A stretch of DNA of 64,000 nt from Sacculina carcini. Taxonomy: Eukaryota; Arthropoda; Thecostraca; Sacculinidae. Every line of letters starts with the position of its first letter. Position 1 is the stretch's first letter. Below are positions 1-64,000 of the stretch, piece by piece. The notes beneath the pieces were generated by a model. It worked only from the letters and a program-made list of their open reading frames with translations. It did not search any database and was not told the origin of the DNA. The stretch is taken from assembly GCA_916048095.2 (NCBI GenBank), contig OU696576.1, positions 9,744,988-9,808,987 of the forward strand, in the 5' to 3' direction. The position numbers and the translations under genes were made by a program.

Positions 1-2972
1 CACACAAACACGGTAACATAATAACACACAAACACGGTATCATAATAACACACACAAACACGGTAACATAATAACACACAAACACACGGTAACATAATAA
101 CACACAGACACGGTAACATAATAACACACACAAACACGGTAACATAATAACACACAAACACGGTAACATAATAACACACAACATGGTAACATAATAACAC
201 ACAACACGGTAACATAATAACACACAAACATGGTAACATAATAACACACCTACAAACACGGTAACATAATAACACACATACACGGTAACATAATAACACA
301 CAAACACGGTAACATAATAACACACAAGCACGGTAACATAATAACACACACACACGGTAACATAGTAACACACCCATAAACACGGTAACATAATAACACA
401 CAAACACGGTAACATAATAACACACAACACGGTAACATAATAACACACAACACGGTAACATAATAACACACAACACGGTAACATAGTAACACACCCATAA
501 ACACGGTAACATAATAACACACAAACACGGTAACATAATAACACACACAAACACGGTAACATAATAACACACAAACACGGTAACATAATAACACACAAAC
601 ACGGTAACATAATAACACACAACACCGTAACATAATAACACACACACACGTTAACATAATAACACACAGACACGGTAACATAATAACACACACACACGTT
701 AACATAATAACACACAGACACGGTAACATAATAACACACAAACACGGTAACATAATAACACACAAACACGGTAACAAATAACACACAAACACGGTAACAT
801 AATAACACACAAACACGGTAACATAATAACACACAACACGGTAACATAATAACACACAGACACGGTAACATAATAACACACAAACACCGTAACAAATAAC
901 ACACAAACACGGTAACATAATAACACACAAACACGGTAACATAATAACACACAACACGGTAACATAATAACACACATACACAAACACGGTAACATAATAA
1001 CACACAACACGGTAACATAATAACACCCACAAACACGGTAACATAATAACACACAAACACGGTAACATAATAACACACACACACGATAACATAATAACAC
1101 ACAACACGGTAACATAATAACACACACACACACAAACACGGTAACATAATAACACACAACACGGTAACATAATAACACCCACAAACACGGTAACATAATA
1201 ACACACACACACACGGTAACATAATAACACACAGCACCGTAACATAATAACACACAAACACGGTAACATAATAACACACAACACGGTAACATAACAACAC
1301 ACAAACACACGGTAACATAATAACACACACACACAAACACGGTAACATAATAACACACAACACGGTAACATAATAACACCCACAAACACGGTAACATAAT
1401 AACACACACACACACGGTAACATAATAACACACAGCACCGTAACATAATAACACACAAACAACACGGTAACATAATAACACACAACACGGTAACATAATA
1501 ACACACAAACAACACGGTAACATAATAACACACAACACGGTAACATAATAACACACAAACACGGTAACATAATAACACACAAACACGGTAACATAATAAC
1601 ACACAAACAACACGGTAACATAATAACACACAACACGGTAACATAATAACACACAACACGGTAACATAATAACACACAGACACGGTAACATAATAACACA
1701 CAACATGGTAACATAATAACACACAAACAACATGGTAACATAATAACACACAAACAACACGGTAACATAATAACACACAACACGGTAACATAATAACACA
1801 CAAACACGGTAACATAATAACACACAAACACGGTAACATAATAACACACAAACACGGTAACAAAATAACACATAACACGGTAACATAATAACACACAACA
1901 CGGTAACATAATAACACACAAACACGGTAACATAATAACACACAACACGGTAACATAATAACACACACACGAACACGGTAACATAATAACACACACAACA
2001 CGGTAACATAATAACACACAACACGGTAACATAATAACACACAACACGGTAACATAATAACACACAAACACGGTAACATAATATCACACAAACACGGTAA
2101 CATAATAACACACAAACACCGTAACATAATAACACACAAACACGGTAACATAATAACACACAACACGGTAACATAATAACACACAAACACGGTAACATAA
2201 TAACACACAACACGGTAACATAATAACACACAACACGGTAACATAATAACACACACACAAACACGGTAACATAATAACACACACAACACGGTAACATAAT
2301 AACACACAACACGGTAACATAATAACACACAACACGGTAACATAATAACACACAACACGGTAACATAATAACACACAAACACGGTAACATAATATCACAC
2401 AAACACGGTAACATAATAACACACAAACACCGTAACATAATAACACACAAACACGGTAACATAATAACACACAACACGGTAACATAATAACACACAACAC
2501 GGTAACATAATAACACACAACACGGTAACATAATATCACACAAACACGGTAACATAATAACACACAAACACCGTAACATAATAACACACAAACACGGTAA
2601 CATAATAACACACAAACACGGTAACATAATAACACACAAACACGGTAACATAATAACACACACACACGGTAACATAATAACACACAAACACGGTAACATA
2701 ATAACACACAAACACGGTAACAAAATAACACACAACACGGTAACATAATAACACACAACACGGTAACATAATAACACACAAACACGGTAACATAATAACA
2801 CACAAACACGGTAACATAATAACACACACACACGGTAACATAATAACACACAACACGGTAACATAATAACACACAGACACGGTAACATAATAGCACACAA
2901 ACACCGTAACATAATAACACACAACACGGTAACATAATAACACACACACAAACACGGTAACATAATAACACA
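1..2972. repeat. Satellite array, ~23-24 bp unit
   Basis: Head-to-tail array of a unit built on the core CACGGTAACATAATAACACA, joined by a short variable C/A spacer so that unit length wobbles around 19-28 bp. It begins before the window and stops at about 2972, where unrelated AT-rich sequence starts. Units carry recurrent variants: CCG for CGG, ATATCAC for ATAACAC, a dropped T giving CAAATAAC, and ACATGG. Blocks sharing the same variant order recur (the ATATCAC variant at about 2082, 2391 and 2532), which suggests local higher-order duplication. Long open frames on the minus strand arise only because the unit has few stop codons in that direction. Centromeric, subtelomeric or plain interstitial placement cannot be told from the window. 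Confidence 0.95.
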
Positions 2973-3469
2973 TGTCAACCATGCGTATGCGTGCGTCATG
3001 CGTCAACCAGTGGTATTTAATATGAGATAATATATTAATATGACATTTTTGTAAATGCTAATATATATTGATATGGCATGTATAATTGCGCGACAAATAA
3101 GATATGTTATACTAATATTTCTGCCAGCGTTTTTTGATATCCGCAGAGAACAAAGCTGACGTGCGGGCATTTATTTGTGCGACATTACATTAAAGTACAC
3201 TACAGTACATTACATTACATTAATATCCACTGGCATATTTGGCAAACAAACCGATAATACATTATGCCCGCACTGATTCATTACACTGACTGTATGCGGG
3301 ACCAATAATAAGAGTAATATCATTAGACTTAGACAAAACGTCAATTGAAAAAAATCGCCCATATTCAAGATATATACAATAATCGAAATTACCATACCAC
3401 ACACACAAATTGGGCAATAAAAATATGCAGACAATTTCGAATGTTTTCACAGTTAGGTGAGGCTAGTTT
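2973..3469. other. AT-rich spacer, no gene seen
   Basis: AT-rich sequence after the satellite with short TACATTACAT runs near 3185-3225. I see no coding signal or element with recognisable ends. Confidence 0.6.
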
Positions 3470-3645
3470 TCAGTCAGCAATACACACGGCAGCAACGGTG
3501 CAGTTTTTTGGCCGAGTTTTGCGGCGGTGGCGGCGCTTGTGCGACAATTGTGGCGCGTGCAGCGGCGGCGCGTTGCAGGAGACATGCGTCGAATTCGTCA
3601 CATTGAGCCCGAGTACGCTCAGTGGCGTGTAGTAGACCAACATCA
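3470..3645 (-). other. Possible terminal exon, unassigned
   Basis: A GC-rich islet in AT-rich DNA. On the minus strand an AG acceptor at 3646-3647 is preceded by a TG-rich tract, like the acceptors of the real genes further right. From it a frame runs to TGA at 3470-3472 and encodes about 58 residues, with two N-x-T/S sequons and a basic KRRHRR stretch. No homologue is recognised and no partner exon with a matching phase-1 donor was found. It may be a last exon of an unseen gene or chance. Confidence 0.18.
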
Positions 3646-3912
3646 CTGACATACAAGCACACACACACACACACATACACATACATACATACACAGATGT
3701 AAGATGTAATAGCAGTGCGCTGTCGATGAAATGCATAGAGAACATATTGAAACTGATAAGATTACTCAAGTTTGCTATTTCTATCATGAAAATTAATACA
3801 TTGCACAAGTTGGTATGCGTGTCTGTGTGTGTGTATATATGTAGATATGCGTATATGTTAGTGTGTGTGTGTGCTAATATAAGGCTCTGTTTGTAGACAG
3901 ACAAAACATGGT

Positions 3913-3937
3913 GATAGCAGTGTGTGTGTGTGTGTGT

Positions 3938-3997
<60 letters not shown>

Positions 3998-4328
3998 ATG
4001 TGTTGTATGTTGTGTTGTCTTCTGTGCTGTATGTCTGCTGTGCTATCTTGTTCAATATGTATGTGTGTGCGCGTGTGTATTTTTATGTTTCTGAGTATGT
4101 ACTCGTGAGTGTATGTTTGTGGTTGTGCGTATATGTACTTCTCTGGTTTGTGTGTGTGTATGGGTGTGTGTATGTAGGTGAGTGTGTGTGTTCGTGGTTG
4201 TGTATGACTCTTGCGCTTGTGTGTGTATGTGTGTGTGTTGTGTGTGCGTGTGTGTGTGTGTGAGCGCTCTTGAGACCCTCGGGTGAAAAGCGCGATATAA
4301 ATGTCTTAATGTAATGTAATGTAATGTG
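3913..4328. repeat. (TG)n tracts with a LINE/SINE-type 3' end
   Basis: A long (TG)n run (about 3921-3994) is followed by degenerate TG-rich sequence. At 4262-4325 lies a short module ending AAGCGCGATATAAATG and then (TAATG)n. That is the form of the 3' end of CR1/L2-like retroposons and their SINEs, which end in GCGCTATAnAAAT plus a short tandem tail. It sits just downstream of the stop codon of the neighbouring minus-strand gene. The retroposon assignment rests on this end motif and its recurrence elsewhere in the window. Confidence 0.6.
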
Positions 4329-4341
4329 TGTGTGTGCGGTC

Positions 4342-5544
4342 TCACTGATCATGCTGCTGATAGTAGAGATCGGCCGGAGATGCTCTGATCCAGATTTTCT
4401 TCTCTTCTTCCAGCGCTTGTTCAATCATCTGCTGCTTCTCCGTGTCAGATATCTCCTTCTCCTTCACATTTGCGCTGCACCAAAAACCAGCAAGCGAGCT
4501 TATTAAGTATAAACAAAACAATAAGAAATTCAAGCAAAGAAGCGAAGTTACATCACTCCCGTCTCTGTGGTTTCAAACTGAGTAACAGCTTCTCATCATT
4601 TCCCTTCGTGCATCTCCAAGAATGAGCACCAAATGACAAATAACCTATTTTTGACAGATACATAAACCCGTGCCAGAATTAGCTTGAATGATGTATAGTC
4701 ATTTTCTCATGTATTTTATCCATTGTATGCCTGTGTGTGTGTGTGTGTCTGTGTGTGGATGGGTGATGTATTGATCTGTCATGATTGTGTGTGTCATATT
4801 GTCTTTGTGTATTTTTTGTCTTTCTCATTTTCTTATTCTCCACGTTCAAAGTGCGCAGGGGCTGCATGATGCAGTTTATAGCTCTCGCGCTCTTCCTGCG
4901 TCACTTTGTTCGTTTTGTTCAATAATAATAATAATAATAATAATAGCGTATTCGTTAAAAAATACTTCTTTTACATAGTAATTATCTCGCTGTATGTACC
5001 TGTCTGAGGTTTCCCTCTTCTTCCGCGAAACACGACCACAAGAGCCGGGATTCAACTGAGAATCGGACGAATTTCGATCAGCACGTCTCGAGTGGGCCTT
5101 GCTATGAGAAGCGTGCGGACCAGCATCACGATCAGGGCGACTTCTCTTGACCGGACGTGACGGCGGAGAATTCAGCTCGGGAACCAGAGGTCGAGGAGCC
5201 ACAGCACGATACGGGATGGGAGGAGGTGCAAGTGGAGGCGTAAAGTTATTAGGAACAGGAGGATCACATAAGGGAGGGCGTGAATGGCGAATGGGAGAAC
5301 GCCACATCCGCTCAGGAACACGACCACAAAACGGTCTAGGTATCGGTGATCGTGGTGGCATGCCGTCGAGCCTATGACCGCCGCCAGGAAAAAAGTCGGG
5401 GCGCTGGAAAGGTGGCCGCGGTGGCATCATTCCACCACGAAATCCGTCCGGGGGATATCTGAGTCGTGGCCTCAAACATGGTCGACAGGGAAAACGGGGA
5501 TCAAGCGGCGGGCGGTTCTGAGGAGGAGGACGATACCCATGCAT
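4342..5544 (-). CDS. Proline/arginine-rich protein, two exons, function unknown
   Basis: Two exons fit together on the minus strand: 5544-5000 and 4474-4342. The donor after 5000 reads AG|GTACAT, the acceptor before 4474 reads GTGCAG|C, and both are phase 2, so the joined frame stays open for 225 codons to TGA at 4342-4344. The protein begins with about 130 residues rich in Pro, Arg, Gly and Met (PPRPP, PPP runs). A basic, serine-rich stretch follows (VKRSRPDRD, SRKKRE). It ends in a hydrophilic, helix-prone segment (EKQQMIEQALEEEKK) closing with ASPADLYYQ. This composition is typical of nuclear RNA-processing factors, but I recognise no family. The start is uncertain: ATG 5544 may be initial, or the exon may begin at a weak AG just before it; a stronger AG at about 5573 would bring an in-frame stop. 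The intron contains an (AAT)n run at 4920-4945. No poly(A) site was located. Confidence 0.6.
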
Positions 5545-7293
5545 CTCACGCGAAAATGGACCAAAAAACTACCTGACAGAAGAAAAAACATGAATAAAGC
5601 ATGACAAATAAATGATGAACACCACTAGGAGAATGCACACGTATATTTATTTTAAAAAAAGGAAACATTTTGACACAGGATATTAAAACAGCATTTATAC
5701 ACACAATAACGCCGAATTACACTCGAGGCCAACATAGCAAAATAACAAAATCAACAACGAAACAAACCCTGATAACTACCCTAACGTGGGCTATCGTAAA
5801 CACCGTAACCGTCGCACATGCGGATCATAGTCAATTATTGTATTTACATAATCAAACGGTTGAAGTTGTCCACAATCCTAAGGTAATGATTTTAACGAAC
5901 ACGCATTTAAATATTACTAAATGATGATAATACATATATAATTACAAATTAATACACAAATTATTACGCTTCAAGTATATAAATCATGTTTGTATCTTAT
6001 ACATTATACAACGAAGAAAAAACGTAATTAATTCAACTAATATCAAATTAATTCAACTTCACTATTGGTGCGAACAAGGAATCAGTTGTGAATACAACAC
6101 AAATTTATTCAAAAAATATATATATTTCAAGAATTTAAAAATACACACTTATATCAATTTTAAACAATGCAATCGATATAAAACGTAAACAAAAGCCCCT
6201 GATGAAAGACCAATAAATGTTCGCCAAATACGATCACGTACACACACACACACGCATACACTGCCCACTCTTGTGTTGTACAACGTTAAACAGGACGTTT
6301 GATGACTTCAAGATAAATCGATCGACGGGCAAGATATAAACACAGCGGTACAGATAGAAACAGAAACAACACACACACAAACACAGTTTGTTTACAGAAG
6401 AACACACACACACACACCGACACTTACTGCCTCAGACGATAATAAGGTGTGAAATAAACCGACACAAAATACACAAACATACCGCCAGAAATAAGAAGAA
6501 TATCAGACAATAAGATAATTTGCTTCACAACCCAATAAATTATGTCTCTCGTTACAGGCATTTACTTTAATATTTACCAATTTTCAACTAAGCAGCACAC
6601 ATACACACACACATACACACGCGGTTGATGTCAGTGCGCCAAATTGATTCTGCACGCTCATGTTTGAGTTTAATGCCCGTGTAGATACACGACTCAATAG
6701 CCAATGATACATGGACACACGTTCACACAGACACACCCGGCATAACTAGGCTCGCCTCGAAACCAGCACGCGCATAAAACAGATGCAACGATCATTACAT
6801 CCGATTTTATCCAGAACGAAGTGGAAGCACTGAAAGTCATATACACGGCGTGGGTATGAGTGAGTGAGTGAGTGAGTATGAAGACTTGTGAAACACTGCA
6901 CGTTCATTATTTCGAGCAATGATGCCAACAGTACTCCCACGAGAACAACAGAAATAAAATAGCCACGCATGTTCAGTAATTTGTCACTGTTTTGTACCAG
7001 TTACACATCAATCAGAGCCGCACACAGACAGACAGTTGAGATATCGGAGAATAGTACGAACACGCGTAATGGTCGAGTCTGCCGCTATGTCTGGTAACAT
7101 CGTCTACAATAAAAAAACATACAAAAAGCCCCATGTACAAACACAAGCGCTAACAAACCAGGAATGAGTGTGTGAGTATGTGAGTGTGTGAGTGTGTATG
7201 TGTACGTGTGTGTGTGTGTATGTGTGTAAGTGTGTGTGTGTGTGTGAGTGTGTGTGTGTGTGTGTGTATGTGTGTGTGTGTGTATGTGTGTGT

Positions 7294-7333
<40 letters not shown>

Positions 7334-7549
7334 ATGTGAGTGTGTGAGTATGTGAGTGTGTAAGTGTATGTGTGTGAGTGTGTGTATGTGTGTAAGTGAA
7401 TGTGTATGAGTGTAAGTGTATATGTGTGTAAGTGTATGTGTATGAGTGTGAGTCTGAGTGTGAGTGTGTGTAAGCCTCGAATTATGATGTGATTGGTGTG
7501 ATTGGTGTGTGTGTGTGTGTGTGTGAGAGAGATGTGACTAGTGTGATTG

Positions 7550-7580
<31 letters not shown>

Positions 7581-7586
7581 ATGTGA
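5545..7586. other. AT-rich intergenic region with (TG)n blocks
   Basis: No coding signal that I trust. 5640-6700 is AT-rich. 6840-6880 holds GAGT repeats. 7165-7470 and 7505-7580 are long TG-rich microsatellites (with TGAG and TGTA variants) that run right up to the stop codon of the STARD3-like gene. Confidence 0.7.
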
Positions 7587-9170
7587 CTAGTGTTGCAGTG
7601 AGCCGACTGGAGACGGCGGCACAGAGTTATTGGATGCCACGGAGGCCGTGTGAACACTGCCGTCGGTCGACAAGCGCGTGCCCAGACTCTGCAGGTCGTT
7701 GTAGAGCGTGCGTGCCGCCTGTACAGTACCGCGGTCAATGACCCTGCGTGGCACGAGCAGGCCAGGTCGACAGTCGGTGTCAATGAGCCACTCGACAACA
7801 CAGTGAGACAGTGGCAGTCGCACGCACGGTCGCACTGTCACGATGCTCGGGTGCGTGATGGCCCGCACACTGCCACGTCGCGGCTGCCACGTCTCGTGCT
7901 GCACCGATGAGCTGGACGTGAAATACGTCAGTCCCTTCTGGCCGGTGAGCACGAGCTGGACGAAGCAGCGCGGGGACACGGCGCCGCCCAGCAGCGGGGT
8001 TGTGTGCTGACAGCGCACGTGACACCGCTGGTCCACGCGCTCGAGCAGCTCGCACGAGGCAATGGCCGAGTTCCACGAGACACACTGGTCGCAGTTGAAC
8101 ACCAGCTGCTCGGCGAGGCAGTCGGCCGCACACGTCACGCGGCACGTGAACTTGAACTGCGTGCGTCGCTCACTGCGGCCGCTGCTCGCGCCAGAGTCGT
8201 CGGCTCGGCGCCAGTACAAGAAGTCGGCCTCGCCCAGCTGACACTCGCGCTGCCAGTCTGCCGTGTTCACCACATCCAGCGCCGCACGACAACTGTTCTC
8301 GGCACACACTCGCAACTGCAACAGTCGCTCGTCAAGATAGTGAGGACCAGCAGAGGGCGAGTTCTGCCCCCCACTGCCATTCTCCGAGCCGGCCGGCGAC
8401 GCCATTGGCGAGTAGAAGTTGGCCACGCTGCCGGTGCACGTGGAGAGGAAGTCGCGAAGGTGGCGGCCTGAGGTGGCACGTGACGAGGCTGATGTCAGTG
8501 GCGCAGGCTGCTGCACGCCACAAGGCAGACCGTAGCGCCGCGCCACCACGAGTCTGGCACGTCGCTCCTGCGGCACCACCTTGTTATCCAGCAGCCACAC
8601 TTCCAGCCAGCCGAGGATGAAGAACACCACCATCAGCGTGGCCTGGAACGTGCTGACCGTGGCGACGGCCGCGTGCCACGAGAAGTAGACGATCTTGAAC
8701 ATGCACGCCAGACTGGTGCAGGCGGTCGAGGCAGCCACTGCCAGCCAGTGATCCGACTTGCACGCCACATAAACGAGCACGAGGAAGAGGAAGCGGGCGA
8801 AAGCCGCAGCCACCACGTCGAACAGTGAGGTGGAGATTGAGTAGTGCAGCACTTGCTGGCGCACGGCCGCCACTATGTTCTCGCCACTCAGCACCAAACA
8901 CACCAGCCATAACACGGTGCACAAGAGCGCGTCAAACGTGACGAACAACGAGAAAAAGCGGCGCGCCGGTGAGATGCGCGAGTTCAGCTCGGCTCCGTCC
9001 AGCCAATCACCGAAATCATAGTCGGTGACCAGCGAATGCACGCTGTTATTGTGCTGCTCATTGTTGGTCGCTGTGACGGCGGCGGCGGCGGTGTTCGGCG
9101 CACGCGCGGCATTGTCCGAGGTGTCGACGAGCGACTGTCGTTGCGGCCGTTGATCGCGCGAGATGGCCAT
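7587..9170 (-). CDS. STARD3: STARD3 (MLN64)-like sterol transfer protein, single exon
   Basis: One uninterrupted frame of 527 codons from ATG 9168-9170 to TAG 7587-7589. Residues about 70-200 form a MENTAL domain: FFSLFVTFDALLCTVLW opens the first of four hydrophobic segments, which in STARD3 anchor the protein in late endosomes. Residues 252-264 (FYSPMASPAGSEN) match the phospho-FFAT motif that binds VAP proteins on the ER; S254 is the equivalent of the serine that must be phosphorylated. Residues about 285-500 form a START lipid-binding domain ending in a C-terminal helix (ARTLYNDLQSL). Known role: cholesterol transfer at ER-endosome contacts. Oddities are the absence of introns, a long N-terminal extension rich in Ala, Asn and Thr (1-60), and no acidic stretch after the FFAT core. 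It is divergent from PSMA7, 1.2 kb away. Confidence 0.9.
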   Translation of the reverse strand: MAISRDQRPQRQSLVDTSDNAARAPNTAAAAVTATNNEQHNNSVHSLVTDYDFGDWLDGAELNSRISPARRFFSLFVTFDALLCTVLWLVCLVLSGENIVAAVRQQVLHYSISTSLFDVVAAAFARFLFLVLVYVACKSDHWLAVAASTACTSLACMFKIVYFSWHAAVATVSTFQATLMVVFFILGWLEVWLLDNKVVPQERRARLVVARRYGLPCGVQQPAPLTSASSRATSGRHLRDFLSTCTGSVANFYSPMASPAGSENGSGGQNSPSAGPHYLDERLLQLRVCAENSCRAALDVVNTADWQRECQLGEADFLYWRRADDSGASSGRSERRTQFKFTCRVTCAADCLAEQLVFNCDQCVSWNSAIASCELLERVDQRCHVRCQHTTPLLGGAVSPRCFVQLVLTGQKGLTYFTSSSSVQHETWQPRRGSVRAITHPSIVTVRPCVRLPLSHCVVEWLIDTDCRPGLLVPRRVIDRGTVQAARTLYNDLQSLGTRLSTDGSVHTASVASNNSVPPSPVGSLQH

Positions 9171-10381
9171 CAGTAGCAGCTAGCAGCGCGTGACCAGCAG
9201 CTGCCACGCACCTCCGCCCTGCAATCACGCACACTGTCAAGCAGACAGCACGACCAGCCGCTGCCGTGTCATTCGCCATATGCAATACATTGTGTCAGTG
9301 AGAATGACGCAATCAGCTCATGCGCCGCGTGAATCACCAGAAAGAACCAGCTGAATATAATAGTAACAACTCAAAAATAATTCAGCAAATGTCAATAAAT
9401 TGTCAATTTTTCAATGCTATCAATTAAACTTAATGATTATTCCATAAAAACAGTTAACGTTAGCTGAAGTACTAATACACTGAGTTAAATTAAGACAAAA
9501 CAATGATTATATAACAAAAATGTGACTTGTATTCTATCACTGCTGCTGGAATTATAAGACCGTCGAAGAACACAGGCAAAACATAAACATTCAGAGCACG
9601 CTTGCTCATTTACACATTCATTGCAGATGCAGATAATTATTGAATACCTGAATGCGTTGGAACCAGTATAACATGTCACATCCATGAAGACTATACACAC
9701 ACAGTCAGCTTTCATCTGGGTTGTCGCAAACAGGCTTTATACAGCATATGATTTAGTAGCGTAGGACGACTCGAGCGGTGAACAACACCCGTAACAAGCG
9801 ACTAAACAACAGGAAACTGATAACGTCTAGCAATCATTCAAAACCTATCGAAAACAAACAAGCGTTGACAATAAACAGACAGCTGAATCATGAGATAAAG
9901 TAAATCAACATACAAAAATATTCTGAAACACAAGAAAGAACTTTGTAAACGAAATTCAATGCTTGAGTTATAACATTTAATAGTCTCAGGATTACTATGC
10001 ATTATTGTAAATTTGTTTTAGGCATTCACAACGCAATAATTACCATCATTGTGCACCTTTTATAAAATCAAGTGTCGCTCTTAGTGGGTTAGTTGGGGAG
10101 GTTTAAATTGGGTATCGGTGGTTTATATTATGAGTGTTCGATGTGTTTCGGACACTTGGTGGCATATAAGATTATTAACTGAATATTTTGTGCCATCGAT
10201 TCACTAAACTCGTTATTTTTTGCTTTCATCTTCTAGAACTACGAATTTTTACGCTTGATTTATGATACATTTTTTATTTATGATAATTTTTGTGGATCTT
10301 TGTCAAACCATATTGTATGCTTCGCTTTTATTTGTTCCGATTGTGTGCTGTGGATGCAGATGTGTGAATTGATTTTTGACA
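9171..10381. promoter_or_regulatory. Divergent intergenic region between STARD3 and PSMA7
   Basis: The 1.2-kb spacer between head-to-head genes must hold both 5' ends. The first ~130 bp next to STARD3 is GC-rich and the rest is AT-rich. I see no clear TATA box or other named element, and no coding exon. Confidence 0.5.
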
Positions 10382-11122
10382 ATGTCCTACGATAGTGCAA
10401 TCACCGTATTCTCACCGGATGGGCATCTTTTCCAAGTTGAGTACGCCCAGGAAGCTGTGAAGAAGGGTTCAACTGCGGTCGGAGTTCGAGGTGCCGATGT
10501 GGTCGTGCTGGGAGTCGAGAAGAAGTCGGTGGCGAAACTGCAAGAGGACCGCACTGTGCGCAAAATATGCGTGCTTGACGAACACGTTGTGATGGCATTT
10601 GCAGGCCTCACCGCTGACGCCCGCATCCTGATCAGTCGCGCGCGCGTTGAGTGCCAATCGCACCGTCTCACTGTCGACGACCCAGTCTCGCTGGAGTACA
10701 TCACGCGCTACGTGGCCTCACTTAAGCAGCGCTACACGCAGAGCAACGGACGTCGACCGTTCGGCATCTCGTGTCTGATCGGAGGATTCGATGACGACGG
10801 CACTCCACACCTCTACCAGACTGACCCGTCAGGCACGTACCACGAGTGGAAGGCCAACGTGGTCGGTCGCAGCAGCAAGTCGGTTCGCGAGTACCTGGAG
10901 AAGAACTACAGTGCCGAGTCAGTGGCCGACGAGGCGGGCGCCGTCAAGCTGGCAGTGTGTGCACTGCTCGAGGTCGTGCAGTCGGGCGGCAAGAACCTCG
11001 AGGTGGTCGTGATGCGACGAGGACAACCGATGAAGATCCTCGATGTCGCCGAGATTGAGGAGTACGTGTCAACCATTGAAAAGGAGAAAGAAGAGGAAGC
11101 CGAAAAGAAGAAACAAAAATAA
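10382..11122 (+). CDS. PSMA7: 20S proteasome subunit alpha-4 (PSMA7), single exon
   Basis: A 246-residue protein in one exon from ATG 10382 to TAA 11120-11122; an in-frame TTG six bases upstream is not needed as a start. The N-terminus [20 protein letters not shown] carries the alpha-subunit signature that helps gate the 20S core. [48 protein letters not shown] and [13 protein letters not shown] are all typical of alpha-4/PSMA7. The C-terminus is the usual acidic/basic tail ([14 protein letters not shown]). Alpha subunits have no catalytic threonine. Length matches the family, nothing is missing, and codon use is GC-rich like the neighbouring dynein gene. It converges with the dynein gene 840 bp downstream. 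Confidence 0.97.
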
Positions 11123-11897
11123 AATGTTTGCGGTTGTCCAATTTTGTTCAATATATTTGCTTTATTTCTGGATGTTTTTGGTGTTTTTAACGTACGCACC
11201 AGCGCATAAAATTTGTGTTCACATCTGAGTCAGACTTGTGTAGTGCAATTTATATACATGATAGCGGGGTGCGTTCTCTCAGTGAAATCCGGATTTGGAA
11301 ACCGAGCATAGCGGGGAAATTCTAGGGTCCCTACCCACCTAGTAGTGAGGGAGTAAAAATCAGGCTCGAGCTTTTCGCGCGCATCTTCCGAGCTTGCGGT
11401 GTTAAAACCTCATCGAACATTGACAGGCTTGGTTACACTTCTGGGGTATGTCCATTATCAATCAGTTTCCAGCACGAAAAATTGACACAGATTTCAGAAA
11501 TAATTCATATATGATATCTGATCACAAAGCAGAACTGGAGTGTTGCATGATAGAAAGACCACGCAACACACCCCAACACGTCTAGGAAACACGAAACAAA
11601 TGAAGAAACGCAAACTGCCAAACAAAAACTGGTACGAAAATATCCTATAGTATAAACGATCACTAGGTTTGTTCAACACAAAGAAAAAAGGCAAGGATGC
11701 AACTGACTGGCACACAACGGTAATTGACTGTGCACATCACTCGGATAACCCACATAACAGTGTACACACAGTTTTGCATACAGCACAATTGAGCAACGAC
11801 GCTCGTCAAAATCACAGAAAACAAGAATAAATTAGTCAGTAACAGAGCACACAATCACGAGCGTGCAAGTACACTTTGCGCACAATTAACGACCCAA

Positions 11898-11943
<46 letters not shown>

Positions 11944-11961
11944 GGCAATGGGATGGCTGTT
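11123..11961. other. Convergent spacer between PSMA7 and dynein
   Basis: 3' flanks of two converging genes. 11260-11460 is a GC-richer islet with two copies of ATAGCGGGG and possible hairpins; I could not match it to any structural RNA. A (CA)n run lies at 11900-11941, just past the dynein stop codon. There is no poly(A) stretch after either stop codon. Confidence 0.6.
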
Positions 11962-14900
11962 TCAGTTGGAGTCGGCCGCCGCAAGCAGAGCCACACCGCG
12001 ACTGTAGAAGCTGTGCTCCGACTGCCCGGCCGCCATCTGCATATTGACCGTGAAGAGCAGGTCGGCGCGCGTGGAGTTCAGGTAGACGGGCAGTGTGACA
12101 AGTCGCAGAGTGTCGGTGGTCGGTTGCCGACACCAGCTCAGCTGCAACAGCGGCAGCTCCGTGTGAATGTCCGACGTGAGACGCAGCTGGTTGTCCACAC
12201 ACACGGCGCCTTGCACGTGCACCCCCCGCACCCCCACTGCTCCCGGCTGCAGAGGTGTCGACTGATCGGTGACGACCAGATGTAGTTGCAGTTCCTCGAG
12301 CGACCAGCCGTTGGCCTGAGCGACGCATTGTCGAGTGGCCGTCACGTACGCCTCCGGGTTGAACAGTCTGCCAAGCCACACCTGTTGTCCTCGAAGGGCC
12401 GCTCCGCCACTGCCCGCCGCGCACTCGCTGATCGTCTGCAGTTGACTGGCACGCTGCGAGAAATCGGCCACGAATTGACTGACAGAGGCGGCCGGTGGCA
12501 GGGTGAAGCGTCGCCACGAGGAAGGCACGACACCGCGCACCAGTGTCGCCACCATGGCGCGGTGGTGGTTCGTCTGCTTCTTGGTGCCTTCACACACGCT
12601 CACAACGTCCTCTAAGTCGGCGCGCACACATTCCAACAACCGTACGCCCATGTTGACCTCGCGCTCGAAGAAGCGGTACAGCGGGTCGCGGATGTTCTCG
12701 GCCGTGCGTCGCAACGTCGGCAACTGGCGTGGCAGTAGTTGCAGCCAGCCAGTAGCACTCGACTGCAGCTGTCTCATCCAAGCCGGTCGCTGGTCACTGG
12801 ACAGCGATGACGCTCGTCTCTTGAGACTCTCTGCATCACCGTAGGCCGTCTCATCATCATCCTCCTCTAGACTCTGCATCCTCAACAGCGAGGACAACAG
12901 GTGACGACTTCGTTCAATCAGCAACAGCTGTTCTGCGTTGTTGGGTAGACCGAGCCAGTGGGGAGTCTGGCGGTCCGTCAAACAATCCACCCATTGAAGA
13001 AACTGGTCGCGCACTATTGCATCGGGCATGCACACGGCGGCTCCTTCGTCAGCTCCTTCGTCAGCTCCCCCGTCCTCCACCAGCTGAAACTCGACGTCGA
13101 AGCTGGAAGCCGAGAACAGTCGGCCGAGGAACGATGATAATAGTCGCTGGTCAAAGTCATTGTCAATCTTGCCGCCATACACACACTGGGCCAGTAGCGT
13201 CTGCAGCGCCGTCCACGGCACCTTGTCAGGCGCCAGGTTACTGCGTCCCATTGCCGTCGAGTCAATCCACGCGTCCAGAGTGTCGCATGCCACACGCAGG
13301 TCGGATTCGGTGAACTCGTAGTGTTTGGACCAGCCGAGAGGCGAGTAGCGCACTCGCTCCTGCACAACAGCATGCAGCCACGCTAGCAGGAAGTAGATGC
13401 GTGCGCGCTCCAGCGGCGGTCGCATCATGCGACTAGCCGATACAGCGTTGAAGGTGCGCATAAGGTTGGCGCGGATACCGGGCGGAGGCTCAAACACGAG
13501 GATGCGGCCGGCACGCAGTAAGTTCACGGGCACCTTCGGACTGATCTCCATCGTGAGAAACAGTCGGAAGGACGGATGTGGTCGAAGTGAATGCAGTTTT
13601 TTCTCGAGTTGCACGAGCCAAGATGGTGCCAGATGCACGTTCTTCAGCAGCACCCAGCGACCGGACTTGACGCCGGCGTTGATCGCCCGCTCGGCGTGAC
13701 TGAAGCCTTCGGCAGAACCTATGGCAATGCTCGTCATTGACGCTGCCTTCTCGACGGCCAGGTCGTCGACGCGACCCGATGCGTCGTAGCCATGGACAGC
13801 ACACATCAGCAGCGGTGCCGCCGGGCGCACCTCGTGCTCCACCACGGTCGCCAGGTCCAGTTGGCGCTCGGCGTCGGTCAGGAATTCTTTTCCCAGCACG
13901 GCGTTGACCAACTGCCGGGCGGCCATGATTGTGCGGTCCGGTCTGGCTACCTGCACCAACAACAGACCGTACATGGCCTCGGCCACATACCAATCGGATG
14001 CGTCACTGTTCCACACGTGAGGTACTTGGGTCTCGGGAGTGTCTGAGGCGAGCCACTGTCGAAATTGGGGGCTGCTCACGTGCTGCATCAAGGACGAGAA
14101 CACAGGCAGTTGCTGGGCGAGACGACTCAACTTTTCCACCTGATCGGCCGACAATCCGTCCACTTGACACGAGTCACTGACACGCGACGATACAATGCCC
14201 TCCTGACCGCAGATCAGGAAACTGAGCTCGGCATCGAGATCAACAGGTCGCGATGAGAAACCGCGCAGTCTTATTCTCGTGAAAAGCATGGCCAAAGTGA
14301 GGACATCAGAGTGAAGCATTCCGCGAGATACTCGGCCGAACGACGTGGAGAACAGCGAACTAGTGATCAGCTCAAGACGTTCTAGCGGGTCTGAGACACG
14401 GACCGCGGTGGTCGCCATTGTCAGCACGCTCGTGAATACGTCCAGGAAGAACTGCAGCGAGAACTGATAGAGGAAGTGCACCTGATGCAGCGAGTCAAGT
14501 GTGAAGTAGATACTGCTGCATGCATGAGCTAGCGGCATGTATTTCTCCGACACCAATCCAATCTCTTCGATCACCTTGTCGGTCTTCTCCACTTTACTGG
14601 TTATCTCGGCCGCTTCGCGTTTCAGCGTCTCCAGAGTGGTGATCACGCTGTCGTCGTCCAAAATCTTGCCCTTAGAATCGTTTAGTGCTTGCAAGAGAGA
14701 TTTCTCCAGATGACGCAATCGCAAGCGGAACTCTCCTTGCACCTTCAGCAAGTCGGATCGCTCCTTGTCAATGTCGGGACGCTCCGATTTGAGCACCTGA
14801 TTCAGACACTGCGACTGCAACGACGACCTCGTCACCGTGAAGTTGACGAACGTCACGCGCGAACAAATGTCGGCGGGAAATTCGACGGTCGGGTCGCGAG

Positions 14901-17900
14901 TCGACAGGAAAATGGTGAAGGTTGGAGACAAGTCAATGTCCTGGTCTCCTAGGGTGATCAACACACGACCTCCGGTGCGACGAAGTTCGCGGTTGAGTAC
15001 AGGGTTCAGGATTGGATCATAGTTCTCCACATCCTGAACTAACAAGGGATTGCCGAAGCGCAATGCACTCTCCAGATTCTTGCGGAAACTGTCGTCGAGG
15101 AAGCTGGTCTGAGTGATTTTCTTGCCGGCAAACTCTCGCATGATGAATTCAGTGGCCTGACCCGATGGGTCGATGATGAGCGGGTAGCGATTAAACCGCT
15201 GCAACATGATGGCGTTCTCGGTGAATAGATCGTCAACGGGCAGAGAATTGGCCTGCCAGCGCAGCCTCTGGTCCGGCGAGCTGAGATACTCGGTACGCGC
15301 AAGTTCGGCGCGGTACTGCACTCCGGCCTGTTGCAGATGGCAGCACCAGTTGGCAAACAGCGACTGTCGTAACTGTTGATCCAAGTAGCCAGCGTACGTG
15401 AGGAACGCGGCCGATAACAGCACGTCGCCGATAATCGTCACCATTTGAGAACGGAAGGTCTCACTCGTGCCCATCCAACGCTCCTGTTCATCGCCCAGGG
15501 ATACAAGCAAAGCCATGCTGCGGTCCACCTTGCTCTGCACATGCGACAAATCGGTCTTGATTGCCTGCGCCTGAGCAATGAGCACAGCGTACTCTTCCTT
15601 GTAGCTGGATATGGACTTCTCCAGTTTAGCGATCAATGCAGCAATATCTTCGGCTTTCTTCTTGTTACGACCAGCTTGTGACTCGAGAGAACCGAGTTCG
15701 TTGCGCAAGGGCTCGACTCTTTTAAGCATGTCGGCATAATTGACCTGAGCAATCGCCCATTTGACCATGGGACCGCACGCTGACGAGGCTTTGTTCACTT
15801 TTTCGTAAGAGTAATCCGGATTACTGAGGAAGCGTTTCTTGAGTTTGTCACGAATTTCGTCGGTGATATCTTCAGTCGAGTAGTTGACAATACTCGGTAT
15901 AAAATTGTCTTTCATAATCACGCCGCGAATGGTCTTCCAATCGGACGTTTCCTCTCCAAGCAGCAGACAGATTGACTCCAGAGCAAGTCGTACCAACATT
16001 GGTGGATTGCCCATGGTCCGCAGTTCGACCAAGTTCTGTTTCTTAATCGACTTGACAGCCGCCTGGGCGTCAACTACAGCAGGCTCCACCTTAGACAAAT
16101 CTGCCAGTACATCCTCGCGCTTCACGGCGATTTCCTTGGTCTGTTGTTCCAACTGTACTTGAATCTCTTGCGATTGCACCTTCTGTCGCTCGGCTTCCTG
16201 TTGGTCGACCATCATTTGCCGCAGTTTCTGGTTGGCCGCGTCGTTCTTGGTCTGCAGCTCCTGGGACTTGACAGCCAGCGACTTTTGCATCTCCTCCACT
16301 TGTTCCACTGTCTCGGTGATCTTGTTGAGACCCACGTTCAAATGCAGCTGTTGCTCCTCAAGATCAGCTCGCTTCTCCGAAAGCAATTTGACGAAATGCT
16401 GGATAAGATCCAAGTAGTGGCGCGGAGTGATCACCATTGTTCGCTGTCCACGCTTAGACAGTCGCTGATTGGCGCTGAGTAGCGAGTTGTGCACGTGTAC
16501 AAACGCGTTGACGATGGCATCGCGGTGGGTCGGAGGCTGTGGTAGTTCGCTGTAGGCCACCGGGAAGTAGTCAGGAACTTGCCAGTCGACACGATCGAGG
16601 TCCATTTTGCTCGTGAACTCTTTGCCAACTTGGAAGTAGGCACCGTTGCTCCAGTCTCCGAACCAGTTGAGAACACAACGGTTGAATAAGGCTGGTGAGG
16701 TAGATGCACGGTCCTTGAGACCTTCTGTGCTCGGGTTCATAGTGAAAACCACGTGCAGATTGCGTATCACCTGACTAGTGAACCACTTATAGAGCTCCTC
16801 GTTTGAATCCAGCATGAGTCCTTCACGTTGACTACCCTCTTTACACTGCGTCATTAGTGCAGAAAACTCGTCACCATCGAACAAACCAGGAACTTCACCG
16901 TTTGCAAGCAGAGTGTTCATGCGTTCCAGAAAACCAGAGTCCAGCATATTGGATTCGTCAAGAATGAAGCACATCTTTTCTCCCTTGCAGCCAGACCGTC
17001 GCAGCACCACACGCAGATCCTCGTCAAAATCATCACCCGAATACTTGTTGTGTACCTTGATTTGAAACACCGACAATCCGTTCATCCAGGCGACAAACCG
17101 GGACAGTGTAGTCTTGCCAGCTCCACTCACGCCAATCAACAACAAATGGCCCTGTGGTTGTCTATAGATTCTGTCAATACGAAGAACGTGATCGAGTACC
17201 TCATTAAAGAGCACCAACGGAACATCGAGCTCCTCCTCGTAGAACACCTTGAGACGCGCCTTGACGTACACGCGCAACTCTTCCTGCTCTACCGGGACGT
17301 AGTCCTTGTGCAGCCAGTTAGAATAGAGGATGGGTCGCTTCAAAGCAGTGTCGCAATCAGCGTTGGGGAAGTGTTTGCGCGCGACGGCGTCTATCTTCTC
17401 GTTGGTCCATTGACGCTCCTCGTCATACACAAGGCGATCATGGAACAGTCGAAGAGCCTCATGAGTCCACAGCCTAACCAGAGCCTCGACCGGGGCCGCT
17501 TCCAGCGGCTTGATGGCTTCACATATGCCGCGCACCCACCGTGTCATCTCACGTGGGGAATACACGTAGTGCGGTTGCATCTCCTGTGTGAACCGCTGCT
17601 GTGACAAGAGATAGAATTCAACCATAGCAGCGGTAAGCGGTTCGGCGAACGGTTTCAGTGACGGCTGTAGACGTAGCATGGCCCTCACAAATGTTCCGTA
17701 GATCTGTTTGAGAGACAATTCGCCTGGATAATCGACATACACGACAGGCACGTGTCGCAAAAATCGATGACTGAGCGCCTTACGTCCGGGATCAGTTGGC
17801 GGGTTGCAAGCTCCCACAAACTGAATGCGCTCGAGACGTATCCAAGTGTGATCAGAGATTCGGTAGAAACCTCCGTGTTCAACCAACTGACGCAGGAAAC

Positions 17901-20900
17901 TGATGACTCGCTGAGTTCCGTAATTGTCCATGTCTGGCAAATTGATTTCATCGCAGAACACCACCAGCCATTTTCCCAACTGTATCGGAGCCAATACTAC
18001 TCCGTTAGGCGTCTTCTTGTATTCGCAATAATGATCAAACGTTTTGAAAAGGAGATCAGGTGTAGTTGCGGAGGAAAAATTCAAACCAACCACCTCCAAA
18101 TCAGGAAGAGCTCGCAGTGCTGAAAACAGCGTCATTGTTTTGCCAGAGCCAGGTGGACCACAGAGTACCAGCGGTTTGTGATCAGCGAGCCATGTATACA
18201 ACAAAGCCTCGTGCCTCACGGTATCGACAGTTGGTACAACAACGTCAGGAGCAGCAACCATGTGCGTCTCGACTTCGATTTTGGGCACGCGGGACGACCA
18301 TGGAGTCCACTCTCCCTGAGTTGTCACCTCGAAGTCGATTACACTTGATGAGCTGTGCGGCAGACTGATAGTTGTGCTGTCGCGTATGAAGTTGCTCAGT
18401 TGATCTCTTACTTTGAGCTTGCCGTCTCCCGAGAAACTCCACAAGATGGCGTTGACGAGAGCCTTGGGCACATATGCCTCCAGTTGCTCAGCTGTTAGCG
18501 TAAAATCAGGATGCTGCGCATTATACTGCAGCAGGTTGCGACACGATTGGTTGAGCATAGAAAACAGTGAGGACAGCGCACGCAGACGCGTAAAATCCAT
18601 CACGTGATCGAGTTGGCGAGCATACTGGAGACAGCGCATGACCAGACCATCTGCGTTCATGTGAGGCTGCAAGAGAGCCACCACTTGACGCTGCAACTGA
18701 ATGGCAGGAGACAATAACTCTTCATTGTCCGTCTTGTCCGTTTTCTGACTGGAGTCGGTAGTGCGTACCTCGTCGTTATCTTCTAGTGAGATGTTGCGTA
18801 AACGGCCCAAGTAGTGCTGGAAGATCATCTCAGTGGAGAGGACATCTTCGGAAAACCACACCATACCACACCGAGACACAGTCGCAGGAGTGGCGTGCTT
18901 CAAATCTTGTACCTCGAACATGATGCGCACATTGGGAGGAACAGCCAAACGCTCTCCATTCGGAAGTGTCAAGAGTTTATTGTTGTCAAGTACTGAATTG
19001 AGATTCTCCACCCACTCAGGATCGACGTCGCCGTCGAATATGATCCATTGGCGTTTGCCGATTTCACCGCGAACATTGTCAATGATCTTGCGCAACGTGT
19101 GCGTGAAGATTCCGTCATTCCACTCGCGGGTGTTTGGATCCAGTACTCCGTACAAAGCTTCCTTGGAGATAGCTTTGGGATCAATGACATGAGCGACACC
19201 CTCAACACCCTCAAATCGTTCCAGAGCCTTGATGAGCACACGCCACGCCGTCGACTTGCCGCTGCCGCTCGGTCCAACCATCATCAAGCCGTGGTTCAGC
19301 TGAGTGATCTGGTACAGCTGCAGCACTTTTTCGAACCAGCCAGTGCCGAGGTCGTCGCTCTGTCCCAGCACCAAGTGTTGTTCTTCACACACATCCTTGA
19401 TATGCCTCCGCAGATCCGTCATGCTCGAGCGCTGATACTCGACACCCGGGAACACGTCAGACAAGAGTGAAAACAGCAGTGGAATGTCAGAGGCCACTAA
19501 TTTGGGCACCATTGTCTCGCATACCGACTGAATCAAAATCTCCTGCTCTGGTAGATTCTCGGCAATTTTCGCATCGTCAATCGTCTCGCCCTGGGCTACG
19601 AGATGCTCACGGATTTTGAGAATACGACTGCGCTTGACACTACCAGCGCTATTCAACACCGACTTGAGAGCGCGTAGACTGAAGTCGTAGTGAGAATTAT
19701 TGGAAAGTTGTTCGTTGCAAAGTTTGAAAAAGGGTACAATTTTACTTGCGAGTTTCTCGGCAGAACGGAATCCCTGAGAGAACAGTGTAACCTGAGCAAT
19801 CATCTGAAGGTTCGGCCTGTTCATAGCGAGCGAGCGGAATAGCTTTTTCAAGTTGTCGGGCAAATTGGAACGGCCAGCATAACCCGGATTCATTGTGATG
19901 AAGATGGCAATCTGAGCACTGATCGACGTCTGCCGTCCCACCAGCTCAACACTCACAGCCTTGTCGGGTGTCTCATCCTGCATTTTTAAGGCTTCCTGAA
20001 TGGTCTGGATCTGTTGAGACACGGCTGAGAGCATACGCTCTTCGAGACGATTGAACTCGTCAAAGCAGCCCCATGCACCCACTTGACACAGACCCAGAAA
20101 AATGCGACCCATAGCCTGTACATCGAACGTCTCATCGCAGTTGAACACGAGCACGAACTTGCCCAACTGATGACCAAGAGCTTTCACTGACTCTGTCTTA
20201 CCCGTGCCGGCAGGACCAAACGGAGATCCGCCCAGCTTAGCGTGCAACGCCTGTGTCATAGTCAGGTAGCAACGGTCCGTCAATGGAGTCTGCACAAGAC
20301 GCTCCTGCACGCCCAAATACTCGAATCCGTACTGGAAGCGTGCGTTGGCCATGTGAACCGACAGCTGTCGCAATGGGTTGGTCTGCTTAGCGTTCCAGTA
20401 GAAACGCATACATTGCAACCAGGCAAAGTGTCTGGGCGAGTCGACCTTGTCTTTGATAAGAGTCCTCAGTACCGAGCGCTTGTGTACAAACTCATTGACC
20501 AGGTGCTCCAGTTTGAGCCGACGCATGGCCGGCTGTTCCTGTAGCACAGAATCGGCCATCATGTTCAGCACCTCCTGTACATTGTCGGCGATCGCTTGCA
20601 CCTTCTGTAAGGCATCATTCGCGTTGAGCGCAGTCTCCACCTCCTCCGACCACCATACCTGCATGGTGAGAACCACCAACTGTGCGGGGAAATCATCACA
20701 CCAACCGAGAAACTCCGCTGGAGTGCCGCTTTCAGTCATCCAGCGACGCAGCACGACCAGAGAACGAGCTAGTAGAGACGCCAGAGTGGCGCACACACTA
20801 CGTTCAACGGCACTCAACCACTCGTTGATCTTGGGGTTCTCGCTGAGCAGCACCGGCTTCTCGAAAATAACTTCTTCTCCCTCTGACGACGCAATTCCGC

Positions 20901-23900
20901 GAATCTCGGTGTTTTCTTCGTTCAGCAGAATGGCAGTGATTCCTGCAAACATCTTCTTGAAGTGTTTCTGCAAACGGGGGATGTTCTTACTGTTGCCGAT
21001 AATTTCCAATAGATCTTCATCACCAACAAAGTAGAACCGAGGGAAACCAGATCTCTCTCGCTCCAAATACTCGCCTAACGCCTTCTGAATTTTACCCAAT
21101 AAATCAGCTAGACGTTCCAGAGCACGCATGACTCCTTGAATATTGAGCACGTCAAGCACCATCGGAGATCGGCTGACTTTCTTCATGAGAGTCAGAAACT
21201 CTGTGCTGATGCTAGCAAACCGAGAAGTCTCTACAGGAAGCAGAGTTTTGATGTCAGAACTACCGGAAAACAGGCCTTCAAGATACACCCAGCGGCGCTG
21301 TACAACTATCCAGACATCGAACGTTGTGTCAATACGGTTCAATTTCTCGTCCCAGGCGGCAGCATCCTCTTCAAACACTTTGTAATAAGGTGATAACTTC
21401 ATTGCCGCAAGAGAATTGGTGTGTTCCTTGACCTTGGAGAAAAGATCGTCCCATCCGCGAATTACCTTGCATTTATTTTGATAGTTGATCAGATCCAATT
21501 GATACGTCTGCCAACAATCGCGCACCTGCTTCAAAAACTCCTCCAACGCCATTTCGCCCTGTGCCACCAGTATGGTGTCCTTAACAATGCTCTCGTTCTT
21601 TAGCAAGTTCACGTCCCAAACCTGACCAAGAGTCAACTCGCTCAGCTGCCAACGAACGCGTAACTGTCGCTGCAGCTGCGTCCAGTGACGTTCCTTCAGC
21701 GCATCCGATTTCAGCTCCACAATCAACATGTTGACCTTGGTGTAGCTCTGCAGCAGTTTCTTCACATACTCGTAAGACGAGTATTGACGCAGTCGTGTCG
21801 GTAACTCTTTTAGTTGCGTGAGAAGAGCATCCAATTCTTGACGCAACTTGCGTGGTTGAACACTGAGCCACGGCTTTTCCTTCAGCTCATCTAAACGCTC
21901 CCACACCTTACTCAACTCAGACCAAACACCCTTTAGATCGTTAAGCTCTTCAAAAGCCACCATCAGCCTCTCGTCAGCCGCCGACGCACCAATGTCTCCA
22001 AGCTCAAGAGCTTCCTTAGCCCGACTCACATTGTCCCGCTCCTCCTTGAGTCTCTGCAGCCTCGCCTCAGACAGTTGCAGTTGCTGAAGCGCGTCTGTGG
22101 GTCGCAGATGACCCTCGACGGGCTTCTGCTTCTCCCACTCGTTGAGATAGTCATTAGTTCGACTCTCAACCGCCTTGTCTTCGGCGACAATCTTCATCTG
22201 CAAACTGGCCACCTGAGCTTGTATCGACGAATCCTTACGCTTGATAATTTCATTGAAAGCGCCCCACTCACCTTCAATGTTGTCCACATGCAGCCAGTTG
22301 CTTGGGAACTGAAATCGATGACGCTCAAGAACACGTTGCCCGTTTTTATAGAGTTCAACCTCGGCTTCCCATTGCTTCATCTGCCGCTTCAACGACTGCA
22401 CATACGTGATAAACGTCACGGCATCAGACGTGTTTGCAGCCTCGATGCTCTGCAACTCCATGTCTCCACGAGATTTGGACACTGTCGTGTGAAAATCGCT
22501 CATCTGAGTGCCCAGCAGCGTTCCAAACTTGCCCAGAATCTCCTTGTGAATTGCGTCATACTTCAGGGACACTTTCGACTGCACCTTGCCATAATCGATT
22601 ACGACAGGCCCGAATGAACGCCTCGTCTCAGACGTATCAAATGTGGCTCGCCGCTTCTTCATCTCTTCGACGCAATTGATCCATAGATTGATATCATCAC
22701 TCAGCCGAGATATCACCTGTTCCGTGTTGAGATCCCAGAGTTTCTGGTAGGAGAGCCACTCGCGCACGTACGAACACGTCTGTTGATAGATCTCGTTGAC
22801 GGCTTGATAGGCGGCGGCCGTGACGTTCATGTAGTCTGGCATTGCCTGCAACAGACTCTTGTAGGTGTTCGGCGCCTCACTGCGACCAATACCCACTTCG
22901 TAGCGAGACGACTGAATGCGGTTCAGCGTTATGATGACGTTCTGCCAGGCAAACAATTGGTTGAGCAACTGACAGCGCACGTCCTCCACCGACGGGTACA
23001 AGTGCAAGTTGTTGTAGATAATGCGCAGCTCGTGCATGACTGGTGCAATGACCGGCTCTCCCCCGGGACGACTGGGCGCAGTGTGGCTTGGCTCCGTGTC
23101 CATGGACGTGTCGGTCTCATCGCGAACTCCTTGTAGAGCACGCGTCCATGCTTGAACGCCCGCCTGAAGTCTGATAGCCAGCTTGGTCGAGATCGCGTCA
23201 TCCAGTCTGTTCACCCACACTCCCAGGTTGCTGTACTTGTGCAAACTGAGATCGTCGACCGCCTTCTGAATCTTTGCCAGAATCTCGGCAAAAGTGGCGT
23301 GCGAGTAGGTGCACGTGTCGAGCGACTTGATATCGACGTCGATCTGATGCTGTACGTGCAACAAGTGGTCGACCATCTCCTGCAAGTTGAATGCCGACTC
23401 AGCGAAGCGCTGCACATACGAGTCGAGTTTGTACGACTCCCAGATCAACTGCGCTCCCTCGGCGATCAGCGCATGATTGGAGTTCTTCAATCCAGCTACG
23501 AGTACTTGAGCGTTGGCGTGATCGTCCATCTTGTCGAGTGTGCGCTCGTACGTGCGTACGCTCTCGATCAGCGATATGGCGAATGGGTACATCTGGTTGG
23601 ATGTGTGAGCCTTGTTAACAATGGCCAGGGGCACGCGAAAGCCGAGGTTCTTGAGATTGCGCACCTCCTTGCTCAGAGTGATTATCTCCGGTAGGAAATT
23701 AACCTTAAGCTTGAGAACATTGCCTTTGCCCGTTCGACTTCGCTGCGACTCAATGGCAAATAGCAAGCCGGAAACACCGAGATTACGATCTTGCACTTTC
23801 TTGGCCCACTCGGCGAATATGTCGGCCGTGTTGAGCTTGGCGCGGAAACTGTCGCTGTCGGCCTTCAGTTTCTGACCCTCCACGTGATTCTCCCAGCCGC

Positions 23901-25944
23901 AGCCGAGCACATCTTCCACTCTGCTGACGTACATGCTCAGCTGATGGTCAATCTGGCGCGCCCACAATATCGAGCCCGACACGGGCGGAATATCGCGCAC
24001 CTCGCTCATCCGACACGCCTGACTGTGTTGATACTGCACCTTGAACTTCTCGTGCAACGACTCAATGTCCTCTTTAACACGAGTGATCAACTGTGTCTGA
24101 TACTCGCGGATGGCGCCGCGAATGTGCGGCCGCACAAACAGCGCGTTGAAGCGCGAGAAGATGCGGAACATCTCGTTGGCGTTCTTGGCTGTGCCCAGTT
24201 GATCGCGCAAACGAGCAGTGATCCTCGTTTCCACACGATCGATTCGTTCATCGTAGCGGCGCAGTGCCGCCTCCCACAAGTCCACGCCGTCGCGACCAAT
24301 ATCCAAACAGTCGACGTCCTTCACCTGCTCGTAGGCCAAGTGCACTTCCTCGATGGCGTTGGCGTCTGCCATGTCGACAGCCGGTGTCTGAGACACCCCG
24401 GTGCCGTCGTCGGGTGCCTGGGCTGACTCCGTTGTGTCTTCGGCAGACACCGAGTTGGGCAGCACACTGGGACGAAGCACGCGCACAATCACCGTGCGCA
24501 ATTGCTCGTGCTGGCAGCGGAAAGTGCGCAGCTGATCCATGCGTGCCTGAAGTCGCTTGTGCGCCGGGTGGATGCGCCACACCATCTTGACGTGCTCGTG
24601 CTTCTTCTTCATGAGGTCTCGCATCAGACTGAGTAATTTTTCGTACTCGTCGTCCCAGCACACAAACACATCGAAGCATTGCGTCATCAGCGCGTCAAAA
24701 TCGTCGAAGCTGACTTGCATCAGTCGTCGTCCACCGACTATTTTCAGCAGCTGGTTCAAAAGATCGCGTGAGATAGCTTCAGTCAACCGCAGCGCCCGAC
24801 CCAGGGAATACTTGGTGTTACGAATTTTACGCATGTGGTGGAAAACGTTGCGAAGAGCCACACGGAGCTGGTCCAGTTCTGAGGCAGCGAGTAACTCATT
24901 CAGAGGGAAATCCTTCATCAGAGGATTGTAGTCGTTGACAGTGGCCAGGGCTTGCTTGAGACCGGTGTCAGCGTCGAAGCTGATGGTGGCGTGAAAGCGT
25001 TTGCCGTGACGCAAAATGTCCATAGTAAGAGCCACCTCAGGACTGTCACGCTTCTCTTGAATGCGCAACAGTGCTCGTTCTAGGTTCAACCAGAAGCTGA
25101 CCTCTTGTATGGCTGTGCCAGACGCCGGGTCTCGCTCCAAGCGCGTCACTTTCTGAATCTCGCGAATCCACCGGTTGACGCCGTTCTGCAGCTGGTTAAG
25201 AAAACTAGAGTCCTCGATTTTGTCGCCGAAATCGCTGACCTGGGGTCGTCGGCCCTCTTCAGCACACTTCTTGATCACCTGCGCCACATACGGGTTGATC
25301 GGCAGTGTGATCTCTGGAATGTCAATATTCTGCTGTAGATGCAACAGTCCCATCTCCAGCTCGGAGATCTTCTTCTCGACGGTGGGTGCCATCTTGTCGC
25401 CATCTCGATCACCCTTGCCCGACTCCTTGATGAACGATTTGAAGAAAGGTGACACGGCATTGCTGACCAGCATGTGTAATGTCTCGTACGGCGAGCCCTC
25501 GCTCAGCTTCAATATGTGCAGCTGCGCGGTAAGCGGCTTCTCAGCGTCCAACACGGCTACGTGCTTAATCAGCACAAGTCCAGTGACTCGCCCACCCATA
25601 TAGCGAACCTGGTTTGACAATAAATACTGCACGGGTTCCCGACCGTCGTCATCCTGGCCCGACTCCGACTCCTCGTCTTTGTTGGAGACGCGCTCGACAA
25701 AAAGCACACGAGTTTGTGGGTCGGCAATTAGCTTGCGCAAGCACTCGCGGTGAGCGTTCGTGGTGAGGGCAGCATCTAGCGCACGAACCCCGGCAGCGTC
25801 CGCCTCACTGCTCTCTTCCAGCATAGGCGCACCAGCGCGCCGCACGAACGCCGACACCTGACTGATGTCGTACAGCGCCGCCTGCTCCGAATCCATCATC
25901 TGCCTGCCGTCCCCGGTGTCTTCTGTGCCGCCAGGATCGGCCAT
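11962..25944 (-). CDS. DYNC1H1: Cytoplasmic dynein 1 heavy chain, complete and intronless
   Basis: One unbroken frame of 4660 codons from ATG 25942-25944 to TGA 11962-11964, close to the usual length of the family (about 4650). This is the motor subunit of cytoplasmic dynein 1, which walks to microtubule minus ends. The tail (1 to ~1400) carries the dimerisation and intermediate-chain-binding region ([45 protein letters not shown]). The AAA+ ring has four P-loops: AAA1 GPAGTGKT (1910-1917), AAA2 GPSGSGKS (2224), AAA3 GPPGSGKT (2596) and AAA4 GVSGAGKT (2938). A coiled-coil stalk (about 3180-3480) surrounds the microtubule-binding tip, with [18 protein letters not shown] leading into it. AAA5, AAA6 and the C-terminal domain follow. 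All P-loops keep their key lysine, so the gene looks functional. Animal orthologues normally have dozens of introns. The CDS is GC-rich and there is no poly(A) trace of retroposition. Confidence 0.97.
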
Positions 25945-27195
25945 TGTCCCAGCCACCAATACTACTGTACCTCTAATGCCACTAACCAGACCAGAACGTG
26001 CTCACAGCATTCACATATCAGCAGATATATTTCAGATCACTCAATAACACTCAAAACATACACAATGGTAGTACCTGCGGAAAGAACACATATTGAATAA
26101 TAGAACAGGTTGAAAATTATGTAAAACAAAGAATAAATGCATTGACGGCAATCGAAATTCTCGAAATGGGAGCGAAGGTCGACCGTGCAAGGTTGGATTG
26201 GTTGAATTGCCGGTGTATTTCTTGTTATAGTTGTTCATCAATTGTCTATTTGACTTCTTCCTTCTAGTATATCACTAAATAATTTCATCCATTTAAACCA
26301 AGCAAAACTCCCCCATTAAGGCAACAACTTGTAATAAATATTCACTTACAATGCACCAACTGTTTCACCAAGTATCTTCAAACATCAGATCTTTAATTTA
26401 TTTCACATAAAAATTCACATTGATATGTTATGTATTTCAAATTTGTAGACAAACGCATGAAATTTAGCAAGCAATTCTTATCATGGAACGAGTTAAAAAT
26501 ATATAATCACTATAATAATGAAGCATACCACCTCAGATAACAGCACATCAATCACCAACGTCAGGTAAAAGACCACTCCTACTTACATTTGACGCATTGG
26601 ACCATATTTAAGCGCAAATATTAGAATATAATATTTTAGCACTAGTCCGATATTGAATGGCAATATGATCTAATTTTTTGTAAATAGCGCCGAAAATTAA
26701 TTCTGGTAATATTTTTAATACATAAATGGCATTTCTGAGGTGAACAAATCTTCCGGTAGAGCATTATTTTCTGCTCTGCATTTGAGCTTAGCCAGAGATT
26801 AATGCAGTATTCATGAATAACAATTTTCTGCTTATCTGGATTATTTCATTCGAATAAATTTGTTTGGCCACAGTAAAATAATCATGCACAGAGGATTTGC
26901 GTAGCCAGGTACAAAGTCGCTATAAACTTCTTTTTAAACCTCAATTTGAACCAAATTGAACCTTAAACCTCTGATTGATTTTTTACGGTGTTTTGAGGTG
27001 TTGTGGTATAGCTTTATCATTCTATTGAACTCTTAGGTCTGTTTCAAAGGGGTTTGGGGAGCTGCTGATATATGCTGTGCCAGACATGTGCGAGTTATGA
27101 GGTGCAATTAAACATTTGAATGATGAATTTGGCAGGTTTTCACGCACCCTGCCGTGCGTCTTGGAAGCGGCATTACTTCTGGTAGATTCTGAACC
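25945..27195. promoter_or_regulatory. Divergent spacer between dynein and COQ2
   Basis: 1.25 kb of AT-rich DNA between two diverging genes, so it should contain the 5' ends of both. No exon, RNA gene or repeat with clear ends was seen. Confidence 0.5.
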
Positions 27196-28864
27196 ATGCT
27201 GAAATTGGTATGTCGACGTTGCGTAGTGCAGCGGTCAAAACTTACCGAATCAGCAATGAACTCGCCTTTGTCCGCTACTTCATTCTCGCTGCTGCGTCGG
27301 CTTTGTCACGTGCACCCGCCATCATCGCCGCCATGGCCTCAAGCAGTGCGGTCTGCAGCGCCAGTCACACAGAACTGCTCTGATGCTGGACAGGGGCGGC
27401 ACGTGACACCGACGTTGGCGCAGCGTATCACAGCCTCCTGTCCTCGCGCCTCGCAGCCCTATCTGCAGCTGATGAGGCTGGACCGACCAATAGGTCCTGC
27501 CTACGCTCTTCTTACTGCTGCTTATTTCTGCTCTACTGTCACTGCTGCCCTTCAGGTGTTATATGCAGAACAGTGGCGGCGCCAGGATTTCCCGATGGGG
27601 GGGGGGGGGCTGAGGGGTGCTAAGGAAAAAGTTGAGGGGGCTTGGCGAAGCATGGAGAACTACACTCGAACGCTGACTACATAATATTAAAATACTGGGG
27701 CACACTGATTCAGTCCTCGAACTTAAACCATAATTACAGGACTTCATTTGCAGTGGTATGAAATTGTAATGTCCATGATTATGATTTTAGGGGGGCTTTG
27801 CACATTTTTGGGGGCTCTAGCCCCCCGAGCTGCCCCTTGGCGCCGCCACTGAAGCAGAACAAACTATTTCACCTTCTGTTTTATCTACCACCGCCTGCTA
27901 CGTTAAATTTGATACAATGTTTTAGCAAAAGCCAGGTGGCAATGACCGCACTAAATCTGGCTTGTCATTATTGTTGCTTCTACGTGTTAAACTGGTCGTT
28001 TCGGCAGGCATCTGAGAGAACTTGGTAGCTTCATTATTGCTTTGTTAATCCAGGTTTTCGTGCATAAGTAAAGTAAGTAAATGACATTTATAACACTCCT
28101 TTCAGTACAAAATAGAACAGAATAATATATAGAATAAAATAGACCACCACACACACATTCTCACACTCACACACACATTCTCACACACACACACACTCTC
28201 TCTCACACACGCACACACACATGCAATCATCATTCAAACAAATTGTCACACATTTACGACGCACAGAGTAATGGAAGGAGATATTATAACATTGCGACCT
28301 TTTAATTCAAGCGCTTTTTGCCGGACGATTCGAGACAAGGGTTTTCACTCTTATTGTCTCGAATCCTTCTTCGGTTCGCAGTGTGTGTGTCTGTGTGTGT
28401 GTGTGTGTGTGGGTGCAGGTTCGTGGTTGTTATTTTGGCCGTGTGGATGGGCGTTGGTGCAGGCACAGTCGCCCGCCCATCTGCCCGACATGCACCTGGT
28501 GTGTGTGTTTGCCGCTGGCGCGCTGGTCATGAGGGCCGCCGGCTGTACGGTCAATGACCTCTGGGACAGAAAGATTGACCGCCAGGTGTGCTGCCTGTGT
28601 CACTAACAATACATTGTTGCACGTCTCACAACTACACTATATGTGTGTATGTGTGTAGGCGTGTGTATTTCAGTGTGTGTGTGTGTGTGTATTTGAGTGT
28701 CTGTGTGTGTATTTGAGTGTGTGTGTGTGTATGTGTGTGTATTTGAGTGTCTGTGTGTGTGTGTGTATTTGAGTGTGTGTGTGTATTTCAGTGTGTGTGT
28801 GTGTGTGTGTATTTGAGTGTGTGTGTGTGTGTATTTCAGTGTGTGTGTGCATTTGAGTGTGTGT

Positions 28865-28910
<46 letters not shown>

Positions 28911-29501
28911 TTGAGTGTGTGTGTGTATTTGAGTGTGTATTTGAGTGTGTATGTGTGTGTATTTGAGTGTGTGTGTATGCGTGTGTATTTGAATGTGTGT
29001 GTGTGTATGCATGTGTATTTGAGTGTGTGTGTGTGTGTATTTGAGTTTGTGTGTATGTGTGTGTGTGTGTATTTGAGTGTGTGTGTGTGTGTATGTGTAT
29101 TTGAGTGTGTGTGTATGTGTGTGTATTTGAGTGTGTGTGTGTGTATGTGTGTGTATTTGAATGTGTGTGTGTATGCATGTGTATTTGAGTGTGTGTGTGT
29201 GTATTTGAGTTTGTGTGTATGTGTGTGTGTGTGTATTTGAGTGTGTGTGTGTGTGTATGTGTATTTGAGTGTGTGTGTATGCGTGTGTATTTGAGTGTTT
29301 GTGTGTATGTTATCGATGTGTCTCAATGCTATTTCTCATTATAACATCATTATTGTTAGCAGTATTGTGAGCAGGCTTCGCCCGTCTCACAACTACACTC
29401 CGTTTGCTTGTATGTGAGTGATTGTGTGTGTGTGTTGTGTTTGTATACGTATGTGTGTTTGTGTGTGTATATCCGTGTGTTTGCATGTATTTGAGTGTGT
29501 G

Positions 29502-29544
<43 letters not shown>

Positions 29545-31583
29545 GTGTTTCTTAGTGTGTGTGTGTGTGTTGTGTTTGTATAAGTATATGCGTTTGTGTG
29601 TGTGTGTGTGTGTATCCGTGTGTTATGTATCTATTTGTATTATATATCCGTGTGCTTGTATGTATTTTAGTGTGTGTGTCTGTGTGTGTTAGAGAGTGTT
29701 TGTATGCGTGTGTATTTGAGTGTTTACGTATGTGTGTGTGTTATTGTGTTCGTATGCTTCTGTGTGTGTATCTGTATGTATATGTGTATCTGTATGTGTG
29801 TGTATGCACGTGTGGTTGAATGTCAGGTAGAGAGGACGCGATCTCGTCCCCTGGCCAGTGGTCGTGTGTCTGTGACTGCGGCACTGCAGCTGTTATCCGT
29901 GCAGCTGGCAGCTGGTGGCTGGCTGCTACTGCAGTTGAATTGGTCAGCCGTGCAGCTGGGCGTGGCTTCACTCGCGCTTGTTGCCTTATACCCGCTAGCC
30001 AAGCGCTTCACTTACTGGCCCCAGCTGGTGCTCGGTGTCACGTTCAATCTGGGCGTGCCTATGGCGTACGCGGCCGTGTACGGCGACCAGTGGAGCTCCG
30101 TGTGGCACCAAATGGCTCCACTGTATGTGGCGGCGGTGTGCTGGACTCTCGTGTACGACACTATCTATGCTCACCAGGCATGTTTATTTGTCTGTCTATC
30201 CATTCATCTGCGCTCACCGAGTCTGTCTATCTGTTTGTATCTCTCTGTATCTCTGTCTGTATATTTATCTATCCATCTACTCTCACCAAGTCTGTCTGCC
30301 TGTCTGTTATGTCTGTGTATCTGTCTGTATCTGTATCCACCCATCTATGATCACCAGGTGTGTCTGTATGTCTGTCTGTCTGTGTATCTACGTTCGTCTG
30401 GTGTATATGTGAGTATACACAGATGACACAGTGGTTGATGATGTGCGGGTGATGTTTCAGGACAAGCATGACGACTTGCAGCTGGGTATAGGCTCGACGG
30501 CGTTGTTGTTTGGCCAGGCCACTCCACGCTGGCTGGCCGTATTTGCCGGCGGTATGTGTTCTGCTCTGCTATTGGCCGGCGTGACAGCCAATCAGAGCTG
30601 GCCTTACTACTTGTCGGTGACGTGTGTGGCGGCGCATCTCGCCAGACAGGTCACTGCATTGCTTACGTCATGCTGCTGTATTCTATTGTGTGTGTGTGTG
30701 TGTGTTTCTCTCGCTGTCTTCTCTCTTTCTCTGTGAACTTGGTCCTCAATCCTCAGCTCTCCCACTCTCTATGTTCTCTTGTGCTACAGGAGTATATTAA
30801 CCTCACACACACATATGCACACACAGATAGGCGAGCACCAGTTGTCTTAGCTCAAATTATCACGACACTGCACACTGCAACTGCTTATTAACTGTAGCAC
30901 ACACACACACACATACACACACACACACATATACACACACATACACACATACACATACACACACTGTGTGAAATGGTGTTGTTTCTATGTTGTTGTTACT
31001 TTGATACTGTCACGCACCGTTGTGTATGTGTGTCTGTATGTATGTATGTGTATGTGTGCTTGTGTGTGTGTGTCTGCATGTATGTATATGTGTGTGTGTG
31101 TGTGTGTTTTTATGTATATGTGTCTCCATGTGTGTATGTGTCTGTATGTATGTGTGCTTGTGTGTGCGTGTGTGTGTATGTATGTGTGCTTGTGTCAGTA
31201 TGTATGTGTGTTTGTGTCAGTATGTATGTGTGTTTGTGTCAGTATGTATGTATGTGTGCTTGTGTCAGTATGTATGTATGTGTGTGTGTGTGTGTGTGCA
31301 GATAGTGAGTATGGACGGCAATGACGCAACAGACTGCGGGTCCAAGTTTCGCTCCAATCGCTGGCTCGGTCTGGTATTGTTCATGGGCATATTGTGTGGT
31401 CGCCTCATGACTGACAGTCCCGCTAACTCCTGCTCTCCAGCCGCCGCCATCATCACTGACACCACCCGACCTCTCAGTGTGACGTCACCCGTGCCTGAGT
31501 TGTGCATGTGTGACACCGTGTGTGCAGCCACAATCACCAGTCAACCTGGCATGCGAGACACAGACAGACAGACCAACAGTTAG
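27196..31583 (+). CDS. COQ2: COQ2, 4-hydroxybenzoate polyprenyltransferase, five exons
   Basis: Exons 27196-27493, 28419-28585, 29827-30177, 30461-30649 and 31302-31583 join in matching phases (1,0,0,0) to give 428 residues. The enzyme attaches the polyprenyl tail to 4-hydroxybenzoate in the mitochondrial inner membrane, in ubiquinone synthesis. The N-terminal ~80 residues are Arg/Ser-rich without acidic runs, as in a mitochondrial presequence. UbiA-family signatures follow: YLQLMRLDRPIGSWLLFWP; the first Mg-diphosphate motif NDLWDRKID at 145-153; YPLAKRFTYWPQLVLGVTFN; and the second motif YDTIYAHQDKHDD at 265-277. Intron 3 starts with GC (CAG|GCATGT) and falls exactly between AHQ and DK of the second motif. 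Exon 1's donor (GTCCTG) is weak but gives the expected PIG-SWLL junction. The protein continues about 55 residues past the usual end (GILCGRLM) with a Thr/Cys/Pro-rich tail. Introns hold a hAT MITE and (TG)n arrays. Confidence 0.92.
27571..27851. mobile_element. hAT-type MITE in COQ2 intron 1
   Basis: 281-bp non-autonomous element with terminal inverted repeats CAGTGGCGGCGCCA and TGGCGCCGCCACTG. It is flanked by an 8-bp target duplication with one mismatch (ATGCAGAA at 27563-27570, AAGCAGAA at 27852-27859). The 8-bp duplication and CAG...CTG ends are hAT features. The interior has G-runs and no coding sequence. A related right-hand fragment lies at 53136-53219. Confidence 0.8.
28138..28210. 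repeat. (CA)n-rich microsatellite in COQ2 intron 1
   Basis: Cytosine/adenine dinucleotide runs mixed with CTCACA, inside the first COQ2 intron. Confidence 0.8.
28632..29820. repeat. TG-rich minisatellite filling COQ2 intron 2
   Basis: Almost the whole intron is (TG)n broken at regular intervals by TATTTGAG. Between 28660 and 29300 this gives an imperfect minisatellite of about 20-30 bp units. It continues with TG-rich sequence to the acceptor of exon 3. Long open frames on both strands here are products of the repeat. Confidence 0.9.
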
Positions 31584-31594
31584 TACACCGTGAC

Positions 31595-31596
<2 letters not shown>

Positions 31597-31663
<67 letters not shown>

Positions 31664-31698
31664 GTGTATTGTGTGCGTGTGTGTTAGTGTATTGTGTG

Positions 31699-31759
<61 letters not shown>

Positions 31760-31763
31760 GTGT

Positions 31764-31813
<50 letters not shown>

Positions 31814-31957
31814 AGTGTATTGTGTGCTAGTGTATTGTGTGTGTGCTAGTGTGTGCTAGTGTGTGTGTGTGTGCTAGTGTATTGTGTGCTAGTGTATTGT
31901 GTGTGTGTGTGCTAGTGTGTGTGTGTGTGTTTTAGTGTATTGTGTGTGTGTTAGTGT

Positions 31958-31997
<40 letters not shown>

Positions 31998-32042
31998 TAT
32001 GTGTGCTAGTGTATTGTGTGCTATTGTATTGTGTACTAGTGT

Positions 32043-32076
<34 letters not shown>

Positions 32077-32108
32077 AGTGTGTGTGTGTGTGTGTGTGTG
32101 TTAGTGTA

Positions 32109-32142
<34 letters not shown>

Positions 32143-32230
32143 TGTATGTGTGTTAGTATGTGTGTTAGTATGTGTGTAAGTGTGTTAGTATGTGTGTAAG
32201 TGTGTTAGTATGTGTTAGTATATGTGTGTG
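31597..32230. repeat. Long (TG)n microsatellite with GCTAGTGTATTG interruptions
   Basis: Starts 14 bp after the COQ2 stop codon. Pure (TG)n runs of 30-40 bp alternate with the motif TTAGTGTATTG or CTAGTGTATTG. Confidence 0.9.
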
Positions 32231-32923
32231 TGTGTCTTTCAGTCATGCCATCAGTCAGTGAGTGAGTGATAATGTGAGCTTTGCCGCTTGTCATCACGTG
32301 TGCCTGAATATTTGTAGACAATTATAGCAGTATCTAGTGTATTCTGCCATGAAGATAAATAATAATATATTAAATAATATATTTACCCGATTGCTATTTC
32401 GCCCACTCATATTCACTTTATACACCGGATTGTTTCATCCAGTCATTAGCTCAATTCTATGAGCACAACTGGACTATCGCAGTAACAATTCTCAAATTGA
32501 CACTTCAGTAGGAAACAGTTTGTTTGTTTGTATTTCTTCCAGCTGAGGTTGTATAGTCGTGAATGCACTGATGGCTCACTGATTCCCGCTAAACTGGACT
32601 ATTTGCACTGCTGGTTGCATTGCATTAGTTGCACTGTTTGCATCAGTTAGTCGACCTAATTAACCTGATCTAAGCGTGGCAGATCAGATGTGTGTTTTAT
32701 ATGTTCGTTTATTGTCTATTGTGTTTTGATAGTGAACTATATGTGAGGTGCAATCGTCTGCTGTCACTCTTGCCGCAGACTGCGTGTATGTATGCGCGTG
32801 TGTGTGTGTGCGTGATTTTGGCACGTGTGTACTGAGACTCTGGTCCAACAGTTGGCAACTTTTTTCCTGTGAAGACATTGTATTGTTGGGCGCCAGTCAG
32901 TCATTCATGTTACTGGCACCGTT

Positions 32924-32990
<67 letters not shown>

Positions 32991-34103
32991 TGGCGCGCAG
33001 TGTTTCAGTAGTCAATTGTGCCGTATGGTCGTAATACATGTGGCCGCCTATGTGTGGTTTTGGCTGGTGGTGACAGTGAGGAGGTTGTTAACACGTGGTT
33101 GTCACGTGGTTGTCACGTGGTTGTCACGTGATTGTCACGTGGTTGTCACGTGGTTGTCACGTGGTGTGACGGTCGCTGGCTGTGTCACACTGTGATTGCA
33201 CTGCACCAACATCAGTTTCAGTCGTTTCTATCAATTATCATGTGCCGTATTCAGCTAGTTATCAGCGCGTAAAGGAGCAAAAACACGTGACTTGTGGTGT
33301 CATCACCCGCCAGCTGCACACACTAGTACACTGCACGCTATTGCCGTGTCATACGCACAATACCCTCATCACGTGCTGGACAGGCAGAACCACTGCTACC
33401 ATCTACCGGCGCTCTCTTGCTACACGCTCAGCGACATTTCATTACGTCACGCGCAAAACCGACCAATCAACGCTCGTTACACATACACAATACACACACG
33501 CGCATACACAATGCTCACACACAGTTATGAAGGCACGTATGCTCAAACATGACACATTACGACAACTTGCATGTGAATTTGCCTCACCGCACACTTCACT
33601 CGTCTATATTCCGATAAACAAGAACACTGGAGCTAAGGACCATTACGCCTACGAACCATTACGTCTACGTTTCAGTTCCGGCTCTCTTTCTCTAACTAGC
33701 CTAGTCTGTCCGACCAAACCTAACTCAATCTTACCTAGCCTAACAAGGAAGAGAAAACGATGTAGACTGAAGCATAGGCGTAATAGCTTTGTTCCTGATT
33801 TCGACTCATATCTCACTCGTCTACTTGATATTGTCTGGTGTTCTGTGTGAATGTACACGAGCCTCGCACCTCAACATCACTGTGTTCTTGTCGTCTTTAT
33901 TGGCTTTTATTGTGCTGAATCTTCACCATGACTCGTATATACCGGGATCATTGCACAATCACACCACTACCACTGCGCTCTGTCCTGTCTGCTACCTGCA
34001 TTTGGTACTGCATTGAAATATGTATTATACCAGGGTAATTAGCTTATCCACGTCGGCAACTCTTGAGAAGCACCCTGGCTTCAGCGGTTACTACGACTCT
34101 TTG
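32231..34103. other. Intergenic region without a recognisable gene
   Basis: Contains a pure (TG)n run at 32930-32989 and the 11-bp CACGTG array listed separately. A 222-codon frame at 33182-33850 has no recognisable domain and looks like chance. Confidence 0.5.
33088..33165. repeat. 11-bp tandem array with seven CACGTG sites
   Basis: Unit TTGTCACGTGG repeated with one variant (GATT for GGTT). CACGTG occurs at 33092, 33103, 33114, 33125, 33136, 33147 and 33158, each 11 bp apart. CACGTG is the palindromic E-box bound by bHLH factors such as Myc/Max or USF. Whether it is a regulatory cluster or a simple minisatellite is open. Confidence 0.8.
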
Positions 34104-34441
34104 CTGTTTGTGTATGTGTGTGTTTGTGTGTTTATTTGTGTGTGTGTGTGTTTGTTTGTTTGTGTGTGTTTGTGTTTCTTTGTGTTTGTTTATGTGTGTT
34201 TGTTTGTGTTTATGTGTGTTTGTTTATGTGTGTTTGTGTTTGTATTTGTGTGTTTGCTTGTGTTTGTTTTGTGTGTGTGTGTGTGTGTCTTTGTTTGTGT
34301 TTTTGTTTATGTGTGTTTGTGTGTGTATGTTTGTTTGTGTTTGTTTACTTGTGTTTGTGTTTGTTTGTTTTGTGTGTGTGTGTTTGTTTGTGTGTGTGTG
34401 TGTGTGTGTTTGTTTGTGTGTTTGTTTGTGTTGGTTTATGT

Positions 34442-34510
<69 letters not shown>

Positions 34511-34615
34511 ATTGTTTGCTTGTCAGTTTATGAAAGAGGTCGCGCAGTTTATAAGGCTAGCCTCGTTATACCTGTGTGGCATATGTTGTGTGGCATGTGT
34601 GTGTGTGTGTGTGTG
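34104..34615. repeat. Left copy of host segment duplicated around the LINE
   Basis: A GTTT/GT-rich stretch followed by about 90 bp of unique sequence (34506-34595) and a (TG)n run that ends at the LINE tail. The unique part recurs at 40435-40527 in the same orientation with two visible mismatches, and the GTTT-rich part recurs before it. The LINE lies exactly between the copies. Confidence 0.85.
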
Positions 34616-34705
34616 TTTTGGTTTGGTTTGGTTTTCATTAAGGACACACAAATTCTCAGCGGAATTCGATCGGCCCTCGAAATATTCTTCAATGATGAAT
34701 GTTAT

Positions 34706-37700
34706 TTATATACGTTTGTCGAGGCCTGTCGTTCTCAAATAGATGAATATTTGTCGCATGATGAAATGAGCTTCTTGCGTCTGTGTCGCCCCTCCGAGTA
34801 GTGTTGCTGTGTCCACCGTTTCGATGGAGCGATGCTGTAGTCGTTGAAGAAGTCGTCTTCTTTGATCTCTGTATTTCCAGCAATCAAAGAGAGCGTGGTG
34901 GACCGTTTCATCGACGCCATAGCAATGTGGACACGAGGATGTTGTTGAGAGTCCCAGTCTAGCCATGTGTTGGTTGAGGCGTGTGTGTCCCGAGCGAAGT
35001 CGGAATAAACTGACGGCTAGTTGTCTGTTGCTGGTGAGCGACCAGATGGTCTCGGTTGATCGGACGCGATAAATGTTCTGCAGCAGTTCTGGTAGTGATT
35101 GAAGGTTGCGCTGATAGCAGGCCGTTGTCAGTCTTCTCCTATATTCATCGTGTATGCTCTCCCATGTGGTGATCGTGGAAATATTTTGTGCTGCTGTCAA
35201 TGCTCGTTTGGCGGCTCTATCAACCATTTCGTTTCCGGCTATACCTTTATGAGCTGGGACGTATTGGAGAACTATTTGTCGGTCACTGTTATTTATTGTG
35301 TGGAGAAGGTCATGGATGTGGAATATCAAACCTCGTAAATATCTTGGGTCTCTATTTTTTATGAGATATAGGCCACTCTTGCAGTCTGTATATATGACAA
35401 ATCGGTCGTATTGTGAATTTTGAATATGTATGAGTTTGATTGCTTGGTATATAGCGAAAATTTCCGCATGGGCTATCGATGATCCTCCAGGAAGCTTCCA
35501 AGTATCAGTATAGTTAATGGTTTGGGCGAAAAGAGCTGCTGATGTTAGCTTGCGTTTAGGATCATGTGAGCCGTCTGTGAAAATTTTAAAATGGCTACGG
35601 TACATTGTATGGTTCATGCAGTTGAAAGCCTGTTCTAGTTCGAAATCTGTATAATTTGGTTTAGTTGGATAATCTGGTGTGTACATATGTGTGAATATAT
35701 GATCTAATGAATTTGACCACGGTGGAATGGGTGAAACTGAATCATGGACGTAAATTGTGTTCTCCGTTTCAGCTGCTGGTACTGATACGTTGTTTCTTGA
35801 TATGTGGATGTTGGCCACTCGGTACAGGGGATGAGGGTTTATGACTGGTGTATATTCGATGCGTGTCCGTGCTTGTGCTTTCACGGAGACTCTGAAGTGT
35901 TCAAGTGTCGTAGATGTTGATATATCAAGTAGGCTGGTTTCAGCTAGCAATATGTTTATGGGGGTTGAAGGAAGGGCTCCAGTGATTATTCTAGCTGCAT
36001 TATTGACCAGAACTTGTAGTTTTTTCAGCGAAGAGGCGGATGCTTTTCCATATAGTGAGCTTCCATAACTCAGTCTCGAAAGAATTGCAGATCTGTAGAA
36101 TATTTTTAAAACATGTGCTGAAGTACCCCAGCTTCTGCCAGTTAAACTTCTCATTATTGCCAAGCGCTTGTTTCCATCCACTCGAAGTTTCTCAATATGA
36201 TGTTGCCAATTCAAGGCTGGACCGTTCAATTCCATCCCTAGGAAACGATGATGTGTTGTGAATGCTATTTGTTGGTTGAATAGTGTTATGCTGGGGAGTA
36301 TGTTGGTAATTCTTTGTTTGGTAAAATACATCCAACAACTTTTTTCTATGTTGATGGTGAGACCAATGTTGGTTAGCCAACTCCCTATCACTTCTAGGTC
36401 GAATGACACATTTGTAATGGCAGACTCTATTGTTGGTGCTCGGCTGAAAAGCGTCATGTCATCCGCGTAAATGATCATCTGAGAATGTTGGGGGCTCGGC
36501 ATCGTCGCCATAAGTATGTTAAATAAAACTGGGCTCAACGGGGATCCTTGTGGGAGTCCTTGTGTGATTCTCTTCTGTCGGGACAAATGACCATTCACTG
36601 ATACCTGGAAGGAGCGTCCTTCCAAAAACGATTGGAACCATTTCAGAGGGGACCCTACTACTCCGCACTTCGCCAATGTAGATGTCATGACTTTTCTGGG
36701 TACATGATCAAAAGCGCCATGCACATCTAGATAAATACTAACCATGACCTGTTTGGACTCATATGTGCTAATTATGTTGTCATTAAAATGGGATATGGCA
36801 TCTATTGCACTCCTTTGGGGTCGGAATCCCATTTGATGTTCCTTTAGAATCTGCCGTGTTTCAATCCACCACGAAAGCCTGTGTGCAACCATTCTTTCTA
36901 ATGTCTTCCCAATACATGATAACATTGATATAGGACGATATGATTCTGGAGAAGAAAGGTCTTTTCCTTCCTTAGGCAGTGGGACTATGTAGGCAGATTT
37001 CCAAATGCCGGGGAAAATTCCACTTTGCCAACTATGGTTAAAGGAATTTAAAAGTTGATATTGGCAGTCCGCAGGGAGCTGTCTAATGAATGGGTAGATA
37101 ATTCCATCTGGGCCTGGGGCTGATCTCCGTGGGAGTACCTTGAGCTGTGCCTGAAATTCATTGTGATTGAATGGAAGCGCAAGATCCTGGTTGACTCCAA
37201 TATAGGCGCATTCATCCGTTAGTTCATCTCTATAAGAATGGTTTTGGGGGGTAATGGCACCTAATCGCGCTGTTAGGTGCTTTGAAAAGTATTCCGTTTT
37301 TTCTTGATCATTGCTGAATAAATGTCCAAGGTATTTGAGTGGAAATGTTGATTTTCGGCCTTTATTATTCATGGAATTTAGGAATCTCCAAGTTGAGCTG
37401 ATACTGGATGTATGTTTAAGTTGTGAACAATGTGTCTTCCAGGCTGATCTTTTGGCATGCAGTATTATCTTGCGACTTGTTGCATTCAACTTATTGTAGA
37501 GTATTCGGTTTGTTGAAGTCGGGTTCGATCTCCATTTTCGGTATGCTCTTCTTCGCTTGTTTATTGAAATTTTGCATGCCTCTGTCCACCAAGGTACTCC
37601 TGCTTTGTGTGTAGATTTAGTTTTTGCGCAATGGAACACCTCAGAAGCAGCCTGTTTCATTATGCTTGTTATTTCTTCAATTTTCAGTGTAGTGTGTTGC

Positions 37701-38470
37701 TGTGCTTGCATCTGTTGACTAACTTTGATTCTATAATGTGGCCAATTTTGTTCAATAATCTTCCAACGGGGTAAACAACCCACTCTCATACTGGCTGTCA
37801 ACTCAAAAAAGGATCCTATGATCGGTATGTGATCGCTGGGGAGGTGGTAGCCTTGTTCAAATGTTCCATTCTGGAACAACTGGTCGCCAATGAACAGGTC
37901 TAGTGTAGTTAATGCACCATTTGCGGGATTTGTTCTCGTGGGCAATCCTGGGGGTGAAAGGAGATCCAAGTGGCTGTGTTGCGTCAGGAATGAGAACAGT
38001 TCATGCCCGGCTGCATTCTGAAGAGCTGGAGTTAGCATTGGGTTCCACATAATATGATGGGCATTGAAATCTCCAATAATCATTACTGGTGAGGATAATT
38101 GGGATAAATAATGATCCAGAGCCGCAAGAGTCAGCTGGTTTGGGGGAGCATACATTGCGGCTATGGAAATGACTTTATTACTGATAGTGACTTGAGCAGC
38201 CACAACATCTATTGTGTTGAATGGTTGGTGTACAATAGGTATTGGCGAAAATGTTAATGAGCTTCTTATTGCTAGTAATGCTCCTCCACCTCTTGTGTCT
38301 CTATCTTTCCTAATAATACTAAAGTCATTAATTATGCAGGTACCCGCTTGATCTAACCAAGTCTCGGTGATGCCTAGTATATGGATTTCGTTATCTTCTG
38401 CAAATAATTGTATTTCTTCTTGTTTATATTTAATTGATCTTGCGTTCCAGAGTGCTATTTTAAGATTCAT
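34706..38470 (-). CDS. LINE ORF2: endonuclease, reverse transcriptase, RNase H
   Basis: 1254 residues, ATG 38470 to TAA 34706-34708. An apurinic-type endonuclease lies at the N-terminus with N9 (WNARS), E36 (ITETW), D134/N136 (GDFNAH) and H214 (SDH), the family's catalytic residues; this domain nicks the target. The reverse transcriptase follows (LPQGSPLSP, then YADD near residue 667). RNase H comes next: FTDGSHD near 965, HAEIFAIY, YTDCKSG and PAHKGIAGNEMVD carry the D-E-D-D set. A cysteine-histidine cluster (CPHC...H...C) lies near the C-terminus. No internal stop or frameshift. The start overlaps the end of ORF1 by 11 nt in another frame, so translation may depend on reinitiation. Confidence 0.93.
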   Translation of the reverse strand: MNLKIALWNARSIKYKQEEIQLFAEDNEIHILGITETWLDQAGTCIINDFSIIRKDRDTRGGGALLAIRSSLTFSPIPIVHQPFNTIDVVAAQVTISNKVISIAAMYAPPNQLTLAALDHYLSQLSSPVMIIGDFNAHHIMWNPMLTPALQNAAGHELFSFLTQHSHLDLLSPPGLPTRTNPANGALTTLDLFIGDQLFQNGTFEQGYHLPSDHIPIIGSFFELTASMRVGCLPRWKIIEQNWPHYRIKVSQQMQAQQHTTLKIEEITSIMKQAASEVFHCAKTKSTHKAGVPWWTEACKISINKRRRAYRKWRSNPTSTNRILYNKLNATSRKIILHAKRSAWKTHCSQLKHTSSISSTWRFLNSMNNKGRKSTFPLKYLGHLFSNDQEKTEYFSKHLTARLGAITPQNHSYRDELTDECAYIGVNQDLALPFNHNEFQAQLKVLPRRSAPGPDGIIYPFIRQLPADCQYQLLNSFNHSWQSGIFPGIWKSAYIVPLPKEGKDLSSPESYRPISMLSCIGKTLERMVAHRLSWWIETRQILKEHQMGFRPQRSAIDAISHFNDNIISTYESKQVMVSIYLDVHGAFDHVPRKVMTSTLAKCGVVGSPLKWFQSFLEGRSFQVSVNGHLSRQKRITQGLPQGSPLSPVLFNILMATMPSPQHSQMIIYADDMTLFSRAPTIESAITNVSFDLEVIGSWLTNIGLTINIEKSCWMYFTKQRITNILPSITLFNQQIAFTTHHRFLGMELNGPALNWQHHIEKLRVDGNKRLAIMRSLTGRSWGTSAHVLKIFYRSAILSRLSYGSSLYGKASASSLKKLQVLVNNAARIITGALPSTPINILLAETSLLDISTSTTLEHFRVSVKAQARTRIEYTPVINPHPLYRVANIHISRNNVSVPAAETENTIYVHDSVSPIPPWSNSLDHIFTHMYTPDYPTKPNYTDFELEQAFNCMNHTMYRSHFKIFTDGSHDPKRKLTSAALFAQTINYTDTWKLPGGSSIAHAEIFAIYQAIKLIHIQNSQYDRFVIYTDCKSGLYLIKNRDPRYLRGLIFHIHDLLHTINNSDRQIVLQYVPAHKGIAGNEMVDRAAKRALTAAQNISTITTWESIHDEYRRRLTTACYQRNLQSLPELLQNIYRVRSTETIWSLTSNRQLAVSLFRLRSGHTRLNQHMARLGLSTTSSCPHCYGVDETVHHALFDCWKYRDQRRRLLQRLQHRSIETVDTATLLGGATQTQEAHFIMRQIFIYLRTTGLDKRI

Positions 38471-39989
38471 TCTGGCAGTTTAGGCAGAGTTGAAGAACCT
38501 TTGGTAAAATTTCTATGAGTATTGCTTTAAGCTCTCTGCCTTGCAGGTAAAGATGAATGATTTCCATGAATAGTGGTGCAACCTGTTTCAAGGTGTCGGA
38601 CTCGTTTTTTTTGTTTGAAGTCTGATCAATGGGCATGTGTGCTGATTTTCTTGATGTCATTCCCAAAGAGGTGTATCTGGGGTAATTTTGTTTTCCCCCT
38701 TGTGCTTGTTCCTTGCCATTATGAATCCTAAGGGGTTTGGGAACAACTCTCCTAGTCTCAACCAGTGACTCACTCCCAGAGTCCGCTGTTTCTGTCGAAC
38801 TGACATTTCTTGTTCGATGGATTGTACGAGTGAACTTTCTAGTATGTCTTTTCTTTCTGAATGTTTGTCCCTGTTGGCTACATTGGGGTATAACAACGTG
38901 TTCTTGAGATGTTACTTCGTTTTGCATTGCAACCTTATCATTCCAGTTTCCTGTATTGGAGTCATTATTGAGGATGTCAAACCGGTTGGTTAGAGCTGCT
39001 GAAAAAGTGCGTGGCGTGGATTTGGATGGTGTTGGCAGCAATGGTCGGATAACTTCACGTTGTTTGTTTGAGTCTGCCGAAGTCTGTGTGTTTATGTTTG
39101 ATAGAGGCTTGCGTTTGACTGAGTGGAAGTACTCTCTGATGTCCTTATTTATTTCGGGTAGTGGTCTACGAGCTGCAAGCCCTTCATTGTATAGCTCTTG
39201 TGCGTGTTGGTTTATCTTACAGCTGGCAGCTATAGGTCGGTGGGACTCACCGCATTGAAAACAGTAGCTGTTTTCTTGACATTTTTCTGGTGTTGCGTCA
39301 GCGTCATTCATTTCTTTTTGTTGTGTGTTCCTATGCGTGCCGCTACAACGGGAACATCTTACTTTGTTTGAACACGAGTATTTGCTGTGTCCTAATTCCA
39401 AACAGTTTGTACACCTCAATATGGGAGGGTGATACGTGTGAACGGGGAAGCTGATATAGTCGAAATATACTTTTGTGGGCAGTGGACCTCTTACAGATAG
39501 TTTGATGCACACGTATTTACTGTTTTGTCCTGGTCGGTTGGGTTCCCATACAATTTGCACAAGTTCTGACCCATTATTCAGCCTGATGTCTCTCTTGACG
39601 TCCTCGATATCTGTCTCACATTTCCTCAAGGGACCAAATCTACCGTGATTGATATCAGTTTCGTAGGCGTACGAGCGCCTTGCTGTTAAGGTCCATTTGA
39701 CCATCCGTGGGGTAGTGACCACAAATTGTTCTCCATTGATGATGGGGGCACATTTTGGATCTTGTAGGGCGGTGTGTTTCACCTGTACGAGCGCTGATAC
39801 TTTACCGAGAGGACGTAGCTCTTTTATGTACACGCCGAGTGGCGAGCCCCTGAGAGCAGATGTAGCTTGAGTAGGAAGACTCGATATATCTCCTTCTTGA
39901 GTGTCAGTACGTGTAATGATCAGCGTGAAGTCATCTTGATCGGTGTCACCAGCAGATGACACTCTGCCTCTCTTGGAGACAGCTGTCAT
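38460..39989 (-). CDS. LINE ORF1: gag-like nucleic-acid-binding protein
   Basis: 509 residues from ATG 39989 to TAA 38460-38462. The frame is open slightly further upstream but without an ATG. It contains a gag zinc knuckle of the form CX2CX4HX4C (CTNCLELGHSKYSC), a second cysteine pair (CSRC) and a third finger (CFQCGESHRPIAASC). The middle and C-terminal parts are basic and Ser/Thr-rich. In related LINEs this protein coats the RNA and assists reverse transcription in the nucleus. Confidence 0.88.
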   Translation of the reverse strand: MTAVSKRGRVSSAGDTDQDDFTLIITRTDTQEGDISSLPTQATSALRGSPLGVYIKELRPLGKVSALVQVKHTALQDPKCAPIINGEQFVVTTPRMVKWTLTARRSYAYETDINHGRFGPLRKCETDIEDVKRDIRLNNGSELVQIVWEPNRPGQNSKYVCIKLSVRGPLPTKVYFDYISFPVHTYHPPILRCTNCLELGHSKYSCSNKVRCSRCSGTHRNTQQKEMNDADATPEKCQENSYCFQCGESHRPIAASCKINQHAQELYNEGLAARRPLPEINKDIREYFHSVKRKPLSNINTQTSADSNKQREVIRPLLPTPSKSTPRTFSAALTNRFDILNNDSNTGNWNDKVAMQNEVTSQEHVVIPQCSQQGQTFRKKRHTRKFTRTIHRTRNVSSTETADSGSESLVETRRVVPKPLRIHNGKEQAQGGKQNYPRYTSLGMTSRKSAHMPIDQTSNKKNESDTLKQVAPLFMEIIHLYLQGRELKAILIEILPKVLQLCLNCQNES

Positions 39990-40119
39990 ATTGGATGAAC
40001 CACGTTGTGAAATCACTGCCTGGGATACGCCGTGAAATCACTAACACTAAGCACTTTGAAAACCACTGAATGCTGTAACAACGGAACACAAGCTGGCGTG
40101 ACCAATGTCAAACAAAGAA

Positions 40120-40259
40120 TGTGTGTGTGTGTGTGTGTGTGTGTGTTTGTGTTTATTTGTGTTTGTTTGTGCGTGTTTGTTTATGTGTTTGTGTGTGTGT
40201 GTGTTTGTTTGTGTTTGTGTTTATGTGTGTTGTGTGTTGGTTTGGTTTGTGTGTTTTTG

Positions 40260-40294
<35 letters not shown>

Positions 40295-40522
40295 TTTGTG
40301 TTTGTTTATGTGTGTTTGTGTTGTGTGTGTTGTGTTTGTTTGTTGTGTGTGTGTGTGTGTGTGTGTGTGTTTGTTTGTGTGTTTGTGTGTGTGCTTGTGT
40401 GTGGGTGTTTGTTTGTGTTTGCTTGTGTGTTTGTGTTTGATTGTTTGCTTGTCAGTTTATGAAACAGTTCGCGCAGTTTATAAGGCTAGCCTCGTTATAC
40501 CTGTGTGGCATATGTTGTGTGG

Positions 40523-40550
<28 letters not shown>
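40120..40550. repeat. Right copy of host segment duplicated around the LINE
   Basis: Begins with (TG)n directly at the LINE 5' end, continues GTTT/GT-rich, then repeats the unique ~90 bp of the left copy (40435-40527) and ends in (TG)n at about 40550. Same orientation as the left copy. Confidence 0.85.
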
Positions 40551-40553
<3 letters not shown>

Positions 40554-42184
40554 CAATCATGTTATCGATACGATCTCAGGTCGATACTCGTGACAAGACG
40601 ATGCATCGTCACCTCGGCGTTTACGTGTGGTGATTTTTCATATCGGTAGTAATCTCGGTAGAAATATTGATATGTGTGTGTGTGTGTGTCACAGTGTATA
40701 TGATTCGTTAGAGGCCTGTATCGCTTGAGCACTTGGTGTTCCTATATTGTCCACGTTTCGATCATAATCTCGTGATCTTTCAACATACTCTCGCTGGAGA
40801 GTGTGATCAATCATGGTGTGTCATCCCTCGTGTTGCTGTATATTCTTGTTCTCCATTCTTGTCTGCTTTTCCGTTCACCTAATCTTCTCTCTGTTCTGTC
40901 CAAAGATCGTTCGTTGCAACGAGGTATATCGAAGAAATGGTTAATGGTTAGTTTTGTCCAATCGAACACTTGCTAGGGTCGTCTCTTTGTCATTGTTCTA
41001 TTTTATCGCGGTCATCTTTAGACTTATTCCTTTCGAACGAATTCTAGCATTGTTTCAATGTGTGTATGTGTGTGTGCGTGTGTATTGCCTTGTACCTATA
41101 CCCAAAATGTGTGTGTGTGCGCATGTATGTATGCGCATGAATATGAATGATTGTATGTGTTTTTACAATGTATGTATTAGCGCAATCGAGACGTAAATTA
41201 TTAATTGCGCCTGATATATGTTCTAATAAATGAAATGAAAATATGTGTGTGTGTGTTATGCCACGTGGTGAGGGGTGTTTGTGCACGTGATGAGTGCGCA
41301 CCGTGTCGATATATTCGTGGAGACTTGGCGTGCCGAGCATGTGGTTTCTACTGTGCTGTCTGCGGTTATTCTCGCTGGTCACTGTTCATGTTTATGTATG
41401 AGATTTTTATGGAGAAATAGGTGTGTTCTAGGTAGGTAAGTGCGCATTACATCGTTGCGCGTGTATTTGTTCATTTTTTCAGTGATGAAGTGTGTGGCAC
41501 CGTATAACATTGAGCCACTGAGAATAACTGTAACCTTTGTGCTGTATTTTTATCATAGTTATATATATGCAGTATTATAGATATAGGTGTAAATTAATTT
41601 CTGGCTACCCACTCTCAAACGTACAGTTGTATGACTCAGTCGTTTTCGCTCTTGAGCTCGGCAATGCTAGGGAACTTATTCAGGCTTTCACGTTTTCCTC
41701 ATTCATCATTTTCCACCTCAATCGCTACTCTAATACGGAGTTGAATCTAGCCCTCACGTGTGTATGTGTGTGTGTGTGTGTGTTTCTATGTGTTTGTGAT
41801 GTTTGTGGATGTTTGTATCAAGATATGCTGGCGTCACTGTGTTTTCGCGTTGCTAGCGTGCTAGCGTGTATTGTACATATATTATTATTCGTAAAAGTAA
41901 GCTTGCACGTGCTAGCAGAGGTGTGGTGTAGCATTTATTTGACTTATTACGCTATACACCATTCGTGCAACCAAATGTAAGTACGATATTACTCATTGAT
42001 GTTCAATTGAGCTTGGGTGAAAAATAATTCCTACGCAATATATTTTCTTGTCAGGATCATGAGGTACATGAAATTATCATGCTCGTGCCTCACTAATGTT
42101 TGCTTCTTTAAATAATATATCACGGGTGAAAAATTCAAACCACGTGTATTTGTGTACGTCTTTCAGATATAGTGGGATATTGCT
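40551..42184. other. Intergenic region, no gene seen
   Basis: AT-rich DNA with short (TG)n runs at 40670-40690 and 41760-41785. Near 41200-41240 there is a CGCCTGATATATG...AATGAAATGAAA sequence that resembles the retroposon 3' ends seen elsewhere in the window. No exon recognised. Confidence 0.5.
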
Positions 42185-42700
42185 ACGAGCGAGCGAAGCG
42201 AGCAAGTTCATACTTGGTGTTACTAGAAAAATGAGTATGAGCGGCCCGCCGGCCGTGGTCACGCTTTTCAGAGGCTTATATCTCTGGAACCATAAGTCCG
42301 ATTAACATGCATTTTTTTGTTGGGTAGCCTCATCCTTCCTGCCGCGGATGAGACCAAGCCGAATCATGTGAGTGCCCACTGTGGCACGTGGCACGTCCCA
42401 AATGCCCTCCTACTTTTTCGAAAAATACTTTTTACCCGTTTTTCAGAGGCTTATATCTCTGGACCCATAAGTCCGATTAACATGCGTTTTTTTGGGTAGC
42501 CCAATCCTTCCTGCCGCGAATGAGACCATGCCGAATCATGTCAGTGCCCAGTGTGGCACGTGGCACGTGCCATATACCCTCTTATAATTTAGCAGAAAAC
42601 TTTGCCCATGCACGCAGACAAATGCATTTACGACAAAGTTTGATTACATATGATAGCTTCGCGCTCGCTCGTTCATCGCCGAACACGGCACCTTACTGGT
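42185..42700. mobile_element. MITE-like dispersed repeat, copy 1
   Basis: Starts ACGAGCGAGCGAAGCGAGC and ends near ...CGCTCGCTCGT plus a shared tail to CCTTACTGGT, so its ends are imperfectly inverted. It is closely similar to 49540-49879. This copy carries an internal tandem duplication with a period of 175 bp (CAGAGGCTTATATCTCTGG at 42269 and again at 42444) that copy 2 lacks. No coding capacity. The exact ends and class are unsure. Confidence 0.65.
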
Positions 42701-43407
42701 ATTGTATATATTCATATATTTCAAGGTAATTTCTTTCACTACTTGTGAAATGCACATATCTTTTGTTGGGTACACGTGCACTCGTAATGCAGTCTACCTG
42801 AAACATACGTATAAATTCAGAATTGAGAAACGTCTAGATTCTCAGGAACCCAGTGAAAACCGACACTTGCATTCACTCACATTTTATTTGACAAAATCAC
42901 TAGTTTACAAACACGCACACAGACAAACATACACTTACATACACGTACATACACACAGACAGACAAACACGAACACTCCCTAACGTATCCACACTCACGC
43001 TGAGCTGAACATACCTTACACACCCGTACACATCGACGGGGTGTGTCTCAAGCTCGTGCCTGCTAGCACTGGAGTGCTCGTGTGTTGGTAACTGACTGAT
43101 GTGTTGTCATCGCCAGCCAATTGATGTATCTATATCTTTTATATCTATTACAATTTGATTTGTCCCATTTGAAAATTGTCCCAACTGAATTTAACACTGT
43201 CTAAATTTTTTAATGTGAAATACAACAAAATACTGATAACAGTAACGTTTGATAATAAATATAAAGTCAATAACATACATTGTGGTTCTAGTTGGCACGA
43301 ATCTGATTTCAATTGGGAGAAATCAAATTGTAAGAGGTATAGTGTACACTTGGAGACGAAATAATGACACGAAATAATGACGGAATCTTCACATCACTGC
43401 TCTACAC

Positions 43408-43721
43408 CAGTGGTTATCAACCTTTTTCTTGCCATGGCCTCCTTCAACATAATGTGAGTTAATGTGCCCCCCCAGAAACAGTCCGTGACCCTCCTAGAAG
43501 TTCTTGTGGCCCCATATACACATGGATTGTCACGACGCGTCTTCTCTAGAGCTCACGCACGCCGGTGACTATTTTTTAGAACAAAGGAGTATAATTCAAC
43601 ATAATTGTGTGTGGCCCCTGAGGAAATATGGTGGGCCCTTATTTTTTAATTCGGTCCTATGACCCCTAGAAAAGATCACATGACCCCAAGGGGACCATAT
43701 GGTCCACGTTGAGGATCACTG
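43408..43721. mobile_element. hAT-type MITE (CAGTGGTT ends)
   Basis: 314-bp element starting CAGTGGTTATCAACC and ending in the imperfect inverse (GTTGAGGATCACTG). It is flanked by CTCTACAC (43400-43407) and TTCTACAC (43722-43729), an 8-bp duplication with one mismatch. These ends are a common hAT form in animals. Non-coding. Confidence 0.85.
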
Positions 43722-43840
43722 TTCTACACTATCATCCATGCGTGTGGCTCCACGTTTAAGTAACAGCGGCAGTCGTGTGAATATACACGTGTTTGTGTGT
43801 GTGATATGTGTCAGTGATAGTGATAGTCAGTAGTGTAGAG

Positions 43841-44138
43841 CGGGAGTAGGCAAACTTTTCTGCTGTGAGAGTGGGATAACTGGAAAACACGACCGCGGGC
43901 CGCACAATTATTATTTTCAATACTTGCAAGCCAGAACTGAAGCTTTGGTGATTAAGACAAAAACTGAACTTGGCATTCCATATTTATCATGGATGAGTTT
44001 CGTGCAATAAACAATAACCAAAATCACTCAAATTTACTTAAAATCATCAAAGAATCTATGTGCATACATTTTATCAAGCAAACTCAAATATGGTTGGGCG
44101 GCCGGGTGAAGCGACGGGCCGTAGTTCGCAGACCCCTG
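43841..44138. mobile_element. hAT-type MITE (GGCAAACTTTT / CGACCCCTG-like ends)
   Basis: 298-bp element. The left end reads GGGAGTAGGCAAACTTTTC and the right end GTAGTTCGCAGACCCCTG, imperfect inverted repeats of a known hAT form. The flanks GTGTAGAG (43833-43840) and CTGTAGAG (44139-44146) are an 8-bp target duplication with one mismatch. It lies just 3' of the SLC6 gene. Non-coding. Confidence 0.82.
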
Positions 44139-44283
44139 CTGTAGAGCAAGCGCTTTCACAGGTCACTGATACACTGATAAAATGTCAGTGAACATTATGT
44201 GTGTGTGTGTGTGTGTGTGTGTCTTTCATCATCATCGGCTTGTCGAGTCAACCGGTCACTGTGGTGCTGGCACTTGTATCTGG

Positions 44284-44397
44284 TTAGACCTTGATACTGT
44301 TGGATGGCTGGTCTGTCTCATCGAGCCAAGCCTGTCTATCATCCTCGTTCATAGGACCCCACTTGATGTTGGGCCGTGTTATCGACCTCATCTTCTG

Positions 44398-44435
<38 letters not shown>

Positions 44436-46968
44436 AGAGTGCTATGTAATTTGGCTTGCGATGTCAAGCGGGGAAATATGATGAGTATTGGAGGTGAATC
44501 GGACCAAACGGCAAATACAGCTAGCGATCTGGCCGCATTTGCAAGCCACTTGAATCTGTATATGGCTGGCAGTTCATAGCTCAGTCTCACTGATATGCAC
44601 GAAAATTATTGATTTTGACTGCGACCTCTGACGCGACTGTATTCTCACCTCTTTGAATCCGACTGCCGTGCAGTTGACGTATTCGTAGATAAAACATGCT
44701 GGAACTGGCAGCAAACCCAGAAGAGCAACACACCAACCTCCCACTAAACACACACACACACACACACATTTTACAAGTGGACACAATTTGTGCCGCGTCG
44801 TACGCCAAATACGCCAAATGTCTCCCACAAGTTATTCAAACAGGAATCATAAAATGTACCCTCAACCCTGTACAAGTCAACCCTGTACAAGTTCAGGGTA
44901 ACAGAAGTGATCGAATTATAAACCAATACTGAAATCCCTCGAAACACAGACAAAACAGAACACGGTTTTGGAAAAATGCTTCTGAAACTGTATTGTGTTT
45001 ATTTCGAATTTAGAATGTAGAATTTTCGTACATATTAATTGCACATTCCAACACACGGCATGTACATGTAGCTTGGGTGTGTTTGCTATCTTGTCTTTGT
45101 GTGTGTTTGTGACGTCATGCAGGTGCGGCTATTTTTCATTGTGCTTGATTGTTGTATTTGATGAGGGTCGACTGTGACGTCAATCAGCTGTAAAATATTT
45201 AGCAGCGTTCACGAAGCACGCGCACATTTTGAGCGAACGAATTTATGTACGCTGGTACTTCTCTTCGAACATAGCTCAGGTATTAACTGTTACACATTTT
45301 TGTTATTTGTTTTCCTTGTGGAATTGTTGGAATGCTCGTTCTATGAGTACACAGCAGTGTGACAAGTGCCTGGCGCCGAGGCTTGGCTCACCGAGGGCTG
45401 GTGTCTGGTACTTGACCCCGTTCGGCTGCGGCGTGATGTTGATGAGCTTGTAGACGCACATGGTGAGCAGCATGACGGGCATGACTAGCACCCAGCACAG
45501 CTTCCAGTAGGCATTCGGCGACCGGCCCAGCATGAACTTGAGGTCGCGGCAGATACGCTTGTAGTTGTAGATCCAAGCCAGACCGACCATCTCGAGTGCG
45601 GCCAGAACGATGATGACAAAATCAGCGCCGAAATAGTCGACCAGATTGAGCACCAGGTCGCCAGCCTGCCCGCCAAACATTTTCCCATCACCGACCAACA
45701 CAGGCAAGCATGTGAGTAGATCCTGGGGTATATACCCCCGACAAGTTGGCTGGGGTATGAATACACCCCAAGAATTCTGCTGAGCTCAGTGCATTGGGTA
45801 TATTATCATCGAAATCAGCATAGCACAAAAATAAAAATACACAAAAAAGTAAAAAGTTTTAAATATGTGAAAATTTGACTTCACGCATTGTGATATGTGT
45901 GTTGTAATTGAATAGACCGAAAATAGTTGAGGGTCCGTGTAATTGACCAACTGAGTCAACTTTGAACACTAATGCATGATGACTGTCATGCCCCCGAGCC
46001 TCGACACAAATCTACACCCCTGCATGCAAGTCACAGTGTGTGTCTCAGACGGCGAAAATGCGACCAACACGAACATTTTCCAACAACAGCGATTCTTAAC
46101 TTGGGTTCGATCGGATCGGCGAGTCAGTTTCAGTGGTTCTCTATGATTCGTGACGTCAAGCTCTGCTTGGTCATCATTGGCTGCAGTTAATAATCACGCC
46201 ACATTGCTAGGTCTTGATATCTGTGCTGCAAGCAACTCGGTCCACTCAGTAGTAGCCTACTTGTGTCTTGACTGTCTTGATCGTAGGTGATTTGTGATTT
46301 TTCTCATATAATACTTCAAATACGAAGGGTTCCTTGGATGCATGTCCGCAACTTGTGGGGTTTCGTAGCTCCAATAAGGTTAAGGTAACCACTACCTAGA
46401 GGTAATGGTAGTGGTCCGGGCGACAGGCTGAGCTCAACTTACCGGCGTGATGTAGACAAGACCGACGAGGAAGCCAGCCAGACAAATGACCGACGTCACC
46501 TTCCACCGCTTCCAGCCGGGATAATGGTCACAAATGACGGTGATTGGACAACTGGTGAACGCCGTGGCCGAGCCAAGACCCAACGTGAACAACATCAGGA
46601 AGAACATCACGGCAAAAAGCTGCCGCGACAAACACAGACACACACACACACACACACACACACAAGTTCATACTGTCATCCACGCTGAACTGAGCAAATC
46701 TCCGAACTCACGGGCTGAACGTGGGAGAGGAATCCTGATATCCTAATCCTAATATCCTAATCCTAATATCCTAATCCTAATATCCTAATCCTAATATCCT
46801 AATCCTAATATCCTAATCCTAACATCCTAATCCCAATATCCTAATCCTAACATCCTAATCCTAATATCCTAATCCTAATATCCTAATCCTAATATCCTGA
46901 TCCTAATATCCTAATCCTAATCCTACAGCATCCTTCTCCAAACAACCAACGTCTTCAATGAAATGATA

Positions 46969-47041
<73 letters not shown>

Positions 47042-48362
47042 ATTGTTGATAATAAATGAAATAATTCAATTATTGATGCTAGTTGCAAAATTAATCACGT
47101 GCAATTAAGAGGAAAGTGTTTCTAGTCTCTTTCCCTAATCCATTTTTCTTGACGCACCCTTGACTGAATTACGGACAACTTCTTTGGTCCGAAACACATT
47201 ACATTACTGCTATAAGGCATATCTTGAGACATAGACATGTTCATCGACCCGTTTGGCTCTGTAATTCGGAGAGTACACTAGACCTCACTGCTAAGTACAC
47301 TGCCTATTATTGAAGACGTGCCACAAATCAACCGATGCCTCCTGCAATAATTTTTCCACTTGTGACAAGGATGGTGAAAGGCTTGTGGTCGCGTGGAACG
47401 ATGTCCACATTCAACAAATGTCAGCTTCCATAGTGGCCTGTGTGTGTGTGTGTGTGTCAGCGAGAGTGCGTGTTGAGGGGGGTAAGAGAGCAGGTACCTG
47501 TGGCACTGCTGGGAAGTTGGCTAGCGCGCGCGGGTATGTGACAAACGCCAGCTGACTGCCACTGGAGTCGCGGGCTACTTCATCCACACTGACACCCATC
47601 TCGTGCGCCAGGTTGCCCAGTATCGAGAATATTGTCAGACCGGCGACAAACGAGGTCAACATGTCCATCGTACTAATGATCGCCGCGTCTCTGATTACAC
47701 ACACACACACACACACAATATGCTGACTTGTCAGTGAATGAGACAGAATGGTTGAACTGAGTGATCACTCACACATTGCTGACACTTGTATTCATGATCG
47801 ATGTGTGTTATTTTTATAAATTATTGCCATATCAGCTAGTGGAGCGGTGCCAATACAACATTTGTGTCGGGTTTATACATGTCCAGGTCAGGGGTGTAGA
47901 TTTGTGTCGAGGCTCGGGGTATGACAGCCATCATCACATGATGACAGTTCAAGATTGGCTCAGTCGGTCAATTGCTTGAGACCCTCAACCATTTTATGCC
48001 TAGTCAATTACATCACACATACCTCAATGAAAAGTATATTGCATAAAGTAGAATTTTTTACATATTTATGATTTTTCATGAATTCTTTTTTGCTATGTTG
48101 GTTTTGATGACAATATACGCAATGATCTGAACTCAGCAGAATTATCGGGCGGTATAATTGAGTATCCACATCCTTATCATCGTTTTCCTCTTCTCTGCGC
48201 AATCATCGCTTTGATAAATCTTTGATCATGACTCTCACTCTCTTACTCCTTACGCTTCGCTCTGAGCCGTCATACCGTTCCCGTCTCGCTTGATATTGTT
48301 GTTTTTTTTGCTCTTTCTCACTGCCATGTTTCAATTTTGCGGTGTGTGTGCATGAGTATGTT

Positions 48363-48405
<43 letters not shown>

Positions 48406-50526
48406 TTGTGTGTGTGTGTATTTGTGAGTGTGTGTGTGCTTGTGGGTGTGTGTGTTGTCCGCATGTTTGTTTTCCCTAAGCGGCGTGTCTTACTTATTTG
48501 TTTTTATTTTTGCACCAATATTTGTCTTTTCGTGCGTGTGTTTTAAAGTGTGCTATACAAATATATGTTAATAATAATAATAATTCATCATCCTAGCCAA
48601 TTTGTCGAGGGTATTTTACCCCCTACACCCCCCGGATATACGTCCAGGGTCCACGTTCATATATTTTCCGACCTAGCCTGATATGTACTGAGCTATACAT
48701 GCCGACAACTGCTATATCAATCATAATTTACTTGACGCATTTGAGAATTACGCAGCGCCTTTTAAATACGGGAAAAATAAAGAGAAGGTGTTGATAAATA
48801 TTAAGCACGTTTTAGCAGTAGATAATATTTTTCACTGGGTGTGGTCTCACCTGGACACTTTGTGGTTGAACTTATTGAAACTGGCAAACATCGAGACCAC
48901 TCCGAAACCAACACTCAGCGAGAAAAAACACTGACTCAGCGCAGCCGACCACACCTACACACACACACACATACACACACATTTCGGCCTTCAAAAACGA
49001 AGAAGCAAAACAGATGTACAAAAATATATCTTACCAAACAGGTAAATAGATTGAATTGGTATACATTACCGAAGGAAATTTTCGACCAAACTACAACACA
49101 AATGTTTAAGCAAAAGTATGATCTCTGGAAGAGAGGAAGCACGAGTCTTACCGACTCGTTTCAGCGGTAATAACTCGGTGAGTACACACACACATGGTCA
49201 GATCAGGCTCTCGTGAGAGAGGGTGCCTGGACATCGAGTATTGCGGCTGCTCGGGACAGTAGCCAATCATTGTGCGTCCTCCAACAGTGGGCGTGGCTTA
49301 TACCACGTAACAATGGAGTGACAAGGGGTATTGATACCCCTTGGGGTATGGGAACAAAAGACCGGGGCATGGAAATATATTTCTAGATACTGGTATAAAT
49401 CATCAACGGTTTATGAATAATGTAATTATCAATGATTATGTTATCTCCTTGTAATGCGTATCTAAAGTACAGTAAATTCAAGCGATTGAAATACTCGTGG
49501 ATCTGGAAGACATACTGACAAATGATAGGATTGGTGATTACGAGCGAGCGATAGCGAGCGAGTTCATACTTGGTGTTACTAGAAAAATGAGTATGAGCGG
49601 CCGGCCGGCCGTGGTCACGCTTTTCAGAGGCTTATATCTCTGGAACCGTAAGTCCGATTAACATGCGTTTTTCTCTGTTGGGTAGCCCAATCCTTCTTGC
49701 CGCGAATGAGACCATGCCAAATCATGTCAGTGCCCAGTGTGGCACGTGGCACGTGCCATATACCCTCTTATAATTTAACAGAAAACAAAGTTTTGACAAA
49801 GTTTGACAACGACAAAGTTTGATTACATATGATAGCTTCGCGCTCGATCGTTCATCGCCGAACACGGCGCCTTACTGGTCATTATTTGAACAGTCAAGTA
49901 AGTCGGGGGTATGTGACCATATTCGACAATCCATCGGGGTATGGAAGCATGAAAAATTTGAAAACCACTGGTATAGGCGACATGATGCTCGCTTAGTTTC
50001 TAGCTTTCTGACTGTTTATACTGACCAATGCCGTTCAACATGTACGACTGCGATAAAACCTCGACAATTGGCCAACACATCACGCTGGAAGATCATTATA
50101 TCGCCATGTACACGTGTTTTGCGTGCATAGACTCCAGTGACGATTGAGCGTGAATTAATGAATGAATGAATGAATGTGTGTGTGTGTGTGTATGTGTGTG
50201 TGTGTATGCTCACTTCAATGCTGAGCAGTTTACTCCAGTCCGGTCTCAGATAGAAGATGATACCGTTGATGGCGCCGGGCAAAGTGAGGCCTCGTATCAG
50301 CAGTGACAACAGTACCACGTAGGGGAACAACGCTACCACACACACACACACACACATATACACGTGTATATACACATATTTATGCATCGTTGGAACGAAA
50401 GTTCAATTTGTGCTTGATGTTTGTTCTAATTTGAAATGCATGTTGCACTTGAATGCACTTCTCAATTTCAAATGCATAGCATAAATTGAATGCACTATTA
50501 TACTGCCAAAATGTGTGTGTGTGTGT

Positions 50527-50599
<73 letters not shown>

Positions 50600-52563
50600 T
50601 GTGTGTGTGTGTGCAATACAATACACGCGAATGAGCAGGATCATGCAACAATCACTGAAGAACTGCGCAGCAAACAGTCATTTTTTCCTCGGTTATATTT
50701 CCACATGGACGCAGCGATGAAATGAAATCCTGCCACTTTGTTGTTCTGCATAATATGTGATTTTTTCGATAAATATGTATGGGCTACAAATTGCAGAACT
50801 AGGTCAAGAAATATGGCATGGCTGTGCTTCATGTTTCTTTTATATTTTCGCCAAGCACTGTGAGAAAATTATTGCTCATTTAATCGCTTCGTTCATAGCT
50901 CTGCTAGCGTTAGTGCCGTGTCAGTGGAGCATATGGGTGATCGAAATTGCCCGCCAATTGCAAATATGCTTGGACAATCGTTTGACCATCCATTGGGGCA
51001 GACGTTTTTGTTAGTTCAACACAAGAGGCTGAATTTCGCTGATGATGGAGGCGAGTCACAGATAGATGGTGATTGAACGCGGTCTAGGCTAAGTGTGTAA
51101 GGATTCAAGAACATTAAAAACGCTAATTTATTAAACGCAAAAAAACGCACAAAAACGTTTCTATATTTTTCATAGATTTTAGGTTAGGTTAGGTTTAGAT
51201 GGTTAGGTTAGGCTAGGTTTAGTTAGGTTAGGTTAGGACTGAAAGAAATTCGTTAAATCAAATTTTCTAAATCTAAATGTTCTTGATTCCAGACACCTAT
51301 GGCTTCAACCATTGAACACGGATCTCACTCACCGGTGAAATACGCTATCTTGCCGGAACTCTTGACTCCACGCACGATGGTGAAGAATATGGCCAGCCAA
51401 GACAGAGCGAGACAGATGGTCAACCTCCACTCGGGTGCTCCCACTCCCTCCTCCAGGGTCTCCACGGAACGTAGAACGTTCAGTCTGACCGTCACAAACA
51501 CACACACACACACACACATACACACACACATTCAGGAAAGGGAAGCTTGCATATTATTCGATGAACTATTCACAATACCCCATCAACAATGTTTTTTCCA
51601 CTTGTTTCAAACCATGTGTATGAACTTGCTGAATGCTTTTTCATAAAATTGAATTTTGAGAGAGATCAGTTGGGTACATGCATCAATATGCAACGCCTTT
51701 GTGATAAGGTTTATATCAACAAATTCTACAGAAATATATTCGTCTTGACCTATTTTAGTGAAACTCTTGGATATGAAGAGTTGATGGAAGCATTTAGGGG
51801 GCGGGTTTCAGCCCCCTGGACCCCCCTCTCTTTGGATCGACCAGTTCAAGTTCAAAGTTTATTGCCATGAACAACATAAAAGTACAGTGACAAAATATCA
51901 AACAATTTGGCATAGTCTGTTGAGTGATAACAGTGTTTGTGGCAGTGTTGCACCTGAAGTAGGCTTGTTGCGCCGAGATGAGGTTCGGTGTGGAGGTGGA
52001 GTTTTGCGACAGTGTGACTGCGGTCACGTTGGTGTTGGCTCCGATACACGCGCTCATGTCAACTAGACGGGGGTCACACAAGGTCCAGGGCAGCTGGTGC
52101 GAGAATGAGGCGGCCAGGTAGAAGAGCGTGATGGCCATGATGGACACGTAGTAGCTGACCACCGTGCACGCGCCTACCATCTGACCGTACCCCACACCTG
52201 TCACACGCACGCTCGACTATAATAATCAACTTGCTAGCGACACCAGTGATTTCCACTGGCCTGAAACGTTGTGCACTTTAAGAGAACGGCAACAACTGGA
52301 ATTACAACTGGCTACCAGCAATTCCGGAGATGCCGGATTGGTGAAGAGACCAAAAATTACGACATAACGTGCCAAGTATCAGTGAACACTCACACATTTT
52401 TCACACAAGGAGGAATTACAAATTATGTAGTTGTAGTTGTGTGTTGTATTTTGATAATATATTTATACTGGATCACCATGCTTGAGTACGTATTGTATTC
52501 TCCTTGGTCTAATGAGGCGTTACAGCAGGAATAAACAGTGTGTGTGTATGTGTGTGTGTGTGT

Positions 52564-52595
<32 letters not shown>

Positions 52596-54119
52596 TCGGA
52601 GGCGACCCTCAACTATACTGTTCCTCAGTTGGCCGATAATCAAGTATTTCCACCTGCACCACGACTGAAGCGAGAGTATTGGATGTAAACTTGCGCTCTT
52701 TTCCATCCGTCACTCCCTTTCCCTGCCCGGCTGTCACTCTCACACTCTCTCATCGTTGTGTGTGGATATGTTTGCCAAGTCACATTGCATGTTCGCATGT
52801 AGGTACAGCAGAATGTCATGTTTGTCGTGTTGTGTCCGGTGTTATAGAACTGGGCCACGGTTCACATGCATCTCTTTGCCTTGAACTTGTCCTCTGTGCG
52901 TATATTTGTCACATCTTTGATTTCTCGCTTTCTCGATTATATTCACTACCGGCTCCGCGTGTCTGCATTGCAATATTCAGCAGATTGACTGTTGAAGGTG
53001 ATCTGCATGATCTATACTCTTTGTCAGTGATCTCAACGATCCTTGATCTCTCATTGATCGTATCTCGTGCTTGATCTTGCATGAAATATCACTAGTTCTT
53101 CACGCATCAAGTTCCTCAATTATTCTAATTCTAGCAGAAATTGTAATGTCCATGATTATGCTTTTTGGGGGGCTTAGGGGGGCTCCAGCCCCCCAAGCCT
53201 CTCCTTGGTGCCGCCACTACACGTGTTGTATAGTGTGCTCAAGCTAATGATTGAATATATCGCTATGTCTGTTCTGTTATGTTAGCAAGCTATTAGAAGC
53301 CTGCTCTTCCTGTCTATTGCTGACTTGGCAGTAGTAAACGGTGAGATCATTCGCTAGTGCGTCAGTGTCATTAACAGTGTCAGCTATTACTGACTGATCC
53401 GTGCATGAACGATATTTCAGTGTGTTTGTGTGTGTGTGTGTGCTTCTAGAAAAGAATTGGCTAATATTTTCACAGGCGCGGTTTCAGAAAAACACTGATT
53501 TGGGTAAAATGAGCAGGCCCTCAAATATGGGTTGTTAATTTTGGGAAACAGTACACACTCACATACACACGCGCAACGCAAATACATGCATGTTTCTTTT
53601 GTATCACAGTGTACACAGCAGGATAGTGAAGAGCGATAGTACGTGTTCTTGATGATCGATGATCTCACCTCGGAACGCAGGCACCACATTCCACAGACCC
53701 ACACAACCGTATGACGTGAATTGGCCCACGGCCATTTCCAGGTAATAGAACGGTTTACCTGATACAATCACACGGTGTGTTTTGTATCATAACATTCTAG
53801 TTAACGGCATCATATCATTTTCAAGTCATTTGCATTATGTGATATGTTTCTACCTTCCCACCTCGTTCTACATTAACACTGCGTATTATATACTCACATT
53901 GCTTCACACATTCACCTCAAATCCACATTATATACGATTCAGGCGGTATTCTACTTGTTACTACATTTTAACATTGTTACGTTCTTCTTGACGTTATTTT
54001 CCCACTTGTGCACATCATTCTTTCATAGTTGTCATCGTACAGTGTGATCATTTAATATGAGATTGTTGAAGTTTGTTGGTGAGAAGCACGACGTGGAGAG
54101 CAGATGCATGTACTCGATG

Positions 54120-54184
<65 letters not shown>

Positions 54185-54835
54185 GACTCACCTAGCAGTA
54201 TCAGGACGACGACATAAGGTATGAGGAACGCCCCCCCTCCGTTCCTGTACGCTGTGAAAGGGAACCTCCAAATATTACCCAGTCCAACCGACATGGCGAC
54301 GCAAGAGAGCAGAAATTCCACCGGGTTACCCCACTTGTCTCGCGAATTTTCCTTCTGTGAATGACACCAATGTTCAATATCATTATTCATGATTGATGGA
54401 TGAATTATATGTGAAAGTGTTATGCATTGATATCTGATATATGAAAATTCCGAGATGACTGGAACGGAGATATAAGCTTTGCTATTAGGTACGGTAGGAA
54501 CGGAGATATAAGTTTGTGTCTGTATCGTCTATACTATTTAAACACAATTTCACAAAACAAGCTATTGTTTGATAATAATTATGTATAATTTTCTTAATGA
54601 ATAAGATATGAATTAAATAATAACAATATACATATATCAAGTGTTTTTTAGACTAAACACTGTTTAGACTGTTGAGCTAGAGACAAACATTTTCACAAGC
54701 CCTGAACATCACACAAGCATGATAATGAAATAAAATTGCCGCTCAACATTCTAGTTAATTAAAGCCAATAATAAATTGAGTGAAACTCACATCATTTTCA
54801 GTGATTTCGCCCGGTTTAGCAGCGCTGGCAGTCAT
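44284..54835 (-). CDS. SLC6 family Na+-coupled amino-acid transporter, 12 exons
   Basis: Exons in gene order: 54835-54791, 54354-54192, 53758-53669, 52197-51954, 51484-51333, 50332-50214, 48954-48851, 47690-47498, 46619-46443, 45665-45392, 44743-44649, 44394-44284. All phases match and the 1767-nt frame gives 588 residues plus TAA. Signatures: TM1 [21 protein letters not shown] with the Na+/substrate unwound region; [14 protein letters not shown] (TM2); [14 protein letters not shown] (TM3); an extracellular loop with two cysteines and sequons NVT and [22 protein letters not shown] (TM6); [20 protein letters not shown] (TM7); [14 protein letters not shown] (TM8); and the C-terminal RPNIKWGP. 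It resembles invertebrate nutrient amino-acid transporters more than monoamine or GABA transporters; substrate cannot be read. The acceptor of exon 10 is uncertain because the conserved GGQ is encoded just upstream of the AG used. Seven of eleven acceptors follow (TG)n tracts. Confidence 0.88.
45721..46022. repeat. Dispersed repeat family R, copy 1 (SLC6 intron 9)
   Basis: About 300 bp, from TCCTGGGGTATATACCC to a terminus reading CACAAATCTACACCCCTG. The same sequence recurs inverted at 47889-48171 and, interrupted, at 55630-56297. The CAGGGGTGTAG end resembles a DNA-transposon terminus, but no clear target duplication was seen. Confidence 0.7.
46734..46925. repeat. CCTAATCCTAATAT minisatellite (SLC6 intron 8)
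   Basis: Tandem array of a ~14-bp unit alternating ATCCTAAT and ATATCCTAAT, about 13 copies with a few substitutions. It lies between exons 8 and 9 of the SLC6 gene. Confidence 0.92.
46973..47039. repeat. (AT)n microsatellite (SLC6 intron 8)
   Basis: Uninterrupted TA dinucleotide run of about 66 bp. Confidence 0.95.
47889..48171. repeat. Dispersed repeat family R, copy 2, inverted (SLC6 intron 7)
   Basis: Starts CAGGGGTGTAGATTTGTG and reads as the reverse complement of copy 1 over most of its length with many substitutions. Together with copy 1 it brackets SLC6 exons 8 and 9. A further short piece of the opposite terminus, in the same orientation, lies at 48590-48650. Confidence 0.7.
48350..48650. 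repeat. (TG)n, retroposon 3' end with (AAT)n tail, and repeat R fragment
   Basis: (TG)n at 48361-48450. AAGTGTGCTATACAAATATATG followed by (AAT)n at 48546-48583 has the form of a CR1/L2-like retroposon 3' end. 48590-48650 matches the outer part of repeat family R. Confidence 0.55.
49540..49879. mobile_element. MITE-like dispersed repeat, copy 2 (SLC6 intron 6)
   Basis: Very similar to 42185-42700 from ACGAGCGAGCG to CCTTACTGGT, but without the 175-bp internal duplication. Low divergence from copy 1 suggests recent movement. Confidence 0.65.
50507..50613. repeat. (TG)n microsatellite (SLC6 intron 5)
   Basis: About 100 bp of TG dinucleotide with two TATG interruptions. It lies between exons 5 and 6 and is separate from the TG tract at the exon 6 acceptor. 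Confidence 0.95.
51178..51238 (+). repeat. Short interstitial TTAGG repeat tract (SLC6 intron 5)
   Basis: About 60 bp made mostly of TTAGG units with TTTAG and GATGG variants. TTAGG is the telomere repeat of many arthropods. Here it is interstitial, inside an intron. Confidence 0.7.
53136..53219. mobile_element. hAT MITE right-end fragment (SLC6 intron 3)
   Basis: GAAATTGTAATGTCCATGAT, then G-rich sequence, then TTGGTGCCGCCACTA. It corresponds to the right part of the MITE in COQ2 intron 1 (27755-27851). The left half is missing. Confidence 0.7.
54119..54183. repeat. (TG)n microsatellite just past the SLC6 exon 2 donor
   Basis: A 64-bp pure TG run. Read on the gene's strand, (CA)n starts within about 12 nt of the exon 2 donor GTGAG. 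Confidence 0.95.
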
Positions 54836-55267
54836 TTTGCACTCGAATATATGCGTGTGTGTGTTATACTGAGATGGTGTATGGTGCAGAAGGCAGACAG
54901 TTCAAGTTCAGTGCTCGTGTGAGCGTCGTGTGAGGAGAGACACAAGAGAACACCCGCACTCAACCACTGCTCGTGTTCAACTGACGTTTTCGCACAGATG
55001 CGCACTGCACGGAGGTACACTTGCCAACTAAGCATGAGCTCAGCCATTGACGGCGTTGTCTGGTGACGCCCCCAACCTTGCACGCACGAGGCAACATCCG
55101 GTTGCATCTTTTGCGCATGAAATGATTGAAAGCAATATGGCGCTTATGTTTTCACGGAGATTATTGTACATTTTTGCGAGATGGAGCTGAAATTAAGCTC
55201 GTGAATCATATAAAATTCAATTCAATTCAGTATATTCAGCAAGCGGAGAAATCTGGAAATTGTTTTT

Positions 55268-55613
55268 CACAGAAACATTATACAGAAACATTATACAGAA
55301 ACATTATACAGAAACATTATACAGAAACATTATACAGAAACATTATACAGAAACATTATACAGAAACATTATACAGAAACATTATACAGAAACATTATAC
55401 AGAAACATTATACAGAAACATTATACAGAAACATTATACAGAAACATTATACAGAAACATTATACAGAAACATTATGCAGAAACATTATACAGAAACATT
55501 ATACAGAAACATTGTACAGAAACATTATACAGAAACATTGTACAGAAACATTATACAGAAAGATTATACAGAAACATTATACAGAAAGATTATACAGAAA
55601 CATTATACAGAAA
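55268..55613. repeat. 13-bp tandem repeat ACAGAAACATTAT
   Basis: About 26 copies of a 13-bp unit with rare variants (ATGCAG, TTGTAC, AGATTA) near the right end. Because 13 is not a multiple of three, all three forward frames read the same cycling peptide. The long frames here are therefore artefacts. Confidence 0.95.
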
Positions 55614-55629
55614 CATGGGCATAGAACCT

Positions 55630-56297
55630 GGGGACTAGTGGTATATATACCCCCCTAAAATTGACTGGGGATATGAATATGCAATTATACCCTGCGATAA
55701 TTCTGGTGAACTCAGTTGATTGGGTATATTGACATGAAAATCAAACAAGTAACAAGAAAAAATAGTAACAAACCACGACAAATGTGTCTCTATGCAATTA
55801 TATGCAATATATTTTTCATTGGGGTGTGTGATATATATGCTCAATTTCAATGACACAAAATGATTGAGGGTTCCATGCAATCAAATGTTAAAGGTTAAAT
55901 GCCTAAGTGACAGCTGCTACACGGGAAGAAGCCGAAGCTTATGAACACACAGGTGTGTCCCGTGCAGCTCGCTGCCACCGCAGAACCAACCCTCTCCACG
56001 CTATGGCGCCACAAGGACGGAAGACGTATTAGAGAGGGCCACCTCCCCAGAATGCATGACACAACACATGACTGATATCTGGTACCATTTACTGCTGGGT
56101 GGACAGGGGTTGCTGGATTATAGAATTCGCCCAATATATTCTGCTCCGCCGGGTTATGTACCACGGACCTCCCGCTTGTGAGGCGGCTGTGCTACCACTA
56201 CACCACGAAGTCCACTATTAGTCAACCGAGTCAACTTTGAACACTAATGCATGATGGCTGTCATCCCCCCGAGCCTCGACACAAATATACACCCTTG
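55630..56297. repeat. Dispersed repeat family R, copy 3, split by a SINE
   Basis: Same family and orientation as 45721-46022. The left part is 55630-55890 and the right part 56218-56297 (ACTAATGCATGATGGCTGTC to CACAAATATACACCC). The 330 bp between them are the SINE listed next. Confidence 0.65.
55895..56213 (-). mobile_element. tRNA-Val-derived SINE
   Basis: On the minus strand the head begins GGACTTCGTGGTGTAGTGG, with a good polymerase III A box (TGGTGTAGTGG). The anticodon arm is CCGC-CTCACAA-GCGG, anticodon CAC (valine). A degenerate B-box region follows (GGTCCGTGGTAC), then an unrelated body of about 240 bp. It interrupts repeat family R, so it is younger than that copy. A free-standing tRNA gene is unlikely, because the T arm and acceptor stem do not close. 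Confidence 0.75.
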
Positions 56298-56328
56298 TAC
56301 TGAGAGATGAACACATTGATGAATGCGT

Positions 56329-56394
56329 AATGATGATGATAATTGGTGTTTAAGGGGCGCACCGGCCTGTCAGACCATATGGCGCCCCTTTGGT
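56329..56394 (-). mobile_element. 66-bp truncated retroposon with perfect 11-bp target duplication
   Basis: Flanked by GATGAATGCGT at 56318-56328 and 56395-56405. On the minus strand the insert reads GGGGCGCCATATGG...CAATTATC and ends in (ATC)n. That is the 3' end and tail of a retroposon cut very short at its 5' side. Confidence 0.75.
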
Positions 56395-56649
56395 GATGAA
56401 TGCGTGAAAACAACACAATATACGTAACACAAGATATATACACAGGCTCGAACAAAGATGAACACACACACATACATGCATGCATTCGCACACACGCACA
56501 CACGTGATGTTTAGCGCCCTTCACATTTCAAAATGTTTTCAACGTGTGTGTGTTTATGTGGTTTGTTCAATGTTAAGTGCGACACCATGGTAAATATCAC
56601 GACTTAACTCATATAGACCGAGCGTTACGGAAACACACAACACGACATA

Positions 56650-58024
56650 CAGGGTGTTCCAAAAGAAACAGTGCACTGAACACGAGAAAGGATATTTATA
56701 CATTTAAAATGTTTAAATGTAGTTGAAAATGTTTTCCCAAAAGATTTTAAATATTTTATTTAGATAATTTAGTTATCTAATTTTAGATATTTATATTAAA
56801 TATTCTTTTGTTTCAGGGAAAATGGTGCTTACCTTACAAGAAAGGATATTTATTGTTGAAAATGTTCTCCGAGATGGTGGCAAATTCACAAAAGAAGTGT
56901 AAGAGTTATTTCTAGAAAAATTTGGTGCAGAACGTTTGCCGCATCGAAATTGTGTTTCCGCTTTGTTGCATAAGTTCAAAGAAACTGGAAGTGTTCAAGA
57001 CAAACCCAAAAGTGGCCGCCCAAAAGTCGTTACAGATACAGTATTACAGAATGTTACCAACAAACTTCAGAGGAGCCCACGAAAGTCTTTGAGGCGTTTG
57101 TCTCAAGAAACTAGGATATCTCTAACATCAACTCACCGAGCAGTGCATCAACTTAAATTCTTTCCATATAAAGTGCATGTTGTTCATGAACTGAAGCCTC
57201 AGGATTCAGAAAAACGCGTACTCTTCTGTCGGTGGTTTGAAAATTTTATTCTAGAGAAAGGTGAAAACATTTTAAACCATACATTCTTCAGTGATGAAGC
57301 ATGGTTCCATTTGTCCGGGTACATGAACAGTCAGAACTCTAGAGTGTGGTCTACAATAAATCCTCATGCTCTGTTTCAGAAGCCACTCCACGATCAAAAA
57401 GTAGGTGTTTGGTGTGCTTTGTCAAGGCGGCGTATAATTGGACCTATCTTTTTTGAAAACACCATCACATCTGATTGTTACATTCATAACATCCTGGAGC
57501 CATTTTTTGATCAACTGACGGAGCAAGAAAAGCAACAAGGCTGGTTTCAGCAAGATGGTGCAACTGCACATACGGCTCGTGTCAGTATGGCTGCAGCTGG
57601 TGATGTCTTTGGGGATCGTGTGATCTCCTTGTGGTTTGTGGCCACCTCGATCACCGGATTTAACACCTCCTGACTTTTATTTGTGGGGCAAATTGAAAGG
57701 CTCAGTGTATGCAGACAATCCTCGAACTACGGATGAACTGAAGCAGAAAATAACAAGTGTTATTCAAAACATCAAACCTGATGAACTTGAGTTTGTTTTT
57801 CAAAGCATGCAGCGTCGCGCTCGTTTATGTCTGCAGGTGAATGGCGCACACTTTCAACAGTTATTGTAGATCATATCTTACTGCACGAGTCAATCCTCAA
57901 TCGTACTTTAGTTGATAAGGTATTAGATTGGTGAATATTTGCAATAAATAGTATGTTTCTGTGAGTTTTGTTTCTTTGGATTATTAGCATATTCCTACCG
58001 CACTGTTTCTTTTGGAACACCCTG
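56650..58024 (+). mobile_element. Tc1/mariner transposon with perfect 25-bp inverted repeats
   Basis: Left end CAGGGTGTTCC... at 56650-56674 and right end at 58000-58024 are exact reverse complements over 25 bp. Both are flanked by TA (56648-56649 and 58025-58026), the mariner target. Total length is 1375 bp, right for a complete element. The transposase inside is broken. Confidence 0.95.
56822..57869 (+). pseudogene. Mariner-type transposase, broken by one stop and one frameshift
   Basis: ATG 56822 opens the frame, TAA at 56900-56902 interrupts it at codon 27, and a frameshift falls near 57630 before WPPRSPDLTPPDFYLWG in the next frame, which ends TAG 57867-57869. Between these lie the N-terminal helix-turn-helix region (HKFKETGSVQDKPKSGRP) and the DDE catalytic domain (FSDEAWFHLSGY, QQDGATAHTA, SPDLTPPD). 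All three acidic residues are still encoded. The family is related to mariners widespread in arthropods and other invertebrates. Only two lesions suggest recent inactivation. Confidence 0.9.
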
Positions 58025-58435
58025 TATTATAACGTCCATTTTCTCGGCTTAAAAACCGGCTTTCTCGGCTATCAACTCCCTTTTCTCGGCCAGTTACGAG
58101 CGGCCCTTCGGTCTCCTGGGGACTTACGGTACTTTTATGCGCTACTTTATGAAAAGTTGCAATGTGCGTGAGGCAACGGACCCCTCAACACTTCATTTAA
58201 TTGAAAAATTCATTTGTAAAAATCTATAAATTAATATAAACCCAAACATATATAAATCTTGCTTTGACAAAAAGATGGCATAATAAAAGTATACACCCTT
58301 GTAACAAAAATATATTAATTTCCAATATTTTATTAACTAATATTTACCATGGTCAAAAGTGTTTTATTTAGATAATCCGGGTGTGTTCAAAGCGAAGCAC
58401 GCCATACATACACGTCGCACACGCGCTTGGTTCGG

Positions 58436-58731
58436 TGTGACGGAACGGATGGCGACCTGGAACGGATGGCGACCTGACGTTTGCGACGCGTTCAAGGCAT
58501 TCAATGCCTTCACTGAATATTTATTCCTTCACTGAAACTTGTAGGGTCTGTTATGAAATTGCATTTGTTGTTTGAATAGTCTCTTGCTGTCTTATTCTGA
58601 GTTCGCATTGATTTAATACGTCTTATTGGGGCCTTTATTTACTTGAGTGCTTATTCTGGTGTCATATTTTGTTGCAGTGGAAGTTGTATGGACCAATTCC
58701 ATTGTTTGTTGTGTTTTGTTGTGGGAATGGC
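58436..58731. repeat. Left arm of a long inverted repeat
   Basis: Begins TGTGACGGAACGGATGGCG and contains a small internal direct repeat (GGAACGGATGGCGACCT twice). It continues through GGCCTTTATTTACTTGAGTG to TTGTTGTGGGAATGG. Nearly all of it recurs inverted at 63171-63470 with scattered substitutions and small indels. Confidence 0.85.
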
Positions 58732-60162
58732 TTTGATAGCTGTTTGGTTTGTTAATACCACAGGTGATTAATTGGTTAAACTGATAAGCGCACGTTTATT
58801 TTCTGCTGCCTGTTGTTTTCAGCAATCTTTTAGCTTTCTCTTGTGTGCTTGATCTGGTTTTAATGTTACTGTATATTGTGTGTATACGTGTTTGCTACAT
58901 TGGATCCATTTTATTTATTCTTGCCGTTGATTATTTGTGTTCGCATATGTGGTTATATGCGCTAAACGAAATATATTTTTGCTTGATTGGTCTTGTTGCT
59001 TTGTTGGTTAGTACACGAGTTAAACTGTTTTCCCTGGTGGTGGCTATATGTTGGTCAAACGGTGACGTGATTGATACGAGTGTCGAGAAAGTATTTCTGT
59101 GCTGGTCGTGACTGCGAAAACCCGTGTGGTGGCCGGACCTGCGGTGTGCCAGCCGGGGCCGTGAGGCTTTGCCCCCGCAAAATTACACGCGAACATAGCC
59201 TTCTCTACTGATGTGTTTAAATGCGTATGGTCAACAATCTATATATGGTCAATATGTGAATAAAGTACGCACACTAAAAACTATTGAAGTTCATTTAATT
59301 TAAAATCACTACTCTGGGGGATATTTACTAACATCGCTGCCCTCTTCAATGATCAAACATCAGATTATCCAGTGGGCGTCGAAGTTCAAACTGTATAGTT
59401 AGTATAACACTTGTTCAGCATCAACCAATCGGATTCTACTCAGATTAGTGTTGAACACAATGTGTGTGTGTATGTGTGTGCTCGAATTCCGTCCATGAGA
59501 AGCAGGTCACAGCGAGCAGCGTGGCAGCTATGAGACCCCGCCTCTGAGCGGATAATACTTTCCATAGTGAAGGGGGACCTGTAGTCATTGTGGACATGGA
59601 CATCTGCATTCCACTCTGCTAGCCCCGTGGCAGAACAAGATTTGATTTAGTAAGAAATGTTGATGCTTTGATTGTAAGGCGAGCTGTAAATCAGCCATGC
59701 ATTCTCAGAAAACAGTCACTCAAGAGACACTTCGACAGTCAACAATGAACTAAAAAATTGCAGAAGAATCTAAGGATGAACCAAGCCTGTGGTTCACTAC
59801 AAATGACTCCTATGTGAATGCGCGTGTACACCTACACACATTTAAAACGTGTGTAGGTAGCTTCGATTGGTACAGTCACCAATCGAAAAATGGGCCTTGA
59901 AGCGTTTTCCCTAAACATGCACATGCTCACGCGTAGAAAAACAAACCACCAATCAACGATTTTATTCGATTCAATTGCCAAACAAAACTCGTAAAAATAG
60001 TAAGAAATACAGGGCTGACAACATAATAGATGAAAAGGAGGAAAAACGAAAACAGATGGAGCATGCAATGAACACATGTAGAAAAGACGCTCAGAACGAA
60101 ATCCCCAAAAAAACTCATGTTCGGGACCTACAATACGACTACACCACAAACACAGTAATGCA
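58732..60162. other. Interior of the inverted-repeat element, left part, no gene recognised
   Basis: AT-rich sequence with no transposase, integrase or other recognisable domain. Short frames, such as 88 codons at 58845-59111, are hydrophobic and low-complexity and are not convincing. Confidence 0.5.
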
Positions 60163-60300
60163 AGGTTCAGTTCAGTTCAGTGTATTTGTTATAGCGCCTG
60201 TCGTACACGGGCGCGCAGCAGCTAAACAGTATGTACAAGCCGACAAAGCTAAACAGTTATTACAGAAACAATAAAAAGAACACATGAATGAATAAATATT
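60163..60300 (-). mobile_element. Retroposon 3' end with (ACTGA)n tail
   Basis: On the minus strand GCGCGCCCGTGTACGACAGG is followed by GCGCTATAACAAATACACTG and then (ACTGA)n. This parallels the 3' end of the LINE at 61893-62965, which ends GGCGCTATACGAAATACATG plus (TTG)n. The 5' limit is uncertain. Confidence 0.6.
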
Positions 60301-60518
60301 ACACGATTCAAATAACTCAATGAACACATTTACACAATGAGAAGAACACATTGAAGGGTGATTGAAGAACACAATAACAGAGAACAATAAACATAATTAG
60401 ACTAAAACATAGGTAAACACAAACATACATGCATTCGCGCCCACACACATATCAGAGAGAGGCAAAAGGAGTCAAGGAATGAGTCACGGGATCAAAGGAA
60501 ATTTCCACAAGATGTTTA

Positions 60519-60545
60519 CAACAACAACAACAACAACAACAAACA
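60519..60545. repeat. (CAA)n microsatellite
   Basis: (CAA)n run immediately upstream of the reverse transcriptase fragment. It matches the (AAC)n run that follows that fragment at 61893-61924. Confidence 0.9.
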
Positions 60546-60549
60546 CTAG

Positions 60550-61893
60550 ACACAAACAAACAAAATACTAGACACCACACTTCACAATAACACTAAGAGA
60601 TGGTTGGCCAACTACCTCGCTGGCAGATGCGCCCATGTGAGGTACAATGGACAATCATCTCACACACGCAACATAACAAACGGAGTCCCTCAGGGCTCCG
60701 TTTTAGCACCAACACTATTCAACCTATACCTACATGACATGCCAGCACCCAACACTCCATCCATACAGATATCATCATATGCAGACGACATCACAATCAC
60801 AAGCACACACAGACACGCCGACACAGCAGTGCACACACTACAACCTTACATCAACACACTACAACAATGGTTCAGCACAAACCAACTGAACATTGCACCT
60901 GCCAAATCCACAGCCACACTCATCACCAACTGGACATCCGAACACAACTACACACCACAAATCACCATCAACAACATGATCATCCCACACACGCACACAC
61001 CAAAAATACTAGGCGTCACATACGACACACAACTCTCATTCAAACAGCACATCACCAACATTAAAACCAAGGTCACTCCACGCCTCAACACACTGAAAGC
61101 ACTCTCTCACACAACTTTCGGACACAACAAAGACACCACAACCACCATATACAAACAATACATCCGACCCGTCATAGAATATGCTAGCCCCGCATGGGCT
61201 AGCAATCTCGCAACACGCCACACAAACACACTTCAAACACTTCAAAACACCGCACTCAGAACAATCACAGGATGCACAGCTACCACACCAGCAGACCACC
61301 TTCATCACGAAACCAAAATACTCAAACTGACACATCACCTAGACATGAGAGGCACACAAACACTCGCAGCAGCAGTCACCAACACAGCACATCCACTACA
61401 TCACCTCACAACACAAGACAACACAGACAGAAACATAAAAACAACACCAAGCACACTTTACCACAGACAAATTTTCACATCACTTCCACCAGCTCCCCCA
61501 CGCACATCAATCAAGAAACACATACACACAGAGATCGCACGGAAAGCCATACACTCACTACAACACAATACACTCCTACAAAGACACCCACCGCACATAC
61601 ACAAATCAGAAAACACACTCACAAGGGAACACAAAGTGCATCTGGCCAGGTTGAGATGCGGTCATCATCCTGCCCTTCTGTCATATCAGAAAAGGTTGAA
61701 TGACTCAATCGATGACACCTGTCCAGATTGCAATTCAGCACCACACACCATCACACACATCATGGAACACTGCACAGCACACACACAACTCAGAAGCCAA
61801 CACAAAATTACATCCATCAGAGACCTGTGGAACAACCCGGTCGGTGCCGTGTCTTTCCTCAGGAGCTCGAGGTTGCTCGGCCAGACAACCTGA
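60550..61893 (+). pseudogene. 5'-truncated LINE reverse transcriptase (Jockey superfamily-like)
   Basis: Open frame from after a stop at 60547 to TGA 61891-61893, about 447 codons. It starts inside the fingers/palm region (KRWLANYLAGR), then GVPQGSVLAPTLFNLY, the catalytic SSYADDITI, and KILGVTYD. The connection and C-terminal parts follow, ending in a cysteine-histidine motif (CPDC...HIMEHC). The endonuclease and N-terminal RT are missing, so it is a dead 5'-truncated copy, although the remaining frame is intact. The stop codon is followed directly by (AAC)n. Confidence 0.85.
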
Positions 61894-62965
61894 GGAACAA
61901 CAACAACAACAACAACAACAACAAACATGTATTTCGTATAGCGCCAGAATGATACAAGGGCGCGAAGGGACCAGAAAGAAATAAGCTAGAAATAAAATGT
62001 GAGTGCACACAAGCAAAAACAAAAGTATACGCTAAAACGAGAGGGCATAGGCAAGATAAGGTAACACGAAATAGATGTTTACACGATATTGCGGTCAGAT
62101 GCTGCAGCGAGGGAGAGATGACGATGAAGAGCAGAAGAGAAGGACGCGTATGAGGAAGAATCGCGAATGTGAGAAGGAAGTGAGTTAAAGATACGCGGGG
62201 CTGAGAAATAGAAGGATTTGGCAGACCAGGGAGAGAGGTTAAGAGCAGCTGGACAGATGAGAGGAAGAGAACGTCGGGAAATGGGTCCGTTGTTAGACAG
62301 AAGCAGAGAACGAAGATATGAGGGAGAAGATGAAGAATGGAGGATTTTGTAGACGAGACAGCACAGTTTGTATTTTATTCGATTGATAGCAGAAAGCCAG
62401 TGGAGTTTATGGATGTATTGAGAAGTAGAAGTGCGTGGTGGAAGGCGAAATATGAAACGACAAGATTGGTTAAGGACGGAATCAAGACGACGAACAGTTT
62501 TGTATGGGAGGTGGAAAAATAAAGAATTGCAGTAGTCTATGCGGGAAAGAATGTGAGCTTGGACGAGGAGGAGCGCTGAGTGGTAGTCTAGAAGAGGTCG
62601 AATGGGGTAAAATTGGCGGATAAGGTGTTGGCAAGTACGCTGGGTATTGATGATGTGGCGGCAAAAAGTGAGGGAGGAATCGACAATAACGCCGAGGTTC
62701 CGAATTTGAGAAGAAAGGGGCAGACTGAGAACCGGAGGAGAGATGGAGGGGGGATGAAAAACCAAGTATTGCGTTTTCTCGGGATTCAACAGGAGGTCAC
62801 GGGAAGCGGCCCAGGCAGAAATATCAGCGAGCAGGTTAGGGACAAGAGAAGGTGAAGAAGAACGTAGAGGAAAATAGATTTGCACATCATCTGCGTAAAT
62901 ATGGAATGACACAGAGTGGTCACGCAGAATAGGACATAGAGAAGAGACATATAAATTAAAAAGGG
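61893..62965 (-). mobile_element. 5'-truncated CR1/L2-like LINE with (TTG)n tail
   Basis: Minus-strand fragment. Coding runs from about 62965 to TAG 62079, opening FNLYVSSLCPILRDHSVSFH and YADDVQIYFPL (catalytic YADD), then the RT thumb and C-terminus (APRIFNSLPSHIRDSSSY...FSSALHRHL). This arrangement is typical of the CR1/L2/Rex1 group. After ~150 bp of 3' UTR comes GGCGCTATACGAAATACATG and a (TTG)n tail that merges with the (AAC)n after the facing LINE. The endonuclease and most of the RT are lost. Confidence 0.85.
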
Positions 62966-63070
62966 AGAGAGTTTACGTAGAGAAGAGGTAAAAGATTGAT
63001 ACGTGAGCGAGGTGATGTGAGAAGGGAGCGAGTTATATAATCGAGGACCGTAGAAGGTTCTCAAAAGTTA
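62966..63070 (-). pseudogene. C-terminal scrap of a second, related LINE
   Basis: On the minus strand encodes FYGPRLYNSLPSHITSLTYQ and a following SFTSSLRK. This is the C-terminal motif of the same LINE group (compare APRIFNSLPSHIRDSS in the neighbour) but a different family. The 62079-62965 copy follows it directly at the junction near 62965. Confidence 0.65.
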
Positions 63071-63170
63071 TATTACTAAGACATTACTCACTGATTAATA
63101 ACATTGTACACAAAAACAAATATCACTTAGATGATAACTGAACGTCTGCAGCTATTTTCCTGAACAGAGA

Positions 63171-63470
63171 CCATTCCCACAACAAAACAACAATGGAATT
63201 GGTCCTTACAACTTCCACTGCAACGAAAATAAGACACCAGAATAAGCACTCAAGTGATTAAAGGCCCCAATAAGACTTATTAAATCAATGTGAACTTAGA
63301 ATATGATGGCAAGAAACTATTCAAACAACAAATGCAATTTCATAACAGATAATAACAAACCCTCCACGTTTCAGTGAAGGAATTAATCTTCAGTGAAGGC
63401 ATTAAATGCCTTAAACGCGTCGCAAACGTCAGGTCGCCATCCGTTCCAGGTCGCCATCCGTTCCGTCACA
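63171..63470. repeat. Right arm of the long inverted repeat
   Basis: Reverse complement of 58436-58731, ending CGCCATCCGTTCCGTCACA. The 4 bp outside each arm are TCGG (58432-58435 and 63471-63474), a possible short target duplication. Together the arms define a 5.0-kb unit. Confidence 0.85.
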
Positions 63471-64000
63471 TCGGTGTTCTTCAAACGAGTCGTGGTTAAC
63501 TGTGTTTGCGTCCTGCAGTTGTTTGGGGTTGAAGTTCTGGTACAATTAAAGTAGCGTGCAGGGTTTTATTTTTCTGACATTTTCCAGCCAGCGAGTTTTT
63601 CAAGATGCGGCCTTCAGTGGCAATATTTTTTGTCATGCTTGGTTGCTGCACCAATGTTGTCTGTCTTGAACTTCTTACCAGGCTAGTTTTTCTGCATTCA
63701 ATTTCATTTCATGTATTTTGCCTCAAAACACAAAGATAAAAAATCAATACAGTATATACACATAAGGCAGGGAACTCGAAGCCCTTGGGCTTGTTCTGAG
63801 TCCCCACAGTCGTACAATATACACTTTACAAGATTTTAAAGACCGACTGTTCTGAAAAACACGAAACAGTTTGCTGATGAAAATTAAATACAAAGCAACA
63901 TCACAACAGAATACAAACAAATCGTCGATAAAAGAGATGCGCGACCACCACTTAGCAGTTTCGCATCAACTTGCTCACACTTGCTCATGGTTGAATATAA
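63471..64000. other. Right edge, possible signal-peptide exon
   Basis: ATG at 63605 opens a frame of about 42 codons whose start (MRPSVAIFFVMLGCCTNVVC) looks like a secretion signal. It ends without a clear donor. It may be the first exon of a gene beyond the window or chance. The rest of this stretch shows nothing recognisable. Confidence 0.2.

Follow-up and report, generated by a model that had tools for sequence, protein, structure and literature searches.

A single-exon cytoplasmic dynein 1 heavy chain gene and further intron-free dynein heavy chain genes in the genome of Sacculina carcini

Vertebrate dynein heavy chain genes, which encode the same protein family at the same lengths as the genes described here, are divided into many exons; in the available part of the comparative study, elephant DHC1 has 77 exons (from a partial sequence) and the exon numbers visible for the dynein family run from 43 to 92 (PMC3162530), whereas seven dynein heavy chain genes of the present genome have one coding exon each. 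An arthropod with many intronless genes has been described in the mite Aculops lycopersici, whose 32.5-Mb genome is poor in transposable elements and in which about 84% of the genes are intronless; reverse transcriptase-mediated loss was proposed there, and some genes combine lost with retained conserved introns (PMC7738191). The present genome is likewise that of an arthropod with many intronless genes and with genes mixing loss and retention, but, set against what the excerpted text of that paper covers, it differs in its size (264 Mb), its recent LINEs, and the interruption of most of its myosin and CCT-type loci. Amphioxus SYCP1 has a single coding exon and 5' UTR introns, and its multi-exon parent was lost; as presented in the cited portion of that study, this is one gene of about 3.2 kb (PMC5803294), compared with seven dynein genes of 12 to 14 kb here, and relocation is seen for SYCP1 only. 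The reverse transcriptase model of intron loss, in the sections of the source that we draw on, shares with our case the joint loss of neighboring introns and the exact removal that we propose, but it predicts a 3' bias, of which the mosaic dynein gene described below shows none; in the same sections the mechanism of animal intron loss is still debated (PMC3652778). Earlier work already covers intronless genes, the replacement of parent genes by retrogenes, and intron loss mediated by reverse transcription. A search of open-licence papers found no account of animal dynein heavy chain genes without introns; as far as that literature shows, what is new is the presence of seven cleared genes of 12 to 14 kb in an otherwise interrupted, LINE-bearing genome.

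The gene lies in a stretch of 64,000 nucleotides, analyzed as a whole and here called the window (C8:9744988-9808987), of an assembly whose 43 contigs (labeled C1, C3, and so on) total 264,436,087 bases. The first-pass annotation had described a single open frame of 4660 residues with four P-loops in an animal genome, and protein, domain, and motif searches bear this out (Table 1). The frame lies on the minus strand, which the first-pass annotation had left unstated, and is intact from its ATG (25944) through its stop codon, whose last base is 11962. Human DYNC1H1 and residues 2 to 4655 form one continuous alignment (7129 bits; phmmer), and cytoplasmic dynein 2 reaches at most 1458 bits among the 60 matches listed. 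The Pfam domains follow the expected order (DHC_N1, DHC_N2, AAA_6, AAA_7, AAA_8, MT, AAA_9, AAA_lid_11, and Dynein_C), and the P-loops, four in number, begin at residues 1910, 2224, 2596, and 2938. Membership in the cytoplasmic dynein 1 heavy chains is shown by full-length similarity that includes the tail, with DYNC1H1 as the closest protein, and by an architecture of an AAA ring with four P-loops, a stalk, and a C-terminal domain. Across 50 mononucleotide shuffles of the coding sequence, the longest stop-free run was 237 codons; GC content is 65% at third codon positions, compared with 45% in the window. The assembly contains 94 matches to Chitin_bind_4, an arthropod cuticle domain of a family that we take to be essentially arthropod, which supports the animal origin; neither a match to COX1 nor an exact 36-base TTAGGG repeat was found in the assembly. 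The window gene is the only DYNC1H1 found in this animal, and we read it as protein-coding, constrained, and devoid of all coding introns through loss.

Table 1. Features of the window and the complete single-exon dynein heavy chain genes of the assembly (positions are those of the window unless a contig is named)
Feature	Location	Strand	Basis or remark
DYNC1H1 coding sequence, single exon, 4660 aa plus stop	11962..25944	minus	open reading frame, protein and domain matches
Candidate 5' UTR intron	26075..27245	minus	home-made splice-site scores
AATAAA, likely DYNC1H1 poly(A) signal	11161..11166	minus	motif scan
Proteasome alpha gene (PSMA7-like), single exon, 246 aa	10382..11122	plus	tail to tail with DYNC1H1
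STARD3-like gene (MENTAL and START), single exon, 527 aa	7587..9170	minus	neighbor
UbiA prenyltransferase gene (COQ2-like), interrupted	28430..30658	plus	at least three pieces matching successive UbiA parts
Sodium:neurotransmitter symporter gene (SLC6-type), interrupted	45303..54528	minus	at least four pieces
Non-LTR retrotransposon ORF (endonuclease, reverse transcriptase, RNase H), 1254 aa, intact	34706..38470	minus	possible reverse transcriptase source
Complete single-exon dynein, 4660 aa	window		DYNC1H1
Complete single-exon dynein, 4682 aa	C31
Complete single-exon dynein, 4021 aa	C23
Complete single-exon dynein, 4468 aa	C25 at 7.19 Mb
Complete single-exon dynein, 4588 aa	C25 at 0.59 Mb
Complete single-exon dynein, 4261 aa	C1 at 2.63 Mb
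Complete single-exon dynein, 4037 aa	C6

The first-pass annotation implied that DYNC1H1 is a singular case, and this is not supported. A search with the AAA1 domain (AAA_6) gave 38 pieces at 14 loci (44 of 44 candidates scored; pieces grouped manually), and setting aside a pseudogene on C7 leaves 13 dynein heavy chain loci, of which seven are single-exon genes (4021 to 4682 aa), one is a mosaic, and five are interrupted. Apart from DYNC1H1, the single-exon genes have as best human matches DNAH10, DNAH7, DNAH17/9, DNAH5, DYNC2H1, and a diverged relative of DNAH7, these classes being best PDB matches of 3' stretches of 1665 to 1831 aa. The diverged relative (C6:513931-526044; 1002 bits to DNAH7, with DNAH12 next at 807 bits) is fast-diverging and shares 28.7% identity with this genome's own DNAH7 orthologue. 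Pairwise identity among these six proteins and DYNC1H1 is only 22 to 35%, indicating that the losses struck separate old paralogs. The C7 pseudogene, 5'-truncated and with stops, is 98.0% identical over 8057 bp to part of the intact C6 gene (C7:11668394-11676449 against C6:518425-526481); we rejected it as direct proof of retroposition, since the match reaches about 440 bp past the stop and beyond the AATAAA, as in a DNA duplicate.

At the five interrupted loci, aligned pieces are mostly 27 to 113 aa long, although two extend further, over 178 and 233 alignment columns. Some intron sites are common to different interrupted paralogs: DNAH7 position 1366 phase 1 to C11:3.83M and C1:13.59M, and position 1498 phase 1 to C9 and C11:4.91M, while at position 1306 phase 2 C1:13.59M shows both sites and C11:3.83M the acceptor alone. 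These shared sites, read by eye, lend some support to loss over original absence; the ancestral intron number is inferred from other animals, such as the 77 exons of elephant DHC1 in the available part of the source (PMC3162530). In the mosaic gene on C3, unbroken stretches of 519, 817, and 952 aligned reference residues alternate with pieces of 26 to 166 aa; its longest exons are 41 to 49% identical to DNAH7. Runs of neighboring introns are missing from it between kept introns, a joint loss that is visible in this gene and not in DYNC1H1 itself, and breaks are retained near its 3' end.

Complete intron removal is patchy and family dependent in this genome. When pieces that shared a contig and strand and lay no more than 25 kb apart were counted as one locus, the whole domain lay in one frame at 1 of 17 myosin-head loci (65 of 154 candidates scored, so that interrupted loci are undercounted), at none of 11 CCT-type loci (56 of 56 candidates), and at 4 of 14 proteasome loci (32 of 32 candidates); one CCT-type locus nevertheless has 331 of the 490 positions within a single frame, and a second lies in a 1871-codon frame. 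Kinesin motor domains were whole in one frame in 26 cases (23 stop-free), compared with 29 further clusters that include decayed ones (122 of 134 candidates), and FAT domains gave only three small pieces (3 of 3 candidates). The myosin, CCT-type, proteasome, and kinesin counts rule out a generally intron-poor genome. That all giant genes are intronless is unsupported, given that FAT-domain genes and most myosins lie in small pieces, and the CCT results lend no support to the idea that highly expressed housekeeping genes are intronless. The stop-free whole-frame kinesins are mostly 395 to 642 codons long, with one of 1960. Seven near-equal fragments of kinesin, each carrying five stops, form an array at C2:11.89-11.95 Mb and are probably decayed tandem copies.

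Because many dyneins compete in a search with the motor domain, the tail (aa 1 to 1400) was also used as a query in the assembly-wide search for a second, intron-containing dynein 1 heavy chain that the first-pass annotation had proposed as a check. The tail matched its own locus well, and its other three matches, at 20 to 22% identity, were other dynein frames (6 of 6 candidates scored). A 3000-residue motor query, for which 16 of 101 candidates were scored, gave at least 24 matches; among the long ones other than the gene itself the best are 26 to 29% identical, with single conserved stretches at 35 to 38% and short pieces at up to 53%. Neither search found an intron-bearing DYNC1H1 parent in the assembly. 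The annotation had left a choice between intron loss and a maintained retrogene; a retrocopy beside a living parent is ruled out, since the tail matches only its own locus at high identity, while loss in place and an old retrogene that replaced its parent are not fully separable. That cDNA sequence was built into the genome during assembly is highly improbable, because the DYNC1H1 frame has its own flanks within a 10.7-Mb contig, including a 5' flank, an AATAAA, and neighboring genes, and because six other dynein genes are alike, the seven lying at seven places on six contigs and each running into unique flanks.

The main rival to loss in place, and second to it in our ranking, is that a full-length DYNC1H1 cDNA was inserted at the present site as a retrocopy and gained a promoter while the multi-exon parent was lost, with the same happening to the other six genes. 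Such replacement allows for the lack of a detectable intron-bearing parent, and it is documented for amphioxus SYCP1, where, in the cited portion of that study, the new 5' UTR also has introns (PMC5803294). The spread of the 26 whole-frame kinesin domains over ten contigs suggests active retroposition in the lineage, though 8 of them lie together at C11:1.88-2.06 Mb, so that tandem duplication accounts for part; the 26 taken together look like a large intronless kinesin expansion. As the first-pass annotation had stated, DYNC1H1 has neither a poly(A) trace nor a target duplication: A-runs of 8 or more are absent from the 1200 nt after the stop, where the AATAAA is the sole AATAAA or ATTAAA, and its two 1.5-kb flanks share no exact direct repeat longer than 10 nt (9 to 12 nt in 15 shuffles), although both marks would fade with age. 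Replacement would also require at least six separate full-length insertions of 12 to 14 kb, with a promoter gained and a parent lost every time, and it leaves the C3 mosaic unexplained. We consider it rather unlikely, if well worth keeping in view.

Our best reading, which we hold with evenly balanced confidence, is that introns were lost repeatedly and gene by gene via reverse-transcribed spliced mRNA, probably in place. Spliced dynein mRNA would have been copied into cDNA by reverse transcription, probably through enzymes of LINE type, and recombination of this cDNA with the gene on the chromosome would have taken out runs of introns exactly. The 14-kb coding region could have been cleared by several partial conversions or by one near full-length conversion, with the promoter, and perhaps a 5' UTR intron, staying in place; the other dynein genes would have been cleared separately, and the process may have halted part-way in the C3 gene. 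The C3 mosaic, the candidate 5' UTR intron, and the intact LINEs fit this course of events, and runs of missing introns between kept ones are what partial cDNA recombination predicts. We suggest more tentatively, as a possibility that we would not yet favor, that reverse transcription in this lineage repeatedly rewrites multi-exon microtubule-motor genes of 12 to 14 kb in place and spares most families, the C3 gene having been caught part-way.

Several observations count against loss in place through cDNA, the interrupted CCT-type loci and the missing 3' bias being among the strongest. The C3 gene has kept breaks near its 3' end and so lacks the 3' bias expected if reverse transcription were simply primed at the poly(A) tail, and in place of kept 5' introns DYNC1H1 has only a candidate in its 5' UTR. 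For this candidate the donor GATTCG/GTAAGT at 27245 is paired with the acceptor ttctttccgcag ending at 26075, the second-best acceptor in the scanned stretch; slightly better scores go to another donor (26586) and another acceptor (27620). As a 5' UTR intron it is an unproven motif pair, and this, together with the mostly weak counterparts of its acceptor upstream of the six other single-exon dynein genes, also weighs against the reading. Further difficulties are that 14 kb is very long for a single cDNA, that introns are kept at the CCT-type loci (strong germline expression being assumed for these genes), and that the one recent dynein copy examined, on C7, looks like a DNA duplicate and not a retrocopy.

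A long cDNA would be unnecessary if introns had been deleted from the genome stepwise, one or a few at once and without reverse transcription, and such deletion could likewise yield mixed genes such as that on C3. Each of the seven genes would have had to undergo exact deletion dozens of times while keeping almost no residual insertions; a single private insertion of 20 aa or more occurs among the seven single-exon proteins, and DYNC1H1 itself has no coding introns and almost no private insertions in a comparison of these seven proteins. The distribution also looks two-sided, with intron-free coding genes beside genes in ordinary pieces. We regard stepwise deletion as unlikely, more so than retrogene replacement.

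Within one family of one genome, seven genes are cleared of introns, one is half-cleared, and five are ordinary, all of them being long; this is an unusually clear place for studying intron loss. Comparison with related species could directly test joint loss of neighbors, the direction of loss, and the role of genomic position. The case bears on whether transcripts as long as those of dyneins can undergo reverse transcription in germ cells, and on whether dropping dozens of splice steps is tolerated or favored in motor genes.

Around the gene, DYNC1H1 and the two genes on its 3' side (PSMA7-like and STARD3-like) are all single-exon genes, and the UbiA and SLC6-type neighbors are interrupted. 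The LINE-type frame of the window lies 8.8 kb upstream of the DYNC1H1 start, and stop-free 1254-aa frames of this kind occur at 99 to 100% identity in at least six places, the window copy included (37 of 11,156 candidates scored); with an upstream 518-aa frame that has no Pfam match, the element spans 34706-40016 on the minus strand. The window also contains a 3-kb satellite with a 24-base unit (CACACAAACACGGTAACATAATAA; 1-2972), a 13-base tandem repeat (ACAGAAACATTAT; 55269-55616; 26.8 copies, 97% match), and, at 56142-56212 on the minus strand, a match to a tRNA model (33.4 bits, with no ARAGORN call) that is perhaps a tRNA-derived SINE.
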